A stretch of DNA of 64,000 nt from Schistosoma haematobium (taxonomy: Eukaryota > Platyhelminthes > Trematoda > Strigeidida > Schistosomatidae), in assembly GCF_000699445.3 (NCBI RefSeq), contig NC_067198.1:23447536-23511535 (forward strand), given 5' to 3'. The position numbers were made by a program, and so were the translations under genes. The notes beneath the pieces are model-generated. The model was not told where the DNA came from. It searched no databases and worked only from the letters and a program-made list of their open reading frames with translations. Of this stretch, positions 1 to 64,000 are shown one piece after another (position 1 is the stretch's first letter; every line of letters begins with the position of its first letter).

Positions 1-210
1 AATCAACCAATCAATAAATCAGACAATCCCACACTAACTCACACACACACACACACGAACACAAATTAGTTCACATCCATCCAATCGAGTGCACTACATG
101 CAATCCACCAAATCACCAGTAGTATCAGTTCTGTGCACAACTAACTCAAACACATCTCACACAAACAACACTGCGTACATTGCATACACACAATCAACTA
201 ACACACTCAC

Positions 211-340
211 CTGTTGTACTCTCCGTCAACATAACCTCAGTTGCCGTAGTGTCGGTCTCCGTAATCTCGGTCTCCGTCGTCACTTCGTTCGTGCCAGTAG
301 TGGTCTCAGCTACAATGGACGAAATCCAACACCAATAATT

Positions 341-379
<39 letters not shown>

Positions 380-1867
380 TCTATCAATCAATCATCACAT
401 CAGTCCTTCAATCAATCAGTCGATCATTCAAAAATCAACAAATCAACAAATCAATCAATCCATCGATCAATCTGTCAAATAGATTAAACCTTCAACAATC
501 CAAACATTCGTCCAACCACTCCTACAAACACTCGTACAAACACTCGCACAACCACTCATCAAAACATTCATCCAATCAGTCTCCCATGCATTCTCTCCAT
601 CAACAATTCAATCCACTTGTCCAACTACTAAGTCAACACAACACACATTATCATTCACAGACACACACACACACACTCAAACACTATCTCACACTCTCCT
701 TCCCAAACACACTCACTCACTCACTCACTCAATCACGCACTCACTGACTCAATCAGTCAATCAATCAACCAATCAATAAATCAGACAATCCACACTAACT
801 CACCACACACACACACATACACACGAACACAAATTAGTTCACATCCATCCAATCGAGTGCACTACATGCAATCCACCAAATCACCAGTAGTATCAGTTCT
901 GTGCACAACTAACTCAAACACATCTCACACAAACAACACTGCGTACATTGCATACACACAATCAACTAACACACTCACCTGTTGTACTCTCCGTCAACAT
1001 AACCTCAGTTGCCGTAGTGTCGGTCTCCGTAATCTCGGTCTCCGTCGTCACTTCGTTCGTGCCAGTAGTGGTCTCAGCTACAATGGACGAAATCCAACAC
1101 CAATAATTAATCAATCAATCAATCAATCAATCATCAATCAATCAATCATCAATCAATCATCACATCAGTCCTTCAATCAATCAGTCGATCATTCAAAAAT
1201 CAACAAATCAACAAATCAATCAATCCATCGATCAATCTGTCAAATAGATTAAACCTTCAACAATCCAAACATTCGTCCAACCACTCCTACAAACACTCGT
1301 ACAAACACTCGCACAACCACTCATCAAAACATTCATCCAATCAGTCTCCCATGCATTCTCTCCATCAACAATTCAATCCACTTGTCCAACTACTAAGTCA
1401 ACACAACACACATTATCATTCACACACACACACACACACACTCAAACACTATCTCACACTCTCCTTCCCAAACACACTCACTCACTCACTCACTCACGCA
1501 CTCACTGACTCAATCAGTCAATCAATCAACCAATCAATAAATCAGACAATCCACACTAACTCACCACACACACACACACACACGAACACAAATTAGTTCA
1601 CATCCATCCAATCGAGTGCACTACATGCAATCCACCAAATCACCAGTAGTATCAGTTCTGTGCACAACTAACTCAAACACATCTCACACAAACAACACTG
1701 CGTACATTGCATACACACAATCAACTAACACACTCACCTGTTGTACTCTCCGTCAACATAACCTCAGTTGCCGTAGTGTCGGTCTCCGTAATCTCGGTCT
1801 CCGTCGTCACTTCGTTCGTGCCAGTAGTGGTCTCAGCTACAATGGACGAAATCCAACACCAATAATT

Positions 1868-1921
<54 letters not shown>

Positions 1922-3407
1922 CACATCAGTCCTTCAATCAATCAGTCGATCATTCAAAAAAATCAACAAATCAACAAATCAATCAATCCATCGATCAATC
2001 TGTCAAATAGATTAAACCTTCAACAATCCAAACATTCGTCCAACCACTCCTACAAACACTCGTACAAACACTCGCACAACCACTCATCAAAACATTCATC
2101 CAATCAGTCTCCCATGCATTCTCTCCATCAACAATTCAATCCACTTGTCCAACTACTAAGTCAACACAACACACATTATCATTCACAGACACACACACAC
2201 ACACACACTCAAACACTATCTCACACTCTCCTTCCCAAACACACTCACTCACTCACTCACTCACGCACTCACTGACTCAATCAGTCAATCAATCAACCAA
2301 TCAATAAATCAGACAATCCACACTAACTCACACACACACACACACACACACGAACACAAATTAGTTCACATCCATCCAATCGAGTGCACTACATGCAATC
2401 CACCAAATCACCAGTAGTATCAGTTCTGTGCACAACTAACTCAAACACATCTCACACAAACAACACTGCGTACATTGCATACACACAATCAACTAACACA
2501 CTCACCTGTTGTACTCTCCGTCAACATAACCTCAGTTGCCGTAGTGTCGGTCTCCGTAATCTCGGTCTCCGTCGTCACTTCGTTCGTGCCAGTAGTGGTC
2601 TCAGCTACAATGGACGAAATCCAACACCAATAATTAATCAATCAATCAATCAATCATCAATCAATCAATCAATCAATCATCAATCCATCAATCAATCATC
2701 ATCAGTCCTTCAATCAATCAGTCGATCATTCAAAAATCAACAAATCAACAAATCAATCAATCCATCGATCAATCTGTCAAATAGATTAAACCTTCAACAA
2801 TCCAAACATTCGTCCAACCACTCCTACAAACACTCGTACAAACACTCGCACAACCACTCATCAAAACATTCATCCAATCAGTCTCCCATGCATTCTCTCC
2901 ATCAACAATTCAATCCACTTGTCCAACTACTAAGTCAACACAACACACATTATCATTCACACACACACACACACACACTCAAACACTATCTCACACTCTC
3001 CTTCCCAAACACACTCACTCACTCACTCACTCACGCACTCACTGACTCAATCAGTCAATCAATCAACCAATCAATAAATCAGACAATCCCACACTAACTC
3101 ACCCACACACACACACACACACGAACACAAATTAGTTCACATCCATCCAATCGAGTGCACTACATGCAATCCACCAAATCACCAGTAGTATCAGTTCTGT
3201 GCACAACTAACTCAAACACATCTCACACAAACAACACTGCGTACATTGCATACACACAATCAACTAACACACTCACCTGTTGTACTCTCCGTCAACATAA
3301 CCTCAGTTGCCGTAGTGTCGGTCTCCGTAATCTCGGTCTCCGTCGTCACTTCGTTCGTGCCAGTAGTGGTCTCAGCTACAATGGACGAAATCCAACACCA
3401 ATAATTA

Positions 3408-3457
<50 letters not shown>

Positions 3458-4170
3458 CACATCAGTCCTTCAATCAATCAGTCGATCATTCAAAAATCAA
3501 CAAATCAACAAATCAATCAATCCATCGATCAATCTGTCAAATAGATTAAACCTTCAACAATCCAAACATTCGTCCAACCACTCCTACAAACACTCGTACA
3601 AACACTCGCACAACCACTCATCAAAACATTCATCCAATCAGTCTCCCATGCATTCTCTCCATCAACAATTCAATCCACTTGTCCAACTACTAAGTCAACA
3701 CAACACACATTATCATTCACAGACACACACACACAACACTCAAACACTATCTCACACTCTCCTTCCCAAACACACTCACTCACTCACTCACTCAATCACG
3801 CACTCACTGACTCAATCAGTCAATCAATCAACCAATCAATAAATCAGACAATCCCACACTAACTCACCACACACACACACACACACGAACACAAATTAGT
3901 TCACATCCATCCAATCGAGTGCACTACATGCAATCCACCAAATCACCAGTAGTATCAGTTCTGTGCACAACTAACTCAAACACATCTCACACAAACAACA
4001 CTGCGTACATTGCATACACACAATCAACTAACACACTCACCTGTTGTACTCTCCGTCAACATAACCTCAGTTGCCGTAGTGTCGGTCTCCGTAATCTCGG
4101 TCTCCGTCGTCACTTCGTTCGTGCCAGTAGTGGTCTCAGCTACAATGGACGAAATCCAACACCAATAATT

Positions 4171-4204
<34 letters not shown>

Positions 4205-4939
4205 CAATCATCATCAATCAATCATCACATCAGTCCTTCAATCAATCAGTCGATCATTCAAAAATCAACAAATCAACAAATCAATCAATCCATCGATCAA
4301 TCTGTCAAATAGATTAAACCTTCAACAATCCAAACATTCGTCCAACCACTCCTACAAACACTCGTACAAACACTCGCACAACCACTCATCAAAACATTCA
4401 TCCAATCAGTCTCCCATGCATTCTCTCCATCAACAATTCAATCCACTTGTCCAACTACTAAGTCAACACAACACACATTATCATTCACAGACACACACAC
4501 ACACACACACTCAAACACTATCTCACACTCTCCTTCCCAAACACACCACTCACTCACTCACTCAATCACGCACTCACTGACTCAATCAGTCAATCAATCA
4601 ACCAATCAATAAATCAGACAATCCCACACTAACTCACACACACACACACACACACGAACACAAATTAGTTCACATCCATCCAATCGAGTGCACTACATGC
4701 AATCCACCAAATCACCAGTAGTATCAGTTCTGTGCACAACTAACTCAAACACATCTCACACAAACAACACTGCGTACATTGCATACACACAATCAACTAA
4801 CACACTCACCTGTTGTACTCTCCGTCAACATAACCTCAGTTGCCGTAGTGTCGGTCTCCGTAATCTCGGTCTCCGTCGTCACTTCGTTCGTGCCAGTAGT
4901 GGTCTCAGCTACAATGGACGAAATCCAACACCAATAATT

Positions 4940-4996
<57 letters not shown>

Positions 4997-5705
4997 CATC
5001 AGTCCTTCAATCAATCAGTCGATCATTCAAAAATCAACAAATCAACAAATCAATCAATCCATCGATCAATCTGTCAAATAGATTAAACCTTCAACAATCC
5101 AAACATTCGTCCAACCACTCCTACAAACACTCGTACAAACACTCGCACAACCACTCATCAAAACATTCATCCAATCAGTCTCCCATGCATTCTCTCCATC
5201 AACAATTCAATCCACTTGTCCAACTACTAAGTCAACACAACACACATTATCATTCACAGACACACACACACACACTCAAACACTATCTCACACTCTCCTT
5301 CCCAAACACACTCACTCACTCACTCATCACGCACTCACTGACTCAATCAGTCAATCAATCAACCAATCAATAAATCAGACAATCCACACTAACTCACCAC
5401 ACACACACACACACACGAACACAAATTAGTTCACATCCATCCAATCGAGTGCACTACATGCAATCCACCAAATCACCAGTAGTATCAGTTCTGTGCACAA
5501 CTAACTCAAACACATCTCACACAAACAACACTGCGTACATTGCATACACACAATCAACTAACACACTCACCTGTTGTACTCTCCGTCAACATAACCTCAG
5601 TTGCCGTAGTGTCGGTCTCCGTAATCTCGGTCTCCGTCGTCACTTCGTTCGTGCCAGTAGTGGTCTCAGCTACAATGGACGAAATCCAACACCAATAATT
5701 AATCA

Positions 5706-5743
<38 letters not shown>

Positions 5744-6466
5744 CAATCAATCATCACATCAGTCCTTCAATCAATCAGTCGATCATTCAAAAAATCAACA
5801 AATCAACAAATCAATCAATCCATCGATCAATCTGTCAAATAGATTAAACCTTCAACAATCCAAACATTCGTCCAACCACTCCTACAAACACTCGTACAAA
5901 CACTCGCACAACCACTCATCAAAACATTCATCCAATCAGTCTCCCATGCATTCTCTCCATCAACAATTCAATCCACTTGTCCAACTACTAAGTCAACACA
6001 ACACACATTATCATTCACACACACACACACACACACACTCAAACACTATCTCACACTCTCCTTCCCAACACACACTCACTCACTCACTCACTCACGCACT
6101 CACTGACTCAATCAGTCAATCAATCAACCAATCAATAAATCAGACAATCCACACTAACTCACCCACACACACACATACACACGAACACAAATTAGTTCAC
6201 ATCCATCCAATCGAGTGCACTACATGCAATCCACCAAATCACCAGTAGTATCAGTTCTGTGCACAACTAACTCAAACACATCTCACACAAACAACACTGC
6301 GTACATTGCATACACACAATCAACTAACACACTCACCTGTTGTACTCTCCGTCAACATAACCTCAGTTGCCGTAGTGTCGGTCTCCGTAATCTCGGTCTC
6401 CGTCGTCACTTCGTTCGTGCCAGTAGTGGTCTCAGCTACAATGGACGAAATCCAACACCAATAATT

Positions 6467-6508
<42 letters not shown>

Positions 6509-7984
6509 CACATCAGTCCTTCAATCAATCAGTCGATCATTCAAAAAATCAACAAATCAACAAATCAATCAATCCATCGATCAATCTGTCAAATAGATTA
6601 AACCTTCAACAATCCAAACATTCGTCCAACCACTCCTACAAACACTCGTACAAACACTCGCACAACCACTCATCAAAACATTCATCCAATCAGTCTCCCA
6701 TGCATTCTCTCCATCAACAATTCAATCCACTTGTCCAACTACTAAGTCAACACAACACACATTATCATTCACACACACACACACACACACACTCAAACAC
6801 TATCTCACACTCTCCTTCCCAAACACACTCACTCACTCACTCACCACTCAATCACGCACTCACTGACTCAATCAGTCAATCAATCAACCAATCAATAAAT
6901 CAGACAATCCCACACTAACTCACCACACACACACACACACACGAACACAAATTAGTTCACATCCATCCAATCGAGTGCACTACATGCAATCCACCAAATC
7001 ACCAGTAGTATCAGTTCTGTGCACAACTAACTCAAACACATCTCACACAAACAACACTGCGTACATTGCATACACACAATCAACTAACACACTCACCTGT
7101 TGTACTCTCCGTCAACATAACCTCAGTTGCCGTAGTGTCGGTCTCCGTAATCTCGGTCTCCGTCGTCACTTCGTTCGTGCCAGTAGTGGTCTCAGCTACA
7201 ATGGACGAAATCCAACACCAATAATTAATCAATCAATCAATCAATCACATCATCAATCAATCCATCAATCATACATCAGTCCTTCAATCAATCAGTCGAT
7301 CATTCAAAAAATCAACAAATCAACAAATCAATCAATCCATCGATCAATCTGTCAAATAGATTAAACCTTCAACAATCCAAACATTCGTCCAACCACTCCT
7401 ACAAACACTCGTACAAACACTCGCACAACCACTCATCAAAACATTCATCCAATCAGTCTCCCATGCATTCTCTCCATCAACAATTCAATCCACTTGTCCA
7501 ACTACTAAGTCAACACAACACACATTATCATTCACACACACACACACACACACTCAAACACTATCTCACACTCTCCTTCCCAAACACACTCACTCACTCA
7601 CTCACTCACTCACGCACTCACTGACTCAATCAGTCAATCAATCAACCAATCAATAAATCAGACAATCCCACACTAACTCACCACACACACACACACACAC
7701 GAACACAAATTAGTTCACATCCATCCAATCGAGTGCACTACATGCAATCCACCAAATCACCAGTAGTATCAGTTCTGTGCACAACTAACTCAAACACATC
7801 TCACACAAACAACACTGCGTACATTGCATACACACAATCAACTAACACACTCACCTGTTGTACTCTCCGTCAACATAACCTCAGTTGCCGTAGTGTCGGT
7901 CTCCGTAATCTCGGTCTCCGTCGTCACTTCGTTCGTGCCAGTAGTGGTCTCAGCTACAATGGACGAAATCCAACACCAATAATT

Positions 7985-8015
<31 letters not shown>

Positions 8016-11000
8016 TAATCAATCAATCAATCAATCATCACATCAGTCCTTCAATCAATCAGTCGATCATTCAAACAAATCAACAAATCAACAAATCAAT
8101 CAATCAATCCATCGATCAATCTGTCAAATAGATTAAACCTTCAACAATCCAAACATTCGTCCAACCACTCCTACAAACACTCGTACAAACACTCGCACAA
8201 CCACTCATCAAAACATTCATCCAATCAGTCTCCCATGCATTCTCTCCATCAACAATTCAATCCACTTGTCCAACTACTAAGTCAACACAACACACATTAT
8301 CATTCACAGACACACACACACTCAAACACTCAAACACTATCTCACACTCTCCTTCCCAAACACACTCACTCACCACTCACTCAATCACGCACTCACTGAC
8401 TCAATCAGTCAATCAATCAACCAATCAATAAATAAGACAATCCGACATTAACTCACTCACACACACACACACGAACACAAATTAGTTCACATCCATCCAA
8501 TCGAGTGCACTACATGCAATCCACCAAATCACCAGTAGTATCAGTTCTGTGCACAACTAACTCAAACACATCTCACACAAACAACACTGCGTACATTGCA
8601 TACACACAATCAACTAACACACTCACCTGTTGTACTCTCCGTCAACATAACCTCAGTTGCCGTAGTGTCGGTCTCCGTAATCTCGGTCTCCGTCGTCACT
8701 TCGTTCGTGCCAGTAGTGGTCTCAGCTACAATGGACGAAATCCAACACCAATAATTAATCAATCAATCAATCAATCATCCATCAATCAATCAATCAATCA
8801 TCACATCAGTCCTTCAATCAATCAGTCGATCATTCAAAAATCAACAAATCAACAAATCAATCAATCCATCGATCAATCTGTCAAATAGATTAAACCTTCA
8901 ACAATCCAAACATTCGTCCAACCACTCCTACAAACACTCGTACAAACACTCGCACAACCACTCATCAAAACATTCATCCAATCAGTCTCCCATGCATTCT
9001 CTCCATCAACAATTCAATCCACTTGTCCAACTACTAAGTCAACACAACACACATTATCATTCACAGACACACACACACACACACTCAAACACTATCTCAC
9101 ACTCTCCTTCCCAAACACACTCACTCACTCACTCACTCACGCACTCACTGACTCAATCAGTCAATCAATCAACCAATCAATAAATCAGACAATCCCACAC
9201 TAACTCACCACACACACACACACACACGAACACAAATTAGTTCACATCCATCCAATCGAGTGCACTACATGCAATCCACCAAATCACCAGTAGTATCAGT
9301 TCTGTGCACAACTAACTCAAACACATCTCACACAAACAACACTGCGTACATTGCATACACACAATCAACTAACACACTCACCTGTTGTACTCTCCGTCAA
9401 CATAACCTCAGTTGCCGTAGTGTCGGTCTCCGTAATCTCGGTCTCCGTCGTCACTTCGTTCGTGCCAGTAGTGGTCTCAGCTACAATGGACGAAATCCAA
9501 CACCAATAATTAATCAATCAATCAATCAATCAAATCAATCAATCAATCAATCCATCAATCAATCATCACATCAGTCCTTCAATCAATCAGTCGATCATTC
9601 AAAAATCAACAAATCAACAAATCAATCAATCCATCGATCAATCTGTCAAATAGATTAAACCTTCAACAATCCAAACATTCGTCCAACCACTCCTACAAAC
9701 ACTCGTACAAACACTCGCACAACCACTCATCAAAACATTCATCCAATCAGTCTCCCATGCATTCTCTCCATCAACAATTCAATCCACTTGTCCAACTACT
9801 AAGTCAACACAACACACATTATCATTCACAGACACACACACACACACTCAAACACTATCTCACACTCTCCTTCCCACACACACACTCACTCACTCACTCA
9901 ATCACGCACTCACTGACTCAATCAGTCAATCAATCAACCAATCAATAAATCAGACAATCCCACACTAACTCACACACACACACACACACACGAACACAAA
10001 TTAGTTCACATCCATCCAATCGAGTGCACTACATGCAATCCACCAAATCACCAGTAGTATCAGTTCTGTGCACAACTAACTCAAACACATCTCACACAAA
10101 CAACACTGCGTACATTGCATACACACAATCAACTAACACACTCACCTGTTGTACTCTCCGTCAACATAACCTCAGTTGCCGTAGTGTCGGTCTCCGTAAT
10201 CTCGGTCTCCGTCGTCACTTCGTTCGTGCCAGTAGTGGTCTCAGCTACAATGGACGAAATCCAACACCAATAATTAATCAATAATCAATCAATCATCAAT
10301 CAATCAATCAATCAATCATCACATCAGTCCTTCAATCAATCAGTCGATCATTCAAAAATCAACAAATCAACAAATCAATCAATCCATCGATCAATCTGTC
10401 AAATAGATTAAACCTTCAACAATCCAAACATTCGTCCAACCACTCCTACAAACACTCGTACAAACACTCGCACAACCACTCATCAAAACATTCATCCAAT
10501 CAGTCTCCCATGCATTCTCTCCATCAAACAATTCAATCCACTTGTCCAATTAGTTAATCAACACAACACATATTATCATTCACAGACACACACACACACA
10601 CACTCAAACACTATCTCACACTCTCCTTCCCAAACACACTCACTCACTCACTCAATCACGCACTCACTGACTCAATCAGTCAATCAATCAACCAATCAAT
10701 AAATCAGACAATCCCACACTAACTCACCACACACACACATACACACGAACACAAATTAGTTCACATCCATCCAATCGAGTGCACTACATGCAATCCACCA
10801 AATCACCAGTAGTATCAGTTCTGTGCACAACTAACTCAAACACATCTCACACAAACAACACTGCGTACATTGCATACACACAATCAACTAACACACTCAC
10901 CTGTTGTACTCTCCGTCAACATAACCTCAGTTGCCGTAGTGTCGGTCTCTGTAATCTCGGTCTCCGTCGTCACTTCGTTCGTGCCAGTAGTGGTCTCAGC

Positions 11001-11030
11001 TACAATGGACGAAATCCAACACCAATAATT

Positions 11031-11088
<58 letters not shown>

Positions 11089-13314
11089 CACATCAGTCCT
11101 TCAATCAATCAGTCGATCATTCAAAAATCAACAAATCAACAAATCAATCAATCCATCGATCAATCTGTCAAATAGATTAAACCTTCAACAATCCAAACAT
11201 TCGTCCAACCACTCCTACAAACACTCGTACAAACACTCGCACAACCACTCATCAAAACATTCATCCAATCAGTCTCCCATGCATTCTCTCCATCAACAAT
11301 TCAATCCACTTGTCCAATTACTTAATCAACACAACACACATTATCATTCACAGACACACACACACACACTCAAACACTATCTCACACTCTCCTAACCAAA
11401 CACACTCACTCACTCACTCAATCACGCACTCACTGACTCAATCAGTCAATCAATCAACCAATCAATAAATCAGACAATCCCACACTAACTCACACACACA
11501 CACATACACACGAACACAAATTAGTTCACATCCATCCAATCGAGTGCACTACATGCAATCCACCAAATCACCAGTAGTATCAGTTCTGTGCACAACTAAC
11601 TCAAACACATCTCACACAAACAACACTGCGTACATTGCATACACACAATCAACTAACACACTCACCTGTTGTACTCTCCGTCAACATAACCTCAGTTGCC
11701 GTAGTGTCGGTCTCTGTAATCTCGGTCTCCGTCGTCACTTCGTTCGTGCCAGTAGTGGTCTCAGCTACAATGGACGAAATCCAACACCAATAATTAATCA
11801 ATCAATCAATCAATCAAATATCCATCAATCAATCAATCAATCATCACATCAGTCCTTCAATCAATCAGTCGATCATTCAAAAATCAACAAATCAACAAAT
11901 CAATCAATCCATCGATCAATCTGTCAAATAGATTAAACCTTCAACAATCCAAACATTCGTCCAACCACTCCTACAAACACTCGTACAAACACTCGCACAA
12001 CCACTCATCAAAACATTCATCCAATCAGTCTCCCATGCATTCTCTCCATCAAAACAATTCAATCCACTTGTCCAATTACTTAATCAACACAACACACATT
12101 ATCATTCACAGACACACACACACACACACTCAAACACTATCTCACACTCTCCTAACCAAACACACTCACTCACTCACTCACTCACGCACTCACTGACTCA
12201 ATCAGTCAATCAATCAACCAATCAATAAATCAGACAATCCACACTAACTCACACACACACACACACACACGAACACAAATTAGTTCACATCCATCCAATC
12301 GAGTGCACTACATGCAATCCACCAAATCACCAGTAGTATCAGTTCTGTGCACAACTAACTCAAACACATCTCACACAAACAACACTGCGTACATTGCATA
12401 CACACAATCAACTAACACACTCACCTGTTGTACTCTCCGTCAACATAACCTCAGTTGCCGTAGTGTCGGTCTCCGTAATCTCGGTCTCCGTCGTCACTTC
12501 GTTCGTGCCAGTAGTGGTCTCAGCTACAATGGACGAAATCCAACACCAATAATTAATCAATCAATCAATCAATCACAAATATCCATCAATCAATCAATCA
12601 ATCATCACATCAGTCCTTCAATCAATCAGTCGATCATTCAAAAATCAACAAATCAACAAATCAATCAATCCATCGATCAATCTGTCAAATAGATTAAACC
12701 TTCAACAATCCAAACATTCGTCCAACCACTCCTACAAACACTCGTACAAACACTCGCACAACCACTCATCAAAACATTCATCCAATCAGTCTCCCATGCA
12801 TTCTCTCCATCAACAATTCAATCCACTTGTCCAACTACTAAGTCAACACAACACACATTATCATTCACAGACACACACACACACACTCAAACACTATCTC
12901 ACACTCTCCTTCCCAAACACACTCACTCACTCATCACTCAATCACGCACTCACTGACTCAATCAGTCAATCAATCAACCAATCAATAAATCAGACAATCC
13001 ACACTAACTCCCACACACACACACACACACGAACACAAATTAGTTCACATCCATCCAATCGAGTGCACTACATGCAATCCACCAAATCACCAGTAGTATC
13101 AGTTCTGTGCACAACTAACTCAAACACATCTCACACAAACAACACTGCGTACATTGCATACACACAATCAACTAACACACTCACCTGTTGTACTCTCCGT
13201 CAACATAACCTCAGTTGCCGTAGTGTCGGTCTCCGTAATCTCGGTCTCCGTCGTCACTTCGTTCGTGCCAGTAGTGGTCTCAGCTACAATGGACGAAATC
13301 CAACACCAATAATT

Positions 13315-13364
<50 letters not shown>

Positions 13365-14070
13365 CACATCAGTCCTTCAATCAATCAGTCGATCATTCAA
13401 AAATCAACAAATCAACAAATCAATCAATCCATCGATCAATCTGTCAAATAGATTAAACCTTCAACAATCCAAACATTCGTCCAACCACTCCTACAAACAC
13501 TCGTACAAACACTCGCACAACCACTCATCAAAACATTCATCCAATCAGTCTCCCATGCATTCTCTCCATCAACAATTCAATCCACTTGTCCAACTACTAA
13601 GTCAACACAACACACATTATCATTCACAGACACACACACACACTCAAACACTATCTCACACTCTCCTTCCCAAACACACTCACTCACTCACTCAATCACG
13701 CACTCACTGACTCAATCAGTCAATCAATCAACCAATCAATAAATCAGACAATCCACACTAACTCACTCACACACACACACACACACGAACACAAATTAGT
13801 TCACATCCATCCAATCGAGTGCACTACATGCAATCCACCAAATCACCAGTAGTATCAGTTCTGTGCACAACTAACTCAAACACATCTCACACAAACAACA
13901 CTGCGTACATTGCATACACACAATCAACTAACACACTCACCTGTTGTACTCTCCGTCAACATAACCTCAGTTGCCGTAGTGTCGGTCTCCGTAATCTCGG
14001 TCTCCGTCGTCACTTCGTTCGTGCCAGTAGTGGTCTCAGCTACAATGGACGAAATCCAACACCAATAATT

Positions 14071-14115
<45 letters not shown>

Positions 14116-14814
14116 CATCAATCAATCAATCAATCATCACATCAGTCCTTCAATCAATCAGTCGATCATTCAAAAATCAACAAATCAACAAATCAATCAA
14201 TCCATCGATCAATCTGTCAAATAGATTAAACCTTCAACAATCCAAACATTCGTCCAACCACTCCTACAAACACTCGTACAAACACTCGCACAACCACTCA
14301 TCAAAACATTCATCCAATCAGTCTCCCATGCATTCTCTCCATCAACAATTCAATCCACTTGTCCAACTACTAAGTCAACACAACACACATTATCATTCAC
14401 AGACACACACACACACACTCAAACACTATCTCACACTCTCCTAACCAAACACACTCACTCACTCACTCAATCACGCACTCACTGACTCAATCAGTCAATC
14501 AATCAACCAATCAATAAATCAGACAATCCCACACTAACTCACCACACACACACACACACACGAACACAAATTAGTTCACATCCATCCAATCGAGTGCACT
14601 ACATGCAATCCACCAAATCACCAGTAGTATCAGTTCTGTGCACAACTAACTCAAACACATCTCACACAAACAACACTGCGTACATTGCATACACACAATC
14701 AACTAACACACTCACCTGTTGTACTCTCCGTCAACATAACCTCAGTTGCCGTAGTGTCGGTCTCCGTAATCTCGGTCTCCGTCGTCACTTCGTTCGTGCC
14801 AGTAGTGGTCTCAC
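211..14814 (-). CDS. Array of 20 identical 99-nt mucin-repeat exons
   Basis: Exon low-high coordinates: 211-309, 979-1077, 1738-1836, 2506-2604, 3277-3375, 4041-4139, 4810-4908, 5571-5669, 6337-6435, 7097-7195, 7855-7953, 8627-8725, 9382-9480, 10146-10244, 10901-10999, 11666-11764, 12425-12523, 13185-13283, 13941-14039, 14716-14814. Each is flanked by acceptor cgtccattgtag and donor gtgagtgt and is phase 1-1. The 33-residue repeat starts [10 protein letters not shown], continues [10 protein letters not shown] and ends M-L-T-E-S-T-T. It has 15 Thr, 1 Ser, 7 Glu, 1 Asp, no Pro, Cys or basic residue, so it should form an acidic, densely O-glycosylated rod. Apart from one silent change (copies at 10,901 and 11,666) and a first-base change (14,716 copy) I saw no exon difference by eye. 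Confidence 0.88.
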
Positions 14815-17800
14815 CTACAATGGACGAAATCCAACACCAATAATCAATTAATCAATCAATCAATCCATCCATCAATCAATCATTACGTCAATCAATCCAT
14901 GAATTACTCGATCTTTTAATCAGTCCTCCCTACGTTCATACATTAATTCTTTGTGACCACATTTTCACGAATACTTACTTTGTTGTGTTTTGTGATTTGT
15001 TTATTTTTATCTTTTTTATTTTGCTCTAGTTTCGCTCTTTTTCTTGTTTTAATTTTTCTCTGATTTGTCAGTTCGTTTCTTTCATGTTTCTATTTTCTTC
15101 TTTCTATGTTTTCCCAAATTTTTGTGTCTTTGAATTCAGTACAATTTTATTCACCTTCAGAATTGTTAATGTTTTCAAAATAGTTCAGCGATTTATCGAA
15201 CTTCATTTTCTCTCGATGTTTCTATCTACAGTTTCTTCCTTACATGTAAATCACACGGTCACATTTTCATTTTCAATTGATGTTTCGTCAATTCAGTGAT
15301 TGTTCTACTATTTACCATTTGTTTTTATTCTTTGGTTGTTGATCCTCACTATTTCTGATTTTACATTTGAAGCAATCTCCTTGTACTTTCGACATAAAAG
15401 CAGATAATGAGGAACGCGAACTTGATTATGGATGAATTTCCATTACTGCCCGAAATGTCGTTTATCTACTTGAAGTAATTTAGCGTTTGTTAATTTCTTC
15501 CACGTGAAGCATAACTCGCTGCTTTCACTATGTGTTTTCATACATACACATCAACTTAATTCGTTCTTAATATAACTATTCGATTTATCAATCGTTCTTA
15601 TCTACTTTTTAAATGTACTGCCTTACATTCCGACACCCTGATTACTCGTGACATCTTTAATTTTATGTCATATGGGGACCTTACACATACTTCAAACATT
15701 TTTGCGTTGTCGCGAATACTGATATATAATATTTTGGATTTTTCCAACTAATTTACTGTCACTCCATATTCTTTTATCTGAGGAAGATTATCTCAATAAT
15801 ACTTCAGTCAAAATTACTGGTCGAAGAATCAACTCACAAAAGTGAATATTCAGAGTATTTTACTCGTACAATTTGCAATCTTAAGACATAAGTTCTCGCG
15901 TATATTATCGACTCAGTGAAAAAATTGCAAACCACTTACTTACCCGTAGTCTTGTTATCTTCGGTATTCTGAGATTCAGTGATCACCTCAGTGGTTGCCA
16001 CATGGATTACAGCTGAAAATACAATGAGAAACGTGTATCTATTCACGTCACAAAAAGCTGAGTATACATGACAATTAATCCTGATTATGATTAGCTGCTA
16101 GCCATAGCAGGCGACTAGGTATTTGACAGTAAATGAAGTCGAGACACTTTCGCTGCAGATGGTTTGCAAGTGATAGAGTTGTTTTTCAAACTTGTGAACA
16201 ATTCCATTTCCTCGTTGATCGAACACTGAACATTCCATTTCGTCGTGTGTTGTGATCTCACCAACTGTAAGACTCTTTAAAATGTAAACGGAATTCTATA
16301 TCAAACAGCATATATGGAAAGGTCCTATACAAGTGACTGAGGATAAGACAGATTTCTATTGTCTCTCTAGAACAACAAATTTGAAATAGGATCAAACAGT
16401 TTCATGAACTAAAATTAAGAGCATCTAATAGATGATCACATCATACATGCATGCTAATTGTTATGCAGGTGATATTTAACGTGAGAAATAATCAGTTGAA
16501 TCCTACAACGTTCGCTTCCGGTGTCGGATTCCCTATCATCAACTTCCAAGATGCATTGAGAACGTGGCGCTCAACTCGCAGGATAAACTGGTTTATTCAA
16601 CCGACGTTAAACACAAAATTCAATTTCAATATAGCTCGAAAATATCACATGCACTCACTTTCTACTGTCAAGCCACTTGATGTATCGAAGTACACTTGCT
16701 CCGACCCATTGGCAACCATTTCTGCTATGTATGCCACAACAGCATTTCGAACAGTGTCTTTTGTCACTTCAGTCGATGAGAAATTCCCACTTGTGTTACT
16801 ATGGTCGATGACTAATACTGCATTTCCAACAACTGATCCACGCGAGAAGCCAACAACTGTGCAATTAACATTGATTATTCCCTCAATATTAGTTGAATAT
16901 ATGCTGTCCAAAAGCTTGAAGATTTTGTGAGAAGAAAATCGTGCGTGTTATAACGGGATGAATATTGTAAAAGTTGGAAATTTGGAAAATGGTTTTTGAA
17001 TTGTTATCATGAATATTGTTATTGCTATCAACTATGTTTTTCTTATATAATTACTAAGCAACTGGATTACTGTGTCTATATAATACGTTAACCACAAGCT
17101 TTTGGTTAACCCGTTAACCACTGATAGACAACTCTCCACTCCCAGATTTTTGCCAGTCTACTATTTACGGCTTGCATTATTCACAAACACTTTCGGCTTG
17201 TCTATGTATGCTTGTGATTTTTCACTCAGTGGTGCGATGTGGTCCAGCACGACTGTATATGATTCCACGTATGCCTGAAGTATAAGAATGATAGAGGCCG
17301 TCTGTTGACTTCTCTCTTTGACTCAAGTTTGAAGGCAAAGAAGGACTTACGAGTAGCGGAAAAATAGGAGCTTGGCTTGCATCGCCACAAGGTGGACGGT
17401 GAGGGTCATGCCTGTGGTTGGTCATTGCTTGGACACTGGGTCATGGAGGAAATAGTAAACACGGAATGGAAAAGAAATTAGAGTTAGAATTCCGATTGGT
17501 AACCTTAGCACATGATATCAATCAGCATCTCAAGCCACAGAAATGTGAGCGGTGGCTTTTCAATGGAATAGTCAGTAATGAATGAATAAATGAGTTAGTC
17601 GCAGTTGATAGTTAATGCGACATCACAATGTATAACATCAGGCAGATGGTGCTATACTGCCACTTAGCTCAGTGAGGCTACCCCATGGTGCCATTCATGT
17701 TAGGTTAGATGAAATTAGCTCATCGGCATAAATCATTGTTGTATGAATGTCGAACAAGTAGTTTGGTGGAGTTTTATAGCACCGAAGTTTTACATTCACG

Positions 17801-20800
17801 TGGAAGGAGAACAAATTGGTTTTCCAAACTCGTGGATTAGCAAATATATTTATCGACTGGGTAACCTCAGTTGTCACTACTTACAATATCAAAACGACTG
17901 ATCCATTACAGGATCGTGCCCGTGCATGTTGACCACTTCTGGTAATTATGCTATGCATAATCAAACGAAACAAACACATTCGCCTTTATTTGATTGCAAC
18001 AACATAGTGATTGGAGACCATAGAGTGTTTTGAGACTGCATCAGTTTGTGTAGAGTAAAACGAGATATGATCTACATGGTAAATGGTGAAGAACGGACAC
18101 CATTAACCACGACGAGTTAAATTCATAATTGCATAAAACAATGATCATGGAATCTACCCAAACAACATCTTGAATTTCTACAGGTACTATTCGTCACAGT
18201 TAGAGAAAACAGTTAAATAGTACTCTGTCTTCTATAAATAGCTATTAAATAGCTACATATATTTCCAAAAACCGTCTTCAAATGTCAAACTTCAACCCTT
18301 TATCAAAAGACACAGGTTGTCTATACATTTAATCAGTTCTCCTCATTTTTATGTAAATTCAATTGAGAACTCGGTAACAAACTTACCAAATTACAAATTT
18401 CAGCTGAATAATTTCGATATAAATCGGAACTAGGATCCAATAAACTGTCATTCCACTCCAAAGACTTGTTCGATCTAGTCAGCATTGATGAGACTGCTAC
18501 AAAAGAAATTAAATAGTTTCCAACAAGTCAAAGTTCGTTGATTTAAATCCGACTTCTCAGTGAAAGGAGAATATTGAGTTGACTTACTGTTGCACAACAA
18601 AACAAAACTGAACGACCTCTCTTCAACTCCACACCACAAATCCAAGTGTATTCGATTATGATCTATCAAAGTGATGGACACTATGAAGTAAATGGTTGTT
18701 TGATTTCCCACATCCATGCACACTGAATGCGATATGCTCTTGGTTTGTTATGAAAATAAAGAATTCTACACCAAGTAGTAATGTCTACCCACACACATTG
18801 GTTAATAAGTGTAACAATATTGTGAGTGAAGTGACGCTCAGCAAACAAATGTAACGTGACTTCCACAGTTACAGTAAATTTCAGTACTTGTTAGCTTTTA
18901 TACGAATACAATTAAATTGTTCCACTTGGAAAGATTATGAATCATTCCGGTTTAACATAGATAGTGGCCAACGCGACCAGACGACTCTGAGAAACTCAAC
19001 AATAAATACTGATTGACAAATAATTTCAATATATGAGCGTACTATATGTGACATCTCTTCGCTACACTGAATTTCCAAGAGGAACAATTCACCCAACCGT
19101 TTATGTAATGCAATGTAACCACATATTGATGAATGAAATGGAAAGCAGAATCAAAACAATCAATCAGGAAAATAAATTGGTGTGACAAAACAAACTGCTA
19201 TATCATATTTTGACTTACCGATTACTACTGTTTTCGTGAGGTTGCCTTCTATAAAACATTTAAGTAGATAACGAAGAAAATTTTCATTAAAAGAACACAT
19301 GGAGTTTGGTTACATGCAATGCAGATAGACAAGCAGAAACACAAACACAAAACATTGGAGAGAGGAACTTGAATTTAGATAAGCACACAAATGATGAAAA
19401 CGTGAATTCAGGAGTAAACAATTTGGAGTGAATAGAAGGTCAAATCACTGAATGCCTCAATCAGGTCACTTCACATAATCTACTGCTCACATCAGGTCTG
19501 TTTCTAATGATTTCCAATTTTCTAATCGCTTCTGTAGATTCGCCTTTGCATTCAACATATTTCTGTATACGACCTAAATTAAACATATTTCACCAGCCAG
19601 TTTGTCATCACATTAATGTGTCTCTTCATTATTAAATGATGGTGTAATAAACTAGATTAGATCACCTTGTCAGTCAATCATCATCAACCAAAACCTTGCA
19701 GCAAATGTGTCGTGGCACAATTTGCGATATGATATTGGTACAATCAGATATATTGAAAGAATTCGATTCCCGACATCAATAAAATTAAACAAATAATTAT
19801 GTTAATGGTAACACCTGAAGCAAACCACATAAAATTTTCAAAACTATTGCGTAATGGAGAATCACTTGCTGGTAGACAAACCTAAATTTGTATTACCTGT
19901 TTTTGATTACTCTCAGTGAGTTCATCTGATGACTGAAACTCAATGAAACTTAGACTAAGAGTGTATTGAACTTAGGTATGAAATATATTATGCTACTCTA
20001 TGACCTAATGTCCATTGAACAATTAATCGATTATAAGTTTTCATCCACCTTAATTTTAAAAGTATTTTATTGTTTTATGGTTTAACATTTTACCATACTC
20101 CTCTTTTAATAACGAAGTTTAAATTAGATGAATAAGTAGAAAGTATACACAATTTCTATAAAAGTACGTTAAAAGTATTATGAAAGCTACGAAGAGCGTC
20201 ATTTATACTCCATATATATTTCTCCCTTCCACAGACCATATTTTAACATCTCATGATGTCTGACTGCCATTTCTTCATCATTAGTTTCTCAGTAAAACTT
20301 TTTTCTGGCCTGAATGAATAAATCTTCACTTATAGTAAACATATGGTGAATGTTTCACTTAATTTGATAGAGTAAAACGTGCGATCTCACGCGATAGAAT
20401 TGAGGTTGGCTCCAACATTTGAGTAATTATTCTGAGGAACTTTTCCTTTAATTGCCTGATTATTACTAAAATATAATAACTAATCATTAATATAAATTTT
20501 CAGTTGCTGACTTCATACTGAATATGGAGGTTCTGAGGTATGAGGAGAAAAAGTGTTTCACAAAGTACTTGACGAACTGCAGACTTAATAACTCCAGAAA
20601 GTTTCTTGCGCGATAGAAGCTGCTTTTGGCATAAATTACTCCATTTATACATCAACAATAAGAAGTACTATAATCAAGCATCTTTTGCAAACTTGTCATT
20701 TGCCGTTAAGATGACAAAGAAACAACAACCAGGTCAACTTAACACATGAAAATAATACTGATTTGATATTCACAAGTGCTGGTTTTTCGCTAAAAGAATG

Positions 20801-22642
20801 TAGGTTACCTTAATAAAGCAAAATGATATATTAGTTGCAAAATTTAGGCGCTATATTCAGTATGAGATTAATTAGTAAACTCAAAAAAATTATCGAGAAT
20901 AGTAGAAATGATCAAAGTGAAGTAAAAAGATATTCTGTGAAAATATAAAGGAGATTTAGACTAAGAACCAAACTAGCAAAAATATTAAACATACCTGAAT
21001 CATATGGAGAAACATCGCCTGAAAAATAAACAAAATGAAATGATTAATAAAAGGTCTAGCAATGTTAATAGTAGGTATAAAAATTATACTAGAAACTCTC
21101 TAAGAATAAGATAGGAGAAGACAGAGCTCGAAAATGAGGAATCATCAACTGATGAGACATCAAAACAAAGCGGCGAGAAAATATCGGAGTCAGCAAATAA
21201 ATACGTATGAGAAATCCCAAGAACGGAACTATGAACCACGTCAGTAGAATAAAAAATGTGCATTGTAGACGTGGACGTAAATACAAAAACAGATGGAATG
21301 ACAAGTTACAGCATACTTGGAATATGTTGATCAGCGATGAAGATTATCTCCTTTGGTATTGTGGATCCAATGAACGGTGTAGTCAATGTGACTGCACTGG
21401 TAAAAGCAATGTTGGTCGTGCTGATATGTGTTGACATTGTGGGTGTAGATTTTCCAGTGCTGGTGGTAGCCACACTACTGGTTGTGTTGACGTCATTAAC
21501 GATGATGCTGTTGGCCAGGTGACGAACTTAAGTGTGGAAATAGTGGATGTTGTGAAGATTGTTATCGTTGTGGTGGTATCAGTATCTATCTTGGTTTCGA
21601 TAATCATTCTACTTGTTTTATTAAAGATTTTCGACTTTAAATTTCATCTCGCTTATTTCGTTTTTGCACTACTTCTTTCAGTGTTTTTCCTTCTCGATTG
21701 CTTCATCAATTCGTTTTTCACTGTTCCGTTTTGTTTTGTTTTCTTCCTTATTTTTCCGAACAGTTTTCTTATTCTCCCTCCGTTTTTGTTCTTCCTTTTT
21801 TTGAGGTTAAGGAACATTCTGTTAATGAGTTAATTTTAACGTTTTTGAATTTTGTAGATTTTTATTCTTTCATTTTTTTAAAATCGATATTTAATATGCT
21901 ATTCATTGTGTCCAGTACTTCACTTTGAATGAATTTCATTACGTTTTAAAGTTTTTTTTGCTATTTCCCTCATTGTCTACATGTTTTTTGTTGTTATCTT
22001 CTTTATTTTAACTTCTCGCTTATTCTTTCTTTACTTTCTGATAAGTTTACGTCTGTGTTCTTAAGCGTATTTATTTTTTATTGTTATCATAGTTAATATT
22101 TTTAAATATATATTTGATGTTGGAATCATGAAACTGAAGCGGAAAATAGGAAGGCCAAATATCACATTACGTCGGGAAATAGAAACAGATATGAAAAGAA
22201 TGAATAACAATTGAAAAGAGCTGGAAAGGATTGCATAGGACAAGTTTAGATAGGGAGTACTGATAGGCGGTCTATGCTCCTCTACGAGGGGTAACAGACG
22301 TGAGTAAGTAAGTAAGTTGTATTTGATGTTATTTCAGATCTGAATACGTTCAGACTAATTACTTTCTTTATGTTGTAATGATTTACTTCTCTATATAAAT
22401 CTAGTCTTTTTCAACGAGTCATAGTTTAAACTTTGTTGGCACTTAGTTATCAATAATAACTCAATTAGTGCTATGATTTATGAAATTTTAGGGATTTGTT
22501 CTAATTATTTCATATGGTATTGTGCTTTAATTACATGAGTGTATTATTGCTCAGTCTATGTAAATTATTCTTTCATATTGGAAAGTTATTTTTGTTCTTA
22601 GATGAACTATGAATAAATATAATAACTATTTAGTACACCATC

Positions 22643-22681
<39 letters not shown>

Positions 22682-25600
22682 CAATAATGTAATTAGAGCA
22701 CGAAGATTATCAGAACTATGTGATGTATTAGCGCAATACATTTCGAACAATCTGATCACACATATACTTGTTAAGAGCATTTATATATGAAAATAAAAGG
22801 TCAACTAGACTGGAAATGGGGTAAAAGGAGATAAGGATAATGATAAGAGTAATAATAATAATAATAATATGGACACAATTCGAAACCTTTCACACAGAAC
22901 TTAGTTTTTCACCGGTTGAATGAGCCTTATAGTAACTTAGAATTTATTGATTTTCATGATAATAAGTGTTAGAAATAGTCATGAAATCACGAGAAACTCA
23001 TGTTTGATAAGCTGATTATGCTTCATAGAAAGTTAATAATAGAACAAAAGTACAGGATATCTGTTTGATTTAGGTTTTCTTTTGGTAAAAATCGATTGTC
23101 TTTTAAAATATCCAGTTGCAGTGAAAAGTATTATTCAGAAGTATTATGTTTTATTTAAATTGTTATTGACAATAAACAAGAATAATAAGTTATCACAATT
23201 TATCCAAATGACATCGCAAAATTGAATTAAATGATTGACTATTGAATTCAGTAGTATAGAAGAAGTAATAGTAACATGTTGAAATTTATTGATTAGTTAT
23301 TGTTGTGTAATTTAACGTATAAATTCTTTCATCATGCAATCTGCATTGCTTTTCTTCATCTAAGAGCCGAGTAATCTAGCCTTCAACAAAAAGGATTTGT
23401 ATCCTAGAATTAGAATGACAACTTATTTGCATCCTTTGAGTTTGATATTTTTTATTTCAGAAGCCAGGTACTGATTTTTACTATGTAATGATCTCAATTT
23501 CATGAATCATCAAACCTTTAATCTGATAAACTGCTTACTATGAATAATTAATTTATTTTAAATGAACAATGACTAACCTGTACTTGTTGAATACACACTA
23601 ACTGGGAAATCTGAAGACGAAGATGTTTCAGATGATATGACATCAGATATAACCTGATCGTCATACGGTATTGTTGATTCCATACTTATCGTTATCACTA
23701 AACAATGTAAACAATTACAGGACAATATAAGAAATAAATCAGATAAAGGTATACAAATGTTATATTTAACTGTTAGTTAATTTAAGACCACTGATTATGT
23801 ACATATCCATATATCACTTACAAGAACACCCACATGAAAGCTATCATGATATCATGTCAAGTAGTAAGTAAATAAAAAACTTAAATAACATTCCTTAGTT
23901 GTTAAATTGAAGTATTCTTAACACCAAACGTTTATTTCACTTCTCTTTGACCGAACTCTGACTGAATGAGTTCGAACAGCCTAGTAGTTTAAATAACCAT
24001 AATATGGTTATTCATTTGCTCTGAACAAGTGGCTTACATTAAGTCACGAAATGTAGGAATTACAACTTTTCTACTCATATGGATATAAAAAAAAATTTAT
24101 TTATTATGTTTATTATTCCTGAGTTATGTTTTTCTCATTTGGAATTGTAAATTTTCAAAATACTTACTACAATTCCACGTGTCATTCACTCAGATGGATA
24201 AGCAGAGTTTGCGAAGTTTAAGTGATTATTATCTCAGTTGAAATAGTCTGGATGTACTCCTGACAGGTTATGCTCTAAGCGTGCTAAAATAACTCCCAGA
24301 GTCAACATTTTTTCGATTAATCCTTTGACTTATTTAGTTGGTATGGCTACTTAACGATTATTCATTCAACTTTGCAATATGTACTGTATCTAGATCAGTA
24401 GATTACAGGGAGGGTAACTGAGATAATGTCAATACAAACTCAATAGAGTAACCTATCACCACTTGGATTGATCGATCTGATCTAAACAGTTGCTTTGCAC
24501 AAATTCTTTCAAATTAGCTTAATGACAGAAAATTCAGATATCTTGGTTTACCAGGGATGAAGACTAAATTTCAGTCAAGAATACGGTCTTATGCAATCTA
24601 TTTAAATGGCTCATCTAAATGTTTGCTAACTGTCACCAGTAAATAGGAATTTCATTTGATTGAGGTGCTTTCTTAAAATTTACCAACAATTCATTTTGTT
24701 TGTGAAATGAAATGAATAAAGAAGTTTAACCATATTTCTCACATTTGTCTGTACAAAACTTTTCTTAGTTTCATTTGTATATTATCAATCCTTCATGAGA
24801 TCGCTAAACCAGGGGAACATACTTATTGTTACAAAATAGCTCATATATAGCTTCAGAAATAATGTATCATAACACAATCTTATCGATTAAATAACTTCTT
24901 ATTTTAAGTATCATTTGATTTGCATTCTAATGTTTCAGACAAAATCATACTCTCGTCTTTTGGAATAGCTCACATATTTTTATTCAGTAACTCCCATTTT
25001 TGCAGTAAATGAGAAAATATTTGCAATCCATTGTAGCATTCGCCATAGTGTACATGTGCGAATAATCACGGACCTTTATTTCAAATAATTTTAATCCATT
25101 TAGTCTATCAATAAGTAGATTTTATGAAGAGTAACCTAATTTAAACATAACTAGATGTCAAACAATGACCTCGACAAAAAATGTAGTGTAAGGAGAACAA
25201 ATAATTATTATGCACAAATAATATTTTCTGGATGAATAAACGACTAAATTGATATCTAACAACTTCAGCTAATGTTTCCAGGATTTGTTAATCAGTTATC
25301 GCGAATTCAGAAATTATTTATAAAAAGCAAATATACCGTTAATTTTGTTAACAACAAGTGAGTTCATCCACCTATCAAAAATAATTTATTTATGCATTTA
25401 ACACATTTGTGCTTCCGTTATCACTTCATGCTGAAATGATGTTCTGACAATAACTGTAGATAATACGACCAAATGACTAGACCTATATAGTGATCGTTCT
25501 TGAAGTATCTACTAGTATTTACAAAGACCTTGACATAAACTTAGGTAGAGATAAAATCCGCCTTCTTTCTAAAGTTTATATACTAAGAGCAAGCAACGTA

Positions 25601-28600
25601 AGATCTTGTTAATTTATTGATTGATGGGTTTTTTTTGCTGTAGTGTTAGAAATTTAGTTTACATTCTCGAAATATAAAAATATTAAATATTTTCTATTCC
25701 TTTTAGGACTAAACTAAGAAAAGTAAAGCGCAGTAAGACAGAACAATGTAAAAAGGATAATCAACTGTAAATCATTACTTTATTATACAGAATATTTACT
25801 TGACAGAAAAATTGGTAAGAAATTCAACATGTGGTCAGTGTAGCCTCATTATCAAAAATTCCCAAAATTTCAAGAAGTTGCTGATATATTCAACAAGCTA
25901 ATTTCCCCTCGGATATTATTATTCTTTAATTATTTATAATGTATTCATTTTAACAGGTATCGCCTTTGTAGGGTTATATGATATTTTAAAATATCGTATA
26001 TAATTTACCTCACAGTATAGATAAAATACAGTGTATTATTTCAAATTATGAGGATCTAAAATAGCAGATCTAGGTAAATGGGTGCAGCCAACTCGAATGC
26101 GATTGAAAAAATATAGACTTATATATATATATATTACCTTTTGGAAATTTTTCCAATGACTTACATGATAATGAGATACTTGAATTTGGATCAATGTAAA
26201 TTCCAAATGTATTATTTTGATCCACAGTTGAAACATACTCATTTATTCCTTTGATTATATTAGTATCATTTAACACAGTTGATGTAGGTTCAAGTGTTGT
26301 AACAAATGATGATGAATTCGCTATTAAAATAAGCTCAGCATCAACGTCAATGGACCCTTTTCTGAATTTTATGGTACCACATTCAGCAATCCATAGAGAT
26401 GATAAAATTGATCTCATAGCTGCTAAAAGCTGAAAGTTTTATTTAAAAATATTTATCGATATTAAATAAATGAATATACTTCTCAGTAGATATATCTGTG
26501 AAATAACAGTTTCTACATTCTTTTGAGTACTTTAATCTGCAGGATAGATATTTATTAAGAACTTTCTTTCACTTATGAAGACTTTACTCACACTTAATCG
26601 TTTTAAGTGGGATTTATTCTTTCTCTGAATTAGAACACGTAATTAACATGATGCAAATAAGTAGCATGTAGTTTGTTTACATTATTTCCAACAGTTTGAC
26701 GTAACAATTTACATGAAAGCTTGTTCCATTTGTAAAATTTCCTTTTCCTTGTCTTTTTTATTTAAATCATTGAAGTTATATCTAGTGAATCTTCCTTTGT
26801 CATTTGCATGACAGCTGAAAATGTTGCTTTATAGAGACCGACAAAAATGGACAATGGGTTAAATCCATTTGATTGTCTATTAATAGGCAAAGAAAATGTA
26901 GACTTAAACATAGACTTAGTCTGGTTTCAATGTTTAGGATTTTAACGACAGCTTACTGGTGTACAAGGCAGATAATAATCATCAGTGATGATACTAAAGA
27001 ATATCATTGGAATATCATACTCCTTTATGTCCTACTATAAACGTGGTTCAAACCTTACATATTTTGACGTTAATATCACATTTTTCGTTGTCAGTAGCTT
27101 GGGATAGAACAACTTTCGACAATCGACAGATTTTCCTAGTGTTTTCATATCAAAAACACATCCTATCATCGAACTTTACAGTTTTCCAGGAACCATTATA
27201 AGATTCTTAACATCTGTCGATAACACACTGTGTTTTACTACAGGTCTTCGTTCTGAAGCTGATAGACGTCAACTAGTAAAAGTAATCAATCAAAAACCGA
27301 CTGCTTTTTTGGTTGGACGATTTTTGTAGTAATAAAAAAAACATAACTGCCATTAGTTAACACATAGTTTTACTTAAATTAATACTAATACTTAAATATA
27401 TCACGTTTCAATGTTTGTCCCAATCCTAGATGTGCCTGATTCGTTTAATTCTTTCTGATAATATTAATTAGTTTCCAATACAAAACAAAAAACAAAAACA
27501 ACTTATTTAGAATACAACAAATCAGTCGTATCTCATTGTAATCTCCATAACGACTCACAGGAAAAATTCGTTACATCACTCAAGTTTTTAAGTATTAGTA
27601 TATGAAAACTAAGAAATGAATCTTTAATTAGAAAACAATAAATTGAAGAAGTTTGATGAAGCACTTTATAAGTTATTAGATAAATAACTCTTGAATTATA
27701 TACACAATACATACTGCTTTCTAACAAAGTCGGATATTAGAAACTTAAGTGAAACCGTATGAATTGTATCTGTGGTGTGTGCTACTTATATTGACATAAG
27801 TAGTAGATGATATTAGTCGTGAACAGAAGGTCTGGCAGCAGAGAAACAAGAGGATCGAACAGTAAAGAATGGAAATAGAATGCAATTTGTATGAGAATGC
27901 AAGAACAATGAAGTCTGAGTCATTTCGAGACAATTGATGGACATTTTGCAAATTAAGCATTTACTTTATGATTGTTAGATTTTATTAACAAGTTCTGTAA
28001 TTTTGTGTTAAACACATTCGATTGTCCCCACTGGTGATCTTGTTCACTAAATATCAACGGATAAATAGGAATCGGATTATTCAAATTACATCTTTCTATT
28101 TTCAAAACATTTTTAGGTGTAAATAACGCATTATAGTCACAGTGTTATTTTAAAATTTATGAATCTCCTTAGAAAATAATTATAGTTTGTTAATTATTTT
28201 AAATAATTTTAATATATCTACTAAATATTCCATATGTAACAGAAGAATCACAAATAAATGATTGATTTAGTTGAGGGTGATGTACTTGATCTATTTTTAT
28301 TTGCTTTACTGAACATCATATTGTTTACAGTGAAACTAATTTCACTACTGGAAATTTCATTGTATCGCTTTCTGACTTATATATGAGTTATCAGTCGAAG
28401 TTATGTCTGGATCTTCTTGAGTTTATCCTGTTTAGTATTTGTCCAATATCTCATATAGTATTTCTTTATAATGTACTGGTGAAATTAGTTTTTCCAAGAG
28501 ATTTGAACATAGTATCACACTTATGTTAGTCCGTAACTGTCATGTAGGCTCATGATAAGGTCAAATAAGAAACTATAACGTATCGCAGGTGTGTTAAATT

Positions 28601-31600
28601 ATACTTCTTATATAGAATATCGTATCTAATTTGCAATTATGGACCGTTTATTGAAATATTTGTTAAGATTTGCATATATTTGGCGACGAATCTAACCCTA
28701 CACTAATTGATGCATCACCTTGTTTAATTAGTACAGTCAAACGTATTTCTTGCAGGAGGAAGAGCTGATACAGTAAGCTAATCAGAGGTCGGCTCATGAT
28801 TAATCAAAAAATATTTGGCATTTCTTAAGAATGGGAACCGAACAACACATTGGTAATAAACTATAATATTCAGTCTATTATCACTCATAAAATGTATATC
28901 TTAAGTTCAGAGATTCATTTAAAACATAAAAACGTATTCTGTCAACAGACAAAACTTTTGTAATCTGATATTTATTAAAACGTATGGATTAATTAATTCA
29001 CTTGGCATTGTTTTACTTGAATCTTCCCATTGATTTTTAGGACTGAAATTGATCAGTCTCTTATTGGCATATGTGCATACTGTGCGTATTGCCTCGATAT
29101 TGCCTTAATTTACAAGCATTATAAGCAAAGATGGATAGTGGCTCTCAATGGAATCCAGGACGCGCATTTATCCTATTTGGGACTCGTCAGCTGAATTTAC
29201 TTGCATCTCAGAGTTGATGTTCACTCTGAGACTCGAACCCAGTACCGTTCGCTTAAAAAAAACGCGCGTTCTGGATTCCACTGCTAGCCACCATCCATCT
29301 TTGCTTATAACGCTTGTAAATTAAGGCAATACGCACAGTATGCACATATACCAGTAAGACACTGGTCAATTGCACCCTAAACATCAATGGGAAGATTCAA
29401 ACAAACAATACCAAGTGAATTTAAACTTCACCCCGTTTCACAAGCAAGTGGCTATCAGGACTCAGTAGCTAAGTGGATAACGCGATGACGTTTGGAACGA
29501 ACGGTACTGGGTTCGAGTATCAGAGTGATCATCAACTCAGATGCAGGTACATCCAGTTGACGAGTCCCATATAGGATGAAACGCGCGTACTGGATTCCGC
29601 TACTAGACACTACCCATCTTTGCATATGGATGAATTATTATCGATAATTATAGCTTATCGAATTATTTATATGAAATTAAGTGTTCTTAGATAATCTAAA
29701 TGCGCCTGAAGTCAGAAACACTGTTCTAGTAATTGTCATATTACGTAAAGGTGAAGTAATGTCACTAATAATGGCTTAATATTAATTATTTTATCTACTT
29801 TCCATAGATTATATTCTTTTATTGCTACACTTTGTAACAATTTCACTTTTAGACTTTTTCAATTTAGAAACTATTCTGTCACCAATGAAATTCTGTTCAA
29901 GTTTGTAATCCGTTGGTAAACTTTCGAGGTTCAATAAAAAGACAATAACTGATGAATAGACTGTGATAGCAGTTTATCGCTTGGATTTGGGCTGATCTTT
30001 GTTAACTCTGATAGGTAAGTTGATTGTTATTTCATTTAGTTAAATGTGTAGCAAAGAATAATAACACTAATAGGGATAACATTATTTATATTACGAAATC
30101 TTAATATAAAACAAATAAGCAATAACAATATTGGATCAAATTGTTTAAGGTAAACAAATGGTCAACACTTACTCTCTATACACAGTTTAGAGTGGTTAGT
30201 CCATAATAACTGAATCACATGACGGTTCATGGCTGTGAAATAATCATTAGAGTTGAGCCAACGACTAGTCCTCAATAAAAATCAGTGGTCTCATCATATG
30301 ATGATGAGATTGATTAACAATATTATAATATATTTTCCATCCCTATTTATCGTTTAAACGTAAATATACATTGCTACACCTAGAGTCTAAATCTCATAAC
30401 TCAATTGAGTTTTAGTTTAAATAAAGACTTTAGATTTACCATGATCCACTTTTGCTATACACAACAAAATCGTTTGTGTAACTATTTAATTATAGTTCTA
30501 AAATAATGGTTAAAATTTCATTGTCTGATATTCTATTGGCGTTTACAAGGCTCTTGCAAATAGAAGTTTTATTAAAAATAACTTTGTATTAAACTCGAAT
30601 AAAACCACTAAAATGAGAATATTTTACATTCTGTTTTAGCTAAGGATGAATTGCTCTATTATTTTACCCTTCAGTTATTCGTAAATCTGTAAAACTCACA
30701 AATAATCTTCATCACAACTTAATAATCTCCATAACTGAATAGTGAAAAATGAAACAATTTTTTTCACCCGATATTCTTCAAATCCATAGAAATTTTAATC
30801 TCTAAAGTGATGTAGCTTCGTTGAGATTCACTGTCATGAAAGGTAAATGTAACTGAGAAATGTTTTTCCGTTTCGTTTTACATGTATTAATTGTGTTAAT
30901 TAAAGCCCTAAGATCTTCAAACCGTAGAGTTATGAACAGTAGTAAATCATGACATTACTATTTAGCAGAGAACACTAATTCCTTTAAACAAACTACTCAA
31001 ATTAGACAGCCTCTCCACTAATTCTGTATCTCACAAATTAACATAAAAATCTATAGTTTTTATAGTGCGTCACTACTAAAAGGTTACTTCAAGTTTATTC
31101 ATACTATTATGTCCTGTACAAAGGACCCGGATTCAGGATCTTTGGAATCACTCAAACGCTTAACATTTAGACCACTAGGCCGTCATCCGACGGCGTTAAT
31201 GTCTAACTTCAACCAAACCAAGATATTGCACAGCGTCTTCTATTGTCCTCGGGGGATAACTGCTTCATACCCGACACGGATTGGACTTCAATGGTCATGG
31301 ATTCCCACTAGAACTTCAAAAATTAGCTCTTGAAGTCAGTCACTAGTGAGCACATGATTGTGGACGCGAAATGCTCAGGAATCTCGCACTAGGACGAAAC
31401 GGTCATCCAGTGTTCCCAGGTTTTGAGTGGTGGTCTAACATTGGTTGGTTTATGATCTGCATAAAAGCTAAAAGTTTTGCAATACTCCATAAAGATGAGT
31501 TGCGTAATTTATTTGACCTAGGCCAATTATTCGGGCGTTATTCTTCATAGATAATCATCAAATAAATACTCAACATGTACAAGAATCAAAGCTGATTTAT

Positions 31601-34600
31601 TTAGTGTGCTGTCTTTCAGTAACTTTTGAAAATTGCTAAACATTTAACTAGTTTTACTTAAAATTCGAAAATTATTACAGAAGTACATCGACACTATTGA
31701 TAAGCATTTTAGATATTTGGTAACCCTTTTATAGATCATAAATATATATAAATACTGTCTAGTTAAAACTCCGCCTGGAGTCCCTCTGGGGCTACTGCCG
31801 GTCCCAAGCCCGGATAAATGAGGAGGGTTGGGCATAGGGTTAGCGTCCCCATCCCGTAGAAAACTAACTCGCTAAAAAAACGCTAACCAGAAAAAATTAT
31901 TCAAACCTTTTAAACTCTGCCCTGGGAGTCAGGTCTTCATTTAGAAGAGAAAGAAACGAAAACGGTGAGAGATTTGCAAACCTATGTGCCTTCAATAAGC
32001 TGGTCATAGGCGGCACCATATTCCCACATAAACACATACACAAAACCACATGGACTTCACCGGATCACTCTACACGAAACCAAATCGACCATATTTGCAT
32101 CAACAAAACGTTCAGGAGGACTATAGAGGACGTGAGAACCAAGAGAGGAGCTGATATAGCATCAGATCATCACTTACTGGTCGCCAAGATGAAATTGAAA
32201 CTCAAGAAGCACTGGACAACGGGGCAGACAGTATCACAAAAGTTCAATACGGCCTTTCTCCAGGATACTAACAAACTCAACAAATTCAAGATAGTCCTCA
32301 GCAACAAGTTCCAGGCCTTTCATGATCTACTCAATGGAGAAGGAACTACTGTGGAGAGCAACTGGAAGGGGATCAAAGAGGCAATCACTTCAACATGTCA
32401 TGAGGTCCTGGGTCACAAGAAGCACCACCACAAGGAATGGATCACTGTTGATACGCTGGATAAGATTCAAGAAAGGAGGAACAAGAAAGCAGCGATCAAT
32501 ACCAGTCGAACAAGAGCAGAAAAAGCCAAGGCACAAGCTGAATACACAGAAGTAAACAAACAAGTGAAGAGGAGCATCAGAACCGACAAACGTAAATATG
32601 TGGAAGATTTAGCAACGACGGCGGAAAAGGCTGCAAGAGAAGGAAACATGAGACAATTGTATGACACGACAAAGAAACTCTCTGGAAATCGCCGCAAACC
32701 AGAACGACCAGTGAAAAGCAAGGAAGGCAAGGTAATCACCAACATTGAAGAGCAACAAAACAGGTGGGTAGAACACTTCAAAGAACTGTTGAATCGACCA
32801 GCTCCACTGAACCCACCCAACATCGAAGCAGCACCCACGGACCTCCCAATCAATGTTGGCCCACCAACAATTGAAGAAATCAGCATGGCCATCAGACAAA
32901 TCAAGAGTGGCAAAGCAGCAGGACCGGACAACATCCCAGCAGAGGCACTAAAAGCAGACGTAGCGGCAACTGCACGGATACTCCACATTCTCTTCAATAA
33001 GATTTGGGATGAGGAACAAGTACCAACAGACTGGAAAGAAGGACTACTGATCAAAATACCGAAGAAAGGCGATCTCAGCAAGTGTGATAACTACAGGGGC
33101 ATCACTCTTCTCTCAATACCGGGAAAAGTCTTCAACAGGGTATTGTTAAACAGGATGAAGGACTGCGTAGACGCCCAACTTCGTGACCAACAGGCAGGAT
33201 TCCGTAAGGATAGATCGTGTACAGACCAAATCGCAACTCTACGGATAATTGTGGAACAATCAATTGAATGGAATTCACCACTCTACATCAACTTCATTGA
33301 CTACGAAAAGGCATTTGATAGCGTGGACAGAACAACACTATGGAAACTTCTTCGACACTACGGCGTGCCTCAGAAGATAGTCAATATCATACAGAACTCA
33401 TATGATGGATTACACTGCAAAATCGTGCATGGAGGACAGTTGACAAAGTCGTTCAAAGTGAAGACCGGTGTTAGGCAAGGTTGCTTACTCTCACCCTTTC
33501 TCTTTCTCCTGGTGATCGACTGGATCATGAAGACGTCAACGTCCGAAGGAAAGCGTGGGATACAATGGACATCTAAGATGCAGTTGGATGATCTAGACTT
33601 CGCAGACGATCTGGCCCTTCTATCCCAAACGCAACAACAGATGCAGGAGAAGACGAACAGTGTGACAGCAGCCTCAGCAGCAATAGGTCTCAATATACAC
33701 ACAGGGAAAAGCAGGATTCTCCGATACAACACAAAATGCACCAATCCAATCAAAATTGACGGAGAAGATTTGGAAGATGTAAAAACCTTTACGTATTTGG
33801 GCAGCATCATTGATGAACAGGGTGGATCTGATGCAGATGTGAAGGCGCGGATCGGCAAAGCAAGAGCAGCATATTTACAACTGAGGAACATCTGGAACTC
33901 AAAGCAACTGTCAACCAACACCAACGTCAGGATTTTCAATACAAATGTCAAGACAGTTCTACTGTATGGGGCAGAAACCTGGAGAACTACAAAAGCCATC
34001 ATCCAGAAAATACAGGTGTTTATTAACAATTGTCTACGCAAAATACTTCAGATCCATTGGCCGGACACTATTAGCAACAACGTACTGTGGGAGAGAACAA
34101 ACCAGATCCCAGTGGAGGAAGAAATCAAGAAGGAGCGCTGGAAGTGGATAGGATACACATTGAGGAAAGCACCCAACTGTGTCACAAGACAAGCCCTCAC
34201 ATGGAATCCTGAAGGTCAAAGGAAAAGAGGAAGACCAAAGAACACATCACGCCGAGAAATGGAGATAGACATGAGAAAAATGAACAAGAATTGGATGGAA
34301 CTAGAAAAGAAGGCCCAGGACAGAGTGGGTTGGAGAATGCTGGTCGGCGGCCTATGCTCCATTATGAGTAACAGGCGTAAGTAAGTAAGTAGGTACTGTC
34401 TAGTTAAAGTCAGATGAGTGTTTTTTATAAAAATTGACTGGTGTGTCGGTAAAAAAACTGACAACGAAACACTACTTTCGTTTAAACGTGTCATCAGAAC
34501 AAACCAAATGTTACTAATATTTCCAAGGATAAAATTTACTTACTAGTTCACAAACATTTCGAGATAGTTCTTGATAAGTGGTTGAAGTGGTGTTCAGTAG

Positions 34601-37600
34601 ATCATCATCCCATGTTAGTGAACTATTAGTTCCTTGAATTGTAAAATTCAAAGCTTTAAAAAAGAAATGATTAAAAATAAATATGCACTGGATCGGGTCA
34701 TTTATTGTTCATTCATCAACCATATTCATACGTGAGAGCAAATATGTAATTAATTTAATTGATAACGATTTGGATTATCACTTTGATGATATTTTGACTC
34801 AAATTTGGTCACTCTTGGTTTGCATCAATGTATAATCTGTGGATCGCCACAATATAGCCACTATGACACAAGGTTACATGGAACTGACGAATTTAGCTAC
34901 CAGTGAAATCTAGGACACTGGTTTAGTCTTATACCTTTCTCACAGATGAGTGGTTATCTGAACGAGTTAGTGTTCGAAGTGAAAGGTACCAGACTCAAAT
35001 TTCGGAGCGAATATCAACTGACGAGTCTCATATAGGACGAAACAAGCGTCTTAAGTTTCACTGCTAACAACATTCCATCGGTTCTGCATATGATTACATT
35101 GTTCTGAAGCCATAAGTGAATCGAATTATTTAATCATTGAAAAACTAATTTTCAGGGATGATGTTTAGTTCAACTGGATAAGTTAATTGACGATCTGCAT
35201 TAAGTAGAGAACTATTGGTAAATGAGGAACAAAATGGAGTTTTGGTTTCCAGTTTACTTATTTTAAGGAGTGTCTATCAACACCCGTAGGCAGAATGAAA
35301 ATTAGAACTTTCAGATATCCCGACTATTACTATTCATTTATACCATCGAGTCGAGATTTGACGATCCACATTCGTAGTGTGCAGTTTTATACATAGAACT
35401 ACACAAACTATATATTCATCTGTGTTATCATATCCTCCTCGTTGATGAAAATGTATGGGGGTTTTAATATACTCATATGAAGAGCTTAAACTATAAATTG
35501 TTAAATGATGCTGATAATTAGTAGGGACTGTAGTTTCTCACGTTGATTAGTCAGAACTGAATTTTTAAAGCATATATTGAAATATGAGCTAAATTAATTA
35601 ATAATAACCTGAATATGTGTTTGACTTTTATTTCTATATTATTAGGTTTTCCATGAAAAAACAACTATAAGATTTACCTTTTCCGTACAGCACTACCATT
35701 AATATTGTTAAGTAATGAGGTTTAATTACTGTGTGCTACTTATATTGATATAAGTAGTATGTGACGCGAGTTAAAGAACGTAATGTCTGGTAGCAGAAGA
35801 TAGGGGAAGATCAAGAAAGGAAGAGCGGAAGCACAATGCAATTTGTAAGAAAACGCATGAACAATGAAACGTGAGACAATGGATTCATGATTGCAACAGC
35901 AACAGTCTGGTTTGATATGATGGAATAATATTTTGCAAATTAACGATTTACTATTTGGTTTTTCTATTTTACTGAGTAACTCTGTAATTGTCCCTACCTG
36001 TGTTCTGTTCACTACAGTGTGGCTTTTTAGTTCATGTTTTTAAGGTGTTGTGGGACATTCAATAAATATTTGGATTATGACTAACAGTTTCGCTTACAAA
36101 GAAATCGCAAGTCGTGTGAATATAGTTTAATTGTCCTGTTAACTAGTTATGAATATGGCCAAAACGTTTTAGCAATCAAACCATTTTGAGACGAAATATT
36201 TTTGCAAACAACAGAACTTGAATCTCAAGAAAAAAATGCGAAGTTCCTGATGAATCATTCTGATGGACGACAAAATGATCGAATCCCTTGCGCATTGTCT
36301 TATATCTAACACAATACCAATTTAACAGCTGATTCTAGCACCATGAAAGTTAATAATCTTACATTAATATTGACAATGTGTATTATCAAAGTAAACATAA
36401 ATAACTTAAATAACCTTACCAGACCTCAATATAACACTCATAGGCACATATAAATAGTAATATTTTATGAACCTACCTACACTATATGTTGTTGTATCTA
36501 TGGTTTCACCATAAGATAATGTTGATGCCAATGATTGTTCTGTATCCATAAAATCACTGCTAAAGTTCACTGAAATAAATTAAAACATAAATATTATTGT
36601 TTTCCTTTGAATAAAATTTCTCATTCAATTTATAGGTTTGATTTATCAAATATAAATCAAAATAAAATACAGATAACTTTTAATAAACAATGAATAAATA
36701 ATTCCTATATCAACTTATTAGTAATTTGACTACTATGTATCCACATTGATCATCTGAATAAAAAGAATAATTAACTGGTCAGATAATAATAACGTTCATG
36801 TAACGAAACGATCTGTGAATGTATTCTAATAATTAATTTATCTTTCAATTTAAAATCATCAAACAGTTTTACCCAACGTACCGAATTTTTATGATCATTG
36901 AAGTATTCTTCATTTCATATATTTACAAATGATCTTAAGATGCAGGACAAACCATCCCTAACATGATTTCTAACTGGATAACAGAAACTGATGTAGTACT
37001 AATGAAAATTCATTTGATTGTAATCAGATTAGGGATCTGTGGAGATTAGTCATTATAATTGTTCAATTCATTTTTCGATCTAAGCTAGACCACCACTGAA
37101 AACCCAAGGGTACGGCCATTTCGTCCTAGTATGAGACTCTTTAGAAGTGTACACGACCCCGCACGCGGAATTTGAATCTGAGACCTCTGACCTTGCATGC
37201 AAACACTTAACATCTATACCATTGGACCGGTATCCAACGGTGTTAATGTCTAACCTCAGTCGACTCACCATCTTGCACAACTCTTCATCCATTGTCTTAG
37301 GTAGATGATAACTGTCCTCACCCAACATGGATAAGACTCCACTCCACAAATCCACATTCTGATAGTAATCATGTGCTTATTAGTGACTAGCTTCAATGTG
37401 AATTTCTCGGAGTTCTAGTGAGAAACCATGACCAGTGGAGTCCAATCCGTGTCGAGTGTGAGTCAGTTACCCACCGAAGACAATCGATTAAGGGTTGTGC
37501 AAGATCATGGATCGATTGTAGTTCGGCATTAACATCAGTTACCGACTCAGTAGCCTAAAGGCTAAAGTTTTGAGCGAGTTTGGTGTTCCCAAGTTATAAT

Positions 37601-40600
37601 TCTGTGTGAGGGGTCGTGAACGTGGGCTGTTGGGGAGTCAAACACTGGGACAAGACAGCTGCCTAGTGTTTTCTGGTTCTCATTTGATTGTTTTGTAAAT
37701 ATATAAAATAAGTAAACTTTCTGGATAAACAATTTAATCTGATATACCAACAAAATTTCTCACTGAATGAAAATGCCTCAAAGTCGTGTAGTTTCCGTCG
37801 AACTCGTGTCTCACTATCAAGTTTTATCCTGATGCGAATATTTAGTTGGCTATGTTAATGATGAAAAAGTATTGAAGCAAGATTTTATAAGTGAAGCTAT
37901 GTAAGATGAAGAAAATCGAAATGCCCTTTACATATTATCTTACATTGTACTTCTTCTTGCAATGACGGACAAACTAGAAAGTCGGGAACTAAAAGACATA
38001 ACATACATAAACATAAAGAAATCACTCAGTAATTCGTATTCATTCAAAGACCGTTCTAAAAGGATCCCAAAATGTTCACTGATAAGTACTTGAAAAGTTA
38101 AGTTAGACATGCTTGTAAATAATAGGTTCATTTCATTAGTTCCCCACCATTCCCCAATGAACCACAAGTTTTTTACATAGATATTAATAAACCCTTCAAT
38201 GTGGTAATTTTTCTTTAGCCTTGACGAGAATCAGAAATCACCCACTTGCCACAGTTAACAAGCATTAAAAATGGTAGCAATTACTCGAACTACTTACTAT
38301 TTAAAAGTAGTATGGTTGAACGTAAAAAGATAAGCTGAATAGATATCAAACAAGTTTCATAAAGTTCCTCCATTCAAGTGATGTAGGTTAATTTCACAAT
38401 ATACCTAATCAAATTCCGAGAGATATGCCACTACTCATTGGCTTAGAATTTGTTACATATATACGGTTGTACAGCGTTGAGAAAGAACTCGTTATAAAGG
38501 ATACCTTTGCTGAATAAATTCTTTTATGATTTAATGGGTATATTTTTTTTAATCAAATAGATGAAAGTTAATTCACATATATCTAATTACCAGTGATATT
38601 GTATTTAGATTATGTAAACATACCACTTGATCGAATTTCATCCATAGAACTCCTCATGTATGTGTACATTTCATTTGCGTCAGCCATCGTTATTGTTGTC
38701 GTCATCGTCGTGATCGAAAGTGGTAATGATGATGATGATGATAGCGGTTGTGATGTTGGAAGTAATACAGTACTTTCTTCTTTTATTTCAGTCACTAAAT
38801 TTAATTAAACAATAAATTAAGTAAATATTAATGACTAATAATTATTTTTATATCCTTTTATATAGAGAACAAATGAAATAAAGAAATATTTCCCAGTTAT
38901 TCAGTCGTACTAATTACAACATTGTTTACGGTTATACAAAGAAACTTTTGAATGTAATAAATCATCTTAGCCGTGCGCTGAATATTTTTTAAAACATTCG
39001 ATTTCTTCTCACTGGTCATGGTTATATCCATTTAAGCTCATTTTCTTTCATAAACATTTTTATGCTTGACTGGTTAAATGATTCCTAGTATCCCAGTAAG
39101 ACTTCATCCAGCATATCATTGACCAAATGCTCTCTTAATATATGAAGTGGATTATCTGGTATACATAACTTAATTATATTTGCTTGGTTATATATATGGA
39201 TTCAATAAATATTCAAAGCTTAGTTGGACGAAATTTCTTTAGACAGATAACAGTGTCATTACCAGCGTTTTGCATTTCGTAATACTTACTATTCATTTGG
39301 ATAAACAGAAAATCACCTTTGGTTACTAATTTTTAAGTCAACTATGAAATAAACCATCTTTGGTAATATCTCTTTTAGGTTCTGACATTATTAAGGCAAG
39401 GAGTACGTTATCTAGTATGAAATCTAGATCCATGTCTTCCTTATAGCAGTTGGAATTGCATCTATGTCCCAGTGATTTCTGTATTTTTTTTCCTAGGAAA
39501 CGTTTTTCATCCCATTTTAAAAATATGTTCGTCTTCTCTTGTCTAATGAGGTTAATATTTTTAAAAAGGAAGTTATTACTTATTACTTTTGGACGAGTGA
39601 TATTAAAGAGAATAATCCTTTCAATACCACAATCATTAATGGAATTTCCTAATCTACGACAACAATACATGAATCAGGATATTAACTGATGCGAAATTTG
39701 AAATTGTCCAACCTCTGTTTATTCCAAAGGTGGAAGCTTTTAAAGTTGTACATTTTGTATACCAGTCTTACTAAAACCGTAGTATGTCTTCAATATGTTC
39801 TCAAAGACTAATCTCCCAAGTTAGCAATATATACATTTATATTTATGAAATGTAGGGGATTACGGGGAACTGAAAGGATGAGTTTTGCGCGTATCAGATG
39901 ACTGAAGATAATAATCTGAAGCAATTTTTCTTCATCACTACCGATCAAATTAATTTGACCACGTGTTTCCTGGATGTGGTTGGTTTTGATGGGACAAACA
40001 AAGTAATATGGAGAATTTATTTCATTATCAAATTTTGGCAATAGCTGTAAATTTAATGGTTATCACAAACCATATCGCAACTTCAACACTGCTTTCTAAA
40101 TTTGTACCATTCTTCAGACTTTCAACTAACAGTCGAGGCCTGCTTGGGATTCTCACAGGAGATTCACTGACGATATCCAATTCAGTAACGCAAATGTATC
40201 CAAACTCGCATCACCTTTTATGTCAGGTACTTCTAATTAAAAATGTCATAAAGAGGGCATGTGATTAGTCTACTGATCTTTAACTGTAACTAAAATTGTA
40301 GAGGCTATGATTAGAAAATATTCATTTGTTCTTCCGTCAGATGTTAACGAAAACGTTGGCTGACAAATAAAAACGTTTGTACTTGACAAACGTGCTATCT
40401 TGTTTACAGAGTTATCCATCGAAGTTAGAAGAGTCAGACGCCAAGTTCCATCAACATTTACAAGATCATTTATTGTTTCCAACCAACTAAAATTAAACTA
40501 GTTTACGGTGGAGACTGCATCACTAACTTGATTAGTATCTTTCAGTAAGCCATGGTAATTAGACAACATTAGGTTTCTTACTATTTAACAACTGTATGAT

Positions 40601-43600
40601 GCGAATTGCCTCAAAATACATTAAATAATATACATAATTGGAGTCAGTTTATTCTTAGAACAGATTTAAACTTAATACAGTAACAAAACTTTTATTTCAG
40701 TCAAGGAATAAGACATTAATACTTCAAAATCATTTGCCCTAAATCTACCAAAGTATCTGATGACATTTAATCAGCAATCTCCACAATAACTGTGTGGTAT
40801 GATAATAATAAATTATTCTTGACTTCAGAAGAAAATGCTAAAGTTGATACCGTTTGATCATTCTTATATGTCATGTGATTAAAAAGAATCCGAAAAGAAT
40901 ATTGTATTCACTTCTAAAATATCAGCCAGTCTGTTTGTCTTCTGAACAATATTAACATAGGTTTCTTACAATATTATCATTGGGACTGAAATAACTGATT
41001 GTAGTATTAAATTTATATTGTTAGTGCTGAATAAGAAGAATAACTGTGATCCATGTATTAATAGAGTATAAATTCATTTGTATTACTATATTTTGTTTAA
41101 TTTCTGTATCCCCTTACAACTAATCTTTTGCTATTACACTGCCTATTCAAATAAATTCAACAGAAAAACATTTTATCAAGTATATGGAATACAAGTAAAT
41201 TATTAGTTAAGTAGTATTTTTTTATTCTATATGTCGATAGTAACAGTTTTTTCTATCCATTTAGTATTCACTTATATTAAATACAAAGAAAACTTACATC
41301 TGAGTGAAAAATCTCCATTAAAATTAAATCCTAGAGAAAAATTTTTATCATTAATTATGGAATTGATTAATTCTTCACTGCCTTTTATCAATAAATTTGA
41401 TAGATCTTGTGAAGATAATAGTGAATAATTCGCTTCGTTAAATGTTAGTATTGCGTTGAGTATAATAGAACCTTTTGTGAATTCTATAAACGTACATTTT
41501 GGTTGTTTAAATTGACTTGTATTCGCATGCCGAAAACTTTGTAGTAACTATTTTTTTAAACAAAAAAATAATAATTGAAAATTGAATAAAACCATCGTAG
41601 AATAAACCTAAGTTAATAAAAATGATTGAATATTATAAAACAACTTTTGTGGAAAGAAATAAGTTACATAGTAAAACATAATTGAAATGACGAAATTTGT
41701 TTGTCGAATGTTTTTTATAAGACAATCTTAAAAAGTGAAGCCAGTAAATATTTCAGTCTCCATTAATACCTAACACTAATATCTGTGTTATACACAGTAA
41801 TTAAGTGAATTTATTATAAAATACTTTAATTCAACATTAACTATCTTCTAAGTGAACTGTAGTACGGATACAGTTATACAGTTTGTGTTATATCCCGATA
41901 AGAATAATGAATGGTAATTTTTGGGATCCATTTATGGACCAATACTAAACGTATATTTTTATCATATAATTGTTATGCAACTAAACTGTTCATATTCATG
42001 TCGCTTTTATTATAAGCTTTAATTTGACCCATAGACTATTACTATACAATTTACCATTCTTGAGTTATGACCTGTCTATTAATTACTATCTCCCTCATTC
42101 ACAGCCACTTTTGGCTAATTCCTGTACAAATGTTGTGTCATATTTTATGGTACGTTGTGGTCTGTCTGGTTGATATATAAACCGAGTATGTTTGAAATAA
42201 ATGATTCATATTGCAGAGGTTGAGATTGGTGTTCTGGACTTAACTGGCTGGGCTAGACAGGAAGCGAGACTAATCCGGACTCTAGGTTGCTCGCACGTGT
42301 TTTATGCGTCACTGGTTCGGTCGATAATTCGCTGCTCTCTGATTGGCGGTATTGTTGTGTTATACAATAAACAGGGCACACAGGTTCACAAGTTATAACA
42401 GTTTGTTAATTAGAATTATTAACTTAAGACGTATGTGTGGAAGATATCGTCATATATTCGTAGCAATCACTCTTTCCCTAAAATCATAAGATTCAAATGA
42501 ACTTAAGTCAGATACAGAAAACTATCGCAATTTGATAACATGATGTACTATTTTGATGTTTTTCATTTAATTTTCTCTAAACATTTCACAGCTTTTCTTA
42601 CTAACAAAATGTGTACTTACTCTGTTCATTATGACTGCATAGAATATTCGTAATTCATAATTACTCTATAACTTTTATCAAAAGAAATAATCAAATTTCT
42701 TATCTAGTTATTAAGTAAACAAAATATTTTAAAACCATTTTTTTTATTCAGATATGATACATATTACTTACAAATTCACAATAACTAGTTGATAACAGTT
42801 TGTATATTTTAGATTGTGGATCAGTTAATTTATCATCCCAATTCTTCAATGGAGAATGAATTCTACTTTTAACCAAAACTGAATGTTTATCTAAAAAGAC
42901 AAACCGAAATCATCAGAATGATGGTAATATTTCAGTTATATTGATCTAATATCAGTGATATATTAACTTGCCTATTGAATAGTTATAATATTTATCAAAA
43001 AGGACTATGAAAGTGAAGCTACATCAAAATAGTTTAAACTATTTTATAGACATGCATACAAAGAACATCTTGATCAGATATACATTCACGAAGATTTATT
43101 TATTCAGGTCCATGTTCCAAGTGTCTTATCTCAATCCATAATACTGTTAAATGTTTTTTCTATTTAATGGAAGAATTATTTATTACCCTTATCGCATACA
43201 TAAAGATTAAATGACAAGTTAGTCAATCACTGTTATAGTTGGGATGTTTGCATAAATAATATTATATCAAGGGTACTGTTACAGTCAATGCGACCAATAT
43301 CAGTCTTTTAAAGTATACATGGTACGATCAGCTATGATTAACAGTTTACTTGTTTAGAAGAACATTGGACTATCTTCCTATTCAAGCATATAGGTCGGTC
43401 GCTGAAGTCAGTACAACTTATATAGGTAAGCACCTGTAAAAATTCGAAATCATTTCTCACTAAAAGATTGAACACAATCGATCATGATTTCTAAGCTTAG
43501 AACTGTATTTGTATACGCCTATATTAATTAAATCAGTTTGAACTTCACTTAGTTAGACCAAATCAAATTGTAGATGAGTTACGGAAGATCACATAAAGGG

Positions 43601-44018
43601 TGTTTAGGCTAGATTATTTAGTATAGATATCACACAAGTCCTAAAACACAAAGTTATCTTTCCGAAAAAAATAATATGTCTTACCACTTAAAAAAGTTTC
43701 CTCTGAGTTTTGTAAGTCGCGCTTTTCTCGTAAATTTAGAAATCGTGACAGTTTTTGATATTTGGAAGTTATCTCATCTTCAAATAAATCAAAGTGCTTA
43801 ATTGTTGGAAATTCTCCATAAACTTCAAAACTAATCTCTGGCACATGGATTGACTTTAGCAACTGCTTCTGTCGATGAGATACTCTTGGTTTGATTGGTA
43901 TTTCATAATTGTAAATTGTTTTATCTGTTACTGTTTCATTTAATATACATCCACATAATAACCCAATATAGAATATAATCTTGGGGACACCAAATGTGAA
44001 TAAATTCGTTCTTGTCAT
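211..44018 (-). CDS. Multi-SEA-domain, mucin-like secreted or surface protein (partial, 33 exons seen)
   Basis: Gene-level entry built by hand from splice sites. Exons in transcript order: 43685-44018, 42772-42890, 41298-41547, 38624-38794, 36477-36569, 34544-34653, 26165-26429, 23578-23697, 20995-21018, 19219-19248, 18387-18496, 16659-16914, 15944-16012, then 20 array exons. The first 13 total 1,951 nt (650 codons plus 1 nt) and join without a stop; the array adds 660 residues. Order of domains: signal peptide, SEA1 (about residues 112-234), Ser/Thr linker, SEA2 (323-447), linker with two microexons, SEA3 (506-627), Thr-rich exon, Thr/Glu repeats. All introns outside the SEA-internal splits are phase 1. 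SEA domains are usual in heavily glycosylated surface or secreted proteins. The 3' end, any membrane anchor and the stop codon lie left of position 1. I do not recognise a named orthologue. The exon chain is inference from sequence; no transcript is available here. Confidence 0.85.
10901..10999 (-). CDS. Array exon with a shared silent variant
   Basis: At position 10,950 the plus strand has T instead of C, changing Thr ACG to ACA. The neighbouring exon 11,666-11,764 has the same change at 11,715. The two units also share intron variants (cctaaccaaac), which marks a local duplication or conversion tract. Confidence 0.85.
14716..14814 (-). CDS. First array exon in transcript order (edge copy)
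   Basis: Its first base is G instead of C, next to the acceptor (ttgtag then GTGAGACC). The joined codon after exon 13 becomes GGT (Gly) instead of GCT (Ala). The change also creates GTGAG at the exon start, a donor-like word directly after the acceptor. Being at the array edge it escapes the sequence sharing seen among inner copies. Confidence 0.84.
14901..15943. other. Intron between exon 13 and the array
   Basis: Single-copy sequence. From about 14,940 to 15,350 the plus strand is strongly T-rich (A-rich in the transcript). I found no exon with matching phase, and no repeat. Confidence 0.6.
15944..16012 (-). CDS. Exon 13: Thr-rich exon leading into the array
   Basis: 69 nt (23 codons), phase 1-1, acceptor tgtattttcag and donor gtaagtaag. 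Residues 628-650, [11 protein letters not shown] in the middle. Its A-T-T-E-V and T-E-S segments resemble A-T-E-V-M-L-T-E-S of the array repeat, so it may be a diverged founder or relative of the repeat exon. It links SEA3 in frame to the first array exon. Confidence 0.84.
16659..16914 (-). CDS. Exon 12: second half of SEA domain 3
   Basis: 256 nt, phase 0 to 1, acceptor caaaatcttcaag and donor gtgagtgc. Residues 543-627, starting L-L-D-S-I-Y-S. C560 lies 20 residues after C540. G-F-S-R-G-S-V-V-G (564-572) is the best match of the three to the cleaving SEA motif G/SVVV, though the last Val is Gly. N-C-T, N-T-S and N-F-S are possible N-glycosylation sites. A 480-nt open frame on the other strand here is a shadow. 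Confidence 0.88.
16915..18386. other. SEA3 internal intron
   Basis: Mostly AT-rich intron. The part from about 17,220 to 17,720 is richer in GC and has the feel of an old interspersed repeat, but I cannot name a family. No exon with phase 0 was found. Confidence 0.45.
18387..18496 (-). CDS. Exon 11: first half of SEA domain 3
   Basis: 110 nt, phase 1 to 0, donor gtaagttt. Residues 506-542. [17 protein letters not shown] (519-535) matches the SEA N-terminal pattern; C540 precedes the splice by two residues (I-C-N-L). The acceptor is a tandem ttttgtagcag: both AGs keep the frame and differ only by one Ala (A-V versus V). A stop-free false exon of 17 nt starting at an internal attcag was rejected because it would lose the domain. 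Confidence 0.85.
19219..19248 (-). CDS. Exon 10: 30-nt microexon
   Basis: 30 nt, phase 1-1, acceptor aaatgttttatag and donor gtaagtca. Adds [10 protein letters not shown] (residues 496-505) with an N-L-T glycosylation motif. The donor is a perfect consensus. Like exon 9 it could be included or skipped freely. Confidence 0.7.
20995..21018 (-). CDS. Exon 9: 24-nt microexon
   Basis: 24 nt, phase 1-1, acceptor tttatttttcag and donor gtatgttt. Adds G-D-V-S-P-Y-D-S (residues 488-495). Schistosome micro-exon genes are known for symmetric exons of this size. Support is the strong polypyrimidine tract, correct phase on both sides and position between exons 8 and 10; a 24-nt match could arise by chance, so confidence is lower than for the long exons. 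Confidence 0.68.
21300..21610 (-). pseudogene. Ser/Thr-rich coding-like fragment
   Basis: On the minus strand one frame reads [16 protein letters not shown], and after a frame change near 21,512 another frame continues with a long Ser/Thr-rich run ([18 protein letters not shown]) and stops near 21,310. A hydrophobic stretch follows in a third frame (around 21,190-21,250). It lies in the intron between exons 8 and 9. No clean phase 1 splice pair encloses it, though an acceptor-like ccaacag is present. It may be a decayed mucin exon or an alternative exon. Confidence 0.4.
22119..22318 (+). mobile_element. Truncated RTE non-LTR 3' end
   Basis: About 200 bp matching the last 200 bp of the element at 31.8-34.4 kb (G-R-P-x-x-x-x-R-R-E coding part, the ctatgctcc block and gagtaagtaagtaag tail). 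It has an in-frame stop (aattga) and substitutions, so it is an old, 5'-truncated copy. Confidence 0.85.
22319..23577. other. Intron with microsatellites
   Basis: AT-rich intron. (TA)n at about 22,647-22,679 and (AAT)n at about 22,852-22,868. No exon seen. Confidence 0.7.
23578..23697 (-). CDS. Exon 8: Ser/Thr-rich linker
   Basis: 120 nt (40 codons), phase 1-1, acceptor acattgtttag and donor gttagtca. Residues 448-487. Acidic and Ser-rich (S-S-E-T-S-S-S-S-D) with a Ser/Thr tail (V-Y-S-T-S-T). The joined first codon is TTG. The donor is weaker than gtaagt but follows AACAAGTACAG, a good exon end. Confidence 0.78.
23698..26164. other. Intron between exons 7 and 8
   Basis: AT-rich, no repeat recognised. 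One weak candidate 21-nt phase 1-1 microexon at 24,168-24,188 (see findings). Confidence 0.5.
26165..26429 (-). CDS. Exon 7: second half of SEA domain 2
   Basis: 265 nt, phase 0 to 1, acceptor aaaactttcag. Residues 360-447, starting L-L-A-A-M. C376 is 19 residues after C357. F-R-K-G-S-I-D-V (381-388) is the SEA Gly-Ser motif with an Asp at the third position after Gly. I chose donor gtaagt just left of 26,165 because it ends in phase 1 like the other two SEA second-half exons. A second donor (aaag/gtaata near 26,141) lies downstream in an open frame and could give a longer form. Confidence 0.84.
27771..28050 (-). repeat. About 280-bp TG...CA repeat, copy 1
   Basis: Belongs to a family in this window also at 35,730-36,016, 48,867-49,145, 56,503-56,788, 57,776-58,051, 60,004-60,275 and 60,308-60,621. 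Members start close to TGTAGTG and end close to CACTACA, with an inner hairpin-like ctacttat...ataagtag near one end and a conserved cagtgggga block near the other. The TG...CA ends would suit a solo LTR; a short inverted-repeat element is the alternative. Family not identified. Confidence 0.7.
28990..29425. repeat. SINE-based large inverted repeat
   Basis: The left arm (about 28,990-29,190) and the right arm (about 29,255-29,425) are inverted copies: a 3' tail segment (aaattaaggcaat, tgcacatat, caatgggaagattc blocks) plus part of an Sm-alpha-like SINE. The centre holds the tRNA-like part (gactcgaaccc) and lies near 29,210. The arrangement would fold into a long hairpin in RNA. Confidence 0.8.
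29440..29635 (+). repeat. Sm-alpha-like SINE copy with degenerate hammerhead
   Basis: tRNA-like part with an A-box-like tagctaagtggataacg and B-box-like gggttcgagtatc, followed by the hammerhead part. The core reads TTGACGAG instead of CTGACGAG, so self-cleavage is probably lost, although GAAAC is kept. Confidence 0.8.
29641..31099. other. Intron sequence within SEA2
   Basis: AT-rich; no exon, tRNA or named repeat seen. Confidence 0.55.
31105..31445 (+). repeat. Second SINE-like repeat family
   Basis: GC-richer block with features shared with 37,080-37,560 and 46,770-46,975: a cgcttaac...agaccactrg segment, a gttaatgtctaac block and, here and at 37 kb, a gacacggattgg(a) block. These look tRNA-related but I cannot name the family. 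Confidence 0.6.
31768..34393 (+). mobile_element. RTE-type non-LTR retrotransposon, internally deleted
   Basis: Bounded by a perfect 15-bp target-site duplication, tactgtctagttaaa, at 31,753-31,767 and 34,394-34,408. Ends in a (GTAA)n tail (gtaagtaagtaag), a typical RTE feature. The first ~150 bp are non-coding and GC-rich, then the sequence enters the last third of an AP-endonuclease domain, so most of the endonuclease is missing. The exact duplication and the long open frame say the insertion is recent. It sits in the exon 6-7 intron, opposite to the gene's direction. Confidence 0.92.
31868..34384 (+). CDS. Endonuclease (C-terminal piece)-reverse transcriptase ORF
   Basis: Open for about 838 codons from a stop at 31,865 to the stop at 34,382-34,384; no ATG opens it (the first in-frame ATG is near 32,189). 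The N-terminal piece has N-Q-I-D-H-I and A-S-D-H-H-L-L-V, the last motifs of an APE-type endonuclease. RT motifs are intact: F-I-D-Y-E-K-A-F-D (A), [10 protein letters not shown] (B), F-A-D-D-L-A-L-L (C). The C-terminal region has L-L-Y-G-A-E-T-W and W-K-W-I-G-Y-T-L-R, common in RTE proteins. RT makes DNA from the element's RNA at a nicked target. Without the endonuclease N-terminus the product should not nick DNA itself. SR2-like by general resemblance; subfamily not certain. Confidence 0.9.
34544..34653 (-). CDS. Exon 6: first half of SEA domain 2
   Basis: 110 nt, phase 1 to 0, acceptor ttctttttttaaag and donor gtaagtaa. Residues 323-359. Pattern [17 protein letters not shown] with C357 three residues before the splice, equivalent to exon 2 and exon 11 (which is also exactly 110 nt). 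N-F-T, N-S-S and N-T-T are possible N-glycosylation sites. The intron that follows is over 8 kb and holds an RTE element, SINEs and a TG...CA repeat. Confidence 0.85.
34905..35085 (+). repeat. Degenerate Sm-alpha-like SINE
   Basis: Shows CTGACGAG, a paired stem II and GAAAC of the hammerhead core near 35,020-35,050, but the segment forming the 5' side of stem I is deleted. Old copy in the exon 5-6 intron. Confidence 0.6.
35730..36016 (-). repeat. About 280-bp TG...CA repeat, copy 2
   Basis: Reads TGTGTGCTAC at the left and ends ttcactaca. No matching 5-bp duplication: attac on the left, gtgtg on the right. Confidence 0.7.
36477..36569 (-). CDS. Exon 5: Ser/Thr-rich linker
   Basis: 93 nt (31 codons), phase 1-1, acceptor aatttatttcag and donor gtaggttc. 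Residues 292-322, beginning V-N-F-S-S-D and ending T-T-T-Y-S-V. N-F-S is a possible N-glycosylation site. The last four exon bases and the first four intron bases are both GTAG-like, so a donor shifted by 4 nt exists, but only the chosen donor keeps phase 1 into exon 6. Confidence 0.8.
37080..37560. repeat. Inverted pair of the second SINE-like family
   Basis: The left half (to about 37,350) carries ggtgttaatgtctaac and related blocks in one orientation. The right half (about 37,400-37,560) carries the reverse complement (ccgtgtcgagtg, cattaacatcag). The two form a diverged palindrome with its centre near 37,370. Confidence 0.6.
37561..38623. other. Intron between exons 4 and 5
   Basis: AT-rich apart from the repeat above; nothing else supported. 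Confidence 0.5.
38624..38794 (-). CDS. Exon 4: Ser/Thr-rich linker
   Basis: 171 nt (57 codons), phase 1-1, acceptor taaatttag and donor gtatgttt. Residues 235-291. It contains a five-Ser run followed by a Thr/Met-rich stretch ([11 protein letters not shown]), as expected of an O-glycosylated spacer, then a less biased tail ([18 protein letters not shown]). The TCA/ATC trinucleotide runs suggest the exon grew by replication slippage. Symmetric phase means it could be skipped without loss of frame. Confidence 0.82.
39338..40500 (-). pseudogene. Decayed protein-coding remnant, unidentified
   Basis: Three minus-strand frames in succession read like protein rather than noise: about 40,482-40,270 ([14 protein letters not shown]), about 40,210-40,020 ([16 protein letters not shown]) and about 40,041-39,338 ([16 protein letters not shown], then [11 protein letters not shown]). 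Stops and frame changes separate them and I see no introns, which suggests a processed or transposed copy of a host gene. The strand is the same as the SEA gene but the content does not belong to it. I do not recognise the parent. Confidence 0.45.
40501..41297. other. Intron sequence, nothing recognised
   Basis: AT-rich part of the exon 3-4 intron; no exon or repeat supported. Confidence 0.5.
41298..41547 (-). CDS. Exon 3: second half of SEA domain 1
   Basis: 250 nt, phase 0 to 1, acceptor aaaaaaatag and donor gtaagttt. Residues 152-234, starting L-L-Q-S-F. C169 lies 20 residues after C149 and could pair with it. F-T-K-G-S-I-I-L (174-181) matches the SEA strand-turn motif whose Gly-Ser bond is autocleaved in cleaving SEA domains; here the hydrophobic positions after Ser are kept. 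The rest alternates helix-like and strand-like segments and ends [13 protein letters not shown] solo LTR sits in the upstream intron. Cleavage competence is not established. Confidence 0.86.
41886..42400 (+). mobile_element. Solo LTR (515 bp) with 5-bp target duplication
   Basis: Begins TGTTATATCC, ends AGTTATAACA, so it has TG...CA ends and a short inverted TGTTAT/ATAACA pair. The 5-bp direct repeat gtttg occurs at 41,881-41,885 and 42,401-42,405. A TATA box (tatataa at 42,174-42,180) and an aataaa (near 42,366) on the plus strand fit U3-R-U5 in plus orientation. It lies in the exon 2-3 intron against the gene. A second, older copy is at 53,353-53,868. Family not assigned. Confidence 0.9.
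42772..42890 (-). CDS. Exon 2: first half of SEA domain 1
   Basis: 119 nt, phase 1 to 0, between ctttttag and gtaagtaa. Residues 112-151. It carries the SEA N-terminal pattern W-D-D-x-L-x-D-x-x-S-x-x-Y-x-x-L (W129 to L144) and ends in Y-C-E-F, so C149 sits just before the splice. The same pattern and the same split position recur at 34,544-34,653 and 18,387-18,496, which strongly supports the call. Too short to be found as a standalone open frame. Confidence 0.85.
42891..43684. other. Intron 1
   Basis: AT-rich; no exon or repeat recognised. Confidence 0.55.
43685..44018 (-). CDS. Exon 1: signal peptide and N-terminal region
   Basis: Encodes residues 1-111 and ends in phase 1 at a gtaaga donor. 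The ATG is the first Met, followed by a hydrophobic stretch (about residues 11-26, [16 protein letters not shown]) typical of a signal peptide. N27-E-T is a possible N-glycosylation site. Residues 62-94 (ISFEVYG ... [13 protein letters not shown]) resemble the first strand and helix of a SEA domain without a matching second half. REKR at 97-100 fits a furin-type site (R-x-K-R). Only 6 nt upstream of the ATG is a candidate 3' splice site (tttttttggactatag), so a 5' UTR intron or spliced-leader addition is possible. The gaps to exon 2 and the phase agree with the rest of the gene. Confidence 0.82.
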
Positions 44019-44402
44019 TTTATGCTATAGTCCAAAAAAATATGAATAAATTCCAGACTATTATGTACTCTTAGTATCCAGTTAAGAGTCAGTGAAAAAA
44101 CTTCTATTCGAAAAAATCATCCGCCAAACTTTTTATTGCTGTTCAGTATTAAAATTTCCTGTTTTGACTACTCTAACTCAGTTATCTTTGATAATTGAAG
44201 GAACAAGCTGTGAATCTAGGTTTTAAATTCTCACTTCACAGTAGATAATTTAAATATAAATAAATGGCTTTTTGAAGTAACATGTCAATTAGGATATGAG
44301 CAAAAGGAATATGCTATTATCTACTCTAATAATCTCTAACAGTTATTAGTAACATACTTCAAAACTTAATTCATCAGTGATATTATACATTAGGAAAGTG
44401 AA

Positions 44403-44565
44403 ATATAGTGGCTAGCAGTGGAATCCAGGACGTGCCGTCCCTCCTATTTGGGACTCGTCAGCTGGATGTACCTGCATCTCAGAGTTAGTGTTCACTCTGA
44501 GACTCGAACCCAACACCGTTCGCTTCAAACGCCATCGCGTTATCCACTTAGCTACCGAGTTCTAA
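44403..44565 (-). repeat. Sm-alpha-like SINE, dead hammerhead
   Basis: Minus strand: tRNA-like A box (tagctaagtggataacgcg), B box (gggttcgagtc), then CTGACGAG. The GAAAC segment of the hammerhead core is replaced by a G-rich variant, so cleavage is not expected. It lies about 390 bp upstream of exon 1 of the SEA gene. Confidence 0.85.
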
Positions 44566-46764
44566 AAGTAAAATATACAACCGTAAAAGCAAATCACCAA
44601 TGAAAACGAAAATATTAATTCGCACAAAATATTTTAAGAAAAAAAATGCAGCCATTGAGAGTTCCTTCAATTACATCATTAGATGGTATATTCTAAGTAT
44701 CTGAATCAGATGAAAACATTGCTTTAGCTTTTGGAATAAAGATTTTCAACAGTTGTTTAAAAGTATCAGTTATCAAATTCATTGTGCATTCTAACAAATT
44801 CACTGTATTAAATTATGAATTTATCATGATCTGTAGTTAATCCAACCAAATATGACTAACATAAACTTGAAATATACAAATAAAATTAATACTACTTAAG
44901 GTTATATACTTAGACCCATCTAAACCAATTATTCTATTTAATATACACTAAGGTAAATAACCATTTCATACAGCGAATCAGTGAAACCACAGCTAAACTA
45001 TTTAAATAGAAATATATTTTGAATCTTTTAAAAGTCAGGAAATTTTACAATTACAGCTTCTATCTAAACATCATTTCTAAATTTAAACGCTTCTTTTTCT
45101 TAGATTAGATTCAATGGTGAAAATGTATCAGTTAATGGAGGCTTAAAGTTGTGTCATGATTTCACTTGACATTGTGATAATAGGAACAATAGAAATACAT
45201 TCCATGAAACGTTTTACAATATACATTTCAATATAATATTTAACTAATGATTAACTACAGAAAAGTACCAGGTAATACTGCATGACCTTTTAATAAAACG
45301 GTATTTTGGACGTATTAGAACCTAAAATAATCAGAAATATTCCTTTTTCTGTTGTATTATTTTATAAAACGATGATTCTTTACTTATATAGGAAGAAAGT
45401 AACCGCTGAAATGATAACAGTAGCTAAAACTGATTAAAAATTGAATTATTCTAACCATTTATTTCACTATAGTTCGACAATATTAGACAGTGTACACCTA
45501 TAACAATTTAGCTTTAATGAGAGCATGTTACTATAAACTAGTTAGGTTTCACCTTGATTATACTCAGAAAAATATAACTACACAAGTTGTAGTTATACAT
45601 TTTGATAAATGTTATGTAGTAACCAATTCCTTAAAGCAAACGATCTCTAAGTACTAACCAAAACAGTTTAAACATTTTTAGAACTAAAAAATAATTGTAC
45701 ATCATGTGATAAGGTCATGATTATTTAAAATGACCTTTATAGCTACGAATCAACTTGTCTGAAGATAGAACTTTGATACTGACCACTATCTGGTAAATCA
45801 TAGTATTCAAAACAACTTATGAATGTTACTTCAAAAAATATATATATTAACAGGTACGCGCACTGATCTGTTTGAAAATGACCTTTCCATCTTAGCTGAG
45901 CAAAGGAAAGGTAAAAATTATCACGTGGTGGAGACAGGACTTAAGTTTACCATAATAAAGCTTTTAAGGTTGTCCATCGTATTCCATCAAGTTTACCACA
46001 TAGTCCACGTGGTCGTCTTTTGCGTACTGCATAAGCTGTTGAATTCTTTATCTACAAACCTAACCTTTGTACTCAAAAGAAGTTTTTACAATCTCTCTCC
46101 TTATCTTGCAAATCCATATAGAAGCGCATTTTAGCTAAACTTTGGTTAACATCTTTCCTTTTATATAAAAATTCTTCATTTCATTCACCATACATTATCG
46201 ATCTATAGAAGAGTAATATTTCTCTCTGAAAAAACTAGACTTTGACAAGTCGCAAAGTTCTCAAAACAGTATTGTTCACAAAAAGACGAAGATACCGATG
46301 TTAATAAAAAAACAAAGACTTCTACCGGCATATGGTTGATATAACCAAGGTGACTGTACAAAAAACAGTTAGTCAAACATTAAAATGAAGTTCATTAAGA
46401 ACCAATGTGGTGTTGTTCCTTATCATCACACTACTTGTAATCATACACTTTTATATCACTTGTTTTTAATTTGTCATGTTTACTTGAAAGTATTTTTTCT
46501 CCCATTATCTACTTGAAGCTAAACTGGCGAAAAGATCACCTAGTAAAATTGACATGTGTTTAATGTAGATGATGACTGATGTTAAAAAAACTTGTCTAAC
46601 TTTTGGATCTAAAACAAGTTTATTCTTTAGTAATTTATCTGATTTTATTTAAAAATCAACAACAAATTGCGAAATACCACAATTGAACAATCAATCAGAA
46701 TGACTTATTTATTTTTTATCAGAAGGGGTTTTTGGATAGTATGGTAATTTCAGTAATTGAGTCA
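44566..46764. other. Intergenic, nothing supported
   Basis: AT-rich. The part from about 45,850 to 46,130 has a 312-nt plus-strand open frame and short protein-like runs on the minus strand (R-K-R-R-P-R-G-L-C-G-K-L), broken by stops; possible old remnant, not supported as a gene. Confidence 0.4.
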
Positions 46765-46975
46765 ATTGAAGCTAGACAACCATGGAAAACCTGGAAGCAC
46801 TGGACGGCCGCTTCGTCCTATTGTGGGACTCCTCAGCAGTGCGCATTCACGACCCCACCTTGAGAGATTCGAGCCCAAGACCTATCACTCTCGCGTGCGA
46901 GCGCTTAACCTCCAGACCACTGACCCGACATCCTACTGTGTTAATGTCTAACATCGAACAATCCACGAAATTGAG
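46765..46975 (+). repeat. Second SINE-like family, copy
   Basis: GC-richer block with tRNA-like word gagattcgagccc, gcgcttaacctccagaccactgac and gttaatgtctaac, matching 31.1 kb and 37.1 kb. Confidence 0.65.
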
Positions 46976-48866
46976 CGACACATCCACAAAGTGATTGGTA
47001 TCAAAAACTTCGCTGCAGTTACAACACAGTGATGTTAGCATACTTCTTTGAAAAAAGCATTCACATGATAATAAACTTTAATAGGCTAGCTACGACTTGG
47101 AAGGCTTAGAGTTAAAGGAGACATAACTCGTTGAGTTACATCATCCAGGTCATTAGAGTTATGTCCAGTGACTCATGATTAAGGTGAAAACTAAAGGCTT
47201 TACATTTGTTTTTCCCTAGGATTATGAATGTACACTTGTTAAGGGTCTCAAATTTTATTAATTTCTTCAAATTACTGAATATTATTCAGTTTGTACCAAT
47301 CTGCATCAGAGGCTATCTCTTTACCAAATGATTTTATTATATCGTAATAAACTACAAAATTTAACTTTACTGATTAGCTCAATAAAAATTATGGTTGTAA
47401 GTAAATGCTAAATTGACCTGCTGTATAATGTACTTTTAATAATTAAAACTATCATTTTTGCACCTTTACTGAAATGCAGAACCAAAGAGCATTAAACGAA
47501 AGTTACTTAATAAACCTTCCCTTGTTGACAAATTTAAGCCTAACTATGTCTAAAATGTTTAGACTCAATATCATTCTACTCATGTCCTTGACAAACCAAT
47601 AAGAGTACTAGTTCGAAATACATTCTAGCTATGGATAATAAGTAATAATAACGAATACAATTTTGGCAGTACTAGATATCAGTCACTAGTAGATAAATTG
47701 TGATAGCTCATTTCCGTTTAAACTTTCCTCTGATTATACTGATTGGAAAAACAATGTGAACTTTATGACTAAACAGTTTAGCCCAGAGAATATAAATTCA
47801 TCGAAAAAAATAGTGTGTGGAGTGTTTGTTATAAATCATGTTAATTTATAATGCTAGTTTTTTAGTTGTATGAAAGACTGAATGACAAGGAGAAATTAGA
47901 ATGGGGTTATTCACAAAAGCGAAGCTCACGCACATAATTATTGTCTTAGAAGTCTTATTAACATGCCAACGAATGTATGCAGTTGGGGCATTTATTTAAC
48001 GAATAAAATTGTAACCCATAGAGTGTCGTTCTATCGTATTCTGCCAGAATAATCAGTGCTCTCATTGTCTTTTTCATCTTTAATGATAAGTGAATTAGAA
48101 GCTGTAGTATGACTAAAGCCGAATTCCGTTATGAATCACACCTGAAAGCCTTTGAACTAACGGATTTAAATATTGTCTGGTTTCAGATTTAAATAGACAT
48201 GATGAACTAACAAAGGCTAGCTGAACTAAAATATAAGTTATCTCATAGTAGATAGTGACGAACTGATTACATACGTTCAACCTCCAGTTAATTCTAGCTA
48301 AAATAATCAAATACTTGTTTAACCTACCATAATATTTGAAGTACTTGATTATGAACTATAAGATGTCAATTTTCCTATGTGAGGATTACTGCGACAAAAA
48401 AAGTCGACATGTAAAATCTAGCCCAAGAAATCTACAACATAAAAAGCCAAGTTAAGCTAGATGCTAAATTATTAGTTATAACCCTTTACTTAAAATATAC
48501 AACAGTTAATCGTCGTAAACATATTCGAATAGACTAGACAACCCACTTTTAAAACTTTCTTATAGAAAATATAATTTATAATATCATAATTCTCCTAATT
48601 CAGCTTTTCATATGCAAAATGATTATTGAAGGAATTTAGCCAATAGTGTTAGTTTTCTTTTCTATCCTGTTAGACATTAAACTTTCTTATCTTTAAAAAT
48701 ACATTCATCATATAAGTTTTAAATAAAATATCAAATTCTATATTGATCATTTATTTGTATAAGTCATGATATTATCTAATTATTCACTACTCAGATCAAG
48801 ATTTATTCACAATAATGATAGTCAGTAATTTTTTCTCTATTTTCATCAGTTTACATAAGTACCACT
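46976..48866. other. Intergenic, nothing recognised
   Basis: AT-rich; no gene or clear repeat. Confidence 0.5.
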
Positions 48867-49145
48867 CTAGTGAACAGAACACGGGTGGGGACAATTGAAT
48901 GTATTTAACACAACATAACAGGACTTGTTAATAAAATATAACAATCATAAAGTAAATGCTTAATTTGCGAAATGTCCACCAATTGTCTCGAACTGACTCA
49001 GACTCCATTGTTCTTGCACTTTCATACAAATTGCATTCTATTTCCATTCTTTACTGTTCGATCCTCTTGTTTCTCTGCTGTCAGACCTTCTGTGCACGAC
49101 TAACATCATCTACTACTTATGTCAATATAAGTAGCACACACCACA
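48867..49145 (+). repeat. About 280-bp TG...CA repeat, copy 3
   Basis: Flanked by ccact on both sides (48,862-48,866 and 49,146-49,150), a possible 5-bp duplication, although the first two bases of the usual TG start are not seen. Confidence 0.65.
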
Positions 49146-50820
49146 CCACTTGTATTAAATGATAATAATGATAATGATGAATAATGATTATTTTGTTTAA
49201 ATCAATCAAATTATTCAAATAGTACAGTAATTAGTTAAGTTGTTTTGAATAAAGTATTGAGTAACTTGAAAATATATTAGATGATATAATTTTCAAAATG
49301 AAAATGATCAATATATTACACAAAATCTTTACAAATTTAAAGGAATATATAACGATTATCTACCAAATTATTAATAACTTATAATTAGATCCTTCAAAGT
49401 TTTTATAGTAGAGTATCATCATTGAAGTTGAGTTCCTTAGACCATTAAATCAAGAGTTTATGTAATTTGATAAGATTAATTAATAAATTTTAGTTTTGAT
49501 AGATGAATGATATCTTACTATCTGGATAGAATATATATGATTATGTTGATTTTATATTTACTTAAAAGTGATGAAAAGGAATACTTTGAAAAGTTTAAAA
49601 CTAATATGAAATCAATATCATTTCTATCTGTTATCAACTAAGCAACAAAATTATATAAAAAATATATTTAACATTTTTATTTATCAGTTCATTTTATTTT
49701 AAAATTCTATTGACAATATAAGTACTATGAACTTGCAGAAAAATATAAAACAATATAGTTAAATAATATGATAAACAAATTACATTCTTAAATTAGCATT
49801 ATTATATAACTTACTTAGAATACATTTGTTTCCAATCATGTAATGTATAAAATCCAATAAAATAATAATAATAATAGTAGCTATCAGATACTTTAGTGAA
49901 TTGATCAAACTATTGATAAATTCTGATTATTCTAATTTAGTCCAAAATCTAAGTGAGAAATAAATTTTTTTTTTAAAGTAATTTTTTTTTTCTTGAAAAT
50001 TATACCAACTAAATTAAACTCATAAAATAATAATTTTAATGAAAATTAGTAATAAAGAGAAATTATTTTTCATTACATAATAGTTGATTGGTTCATTTAT
50101 AATAAATAATTATTCATTTATGTCTAGAAATTGTATAATCAAAAATGAAATTGATGTATTTCTGTGTAGATATGCTTATGAGTATTCATGTCAAATTTTA
50201 ATTGTGTTTTTGTATATATGTGTGTGTGTTTGTACGAGAGAGAGAGAGACAGAGAGAGACAGAGACAGAAGGTTAGTGTGTTAAACAAAGTAAGATTGAG
50301 TCTATAAAGAAGTGATTTCAGACAAATATTGCACTTTCCATCTTAATGAATATAAATATATATAGTTATATAGGTTTTATTAAATTTTTTTTGATAAATT
50401 CAAATTCCAATCAAATCAAATCACAATTACAATGATAATAATAACAATGATAATATTTTTACAATCATTATAAAAATTTAGGACATTAAAATATACTTTT
50501 AACTATGAGTTAACCTATAAATTATTTCCATTGTTTATATCATTTTTATTACTAGTACAATTATCATAGATCATCTTCAATAAAATGATTCGATCACTTT
50601 TCATTGTCTATTAACCTTAAAAACTGATTGATTTGTTCTTTATGTTTGTTTATAGTTCATTCTTTGTTATGTTTTTTTTTGCAGTAAAAATGAAGTATTT
50701 ATTGAATAAAATTTGTTGGTTATTTAATATGTACCAAACGTTTTTCGTCTAGGTAATGTTTGAAATCATCGAACGTCTTTTTCTTTTTAATTGGATTCCT
50801 CCAAGAAGCTAAATTCAACA

Positions 50821-50868
<48 letters not shown>

Positions 50869-52582
50869 AAGAAATTATATCACCTGAAGAACTTAACTAT
50901 ATAATTATTGAAAACTAGGGATCACCAGTTAATAATATTTTTCTAATATGGCACTGTCTAAAAATCCCGATTTACTGCATAAATCCTTGACAGAGTTGCG
51001 GTTCTAATATTTATACTTTGTTTTCTACTTATTCAATGATATGATTTCATTTATATCTCTATAGGTAATACTATTTTCACTGAGGTTATACCTTCATATA
51101 GTTTGTTAACTGAATTATATTTCTCAAGTCTATTACAATATTTGAGACTGTTTAAGATGCCCTAAAAATGCATTTAATTCACTTTATAAATAGCACAAAC
51201 GATTTTCAGGTTGAACGTAGGCTTTTTTTATTAAAGCCTGATACGTCAAAGAATTATGTAGGTAATACTTAAGGTGCATTTTAGTAAAATTTACTATTTT
51301 GTGACTACAGCAAACTTATGAAAAAGCAGAATAACACTGAAGATATTACACAGCAAATAGTATGAGTCAAATGTACAAACTGTGTAGAATATATTCCCTC
51401 AGTGACCAAAACTGTGTTAATTACTGTTTATGAATATTAATGTGATACTCAGAAACTATAACTCTCTCTTTTGAACAATAAAATTTTAAATGAACCAGAA
51501 TGTGGTCAATATATAATCATATAACACCACAAAGTTTTTTTAAATTAAATTTCAATAAACTTGTTTTGAAATTTATGTACATATATCTCACAGAAGTATT
51601 TTACTTACATCAGACATATCATTTGTTTAAAAGTCTATTTCCTTCATTTTCTGTGATGTAACATCATTCAAAAAAGAACTGGAGGATTGATCCTCTTCAT
51701 TCGTAAAAATTTGTGATAAAAATAGTTTGACTAGTTTGAAAAATATCACTATCATTATAGGACCAAATTATTTCATGATGTGGTCACAAAATGACTAAGA
51801 TACTCGAAGTATCCAAGATGTTCAACAGTAGAATTAAATGGGGCTGTAATATTTAGAAATTTTGGGGAATTTTTTATCCGTTTTTGTCGATTGCTAAAAA
51901 ATGTAGACGTGACTCAAAATAATCACTTTCTTATGTAACTGCTGGTAAAACATTTTTACGTGCGTACAGTATATATATATATATATAGTGGACAGACGAA
52001 AAATGAGACAAACTCAGGTCAAAACAAAACCAGGTCAAATAAAACATGTGGCTAAATTTAAAGTTACGTAATGACAGAAAATAGTGATAACAAATAAGCA
52101 GAAAGACGTGAAGGATTTCAATTCTAAACCCTTGGGATATCAATAAAATAATAAAAGTAGTAGAGAATAACGACTGTATAAATAGCCTGTTTTGACCGTA
52201 AAAGTAGAAATTATATTTGAATCATCTGGTTATATTTGAAGAAACCGGTCATACCTTCTTTCAATAATCAATTAATGTTAATTTCAGAGCTACAATTATT
52301 TAATTGATGATATATAATGTAATCAACTCTACAATAATTCGTATTACGTTCAGTAAAACCAATCTAATCATAAAATGATAAATAGGAAACATTTTTTTGC
52401 ATGAAAATTCTATAGATTCAATATTATTACTTTTCAATAGTTTATTAATTAAAAAATATTTTTCAATGAATAGAATTTCTGAAGTCACATCTATCAAGTT
52501 ACATAATATGTAGTATGCCTAATTAAAAACGTTCAATGGTTAATTTTCAAATAAGTTCCTATATAATCTCAATTTTTTCCAA
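49146..52582. other. Very AT-rich intergenic DNA with microsatellites
   Basis: (GT)n/(GA)n at about 50,218-50,270, (TA)n at about 50,826-50,866 and a short (TA)n at about 51,968-51,987. No gene supported. Confidence 0.65.
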
Positions 52583-52758
52583 GCAAAGATGGATAGAGGC
52601 TAGCAGTGGAATCCAGGACACGCGTTTCGTCCTATTCAGTACTCGTCAGCTGGATGTACCTGCATCCAAGAGTTGATGTCCACTCCGTGACTCGAGCCCA
52701 ATATCGTTCGCTTCAAACGCCGTCGCCTTATCCACTTAGCTATTGAGTCCTGATAGCC
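52583..52758 (-). repeat. Sm-alpha-like SINE with near-complete hammerhead ribozyme
   Basis: tRNA-like part on the right, ribozyme part at about 52,600-52,665. On the minus strand the core has CTGACGAG (52,642-52,649), GAAAC (52,624-52,628) and the GTC cleavage triplet (52,617-52,619) followed by CTGGAT, which pairs with ATCCAG upstream of the core. Stem II has one change (GTAC facing GGAC). This is the copy most likely to be active in the window. Confidence 0.85.
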
Positions 52759-53352
52759 ATCTGCTTGTGCAATCGGAAGATACAAGTAAAACAAAACCAA
52801 AATGAATTTAATAATCTTAAATGTTTCCTTTTTAATCACCAACATATCTGTCCAATATTTAAATCGTTTTAATTTAATTGATAATATAAAGAAAAAAACC
52901 AATGAAAATTATTTAATTAATTAAAAAATTTAGATTAAGTTTTATTTCGCTTAGTTACTGATTCAAATAAATAAAACGAATCAATTGTTAGAAATTAAAG
53001 AGATCATCTATGAAATTTAACTATTTAAGGTTAAAAGTTCACTTTATAAATTATTATAAAAAAACTAAAACATTAATTTTCTAATAAAAAATTCATTTTA
53101 TTTTTCTTTTAATTTTCTAAGAAAATAAAAAGATAATTATTAGTTGTTTTTTTTCTCTGTCTGAAAATTATTTTTATAGTGAATATAGCGACAATAATAA
53201 CAAAATCCACAAGAACGACAACAAGAAGAAAAAAGATAAAAATAAGGTTAATTAAAATCCGTATTATATTCTAATTTAATTCTAATCGGAAATTCTTTTT
53301 ATTTTTTTATTTTATTTTTTTTATTGTTTATATTTGAAATAAATATCAGAAG
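52759..53352. other. AT-rich spacer
   Basis: Homopolymer-rich AT sequence; nothing recognised. Confidence 0.5.
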
Positions 53353-53868
53353 TGTCATATCCTAGTGAAGATTAAATAACAGGTAACTTCTGAGATCTAA
53401 TAATGGACTAACATTATAAATATACTCCTATTGTATAATTGTTCAGTAACTAGATTATGTATATCTATATTCTTGTTATTATAAGCTTCCATTTGACGTA
53501 TAAATTCTTATTATACAGTTTACTGTTCCTAAATTATGTTCAGTTTATTAATTACCGTCTTCCACGTTCACAGCCACTTTTTGGATTTATTTGTGTATGA
53601 ATGTTATTTTCTATTTTATGGTGTGTTGCGGTCTGTTTGTTCGATATATAAACACAGTATGTTTGAAATATATGATTCGTATAGTGGAAGCTGGTAGTGA
53701 TGTTTTGGACTCTAGTGGACGGGCTAGGAGAACATAGGACCAATAAGGACGCTAAGCTGCTCATACTGGTCGAACGTCAATGGTTTAGCACAGTGTGAAG
53801 ATTATATAAGTCGTATTTCGATTGGTGGATAAATCATGTGACAACTAGCGGGTCATGAAGTCATAACA
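53353..53868 (+). mobile_element. Older solo LTR of the 41.9-kb family
   Basis: 516 bp, TGTCATATCC to AGTCATAACA, with the same TATA block (gatatataaac near 53,643) and gagtatg/cagtatgtttgaaat downstream. Flanking 5-mers are agaag and aatag, so no intact duplication remains. Many substitutions relative to the other copy. Confidence 0.8.
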
Positions 53869-54599
53869 AATAGAAAAATTTACATGTTTTTTACTTACTT
53901 TTTTTAAGTTTCAATGTTGACTGAATATTTGTATGATAATAAAACCTATAATAAATGAAAACATTACTCTTTAACAATAAATAGAATTCTACTTAAGTTA
54001 TAAATATGTATTCTATGGAATGATATTAATTAATAGTTATTGAAATATGAAATACGTTTTGTTTTTAATGATTATGCTTACACATATAGACAATTCATTT
54101 CAGTCATTTATTTTCACATCGTGAACTTTTCACATGATTCCCATGTAACTGATTCATGTTATCCTATTTACTAAAAATCAACATCCAAATATGATTAGAT
54201 TACCACAGTATAGATTTAATTTGGTTTGATTGTTAAAACGTTATATATTTCTTTAACGATTTAGATTTTGGTTATTACCCTGAAGAAGTCCAGACAAGTT
54301 AGCTGGACGAAACATTGGAATTATTTTTATTTCAGCCGCTGAGATTATTTCAAATATAATTTTCATATAAAATATCTCCACTATACTCGGCCGTCAATTT
54401 TCGTGAAACTATTCGTTCTAATCTTGACGAATATTCGTATAGATTATGTTCTTAGCTTAACAATATGTATAAATTGAATATATATTATAAACTTCAAATT
54501 TATATTACATTAGTTTTCATTAAGTAATACATGGTCTTAAATTAAAGTGTATTGAAGTTTTTGATATTTTTACTACAATCGAAAAATCTCATATATAAA
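53869..54599. other. AT-rich spacer
   Basis: Nothing recognised. Confidence 0.5.
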
Positions 54600-54713
54600 A
54601 AGGATGAATAACAACTGAAAAGATCTGGAAAGGATTGCCCAGGATGGAGAGTGCTGGTGGACGGCCTATGCTCCTTCACGAGGAGTAACACGCGTAAGTA
54701 AGTAAATAAGTAA
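54600..54713 (+). mobile_element. Short RTE 3' end
   Basis: About 110 bp matching the RTE tail (gatgaataacaactgaaaag, ggcctatgctcc, gtaagtaagtaaataagtaag). 5'-truncated relic. Confidence 0.8.
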
Positions 54714-56502
54714 GAATAGAAAAATCAATCTTAAATATTTTTCCTCGTATACTTTCATTGCTTACAGTTATTTATATTCATCATTTAATCTTTATACTTA
54801 TGGAAGAATTGTTAATTCAATAGTCTTAAAGATGAGTATACAAATGAAATTGAAAATACTATTTTGATACTTAAATGTTTCCCAACTGATTTATGAAACA
54901 TTAGATTTGAACCATAAATTCTATAACTGATTCATATACATCCATTATGGATGACTAGAAAGGAAACACAATATTTATGTTGTATTAATCTAACAGTTGT
55001 TATATTAAAATAATTGCTGGTATGTTAGTTAGATCTGAGTTATAACTACAGGCGGTTTTAGGTTTAACCTCTTATAAATCAATAGTCATTTTATATATTT
55101 TTAATTCAGTAAATAATGCATAAACGAGAGTCCTATGTTTACATAAAGCTAACTTTTCTCACAATTTTATTCTGATCAAACAGGTCAAAGAAGCAGTGAG
55201 GAAACGAATTTCTAACTTACGATAGGATTGTTCACAAAATCAGACCTGTAGTTCTTTTCAGGACTGAAGTATAGTTACAAATAATAAGACAGATGAAACA
55301 AATACATCTTGGTTTATACTTTATGTACTCTGAAATACATCCATCTGTATATTTTTCAAACATTTAGATGACCTCAAAATCTGAAGGTGTACTTGAAAAT
55401 ATATTGAAACAAATCTCCGACAAGCCTTTGTTTTCAAAAGCCATCCAAATAATGTTCGTCACATTTCGTTGAAGAATCGAAATAAATCATTAAAAAGCTG
55501 CATATTTTGTTTGCATAGTAGCTGAGACTCATATTTTTCTCTATGTCTCTAATCGGTGTTAAGTCAACCTGTAGGTGGCATTTTAATAACTACAAAAAAT
55601 AACTGATTTAAAAATTTTGTAACATTTATTGCCCGAATAGGCTACAAAACAAAACATTAGCTGATTCACTTAGATGTTTGTTGGTCTGAAAATTGTTTTG
55701 ACTTAAGAGTATTAGTTGACAAAAGTGGCTTACTTAATCGCTGGATTAAAAGCAAGAACATTGTAGATTATTTTAGAACATATACTTCTTTCGAATAATC
55801 GACTGTTCTCCATAAAGTGGTACCAATGAAAGAAATTTATCAAAACACATTTAAGTACAAGTTTTTCATAATGATAGTAAAGTAAAAAGAAGTCAAAACT
55901 TGGTTATTTATGGATTTTTATAGATCAGTAAATAATTTATCAAGCTAACCAACGAAAAACATCTCCCTCAAATACAATGACAATTAAGCATAACTACAGA
56001 TTCACTCATCATTACCATAATATCTATTATTCATCAATATATTTTGAAACATAATAAAGTCAACTAATCAGTATGAAAATATAAAAATTTGCAATACAAA
56101 AATACTGGATCAATAATTTTATTTATACATTTAACTACTTGGTCAAAGTTTCCTCAACATGGATGAAAATACTCAGAATACTAATTAATTATAAGGACAT
56201 AAGGTGAACTCTTCGGGTTGTCGCTGAATAGTTTAATTAATAATACAGTTTCACGTATTAAAATAAAATTAATTTATAGAGTTTAGTCAATAATGAATCA
56301 TTCACCTTATAAGTAAAAATTACATGCGGGTTTCACATGGCACTTTCAATTCAAAATATACATTCATTGTAAGTATAAATGATGTATTTTAATTGACAAC
56401 AAAATAATATAACTTAGTGAAAGAATAAATATCAGGCAAATTCAAATTTTAATTTAATCGGAACTTAAGGATATACAATAAATTAGTAGCAGTAGTAGTA
56501 AC
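54714..56502. other. Intergenic, nothing recognised
   Basis: AT-rich; no gene or repeat supported. Confidence 0.5.
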
Positions 56503-56788
56503 TGTAGTGTATGGAACAGAACACAAGTGGGGGACAATCGAATATATTTGACACAAAATTACAGGACTTGTTAATAAAATATAACAATCAAATAGTGAGT
56601 ACGTAATTTGCAAAATGTACATCAATTGTCTCAGAATGACTCAGACTTCATTGTTTTTGCATTTTCATACAGATCGCATTCTGTTTCCATTCTTCACTGT
56701 TCGATCCTCTTGTCTCTCTGCTCCCAGAAATTCTTTTCACGAGTAATGTCATATACTACTTATGTCGATATAAGTAGTACATACTACA
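56503..56788 (+). repeat. About 280-bp TG...CA repeat, copy 4
   Basis: Best-kept ends: TGTAGTGTATG at the left and CATACTACA at the right, a 9-bp imperfect inverted pair. (AGT)n microsatellite on both sides (56,785-56,812 on the right). Confidence 0.78.
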
Positions 56789-57239
56789 GTAGTAGTAGTA
56801 GTAGTAGTAGTAATTATTGTAACATTTACCAGACACACTATTCTTTATCATCGAAAGTGCTCAATAAATTAAGAAACAAACGAAAATGGTTTGTATATGG
56901 TAGTCTCATCTTTTTTTGTAATCAATCGACATTAGATAATCTAAGTATATTTATTCCTTCATTACGTAATTTTAAAAGCGAATAAATGAAGTGGTATTAC
57001 AAACAATTTTTTTCAACTAACTTGATTCTAAGAATGAATGATATTTAATTATAAAAATAATTGAATAATAATAAACTATAATTGTAACGATTTCCTCTTT
57101 TTTTGATCGAGTTCATGTGGACATAAATGTTACCAACATTTTATGCTACCCATAAGTAAAAAATTACGTAATTTAGAAAAAAAGTTTCTTCATTAGGTTC
57201 TACATAAATAACACGTTTAAAATATATTCATTATTATAT

Positions 57240-57462
57240 GCAAAAATGGATAGTGGCTAGCAGTGGGATCCAGGATGTGCGTTTCGCCCTATTTGGGACA
57301 CGTCAGCTGGATATACCTGCACCTTAGAGTAATGCTTGTAAATTAAGGCAATATCGAGGCAGTACGCACACTATGCACATATGCCAATAAGAGACTGATC
57401 AATTGCAGTCTTCAACATCAATGGGAAGATTCAAACAAACAATACCAAATGAATTTATATCC
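57240..57462 (-). repeat. Partial Sm-alpha-like SINE plus 3' tail segment
   Basis: Hammerhead part at 57,245-57,320 with CTGACGTG (A to T in the core) and GAAAC, joined to the same tail segment found in the 29-kb inverted repeat (aaattaaggcaat, caatgggaagattc). The tRNA-like part is missing. Confidence 0.75.
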
Positions 57463-57775
57463 ATTATTGTTCTTTAACAAATTCATATACTGAATAAGTA
57501 AAAGTCTAGTGTTAATTTCATATGCATTTCATAAATTTTTTTCAAATGATCTGCTTAAATGGTTTTAAACTTCTATAACTCAAAGAAATTACACAACATT
57601 CCAGCTGTATAATTGGGTCTTTTAGGAGAAGTGTTACATCATTTCGTTTTGTAAATAAAATGTACCATATGTTTTCTACTTAATTATATGAAACCGAATA
57701 ATTATATCAGTAAAACATATTTTCTTACTCCTAGAACTAAGTTATATCCGAGAAACAACACATTTTACGAACTTC

Positions 57776-58051
57776 TGTAGTGAGCGAGAACACCAGTGGG
57801 GAGAACCAGATGTAATTGAACACAAAAGTACAGAATCTTTTGGTAAAATCTGTGAACCATACAGTAAATAATTCATTTTCGAAATGTCAATCAACTGTTT
57901 CATACTTGATTGTTCCTTCGTTTCTACACCGATCATTCTCTGTTCTCGTTCTCTTCTCTTCGATGTTCTTAACATTTTTTCGCCAAGCATTTCACTTTCA
58001 ATTGATCATACATACTACTTATATCTGTCAACATCAGTAGACCACGCTACA
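57776..58051 (+). repeat. About 280-bp TG...CA repeat, copy 5
   Basis: TGTAGTGAGCG at the left, cacgctaca at the right. Flanks acttc and tttca do not match. Confidence 0.72.
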
Positions 58052-59635
58052 TTTCATGTTTGCAGTTGGCTCTCTAGTATCGTCCAGTAAGTAATTCGTA
58101 CTTCAGGATTGGCACGTCATTGAAATTATTGAATTACGCAAGGACTTTAATCGATATCTTTATTATTATAGTGGTGAATTTTTATCACCAATGTTTATTG
58201 CCAGATCGAATAACTCTTAAAAATTTTATTTACATAAATAACTGCATCTTACAGGAATACTGTTCTAGTGTGTATATGCCATTATTTGTATGCATGATTA
58301 ATGGTAAAAAACTTGTTTATTTTCTTGATTAATGATAAAATATCACTTTACTTCTGAATACATACATCCTTGAAGTTAATAGGAAACAATGGTCAGATTA
58401 ACAAGTTATGGTTAACTCAAACATCCTACATAAATTACGGTAAATTGAGTGTCTAACTTTATGAAGATTACTAATTGGATTACCCCAAAGAATACTCTAG
58501 ATCGATTCACATTGACGAATCAAATAGAATCGAATGTTCAATGTCTATGTAGTATGGAAAAAATAACATAACCCGAAGTGTTATCTGGTTGATTAATGTA
58601 ATAATTCCTAAGAAAAAGTGCTTTAAAAATATCAACATTTCTTCAATACATTTAACTTACTGAATCATTCACTTTACCATTTTAGAGTATTTTGATTTAT
58701 TTTTCAGTTTTAAAAAATAATAGTTTTTAGTTGAAAAATAAGATTTTGAAATTGTCTAAAACATTGTTTTGCCAGAAACAGTACATTTAATTCACAAGTA
58801 ATCATTTATCGAAGAATAACAAAAACATCAGTTCAAATTTACCCTTTATTGGAATACCTGTCAAGAAGTACCGTGTTAATTGAGTATATCTCTACTTATT
58901 TTTGTAGAGATTAGTTTTGTTTTTACATTGTGTTCATCATGGATTGAGACTAAATGGGGTATAAAGTAAAAAAGTATATGATTGGACTTCTTCGTGGTTC
59001 TTAGTCAGGATCTCTCCAAGGATCAAAACTAAAAACGATAGATCTCGTTGCTAACGTTTGACACCTAAACCGCTGATTTCAAATCCAATTATTTTAACTG
59101 TTGGATCGTAAATATACACAACTTTTTCGCAATGATAATCCATAATAATTTAGTAGCAGACTAGCAAAATGGTGGAAAACGTAGGCGTGTTATTCTAATC
59201 AGGAGTTTGGAAATAAAGTACTTAAGACGATGAATATAAACCAAAGTACTATTGGGGTTGGATAAAGTCTAACACTGGCTATGTGAAAGCATTTCGAGAG
59301 GAAGAGCGAACTCTTCTTATTCTTAGCCACACCACGGTATTCGGGTGCAGTTTTCCCATACCTAATTCGTCAGTTGGTCCATCTAGTTGATGTGCTTAAA
59401 GGACCACCTTCGCCATCCCGTCATTTTGTCGGACAATGAAGGAGGTTGCTTCGCAATGACTTTGTAACTGCATAGATTGTTGGACTTTTAGATCTATTTG
59501 ATTCACGATTTACACCGAATTCTGAATTCTCCTCTTTCAAATTTTAGTTTCATTTATATTATCTATGTATAATGCTGGCTGGCACTATACAAACGTACAC
59601 TGGTCACTATAAGTAACATATACATTATGAGCATA
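58052..59635. other. Intergenic; possible repeat remnant at 59,250-59,480
   Basis: AT-rich, with a GC-richer block at about 59,250-59,480 that may be part of an old transposable element. No gene supported. Confidence 0.4.
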
Positions 59636-59805
59636 AACGGATGGTGGCAAGTAGTGGAGTCCAGGACGCGCGTCTCATCTTATTTGGGACTCGTCATCTG
59701 AATGTACCACATCCCAGAATTGATGTTCATTCGGGAACTCGAATTAAGTATCTTTCGGGTCCCAAATAGGACGATTCTACTGCTTGCTTCCACCTATCTC
59801 TGCTT
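59636..59805 (-). repeat. Degenerate Sm-alpha-like SINE
   Basis: Hammerhead core is ATGACGAG and GAGAC on the minus strand; both differ from the functional core. The right end repeats a short inverted piece of the SINE start. Confidence 0.65.
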
Positions 59806-60003
59806 ATAATTTCAATTATTGTTACTTCTTAGTTTAACATTGACTATTTGTAGTCAAAAAACAATGCTTCCACCAATATTTATCTATTTATTAATCTAAT
59901 CACATTAACAACGCTGAAATTTTATCAACTGGACGCAAATATAAAATATTTTAGTTATTATTACTACTACAATTAGTATTGGTATAAGTAGTATTAGTAG
60001 TAG

Positions 60004-60275
60004 TGTTGTGTATCCTACTTACGACAACAGACATAAGTAGCATGTAACACCAGTTGAAAGTGGAAAACCTGGCAGCAGTAGGCTAAGATCATGTTGAAGA
60101 GAATAGAAGGGAAAATAGGAAGAAATTGTGAACTTGAAAATCATACAGAATGTGAAGGACAAGCAACAGAAAGTTACAAATGAAGTTTCAAGTGTATGGT
60201 TTTCATATTTAACGAAGAGATTCTGTAGTGTTGGGTTTTGATACGTTGGTTGTCTTCACCTGTGTTCTCGTCCAC
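60004..60275 (-). repeat. About 280-bp TG...CA repeat, copy 6
   Basis: TGTTGTG at the left, gtccaca at the right, inside an (AGT)n-rich stretch. Confidence 0.65.
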
Positions 60276-60307
60276 AATATTATTAGTAAGAGTAGCAGCA
60301 GTAGTAA

Positions 60308-60621
60308 CGTAGTGTGCTACTAATGTCGAAAGATATAAGTAGTATGTGTGATCAATCGAAAGTGAAATACCTGAAGGCAGAAGGTTAAGAAGATTAAAGA
60401 AAAGCGAACGAGAAAAGAGAATGATTGGTGTGGAAATGAAGGAACGTGAAGTCTGAGATGGTTGACTGACATTTGCAAAAGGAACAGTCAAATTTGAGAC
60501 AATCGATTGACATTTTGCAAATTAATTATTTACTGTATGGTTCTCAGATTCTACTAAGATGTTCTTTAATTTCGTATTCAAATACATTAGACTGTCCGCA
60601 CTGGTGTTCTCGTTCATTACA
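60308..60621 (-). repeat. About 310-bp TG...CA repeat, copy 7
   Basis: Longer than the others because an inner segment is duplicated (gacatttgcaaaaggaacag then gacattttgcaaattaat). (AGT)n/(AAT)n on both sides. Confidence 0.7.
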
Positions 60622-62648
60622 GCAATAGTAATAATAATAGTAGAATTAGTTCATGTGGTGTTGAAAATTGTCAGTAAGCAAAATATAAATTGTATGATTG
60701 ATAAATAAAAGATTTTGGTGAGAAGACACATCAAGTTAAATAGCTAAATGTAATTCACATGATAGTTGATCTGATTAATACATTTAAAATAGTAGATTCG
60801 TTTTGCTTCTGTTGAAAATATTACTCTTGTAATTTTTTCATTCAGAAATAGTTCCGTTTCTCTTGAACATATAAATGCAGAGAAATCGACGTTGAAGATC
60901 AAGTTAAGTATTTCAGAGACATTAGTTAGGCTGATGAGAGATTTTTTGTGTGATATTTATTTATTTTGACTGTTTAATATTTCATGTCTGGAATGTAAAA
61001 TATTTCATTACTGAATGATAAATTAAATCTGTAAATTATTACAGGTAAAATAATGTAACTTAAATGTTTTGTTCTGCTTTATAAATACAAGTGATATCTA
61101 CTCCTAGATAGATGTTTATGTACTTTTATTGATTTTCTGATATGCTTCAATTATTTTAGTCCATAATGTCTATTCACTGAAAGTCAAGTGAAAATATAAT
61201 CAGCCCTAAAGAAGGTTACTCAACAGAAATTTATGTAATAGACATTTGTAATGGAAAAATCCTTAAGAATTATCAAGAATTAAGTTGATTATAAACATTT
61301 AGATATTTAGTCGTATTACCTCATAAAAAGTTAAACAGATATCGCTTAGCTCTTCGTTAAATCTTGAAAAAATTCAGTGAAATACGATACTTCCCGATGC
61401 ATAACACACAATATGACTATATGCAAGATACTTTCGTTTACATCTCATTAAAATTATGATAAACATTCAGACAACCCAGTATTCAATACAGATAGTCGAT
61501 TATTTTAATCTCTATTCGCTGATGCTTCTCAGCCTACGTTTCGACCTCATATATAAGTCGTTATATTTGGTAGTTTATATGTGGCTTAAATTTTCGATAT
61601 CATTCTAAAGTAATTTTACCTAAAATAAATTTATAACATTACTCGTGTCAATATTTTGCAGAAAAAAAACTTAATTTAGGCATGTGTATTATGTGCTATA
61701 TTTGCCAATATTCACAAGTTGAAGGTAAATTTTTAGGAATAACTGTGGCATGATATTATCTATACTACTCCATAAATAATCAATAGTATAGGGACGAGAA
61801 TCACTTTTAGGTTAAATGCAGAATGCTGTAGTATTATAAAAAAACATGTTAAAAATGTTCTAATATTTGGCGATTCAAACCACCACGAATGCTTATCTGG
61901 CTGATATTGAATGTCAATCTTCAATCCATAGGTCTAATTTTGTTATGGAAAACAAACTAATAAATAAGACCTTTTCTCATCTGATAGTTATCGATATTAA
62001 ACGATAAATTGTTTAACATAAGTGTTTGAAGGAAATGTCAATAGTATTCAGCCAAAATATGCAAGCAAGTATTCATTCAGTATACCAAGTAGTATTTTCA
62101 GCTGAATAATGAACTAAATTGGATAGTATCATCTCAATATATCATTAGCTCACATTTTACTAGTTCGACCGAATGAACAGATGTATTTCTAAAATCCGAC
62201 TGCTAGGAAAACGTACAAAAACTTTCAGTGTAAAGCTTTTATCACCTAAGATGTCTTCCAACTGATCGCCTATACATTTCTAGGTTGGTATCTTAGTTAC
62301 TTCAAGAACTGTTGACGACATAATAAAGGGTCAAATATCCAAGATTGTGGATGAGTTTATTTCAAGCAGACATCAGTAACAGACCAATCTCAGGAAATGC
62401 GCGAAGATGCGATTGCTAGAAGAAATGTGGGAAATTCTCATTCAATCCTGATCCATACAAAGACAGGAAATGTGCAATTGTTAAGAATCTAAAGATGTCT
62501 AGAGGTGTACAGAGCGAAGCTACTACATGTTTACTACCGGTCACCTCATCAAAGGTATGTAAAATATACAAGTACGATTGAATAATTGTCATCTAAAGTC
62601 GGCTGATACCAATACTTATGAAGATAAATACAAACCAGGAACTAACAT
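60622..62648. other. Intergenic, nothing recognised
   Basis: AT-rich; no gene or clear repeat supported. Confidence 0.5.
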
Positions 62649-62939
62649 TTGGTGATTATAATAAGTGCAACAAATAACATGAATTACCGATTAATAGCTA
62701 AGCGGAGATTTATCAGTCAACCAGTTCATAAAAACAAATGCAAATATCTGAGTTTTTGTTACGTATCTTATGCAAAATGTGAACACGTGCAAGTTCCGGG
62801 ACCCTTGTGTTATCAAACAACTGATTTTTACAAATGTGCGACGAGATTACCTTACAAAAACGTAAATGTCTGTTCTTCAGACGTACTAATTTACTGTAGA
62901 AACTGTACTGACAGAAAAAGCAACGTTGACAAGAATGAA

Positions 62940-63359
62940 CTATATTTTTACAAATTTATGACGGGAAATCCTTTTATTTCGTTTTAACTTCATTTGGGTG
63001 ATGCTACTATCGTTGAAGTTTCGTTTGCGTAAAATTTTGTCGACTTCATCTGATGTCAAAGGAAGATCATCTGCAATTTGTGAAACGAGTTCTTTCGGTA
63101 ATCTTTTAAGTGATTTTTGAGACTTTTTAGGTTGACTAACGATTGGCACACCATCTTCTGTGTTTTTTAGTTTCTTAATAAGTGTATGAGATCTTCGGTG
63201 AACAGCTTTAGGAAGACTCGATAATTTTTCACTTATTGTAGTTAAAGGTGCTTCTGTTTCATCGTAGTACAAAGGAATGGAGATACCTGAGCTTTGAATG
63301 TAAATAGAACGGATATTTGCCATACCACCACCTGGCCATTCTGAACAGATTTTTTCACA
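62940..63359 (-). CDS. Terminal exon of an unrecognised gene
   Basis: 420 nt ending in TAG. The acceptor (ctttatctttttag) at 63,360-63,361 opens the frame in phase 0: C-E-K-I-C-S-E-W-P-G-G-G-M, then 126 further residues. The product part is Lys/Arg/Ser-rich with a segment of alternating basic residues (K-K-S-Q-K-S-L-K-R) and a probable helix (L-P-K-E-L-V-S-Q-I-A-D-D-L). No membrane segment. Upstream exons would lie to the right beyond the window. I do not recognise the family; a shorter single-exon gene starting at the ATG at 63,321 is the alternative. Confidence 0.6.
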   Translation of the reverse strand, partial: CEKICSEWPGGGMANIRSIYIQSSGISIPLYYDETEAPLTTISEKLSSLPKAVHRRSHTLIKKLKNTEDGVPIVSQPKKSQKSLKRLPKELVSQIADDLPLTSDEVDKILRKRNFNDSSITQMKLKRNKRISRHKFVKI

Positions 63360-63640
63360 CTAAAAAGATAAAGAGGAAATTTAAAAGACTGATGTTTTAA
63401 ATTAGTGATTGCATGGAAACAATAAAAATGCTAGTTTTCATAATAGTCACACTGATTATAGAACTATTGGGAACTTAGATAGTGATTCATTGAGTAGTTC
63501 ATAAACGCAGTATTTCATGATCCCACAAAAGTCCTTTTAGCCAGTGATACGTAGAGTCGGAATCAATTATTAAATCCTCTATAATTTGTCAGCTTAAAAC
63601 ATTTCGTCATTGTGGGCTGAAATCAGATAAGGAACTGTTA
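63360..63640. other. Upstream intron or spacer
   Basis: No second exon of the 62.9-kb gene seen here. Confidence 0.4.
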
Positions 63641-63644
63641 AAAA

Positions 63645-64000
63645 TCAGGAACCGGCCCTGGCACAACCAAGGGTGGGAAGAGTACTCTCCCTCTAAATGC
63701 TCTCACATGGACACGCGTATACAACCACTGCCAGAGAAGTCATACTAACTGCCTTTTCGTGACAGAGATTCTGTTTACGAAATTGAGAGGACGAGAAGCG
63801 AATGTCCAGCGCTTTAACCGGGTTGGTGGATATGGAGGATCCATTTAGGGAAGTTGGAAAACCCTGATTTCAAATCAATGGTGTACATGGGCTCCAGGAT
63901 CCTAAGGGCATAAAAGACGTATGAACCTATTATTGGTCACTGGGTACCATGAAATTGCATTTCCTGACGTTGTGGATTAGACCTTTAGGTCAAAGGATTT
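63645..64000 (+). repeat. GC-richer interspersed-repeat segment, runs off the window
   Basis: Sharp rise in GC (ggccctggcacaaccaaggg, gccactg-like, ccgggttggtgg words) against the AT-rich background. It resembles the non-coding part of a schistosome non-LTR element, but that is from general memory and the family is not certain. Confidence 0.5.

Follow-up and report, generated by a model that had tools for sequence, protein, structure and literature searches.

The window analysed here, a stretch of 64,000 nucleotides from the Schistosoma haematobium assembly Shae.V3, very probably covers the central part of one ~96 kb minus-strand gene (C4:23395280-23491553) for a membrane-anchored mucin. We interpret its product as a membrane mucin of the SEA/EGF/TM type whose Thr/Glu domain is encoded by tandem exons; the sequence itself demonstrates the exons, their phases, the open frame, and the conserved neighbours in other schistosomes. 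The predicted protein would start with a putative signal peptide, an R-x-K/R-R site, and three SEA domains with Ser/Thr-rich linkers and continue with a Thr/Glu tandem-repeat domain whose exons (59 copies assembled) each encode a single 33-residue repeat and which is interrupted by a copied SEA module. Its C-terminal part would comprise a further two SEA domains, an EGF-like module, a single hydrophobic (transmembrane) helix, and ~14 residues of tail. On this reading, a single gene of very large size, encoding a surface mucin of this human parasite, takes the place of two unnamed "hypothetical" SEA proteins and of a satellite-like block that carries no annotation. It provides a concrete protein in which to look for the carrier of the O-glycans that serve in diagnosis and are recognised by the immune system.

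Gene structure and relation to the annotation

All exons described below are on the minus strand, with positions given in the window unless C4 is indicated. Exon 1 (43685..44018, phase 1 out) coincides with the start of the annotated MS3_00010608 and carries the start codon, a hydrophobic N-terminus judged by eye to be a putative signal peptide, and an REKR site, whose pattern R-x-[KR]-R is retained in 11/11 N-terminal homologs. It is followed by the two half-exons of SEA1 (42772..42890, phases 1-0, found in the annotated protein P0002; and 41298..41547, phases 0-1, with an F..GS motif), two Ser/Thr-rich 1-1 exons (38624..38794 and 36477..36569, both in P0002), and the half-exons of SEA2 (34544..34653, 1-0, in P0002; and 26165..26429, 0-1). 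Downstream are another Ser/Thr-rich 1-1 exon (23578..23697, in P0002), an optional Thr-rich exon of approximate ends (21317..21527) used in S. haematobium P0004 and not in P0002, and two 1-1 micro-exons, both in P0002: me1 (24 nt, 20995..21018) and me2 (30 nt, 19219..19248), the latter with identical copies ahead of both SEA copies outside the window. Altogether, the micro-exons of the gene measure 24, 30, and 39 nt. The half-exons of SEA3 (18387..18496, 1-0, in P0002; and 16659..16914, 0-1, with F..GS) precede the Thr exon T1 (15944..16012, 1-1), which is the final exon of MS3_00010608, and the first array exon (14716..14814). The latter begins with G instead of the C of the other copies, hence the Gly at its junction. 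The earlier note had recognized three SEA domains upstream of the array, each of which is indeed split over two exons.

The complete model consists of 81 exons forming, with two 98-nt array copies left out, one open frame of 3,015 residues (a genomic prediction). Its first 651 residues are those of MS3_00010608 (651 of its 652 residues), which bears out the in-frame joining of T1 with the upstream SEA exons proposed in the earlier note. Its last 346 residues equal the NCBI protein MS3_00010607, an identity that covered 208 residues before the start of SEA6 and two copies of me2, three exons in all, were corrected against annotated proteins, so that for MS3_00010607 only the 208-residue identity is independent; the 13 upstream exons were unchanged by this correction. 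Exon choice was guided by phase, at a point when S. bovis P0001 was already known, and replaced an automatic chaining on home-made splice scores that gave wrong chains at weak acceptors. Besides the two 98-nt copies, the model omits a copied T1 exon (C4:23418380-23418451) used by P0014.

Since both ends of the model equal annotated proteins, the S. haematobium annotation appears to split one gene and omit its array. The final residues of MS3_00010608 extend into the intron preceding the array, and the annotated start of MS3_00010607 falls within a SEA half-exon. Beyond the window edge, the modelled gene runs through copied SEA modules, another SEA domain, and an EGF-like exon to a hydrophobic helix and a stop, its end being at C4:23395280. 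The earlier note, restricted to the window, could not take in this EGF-TM end, the internal SEA copies, or the remainder of the array.

The tandem-exon array

Within the window, the array comprises twenty 99-nt exons of 33 residues each, one per 763-bp unit, between positions 211 and 14814. The unit spacing (19 values) ranges from 755 to 775 bp with a mean of 763.4, and TTGTAG before and GTGAGT after the exon are found in 20/20 copies. The earlier note had described these ~763-bp units with their phase 1-1 exons and consensus splice sites. Its description of the exons as identical was nearly right: 17/20 are, and the remaining three have one base difference each. The extent of 1..14900 that it assigned to the array holds the 20 copies of the window and is too small, as the array continues past the window edge to C4:23408185, reaching 59 copies over 54 kb at one locus, a copy number that is the one assembled. 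Elsewhere in the window, the best minus-strand match to the array exon has 50/99 mismatches. Genome-wide, an exact 36-base piece of the exon, a pattern blind to diverged copies, has 58 matches, 57 in the array and one on the unplaced contig C79, where the 3' end is present again (99.2% identical) along with a single repeat exon.

The copies measure 99 nt (phases 1-1) in 56/59 cases, 84 nt in one, and 98 nt in two; all 59 were located through a common AG acceptor and GT donor, and 57/59 are a multiple of 3. The two 98-nt copies, which would shift the frame if used, are either sequencing errors of the Nanopore-based assembly or real defects. The proposal in the earlier note that exons can be skipped or duplicated with no frame change applies to the intact 1-1 copies. 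The 57 in-frame repeats are predicted from the genome to encode 1,876 residues, each 33-residue repeat containing 15 Thr, 7 Glu, and no Pro; that 1,876/3,015 residues are missed shows that annotation can lose most of a protein.

A chance or simple-repeat explanation of the array is rejected on account of the conserved splice sites, the single open minus-strand frame, and the orthologous repeats in other species. On the minus strand, the array exon is open in its phase-1 frame only. Two of the three plus-strand frames are also open over the exon, and plus-strand ORFs of 121 and 71 residues occur at the array edge; still, it is scarcely conceivable that plus-strand frames are the true coding sequence, the matching annotated proteins (P0002, P0014, P0016, and the S. 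mansoni and S. rodhaini repeats) being all on the minus strand.

A more serious alternative, which we nevertheless consider unlikely, is that the gene is real and its array exons are mostly skipped, the main product being a short SEA-T1-T3-SEA6-EGF-TM protein and the array an intronic repeat. P0005 fits this description, P0003 is similar, and the CAAT, CA, and CACT tracts of the repeat unit could make it expand by itself. Against this, the array copy among the exons listed has the highest splice-score sum (20.0, on home-made scores), and the exon columns are less variable than those of the intron (3/99 vs. 68/644, Fisher p 0.016), a weak difference, as misaligned microsatellites inflate the intron count. 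This unit alignment covers the 50/59 units of the main block, in which pairwise difference does not rise with distance. The array is interrupted by a copied SEA module; the units beyond it are more divergent, while those of the main block are homogenised.

Evidence from other schistosomes

The SEA parts have relatives throughout the schistosomes, as well as in Trichobilharzia and Heterobilharzia. In S. curassoni, the single protein P0005 shares both the start and the EGF-TM end and skips the repeats; in S. bovis P0003, that start is joined to SEA6, again skipping the repeats. S. mansoni P0013 and P0015 each have a junction of T1 with an orthologous repeat exon, the order in S. rodhaini P0018 is repeat-repeat-me2-SEA, and S. 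haematobium P0016 begins within a repeat exon and continues through me2-SEA-SEA-EGF-TM. In S. mansoni, too, the 5' part (P0008) is recorded apart from the part with the repeats (P0013, P0015). At 33 residues, the repeat has the same length in S. mansoni and S. haematobium, with 23/33 positions identical, and the alignment score of 106 compares with a maximum of 80 among 5,000 shuffles. The presence of both ends in P0005, together with the T1-repeat junctions of P0013 and P0015, supports the tandem-exon mucin domain first suggested in the earlier note.

These proteins also bear on the possibility of two separate SEA genes (MS3_00010608 and MS3_00010607) around a non-coding satellite whose exon has decayed or is not used. 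In S. haematobium, the annotation takes this form, stopping before the array, the frame is broken in two array copies, and the repeat exons are skipped in P0005 and P0003. However, MS3_00010607 begins inside a SEA half-exon, a single S. curassoni protein holds both ends, the S. mansoni and S. rodhaini models splice in orthologous repeat exons of the same 33-residue length and frame, and acceptor and donor are shared by all copies with 57/59 keeping a multiple of 3, making two genes improbable and favoring a single one. Searches of open-licence papers by protein or gene identifier retrieved none on the MS3_00010608/MS3_00010607 gene, nor was it described in the available text of the open-licence S. 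mansoni SEA-domain literature (including PMC3886910 and PMC9203882), absences that carry little weight; the available part of a repeat-based diagnostic paper (PMC11731689) gave no link to the array.

SEA domains and putative EGF-like and membrane segments

When the separate ORFs were scanned against Pfam, 0/8 passed the cut-off. SEA2 (30.3 bits) and SEA3 (28.5 bits) exceed the SEA cut-off of 26.4 because their half-exons are joined; joined SEA1 stays under it (23.7 bits), as does SEA6 scored alone. In annotated proteins, SEA reaches 67.2 bits (P0002) and 63.5 bits (P0014). Pfam matches of the homologs to C2orf69 and Pam17 were rejected as spurious; some pass the cut-offs in P0013 but have no stretch of their own.

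The F..GS[VI] motif is present in the SEA1, 2, 3, and 6 types and lies between predicted strands in the structural models (pLDDT 48.7 and 65.6); we take its Gly-Ser to be at the beta2-beta3 loop position where MUC1 is cut. The AlphaFold model of the membrane-proximal 364 residues (pLDDT 48.7) was too poor for a fold search, and a 153-residue SEA model (pLDDT 65.6) was used instead. At E up to 0.001, this model matched four chains in the PDB, two of which contain MUC16, the others being a transmembrane-protease SEA domain and TMPRSS6; the TM-scores of these best four matches were modest (0.14-0.63), with unrelated folds from rank 7. A profile search of solved structures returned noise-level hits and was uninformative, MUC1 (E 0.053 and 0.077) ranking below two T-cell receptor chains (0.0012 and 0.021). 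The EGF-like module displays a six-Cys pattern and scores 18.8-24.0 bits for EGF_3 against a cut-off of 28.5. The C-terminus has a hydrophobic stretch followed by the stop, corresponding to a helix at 325-351 in the low-confidence P0016 model (pLDDT 48.7), its membrane insertion being judged by eye.

Proposed mechanism

The Thr-rich stretch would be densely O-glycosylated and form a stiff, extended stalk, located perhaps in the glycocalyx of the worm or in the gut-surface coat, and the Gly-Ser-bearing SEA domains may self-cleave, permitting shedding. Because the intact repeat exons are in phase 1-1, stalk length can change without breaking the frame; unequal exchange or gene conversion between units, plus exon skipping, could bring about such changes. 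The pattern of homogenised main-block units, with more divergent ones past the copied SEA module, is consistent with such exchange or conversion.

A far more speculative idea, to which we give little credence, is that a major O-glycan coat of schistosomes has the Thr/Glu stalk as its long-sought protein core. Two candidates are the cercarial glycocalyx and the circulating anodic antigen; the latter is threonine-linked, and the consulted part of a 2014 review (PMC4133383) termed its polypeptide backbone not known. The antigen-carrier literature was drawn on in part (PMC4133383, PMC4122909, PMC3755266, PMC11837524, PMC4587318). If this were true, antigen size would depend on how many copies of one phase 1-1 exon are present, a number that would differ among worms and adjust coat thickness with no cost to the frame.

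Comparison with known systems

The vertebrate SEA-type transmembrane mucins (MUC1, MUC3, MUC12, MUC13, MUC16, MUC17) have long Thr/Ser-rich repeats lying in one giant exon, a Gly-Ser SEA site, a membrane-adjacent EGF in several, and a single TM. The schistosome gene shares the Thr/Ser-rich repeats and the Gly-Ser SEA, with a putative EGF-like module, a putative single TM, and a modelled SEA fold that matches MUC16. Unlike them, it has five SEA regions besides the membrane-proximal one, flanking and within the repeat domain, a repeat without Pro, one repeat per exon, and a very short tail. Micro-exon genes, in which most coding sequence comes from symmetric exons of <=36 nt, also have small symmetric exons as this gene does, but here exons of 99 nt and more supply most of the coding sequence, which sets it outside that class.

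In S. japonicum, a SEA-domain gene family with retrotransposon-mediated duplication is localised at the tegument and gastrodermis and binds heme and glycosaminoglycan, according to the part of the source available (PMC3886910). The two share schistosome SEA domains, compared by description only, and the abstract of that work mentions no repeat mucin domain (PMC3886910).

The closest parallel in layout is SmPoMuc, the polymorphic mucins secreted by S. mansoni miracidia and sporocysts, as described in the consulted part of PMC2576457. There too, the mucin repeat domain consists of tandem genomic repeats, each with one short in-frame exon and a microsatellite, and the repeats are homogenised (>93%) in an array that defeated genome assembly at that time (PMC2576457). 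A divergent SmPoMuc gene would agree with this layout of one small in-frame exon per ~1-kb repeat, microsatellites, homogenised introns, and <=20 copies (PMC2576457). Nevertheless, SmPoMuc has a 27-bp exon in a ~1-kb unit, <=20 per gene and in several genes, a multigene family at four places (PMC2576457), whereas the S. haematobium gene has a 99-nt exon, a 763-bp unit, 59 assembled copies, and exact repeats at one locus plus one unplaced contig. Moreover, the two published repeat oligos (r1, r2) are unmatched in the window at <=3 mismatches, and SEA domains and a predicted membrane helix are present here, while "transmembrane" occurs 0 times in the main text of PMC2576457. Membership is rejected on the sequence features tested (exon length, r1/r2 oligos, single array), and we regard a divergent SmPoMuc as very improbable; the earlier note had rightly left this link open. 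For the intronic hammerhead ribozyme of SmPoMuc, eight matches in the window, three in introns of the gene and five outside it, are regarded as background because they occur on both strands in introns and mostly outside the gene.

The SmPoMuc-type tandem repeat with one exon per unit is a common principle and no proof of membership: it is already known from SmPoMuc, and the present gene is a different one, giving schistosomes another example of a tandem-exon mucin, the second, with a repeat domain free to vary in length.

Tandem array of repeat exons

The main reading of the earlier note, a tandem-exon mucin domain, stands, based on an in-frame model of 81 exons, identities with annotated proteins and orthologous repeats. 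The array now counts 59 copies instead of 20, and the protein, partial in the note, becomes a complete predicted membrane mucin. The copy number of this array, whose 763-bp units extend over 54 kb, must be read cautiously, since the Shae.V3 assembly (163 scaffolds, 400.27 Mb) is reported to combine Nanopore, Hi-C and other types of reads (PMC8846543).

The array had been described as twenty identical exons in units of about 763 bp, spanning window positions 1 to 14900. Within the window, which corresponds to C4:23447536-23511535, 20 copies of a 99-nt exon are indeed present on the minus strand (211-14814; spacing 755-775 bp, mean 763.4), each with TTGTAG on its 5' side and GTGAGT on its 3' side, but only 17 are identical, three carrying a one-base difference, and the array continues outside the window to C4:23408185. 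Over the whole array, 56 copies are 99 nt long (41 identical, 15 with one mismatch), one is 84 nt long and preserves the reading frame, and two, at C4:23437785-23437882 and C4:23410435-23410532, are one base short (98 nt), representing either genuine defects or sequencing error. Genome-wide, a 36-base segment taken from the exon is matched exactly 58 times, 57 at the array and one on the unplaced contig C79. The 33-residue repeat contains 15 Thr and 7 Glu and is devoid of Pro, while the remainder of each unit is an intron carrying CAAT, CACT and CA tracts.

The array is broken by two gaps, a dispersed-repeat insert and a copied module. The insert (3.96 kb; C4:23412356-23416315, or 4821-8780 of L012, a segment of the array region) lies within an array intron; among the scored candidates, at least 36 further long copies share 94-97% identity. 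The copied module at C4:23417261-23422270 matches window 14800-19833 (98.25%); a second block, directly past the array (C4:23403262-23406467), matches window 16625-19833 (98.6%), and both contain the 30-nt micro-exon me2 and two SEA half-exons. Contig C79 (16.8 kb) matches the 3' end of the gene at 99.2% over 16.3 kb. It has one repeat exon only, an exact copy (1104-1202 of the C79 segment L028), preceded by a sequence (201-509) 88% similar to the terminal part of the dispersed insert. This contig could be another allele, a misassembly or assembly debris.

With a mid-array unit as reference, identity is 93.4-100% (mean 96.1) for 48 units of the main block and 91.5-94.5% for the six units past the copied SEA module. 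Among 50 main-block units, divergence does not rise for pairs lying further apart, being 0.032 for lag 1 and 0.033 for lag 40, and this lack of a rise implies strong homogenisation, or else averaging by the assembly. In these 50 units, variable columns amount to 3/99 in the exon against 68/644 in the nearly gap-free intron (Fisher p 0.016), a contrast that counts for little here, the intron figure being inflated by misaligned microsatellites. The junction residue is Gly in the first array exon and in the S. mansoni and S. rodhaini repeats, and Ala in the other array exons.

Gene model and annotated proteins

On the minus strand, the model opens with a start exon encoding a hydrophobic N-terminus; the 5' part further comprises Ser/Thr-rich exons (phase 1-1), three SEA domains of two exons apiece (phases 1-0 and 0-1), micro-exons of 24 and 30 nt, and the Thr exon T1. 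Past the array, the model has SEA5, SEA6 preceded by a Thr exon of 39 nt, then an EGF-like exon, and finally the last exon, which encodes a hydrophobic helix and the stop, with AATAAA shortly 3'. Spliced with 57 array exons, the 81-exon model gives 3,015 residues with zero internal stops. Every module is 1-1 overall and, therefore, any of them could be skipped or repeated without a frame change.

Of the in-frame join of the array to a Thr-rich exon and three SEA domains, also proposed previously, the part upstream of the array agrees with MS3_00010608: the product of the 13 upstream exons equals 651/652 residues of this protein. These exons were picked before MS3_00010608 was known, the S. bovis protein P0001 (SEA3 and me2) being already known. 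The MS3_00010608 record reads into the intron preceding the array and then stops. At the other end, our first model was independently identical to MS3_00010607 over the last 208 residues; after correction of the SEA6 start and addition of two me2 copies, both guided by annotated proteins, 346 C-terminal residues are common with MS3_00010607 and 338 with MS3_00000169. In S. curassoni (P0005), both the N-terminus and the EGF and transmembrane (EGF-TM) end of the model are found in a single chain without repeats, and in S. bovis (P0003) the same N-terminus leads into SEA6. These end identities and single chains indicate that the S. haematobium annotation splits one gene and omits the array; the S. 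mansoni records are likewise divided (P0008 versus P0013/P0015).

Other elements were observed at the locus. A Thr-rich exon at window 21317-21527 (-), found in another S. haematobium annotation (P0004) and absent from MS3_00010608, is possibly an alternative exon. The intron separating the SEA2 half-exons holds an 838-residue open frame (31868-34384, +), which by eye resembles a LINE-type reverse transcriptase. Eight hammerhead type I matches exceed the Rfam gathering score in the window, at 29153-29196 (-), 29551-29595 (+), 35012-35056 (+), 44423-44467 (-), 46797-46842 (-), 52611-52655 (-), 57268-57312 (-) and 59659-59703 (-), three of them within introns of this gene; we take them to be, probably, dispersed SINE-like elements.

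Use of the repeat exons

The repeat exons might be left out of the product, as the MS3_00010608 model ends at T1 and repeats are missing from P0003 and P0005. Nevertheless, repeat masking is a candidate cause that would explain such repeat-free models, and other gene models argue against omission. In S. mansoni (P0013, P0015), T1 leads into GEETTDTTEVTTEIDITETDITETEVMETERTT or a longer version of it; P0018 of S. rodhaini has the end of one repeat and two full repeats ahead of me2-SEA; and MS3_00000169 of S. haematobium starts in the last part of a repeat and goes on through me2-SEA-SEA6-EGF-TM. These junctions come from database gene models, not from the underlying reads. The S. mansoni and S. 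haematobium repeats, of 33 residues each, are identical at 23/33 positions, with an alignment score of 106 (maximum of shuffles 80; 0/5,000 reached 106).

SEA domains

When eight pieces were scored individually as ORFs, none exceeded the Pfam SEA cut-off (26.4 bits). Joined as spliced, SEA2 (30.3 bits) and SEA3 (28.5) pass it and SEA1 (23.7) and SEA6 (20.6) fall below, while the annotated proteins P0002 (MS3_00010608) and P0014 (which uses the copied T1 exon at C4:23418380-23418451) reach 67.2 and 63.5 bits. A fold search with the predicted model of P0001 (mean pLDDT 65.6) retrieved four PDB matches at E <=0.001 (4.6e-4 to 8.8e-4), with modest TM-scores: MUC16 SEA5, the SEA-containing protein TMPRSS6, the SEA domain of a mouse transmembrane protease, and a MUC16-mesothelin complex; from rank 7 downward, the folds were unrelated. 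The F..GS[VI] motif is kept in SEA1, 2, 3 and 6, and is located in the loop between predicted strands 2 and 3 in the SEA3 and SEA6 types, as modelled. An R-x-[KR]-R site 5' of SEA1 is found in 11/11 N-terminal homologs. The Heterobilharzia protein P0019 shares the SEA-EGF-TM end, and a stretch rich in Thr and Glu lies between its SEA domains; this suggests that the gene plan predates the genus.

Possible role and comparison with known mucins

According to a review, CAA (circulating anodic antigen) and CCA make a mucin-like coat on the gastrodermis, the CAA backbone being "not known" and that of CCA a "reputed" 39-kDa protein, and a title cited there describes the CAA polysaccharide as threonine-linked (PMC4133383). 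The cercarial glycocalyx is described, in an excerpt, as 1-2 um thick, with glycans on lipids and, via Ser or Thr, on proteins (PMC5351870). The CAA-bearing coat and the cercarial glycocalyx are testable candidate homes of the protein.

The polymorphic mucins of S. mansoni (SmPoMuc) have a similar gene layout, as far as the consulted part of their description goes (PMC2576457); membership of that family was rejected on the sequence features tested. The predicted architecture is like that of SEA/EGF/TM-type membrane mucins, without any claim of descent from vertebrate mucins. The gene class was already known, and what is new is the size, the single-locus tandem-exon build, the SEA/EGF/TM frame and the missing annotation.
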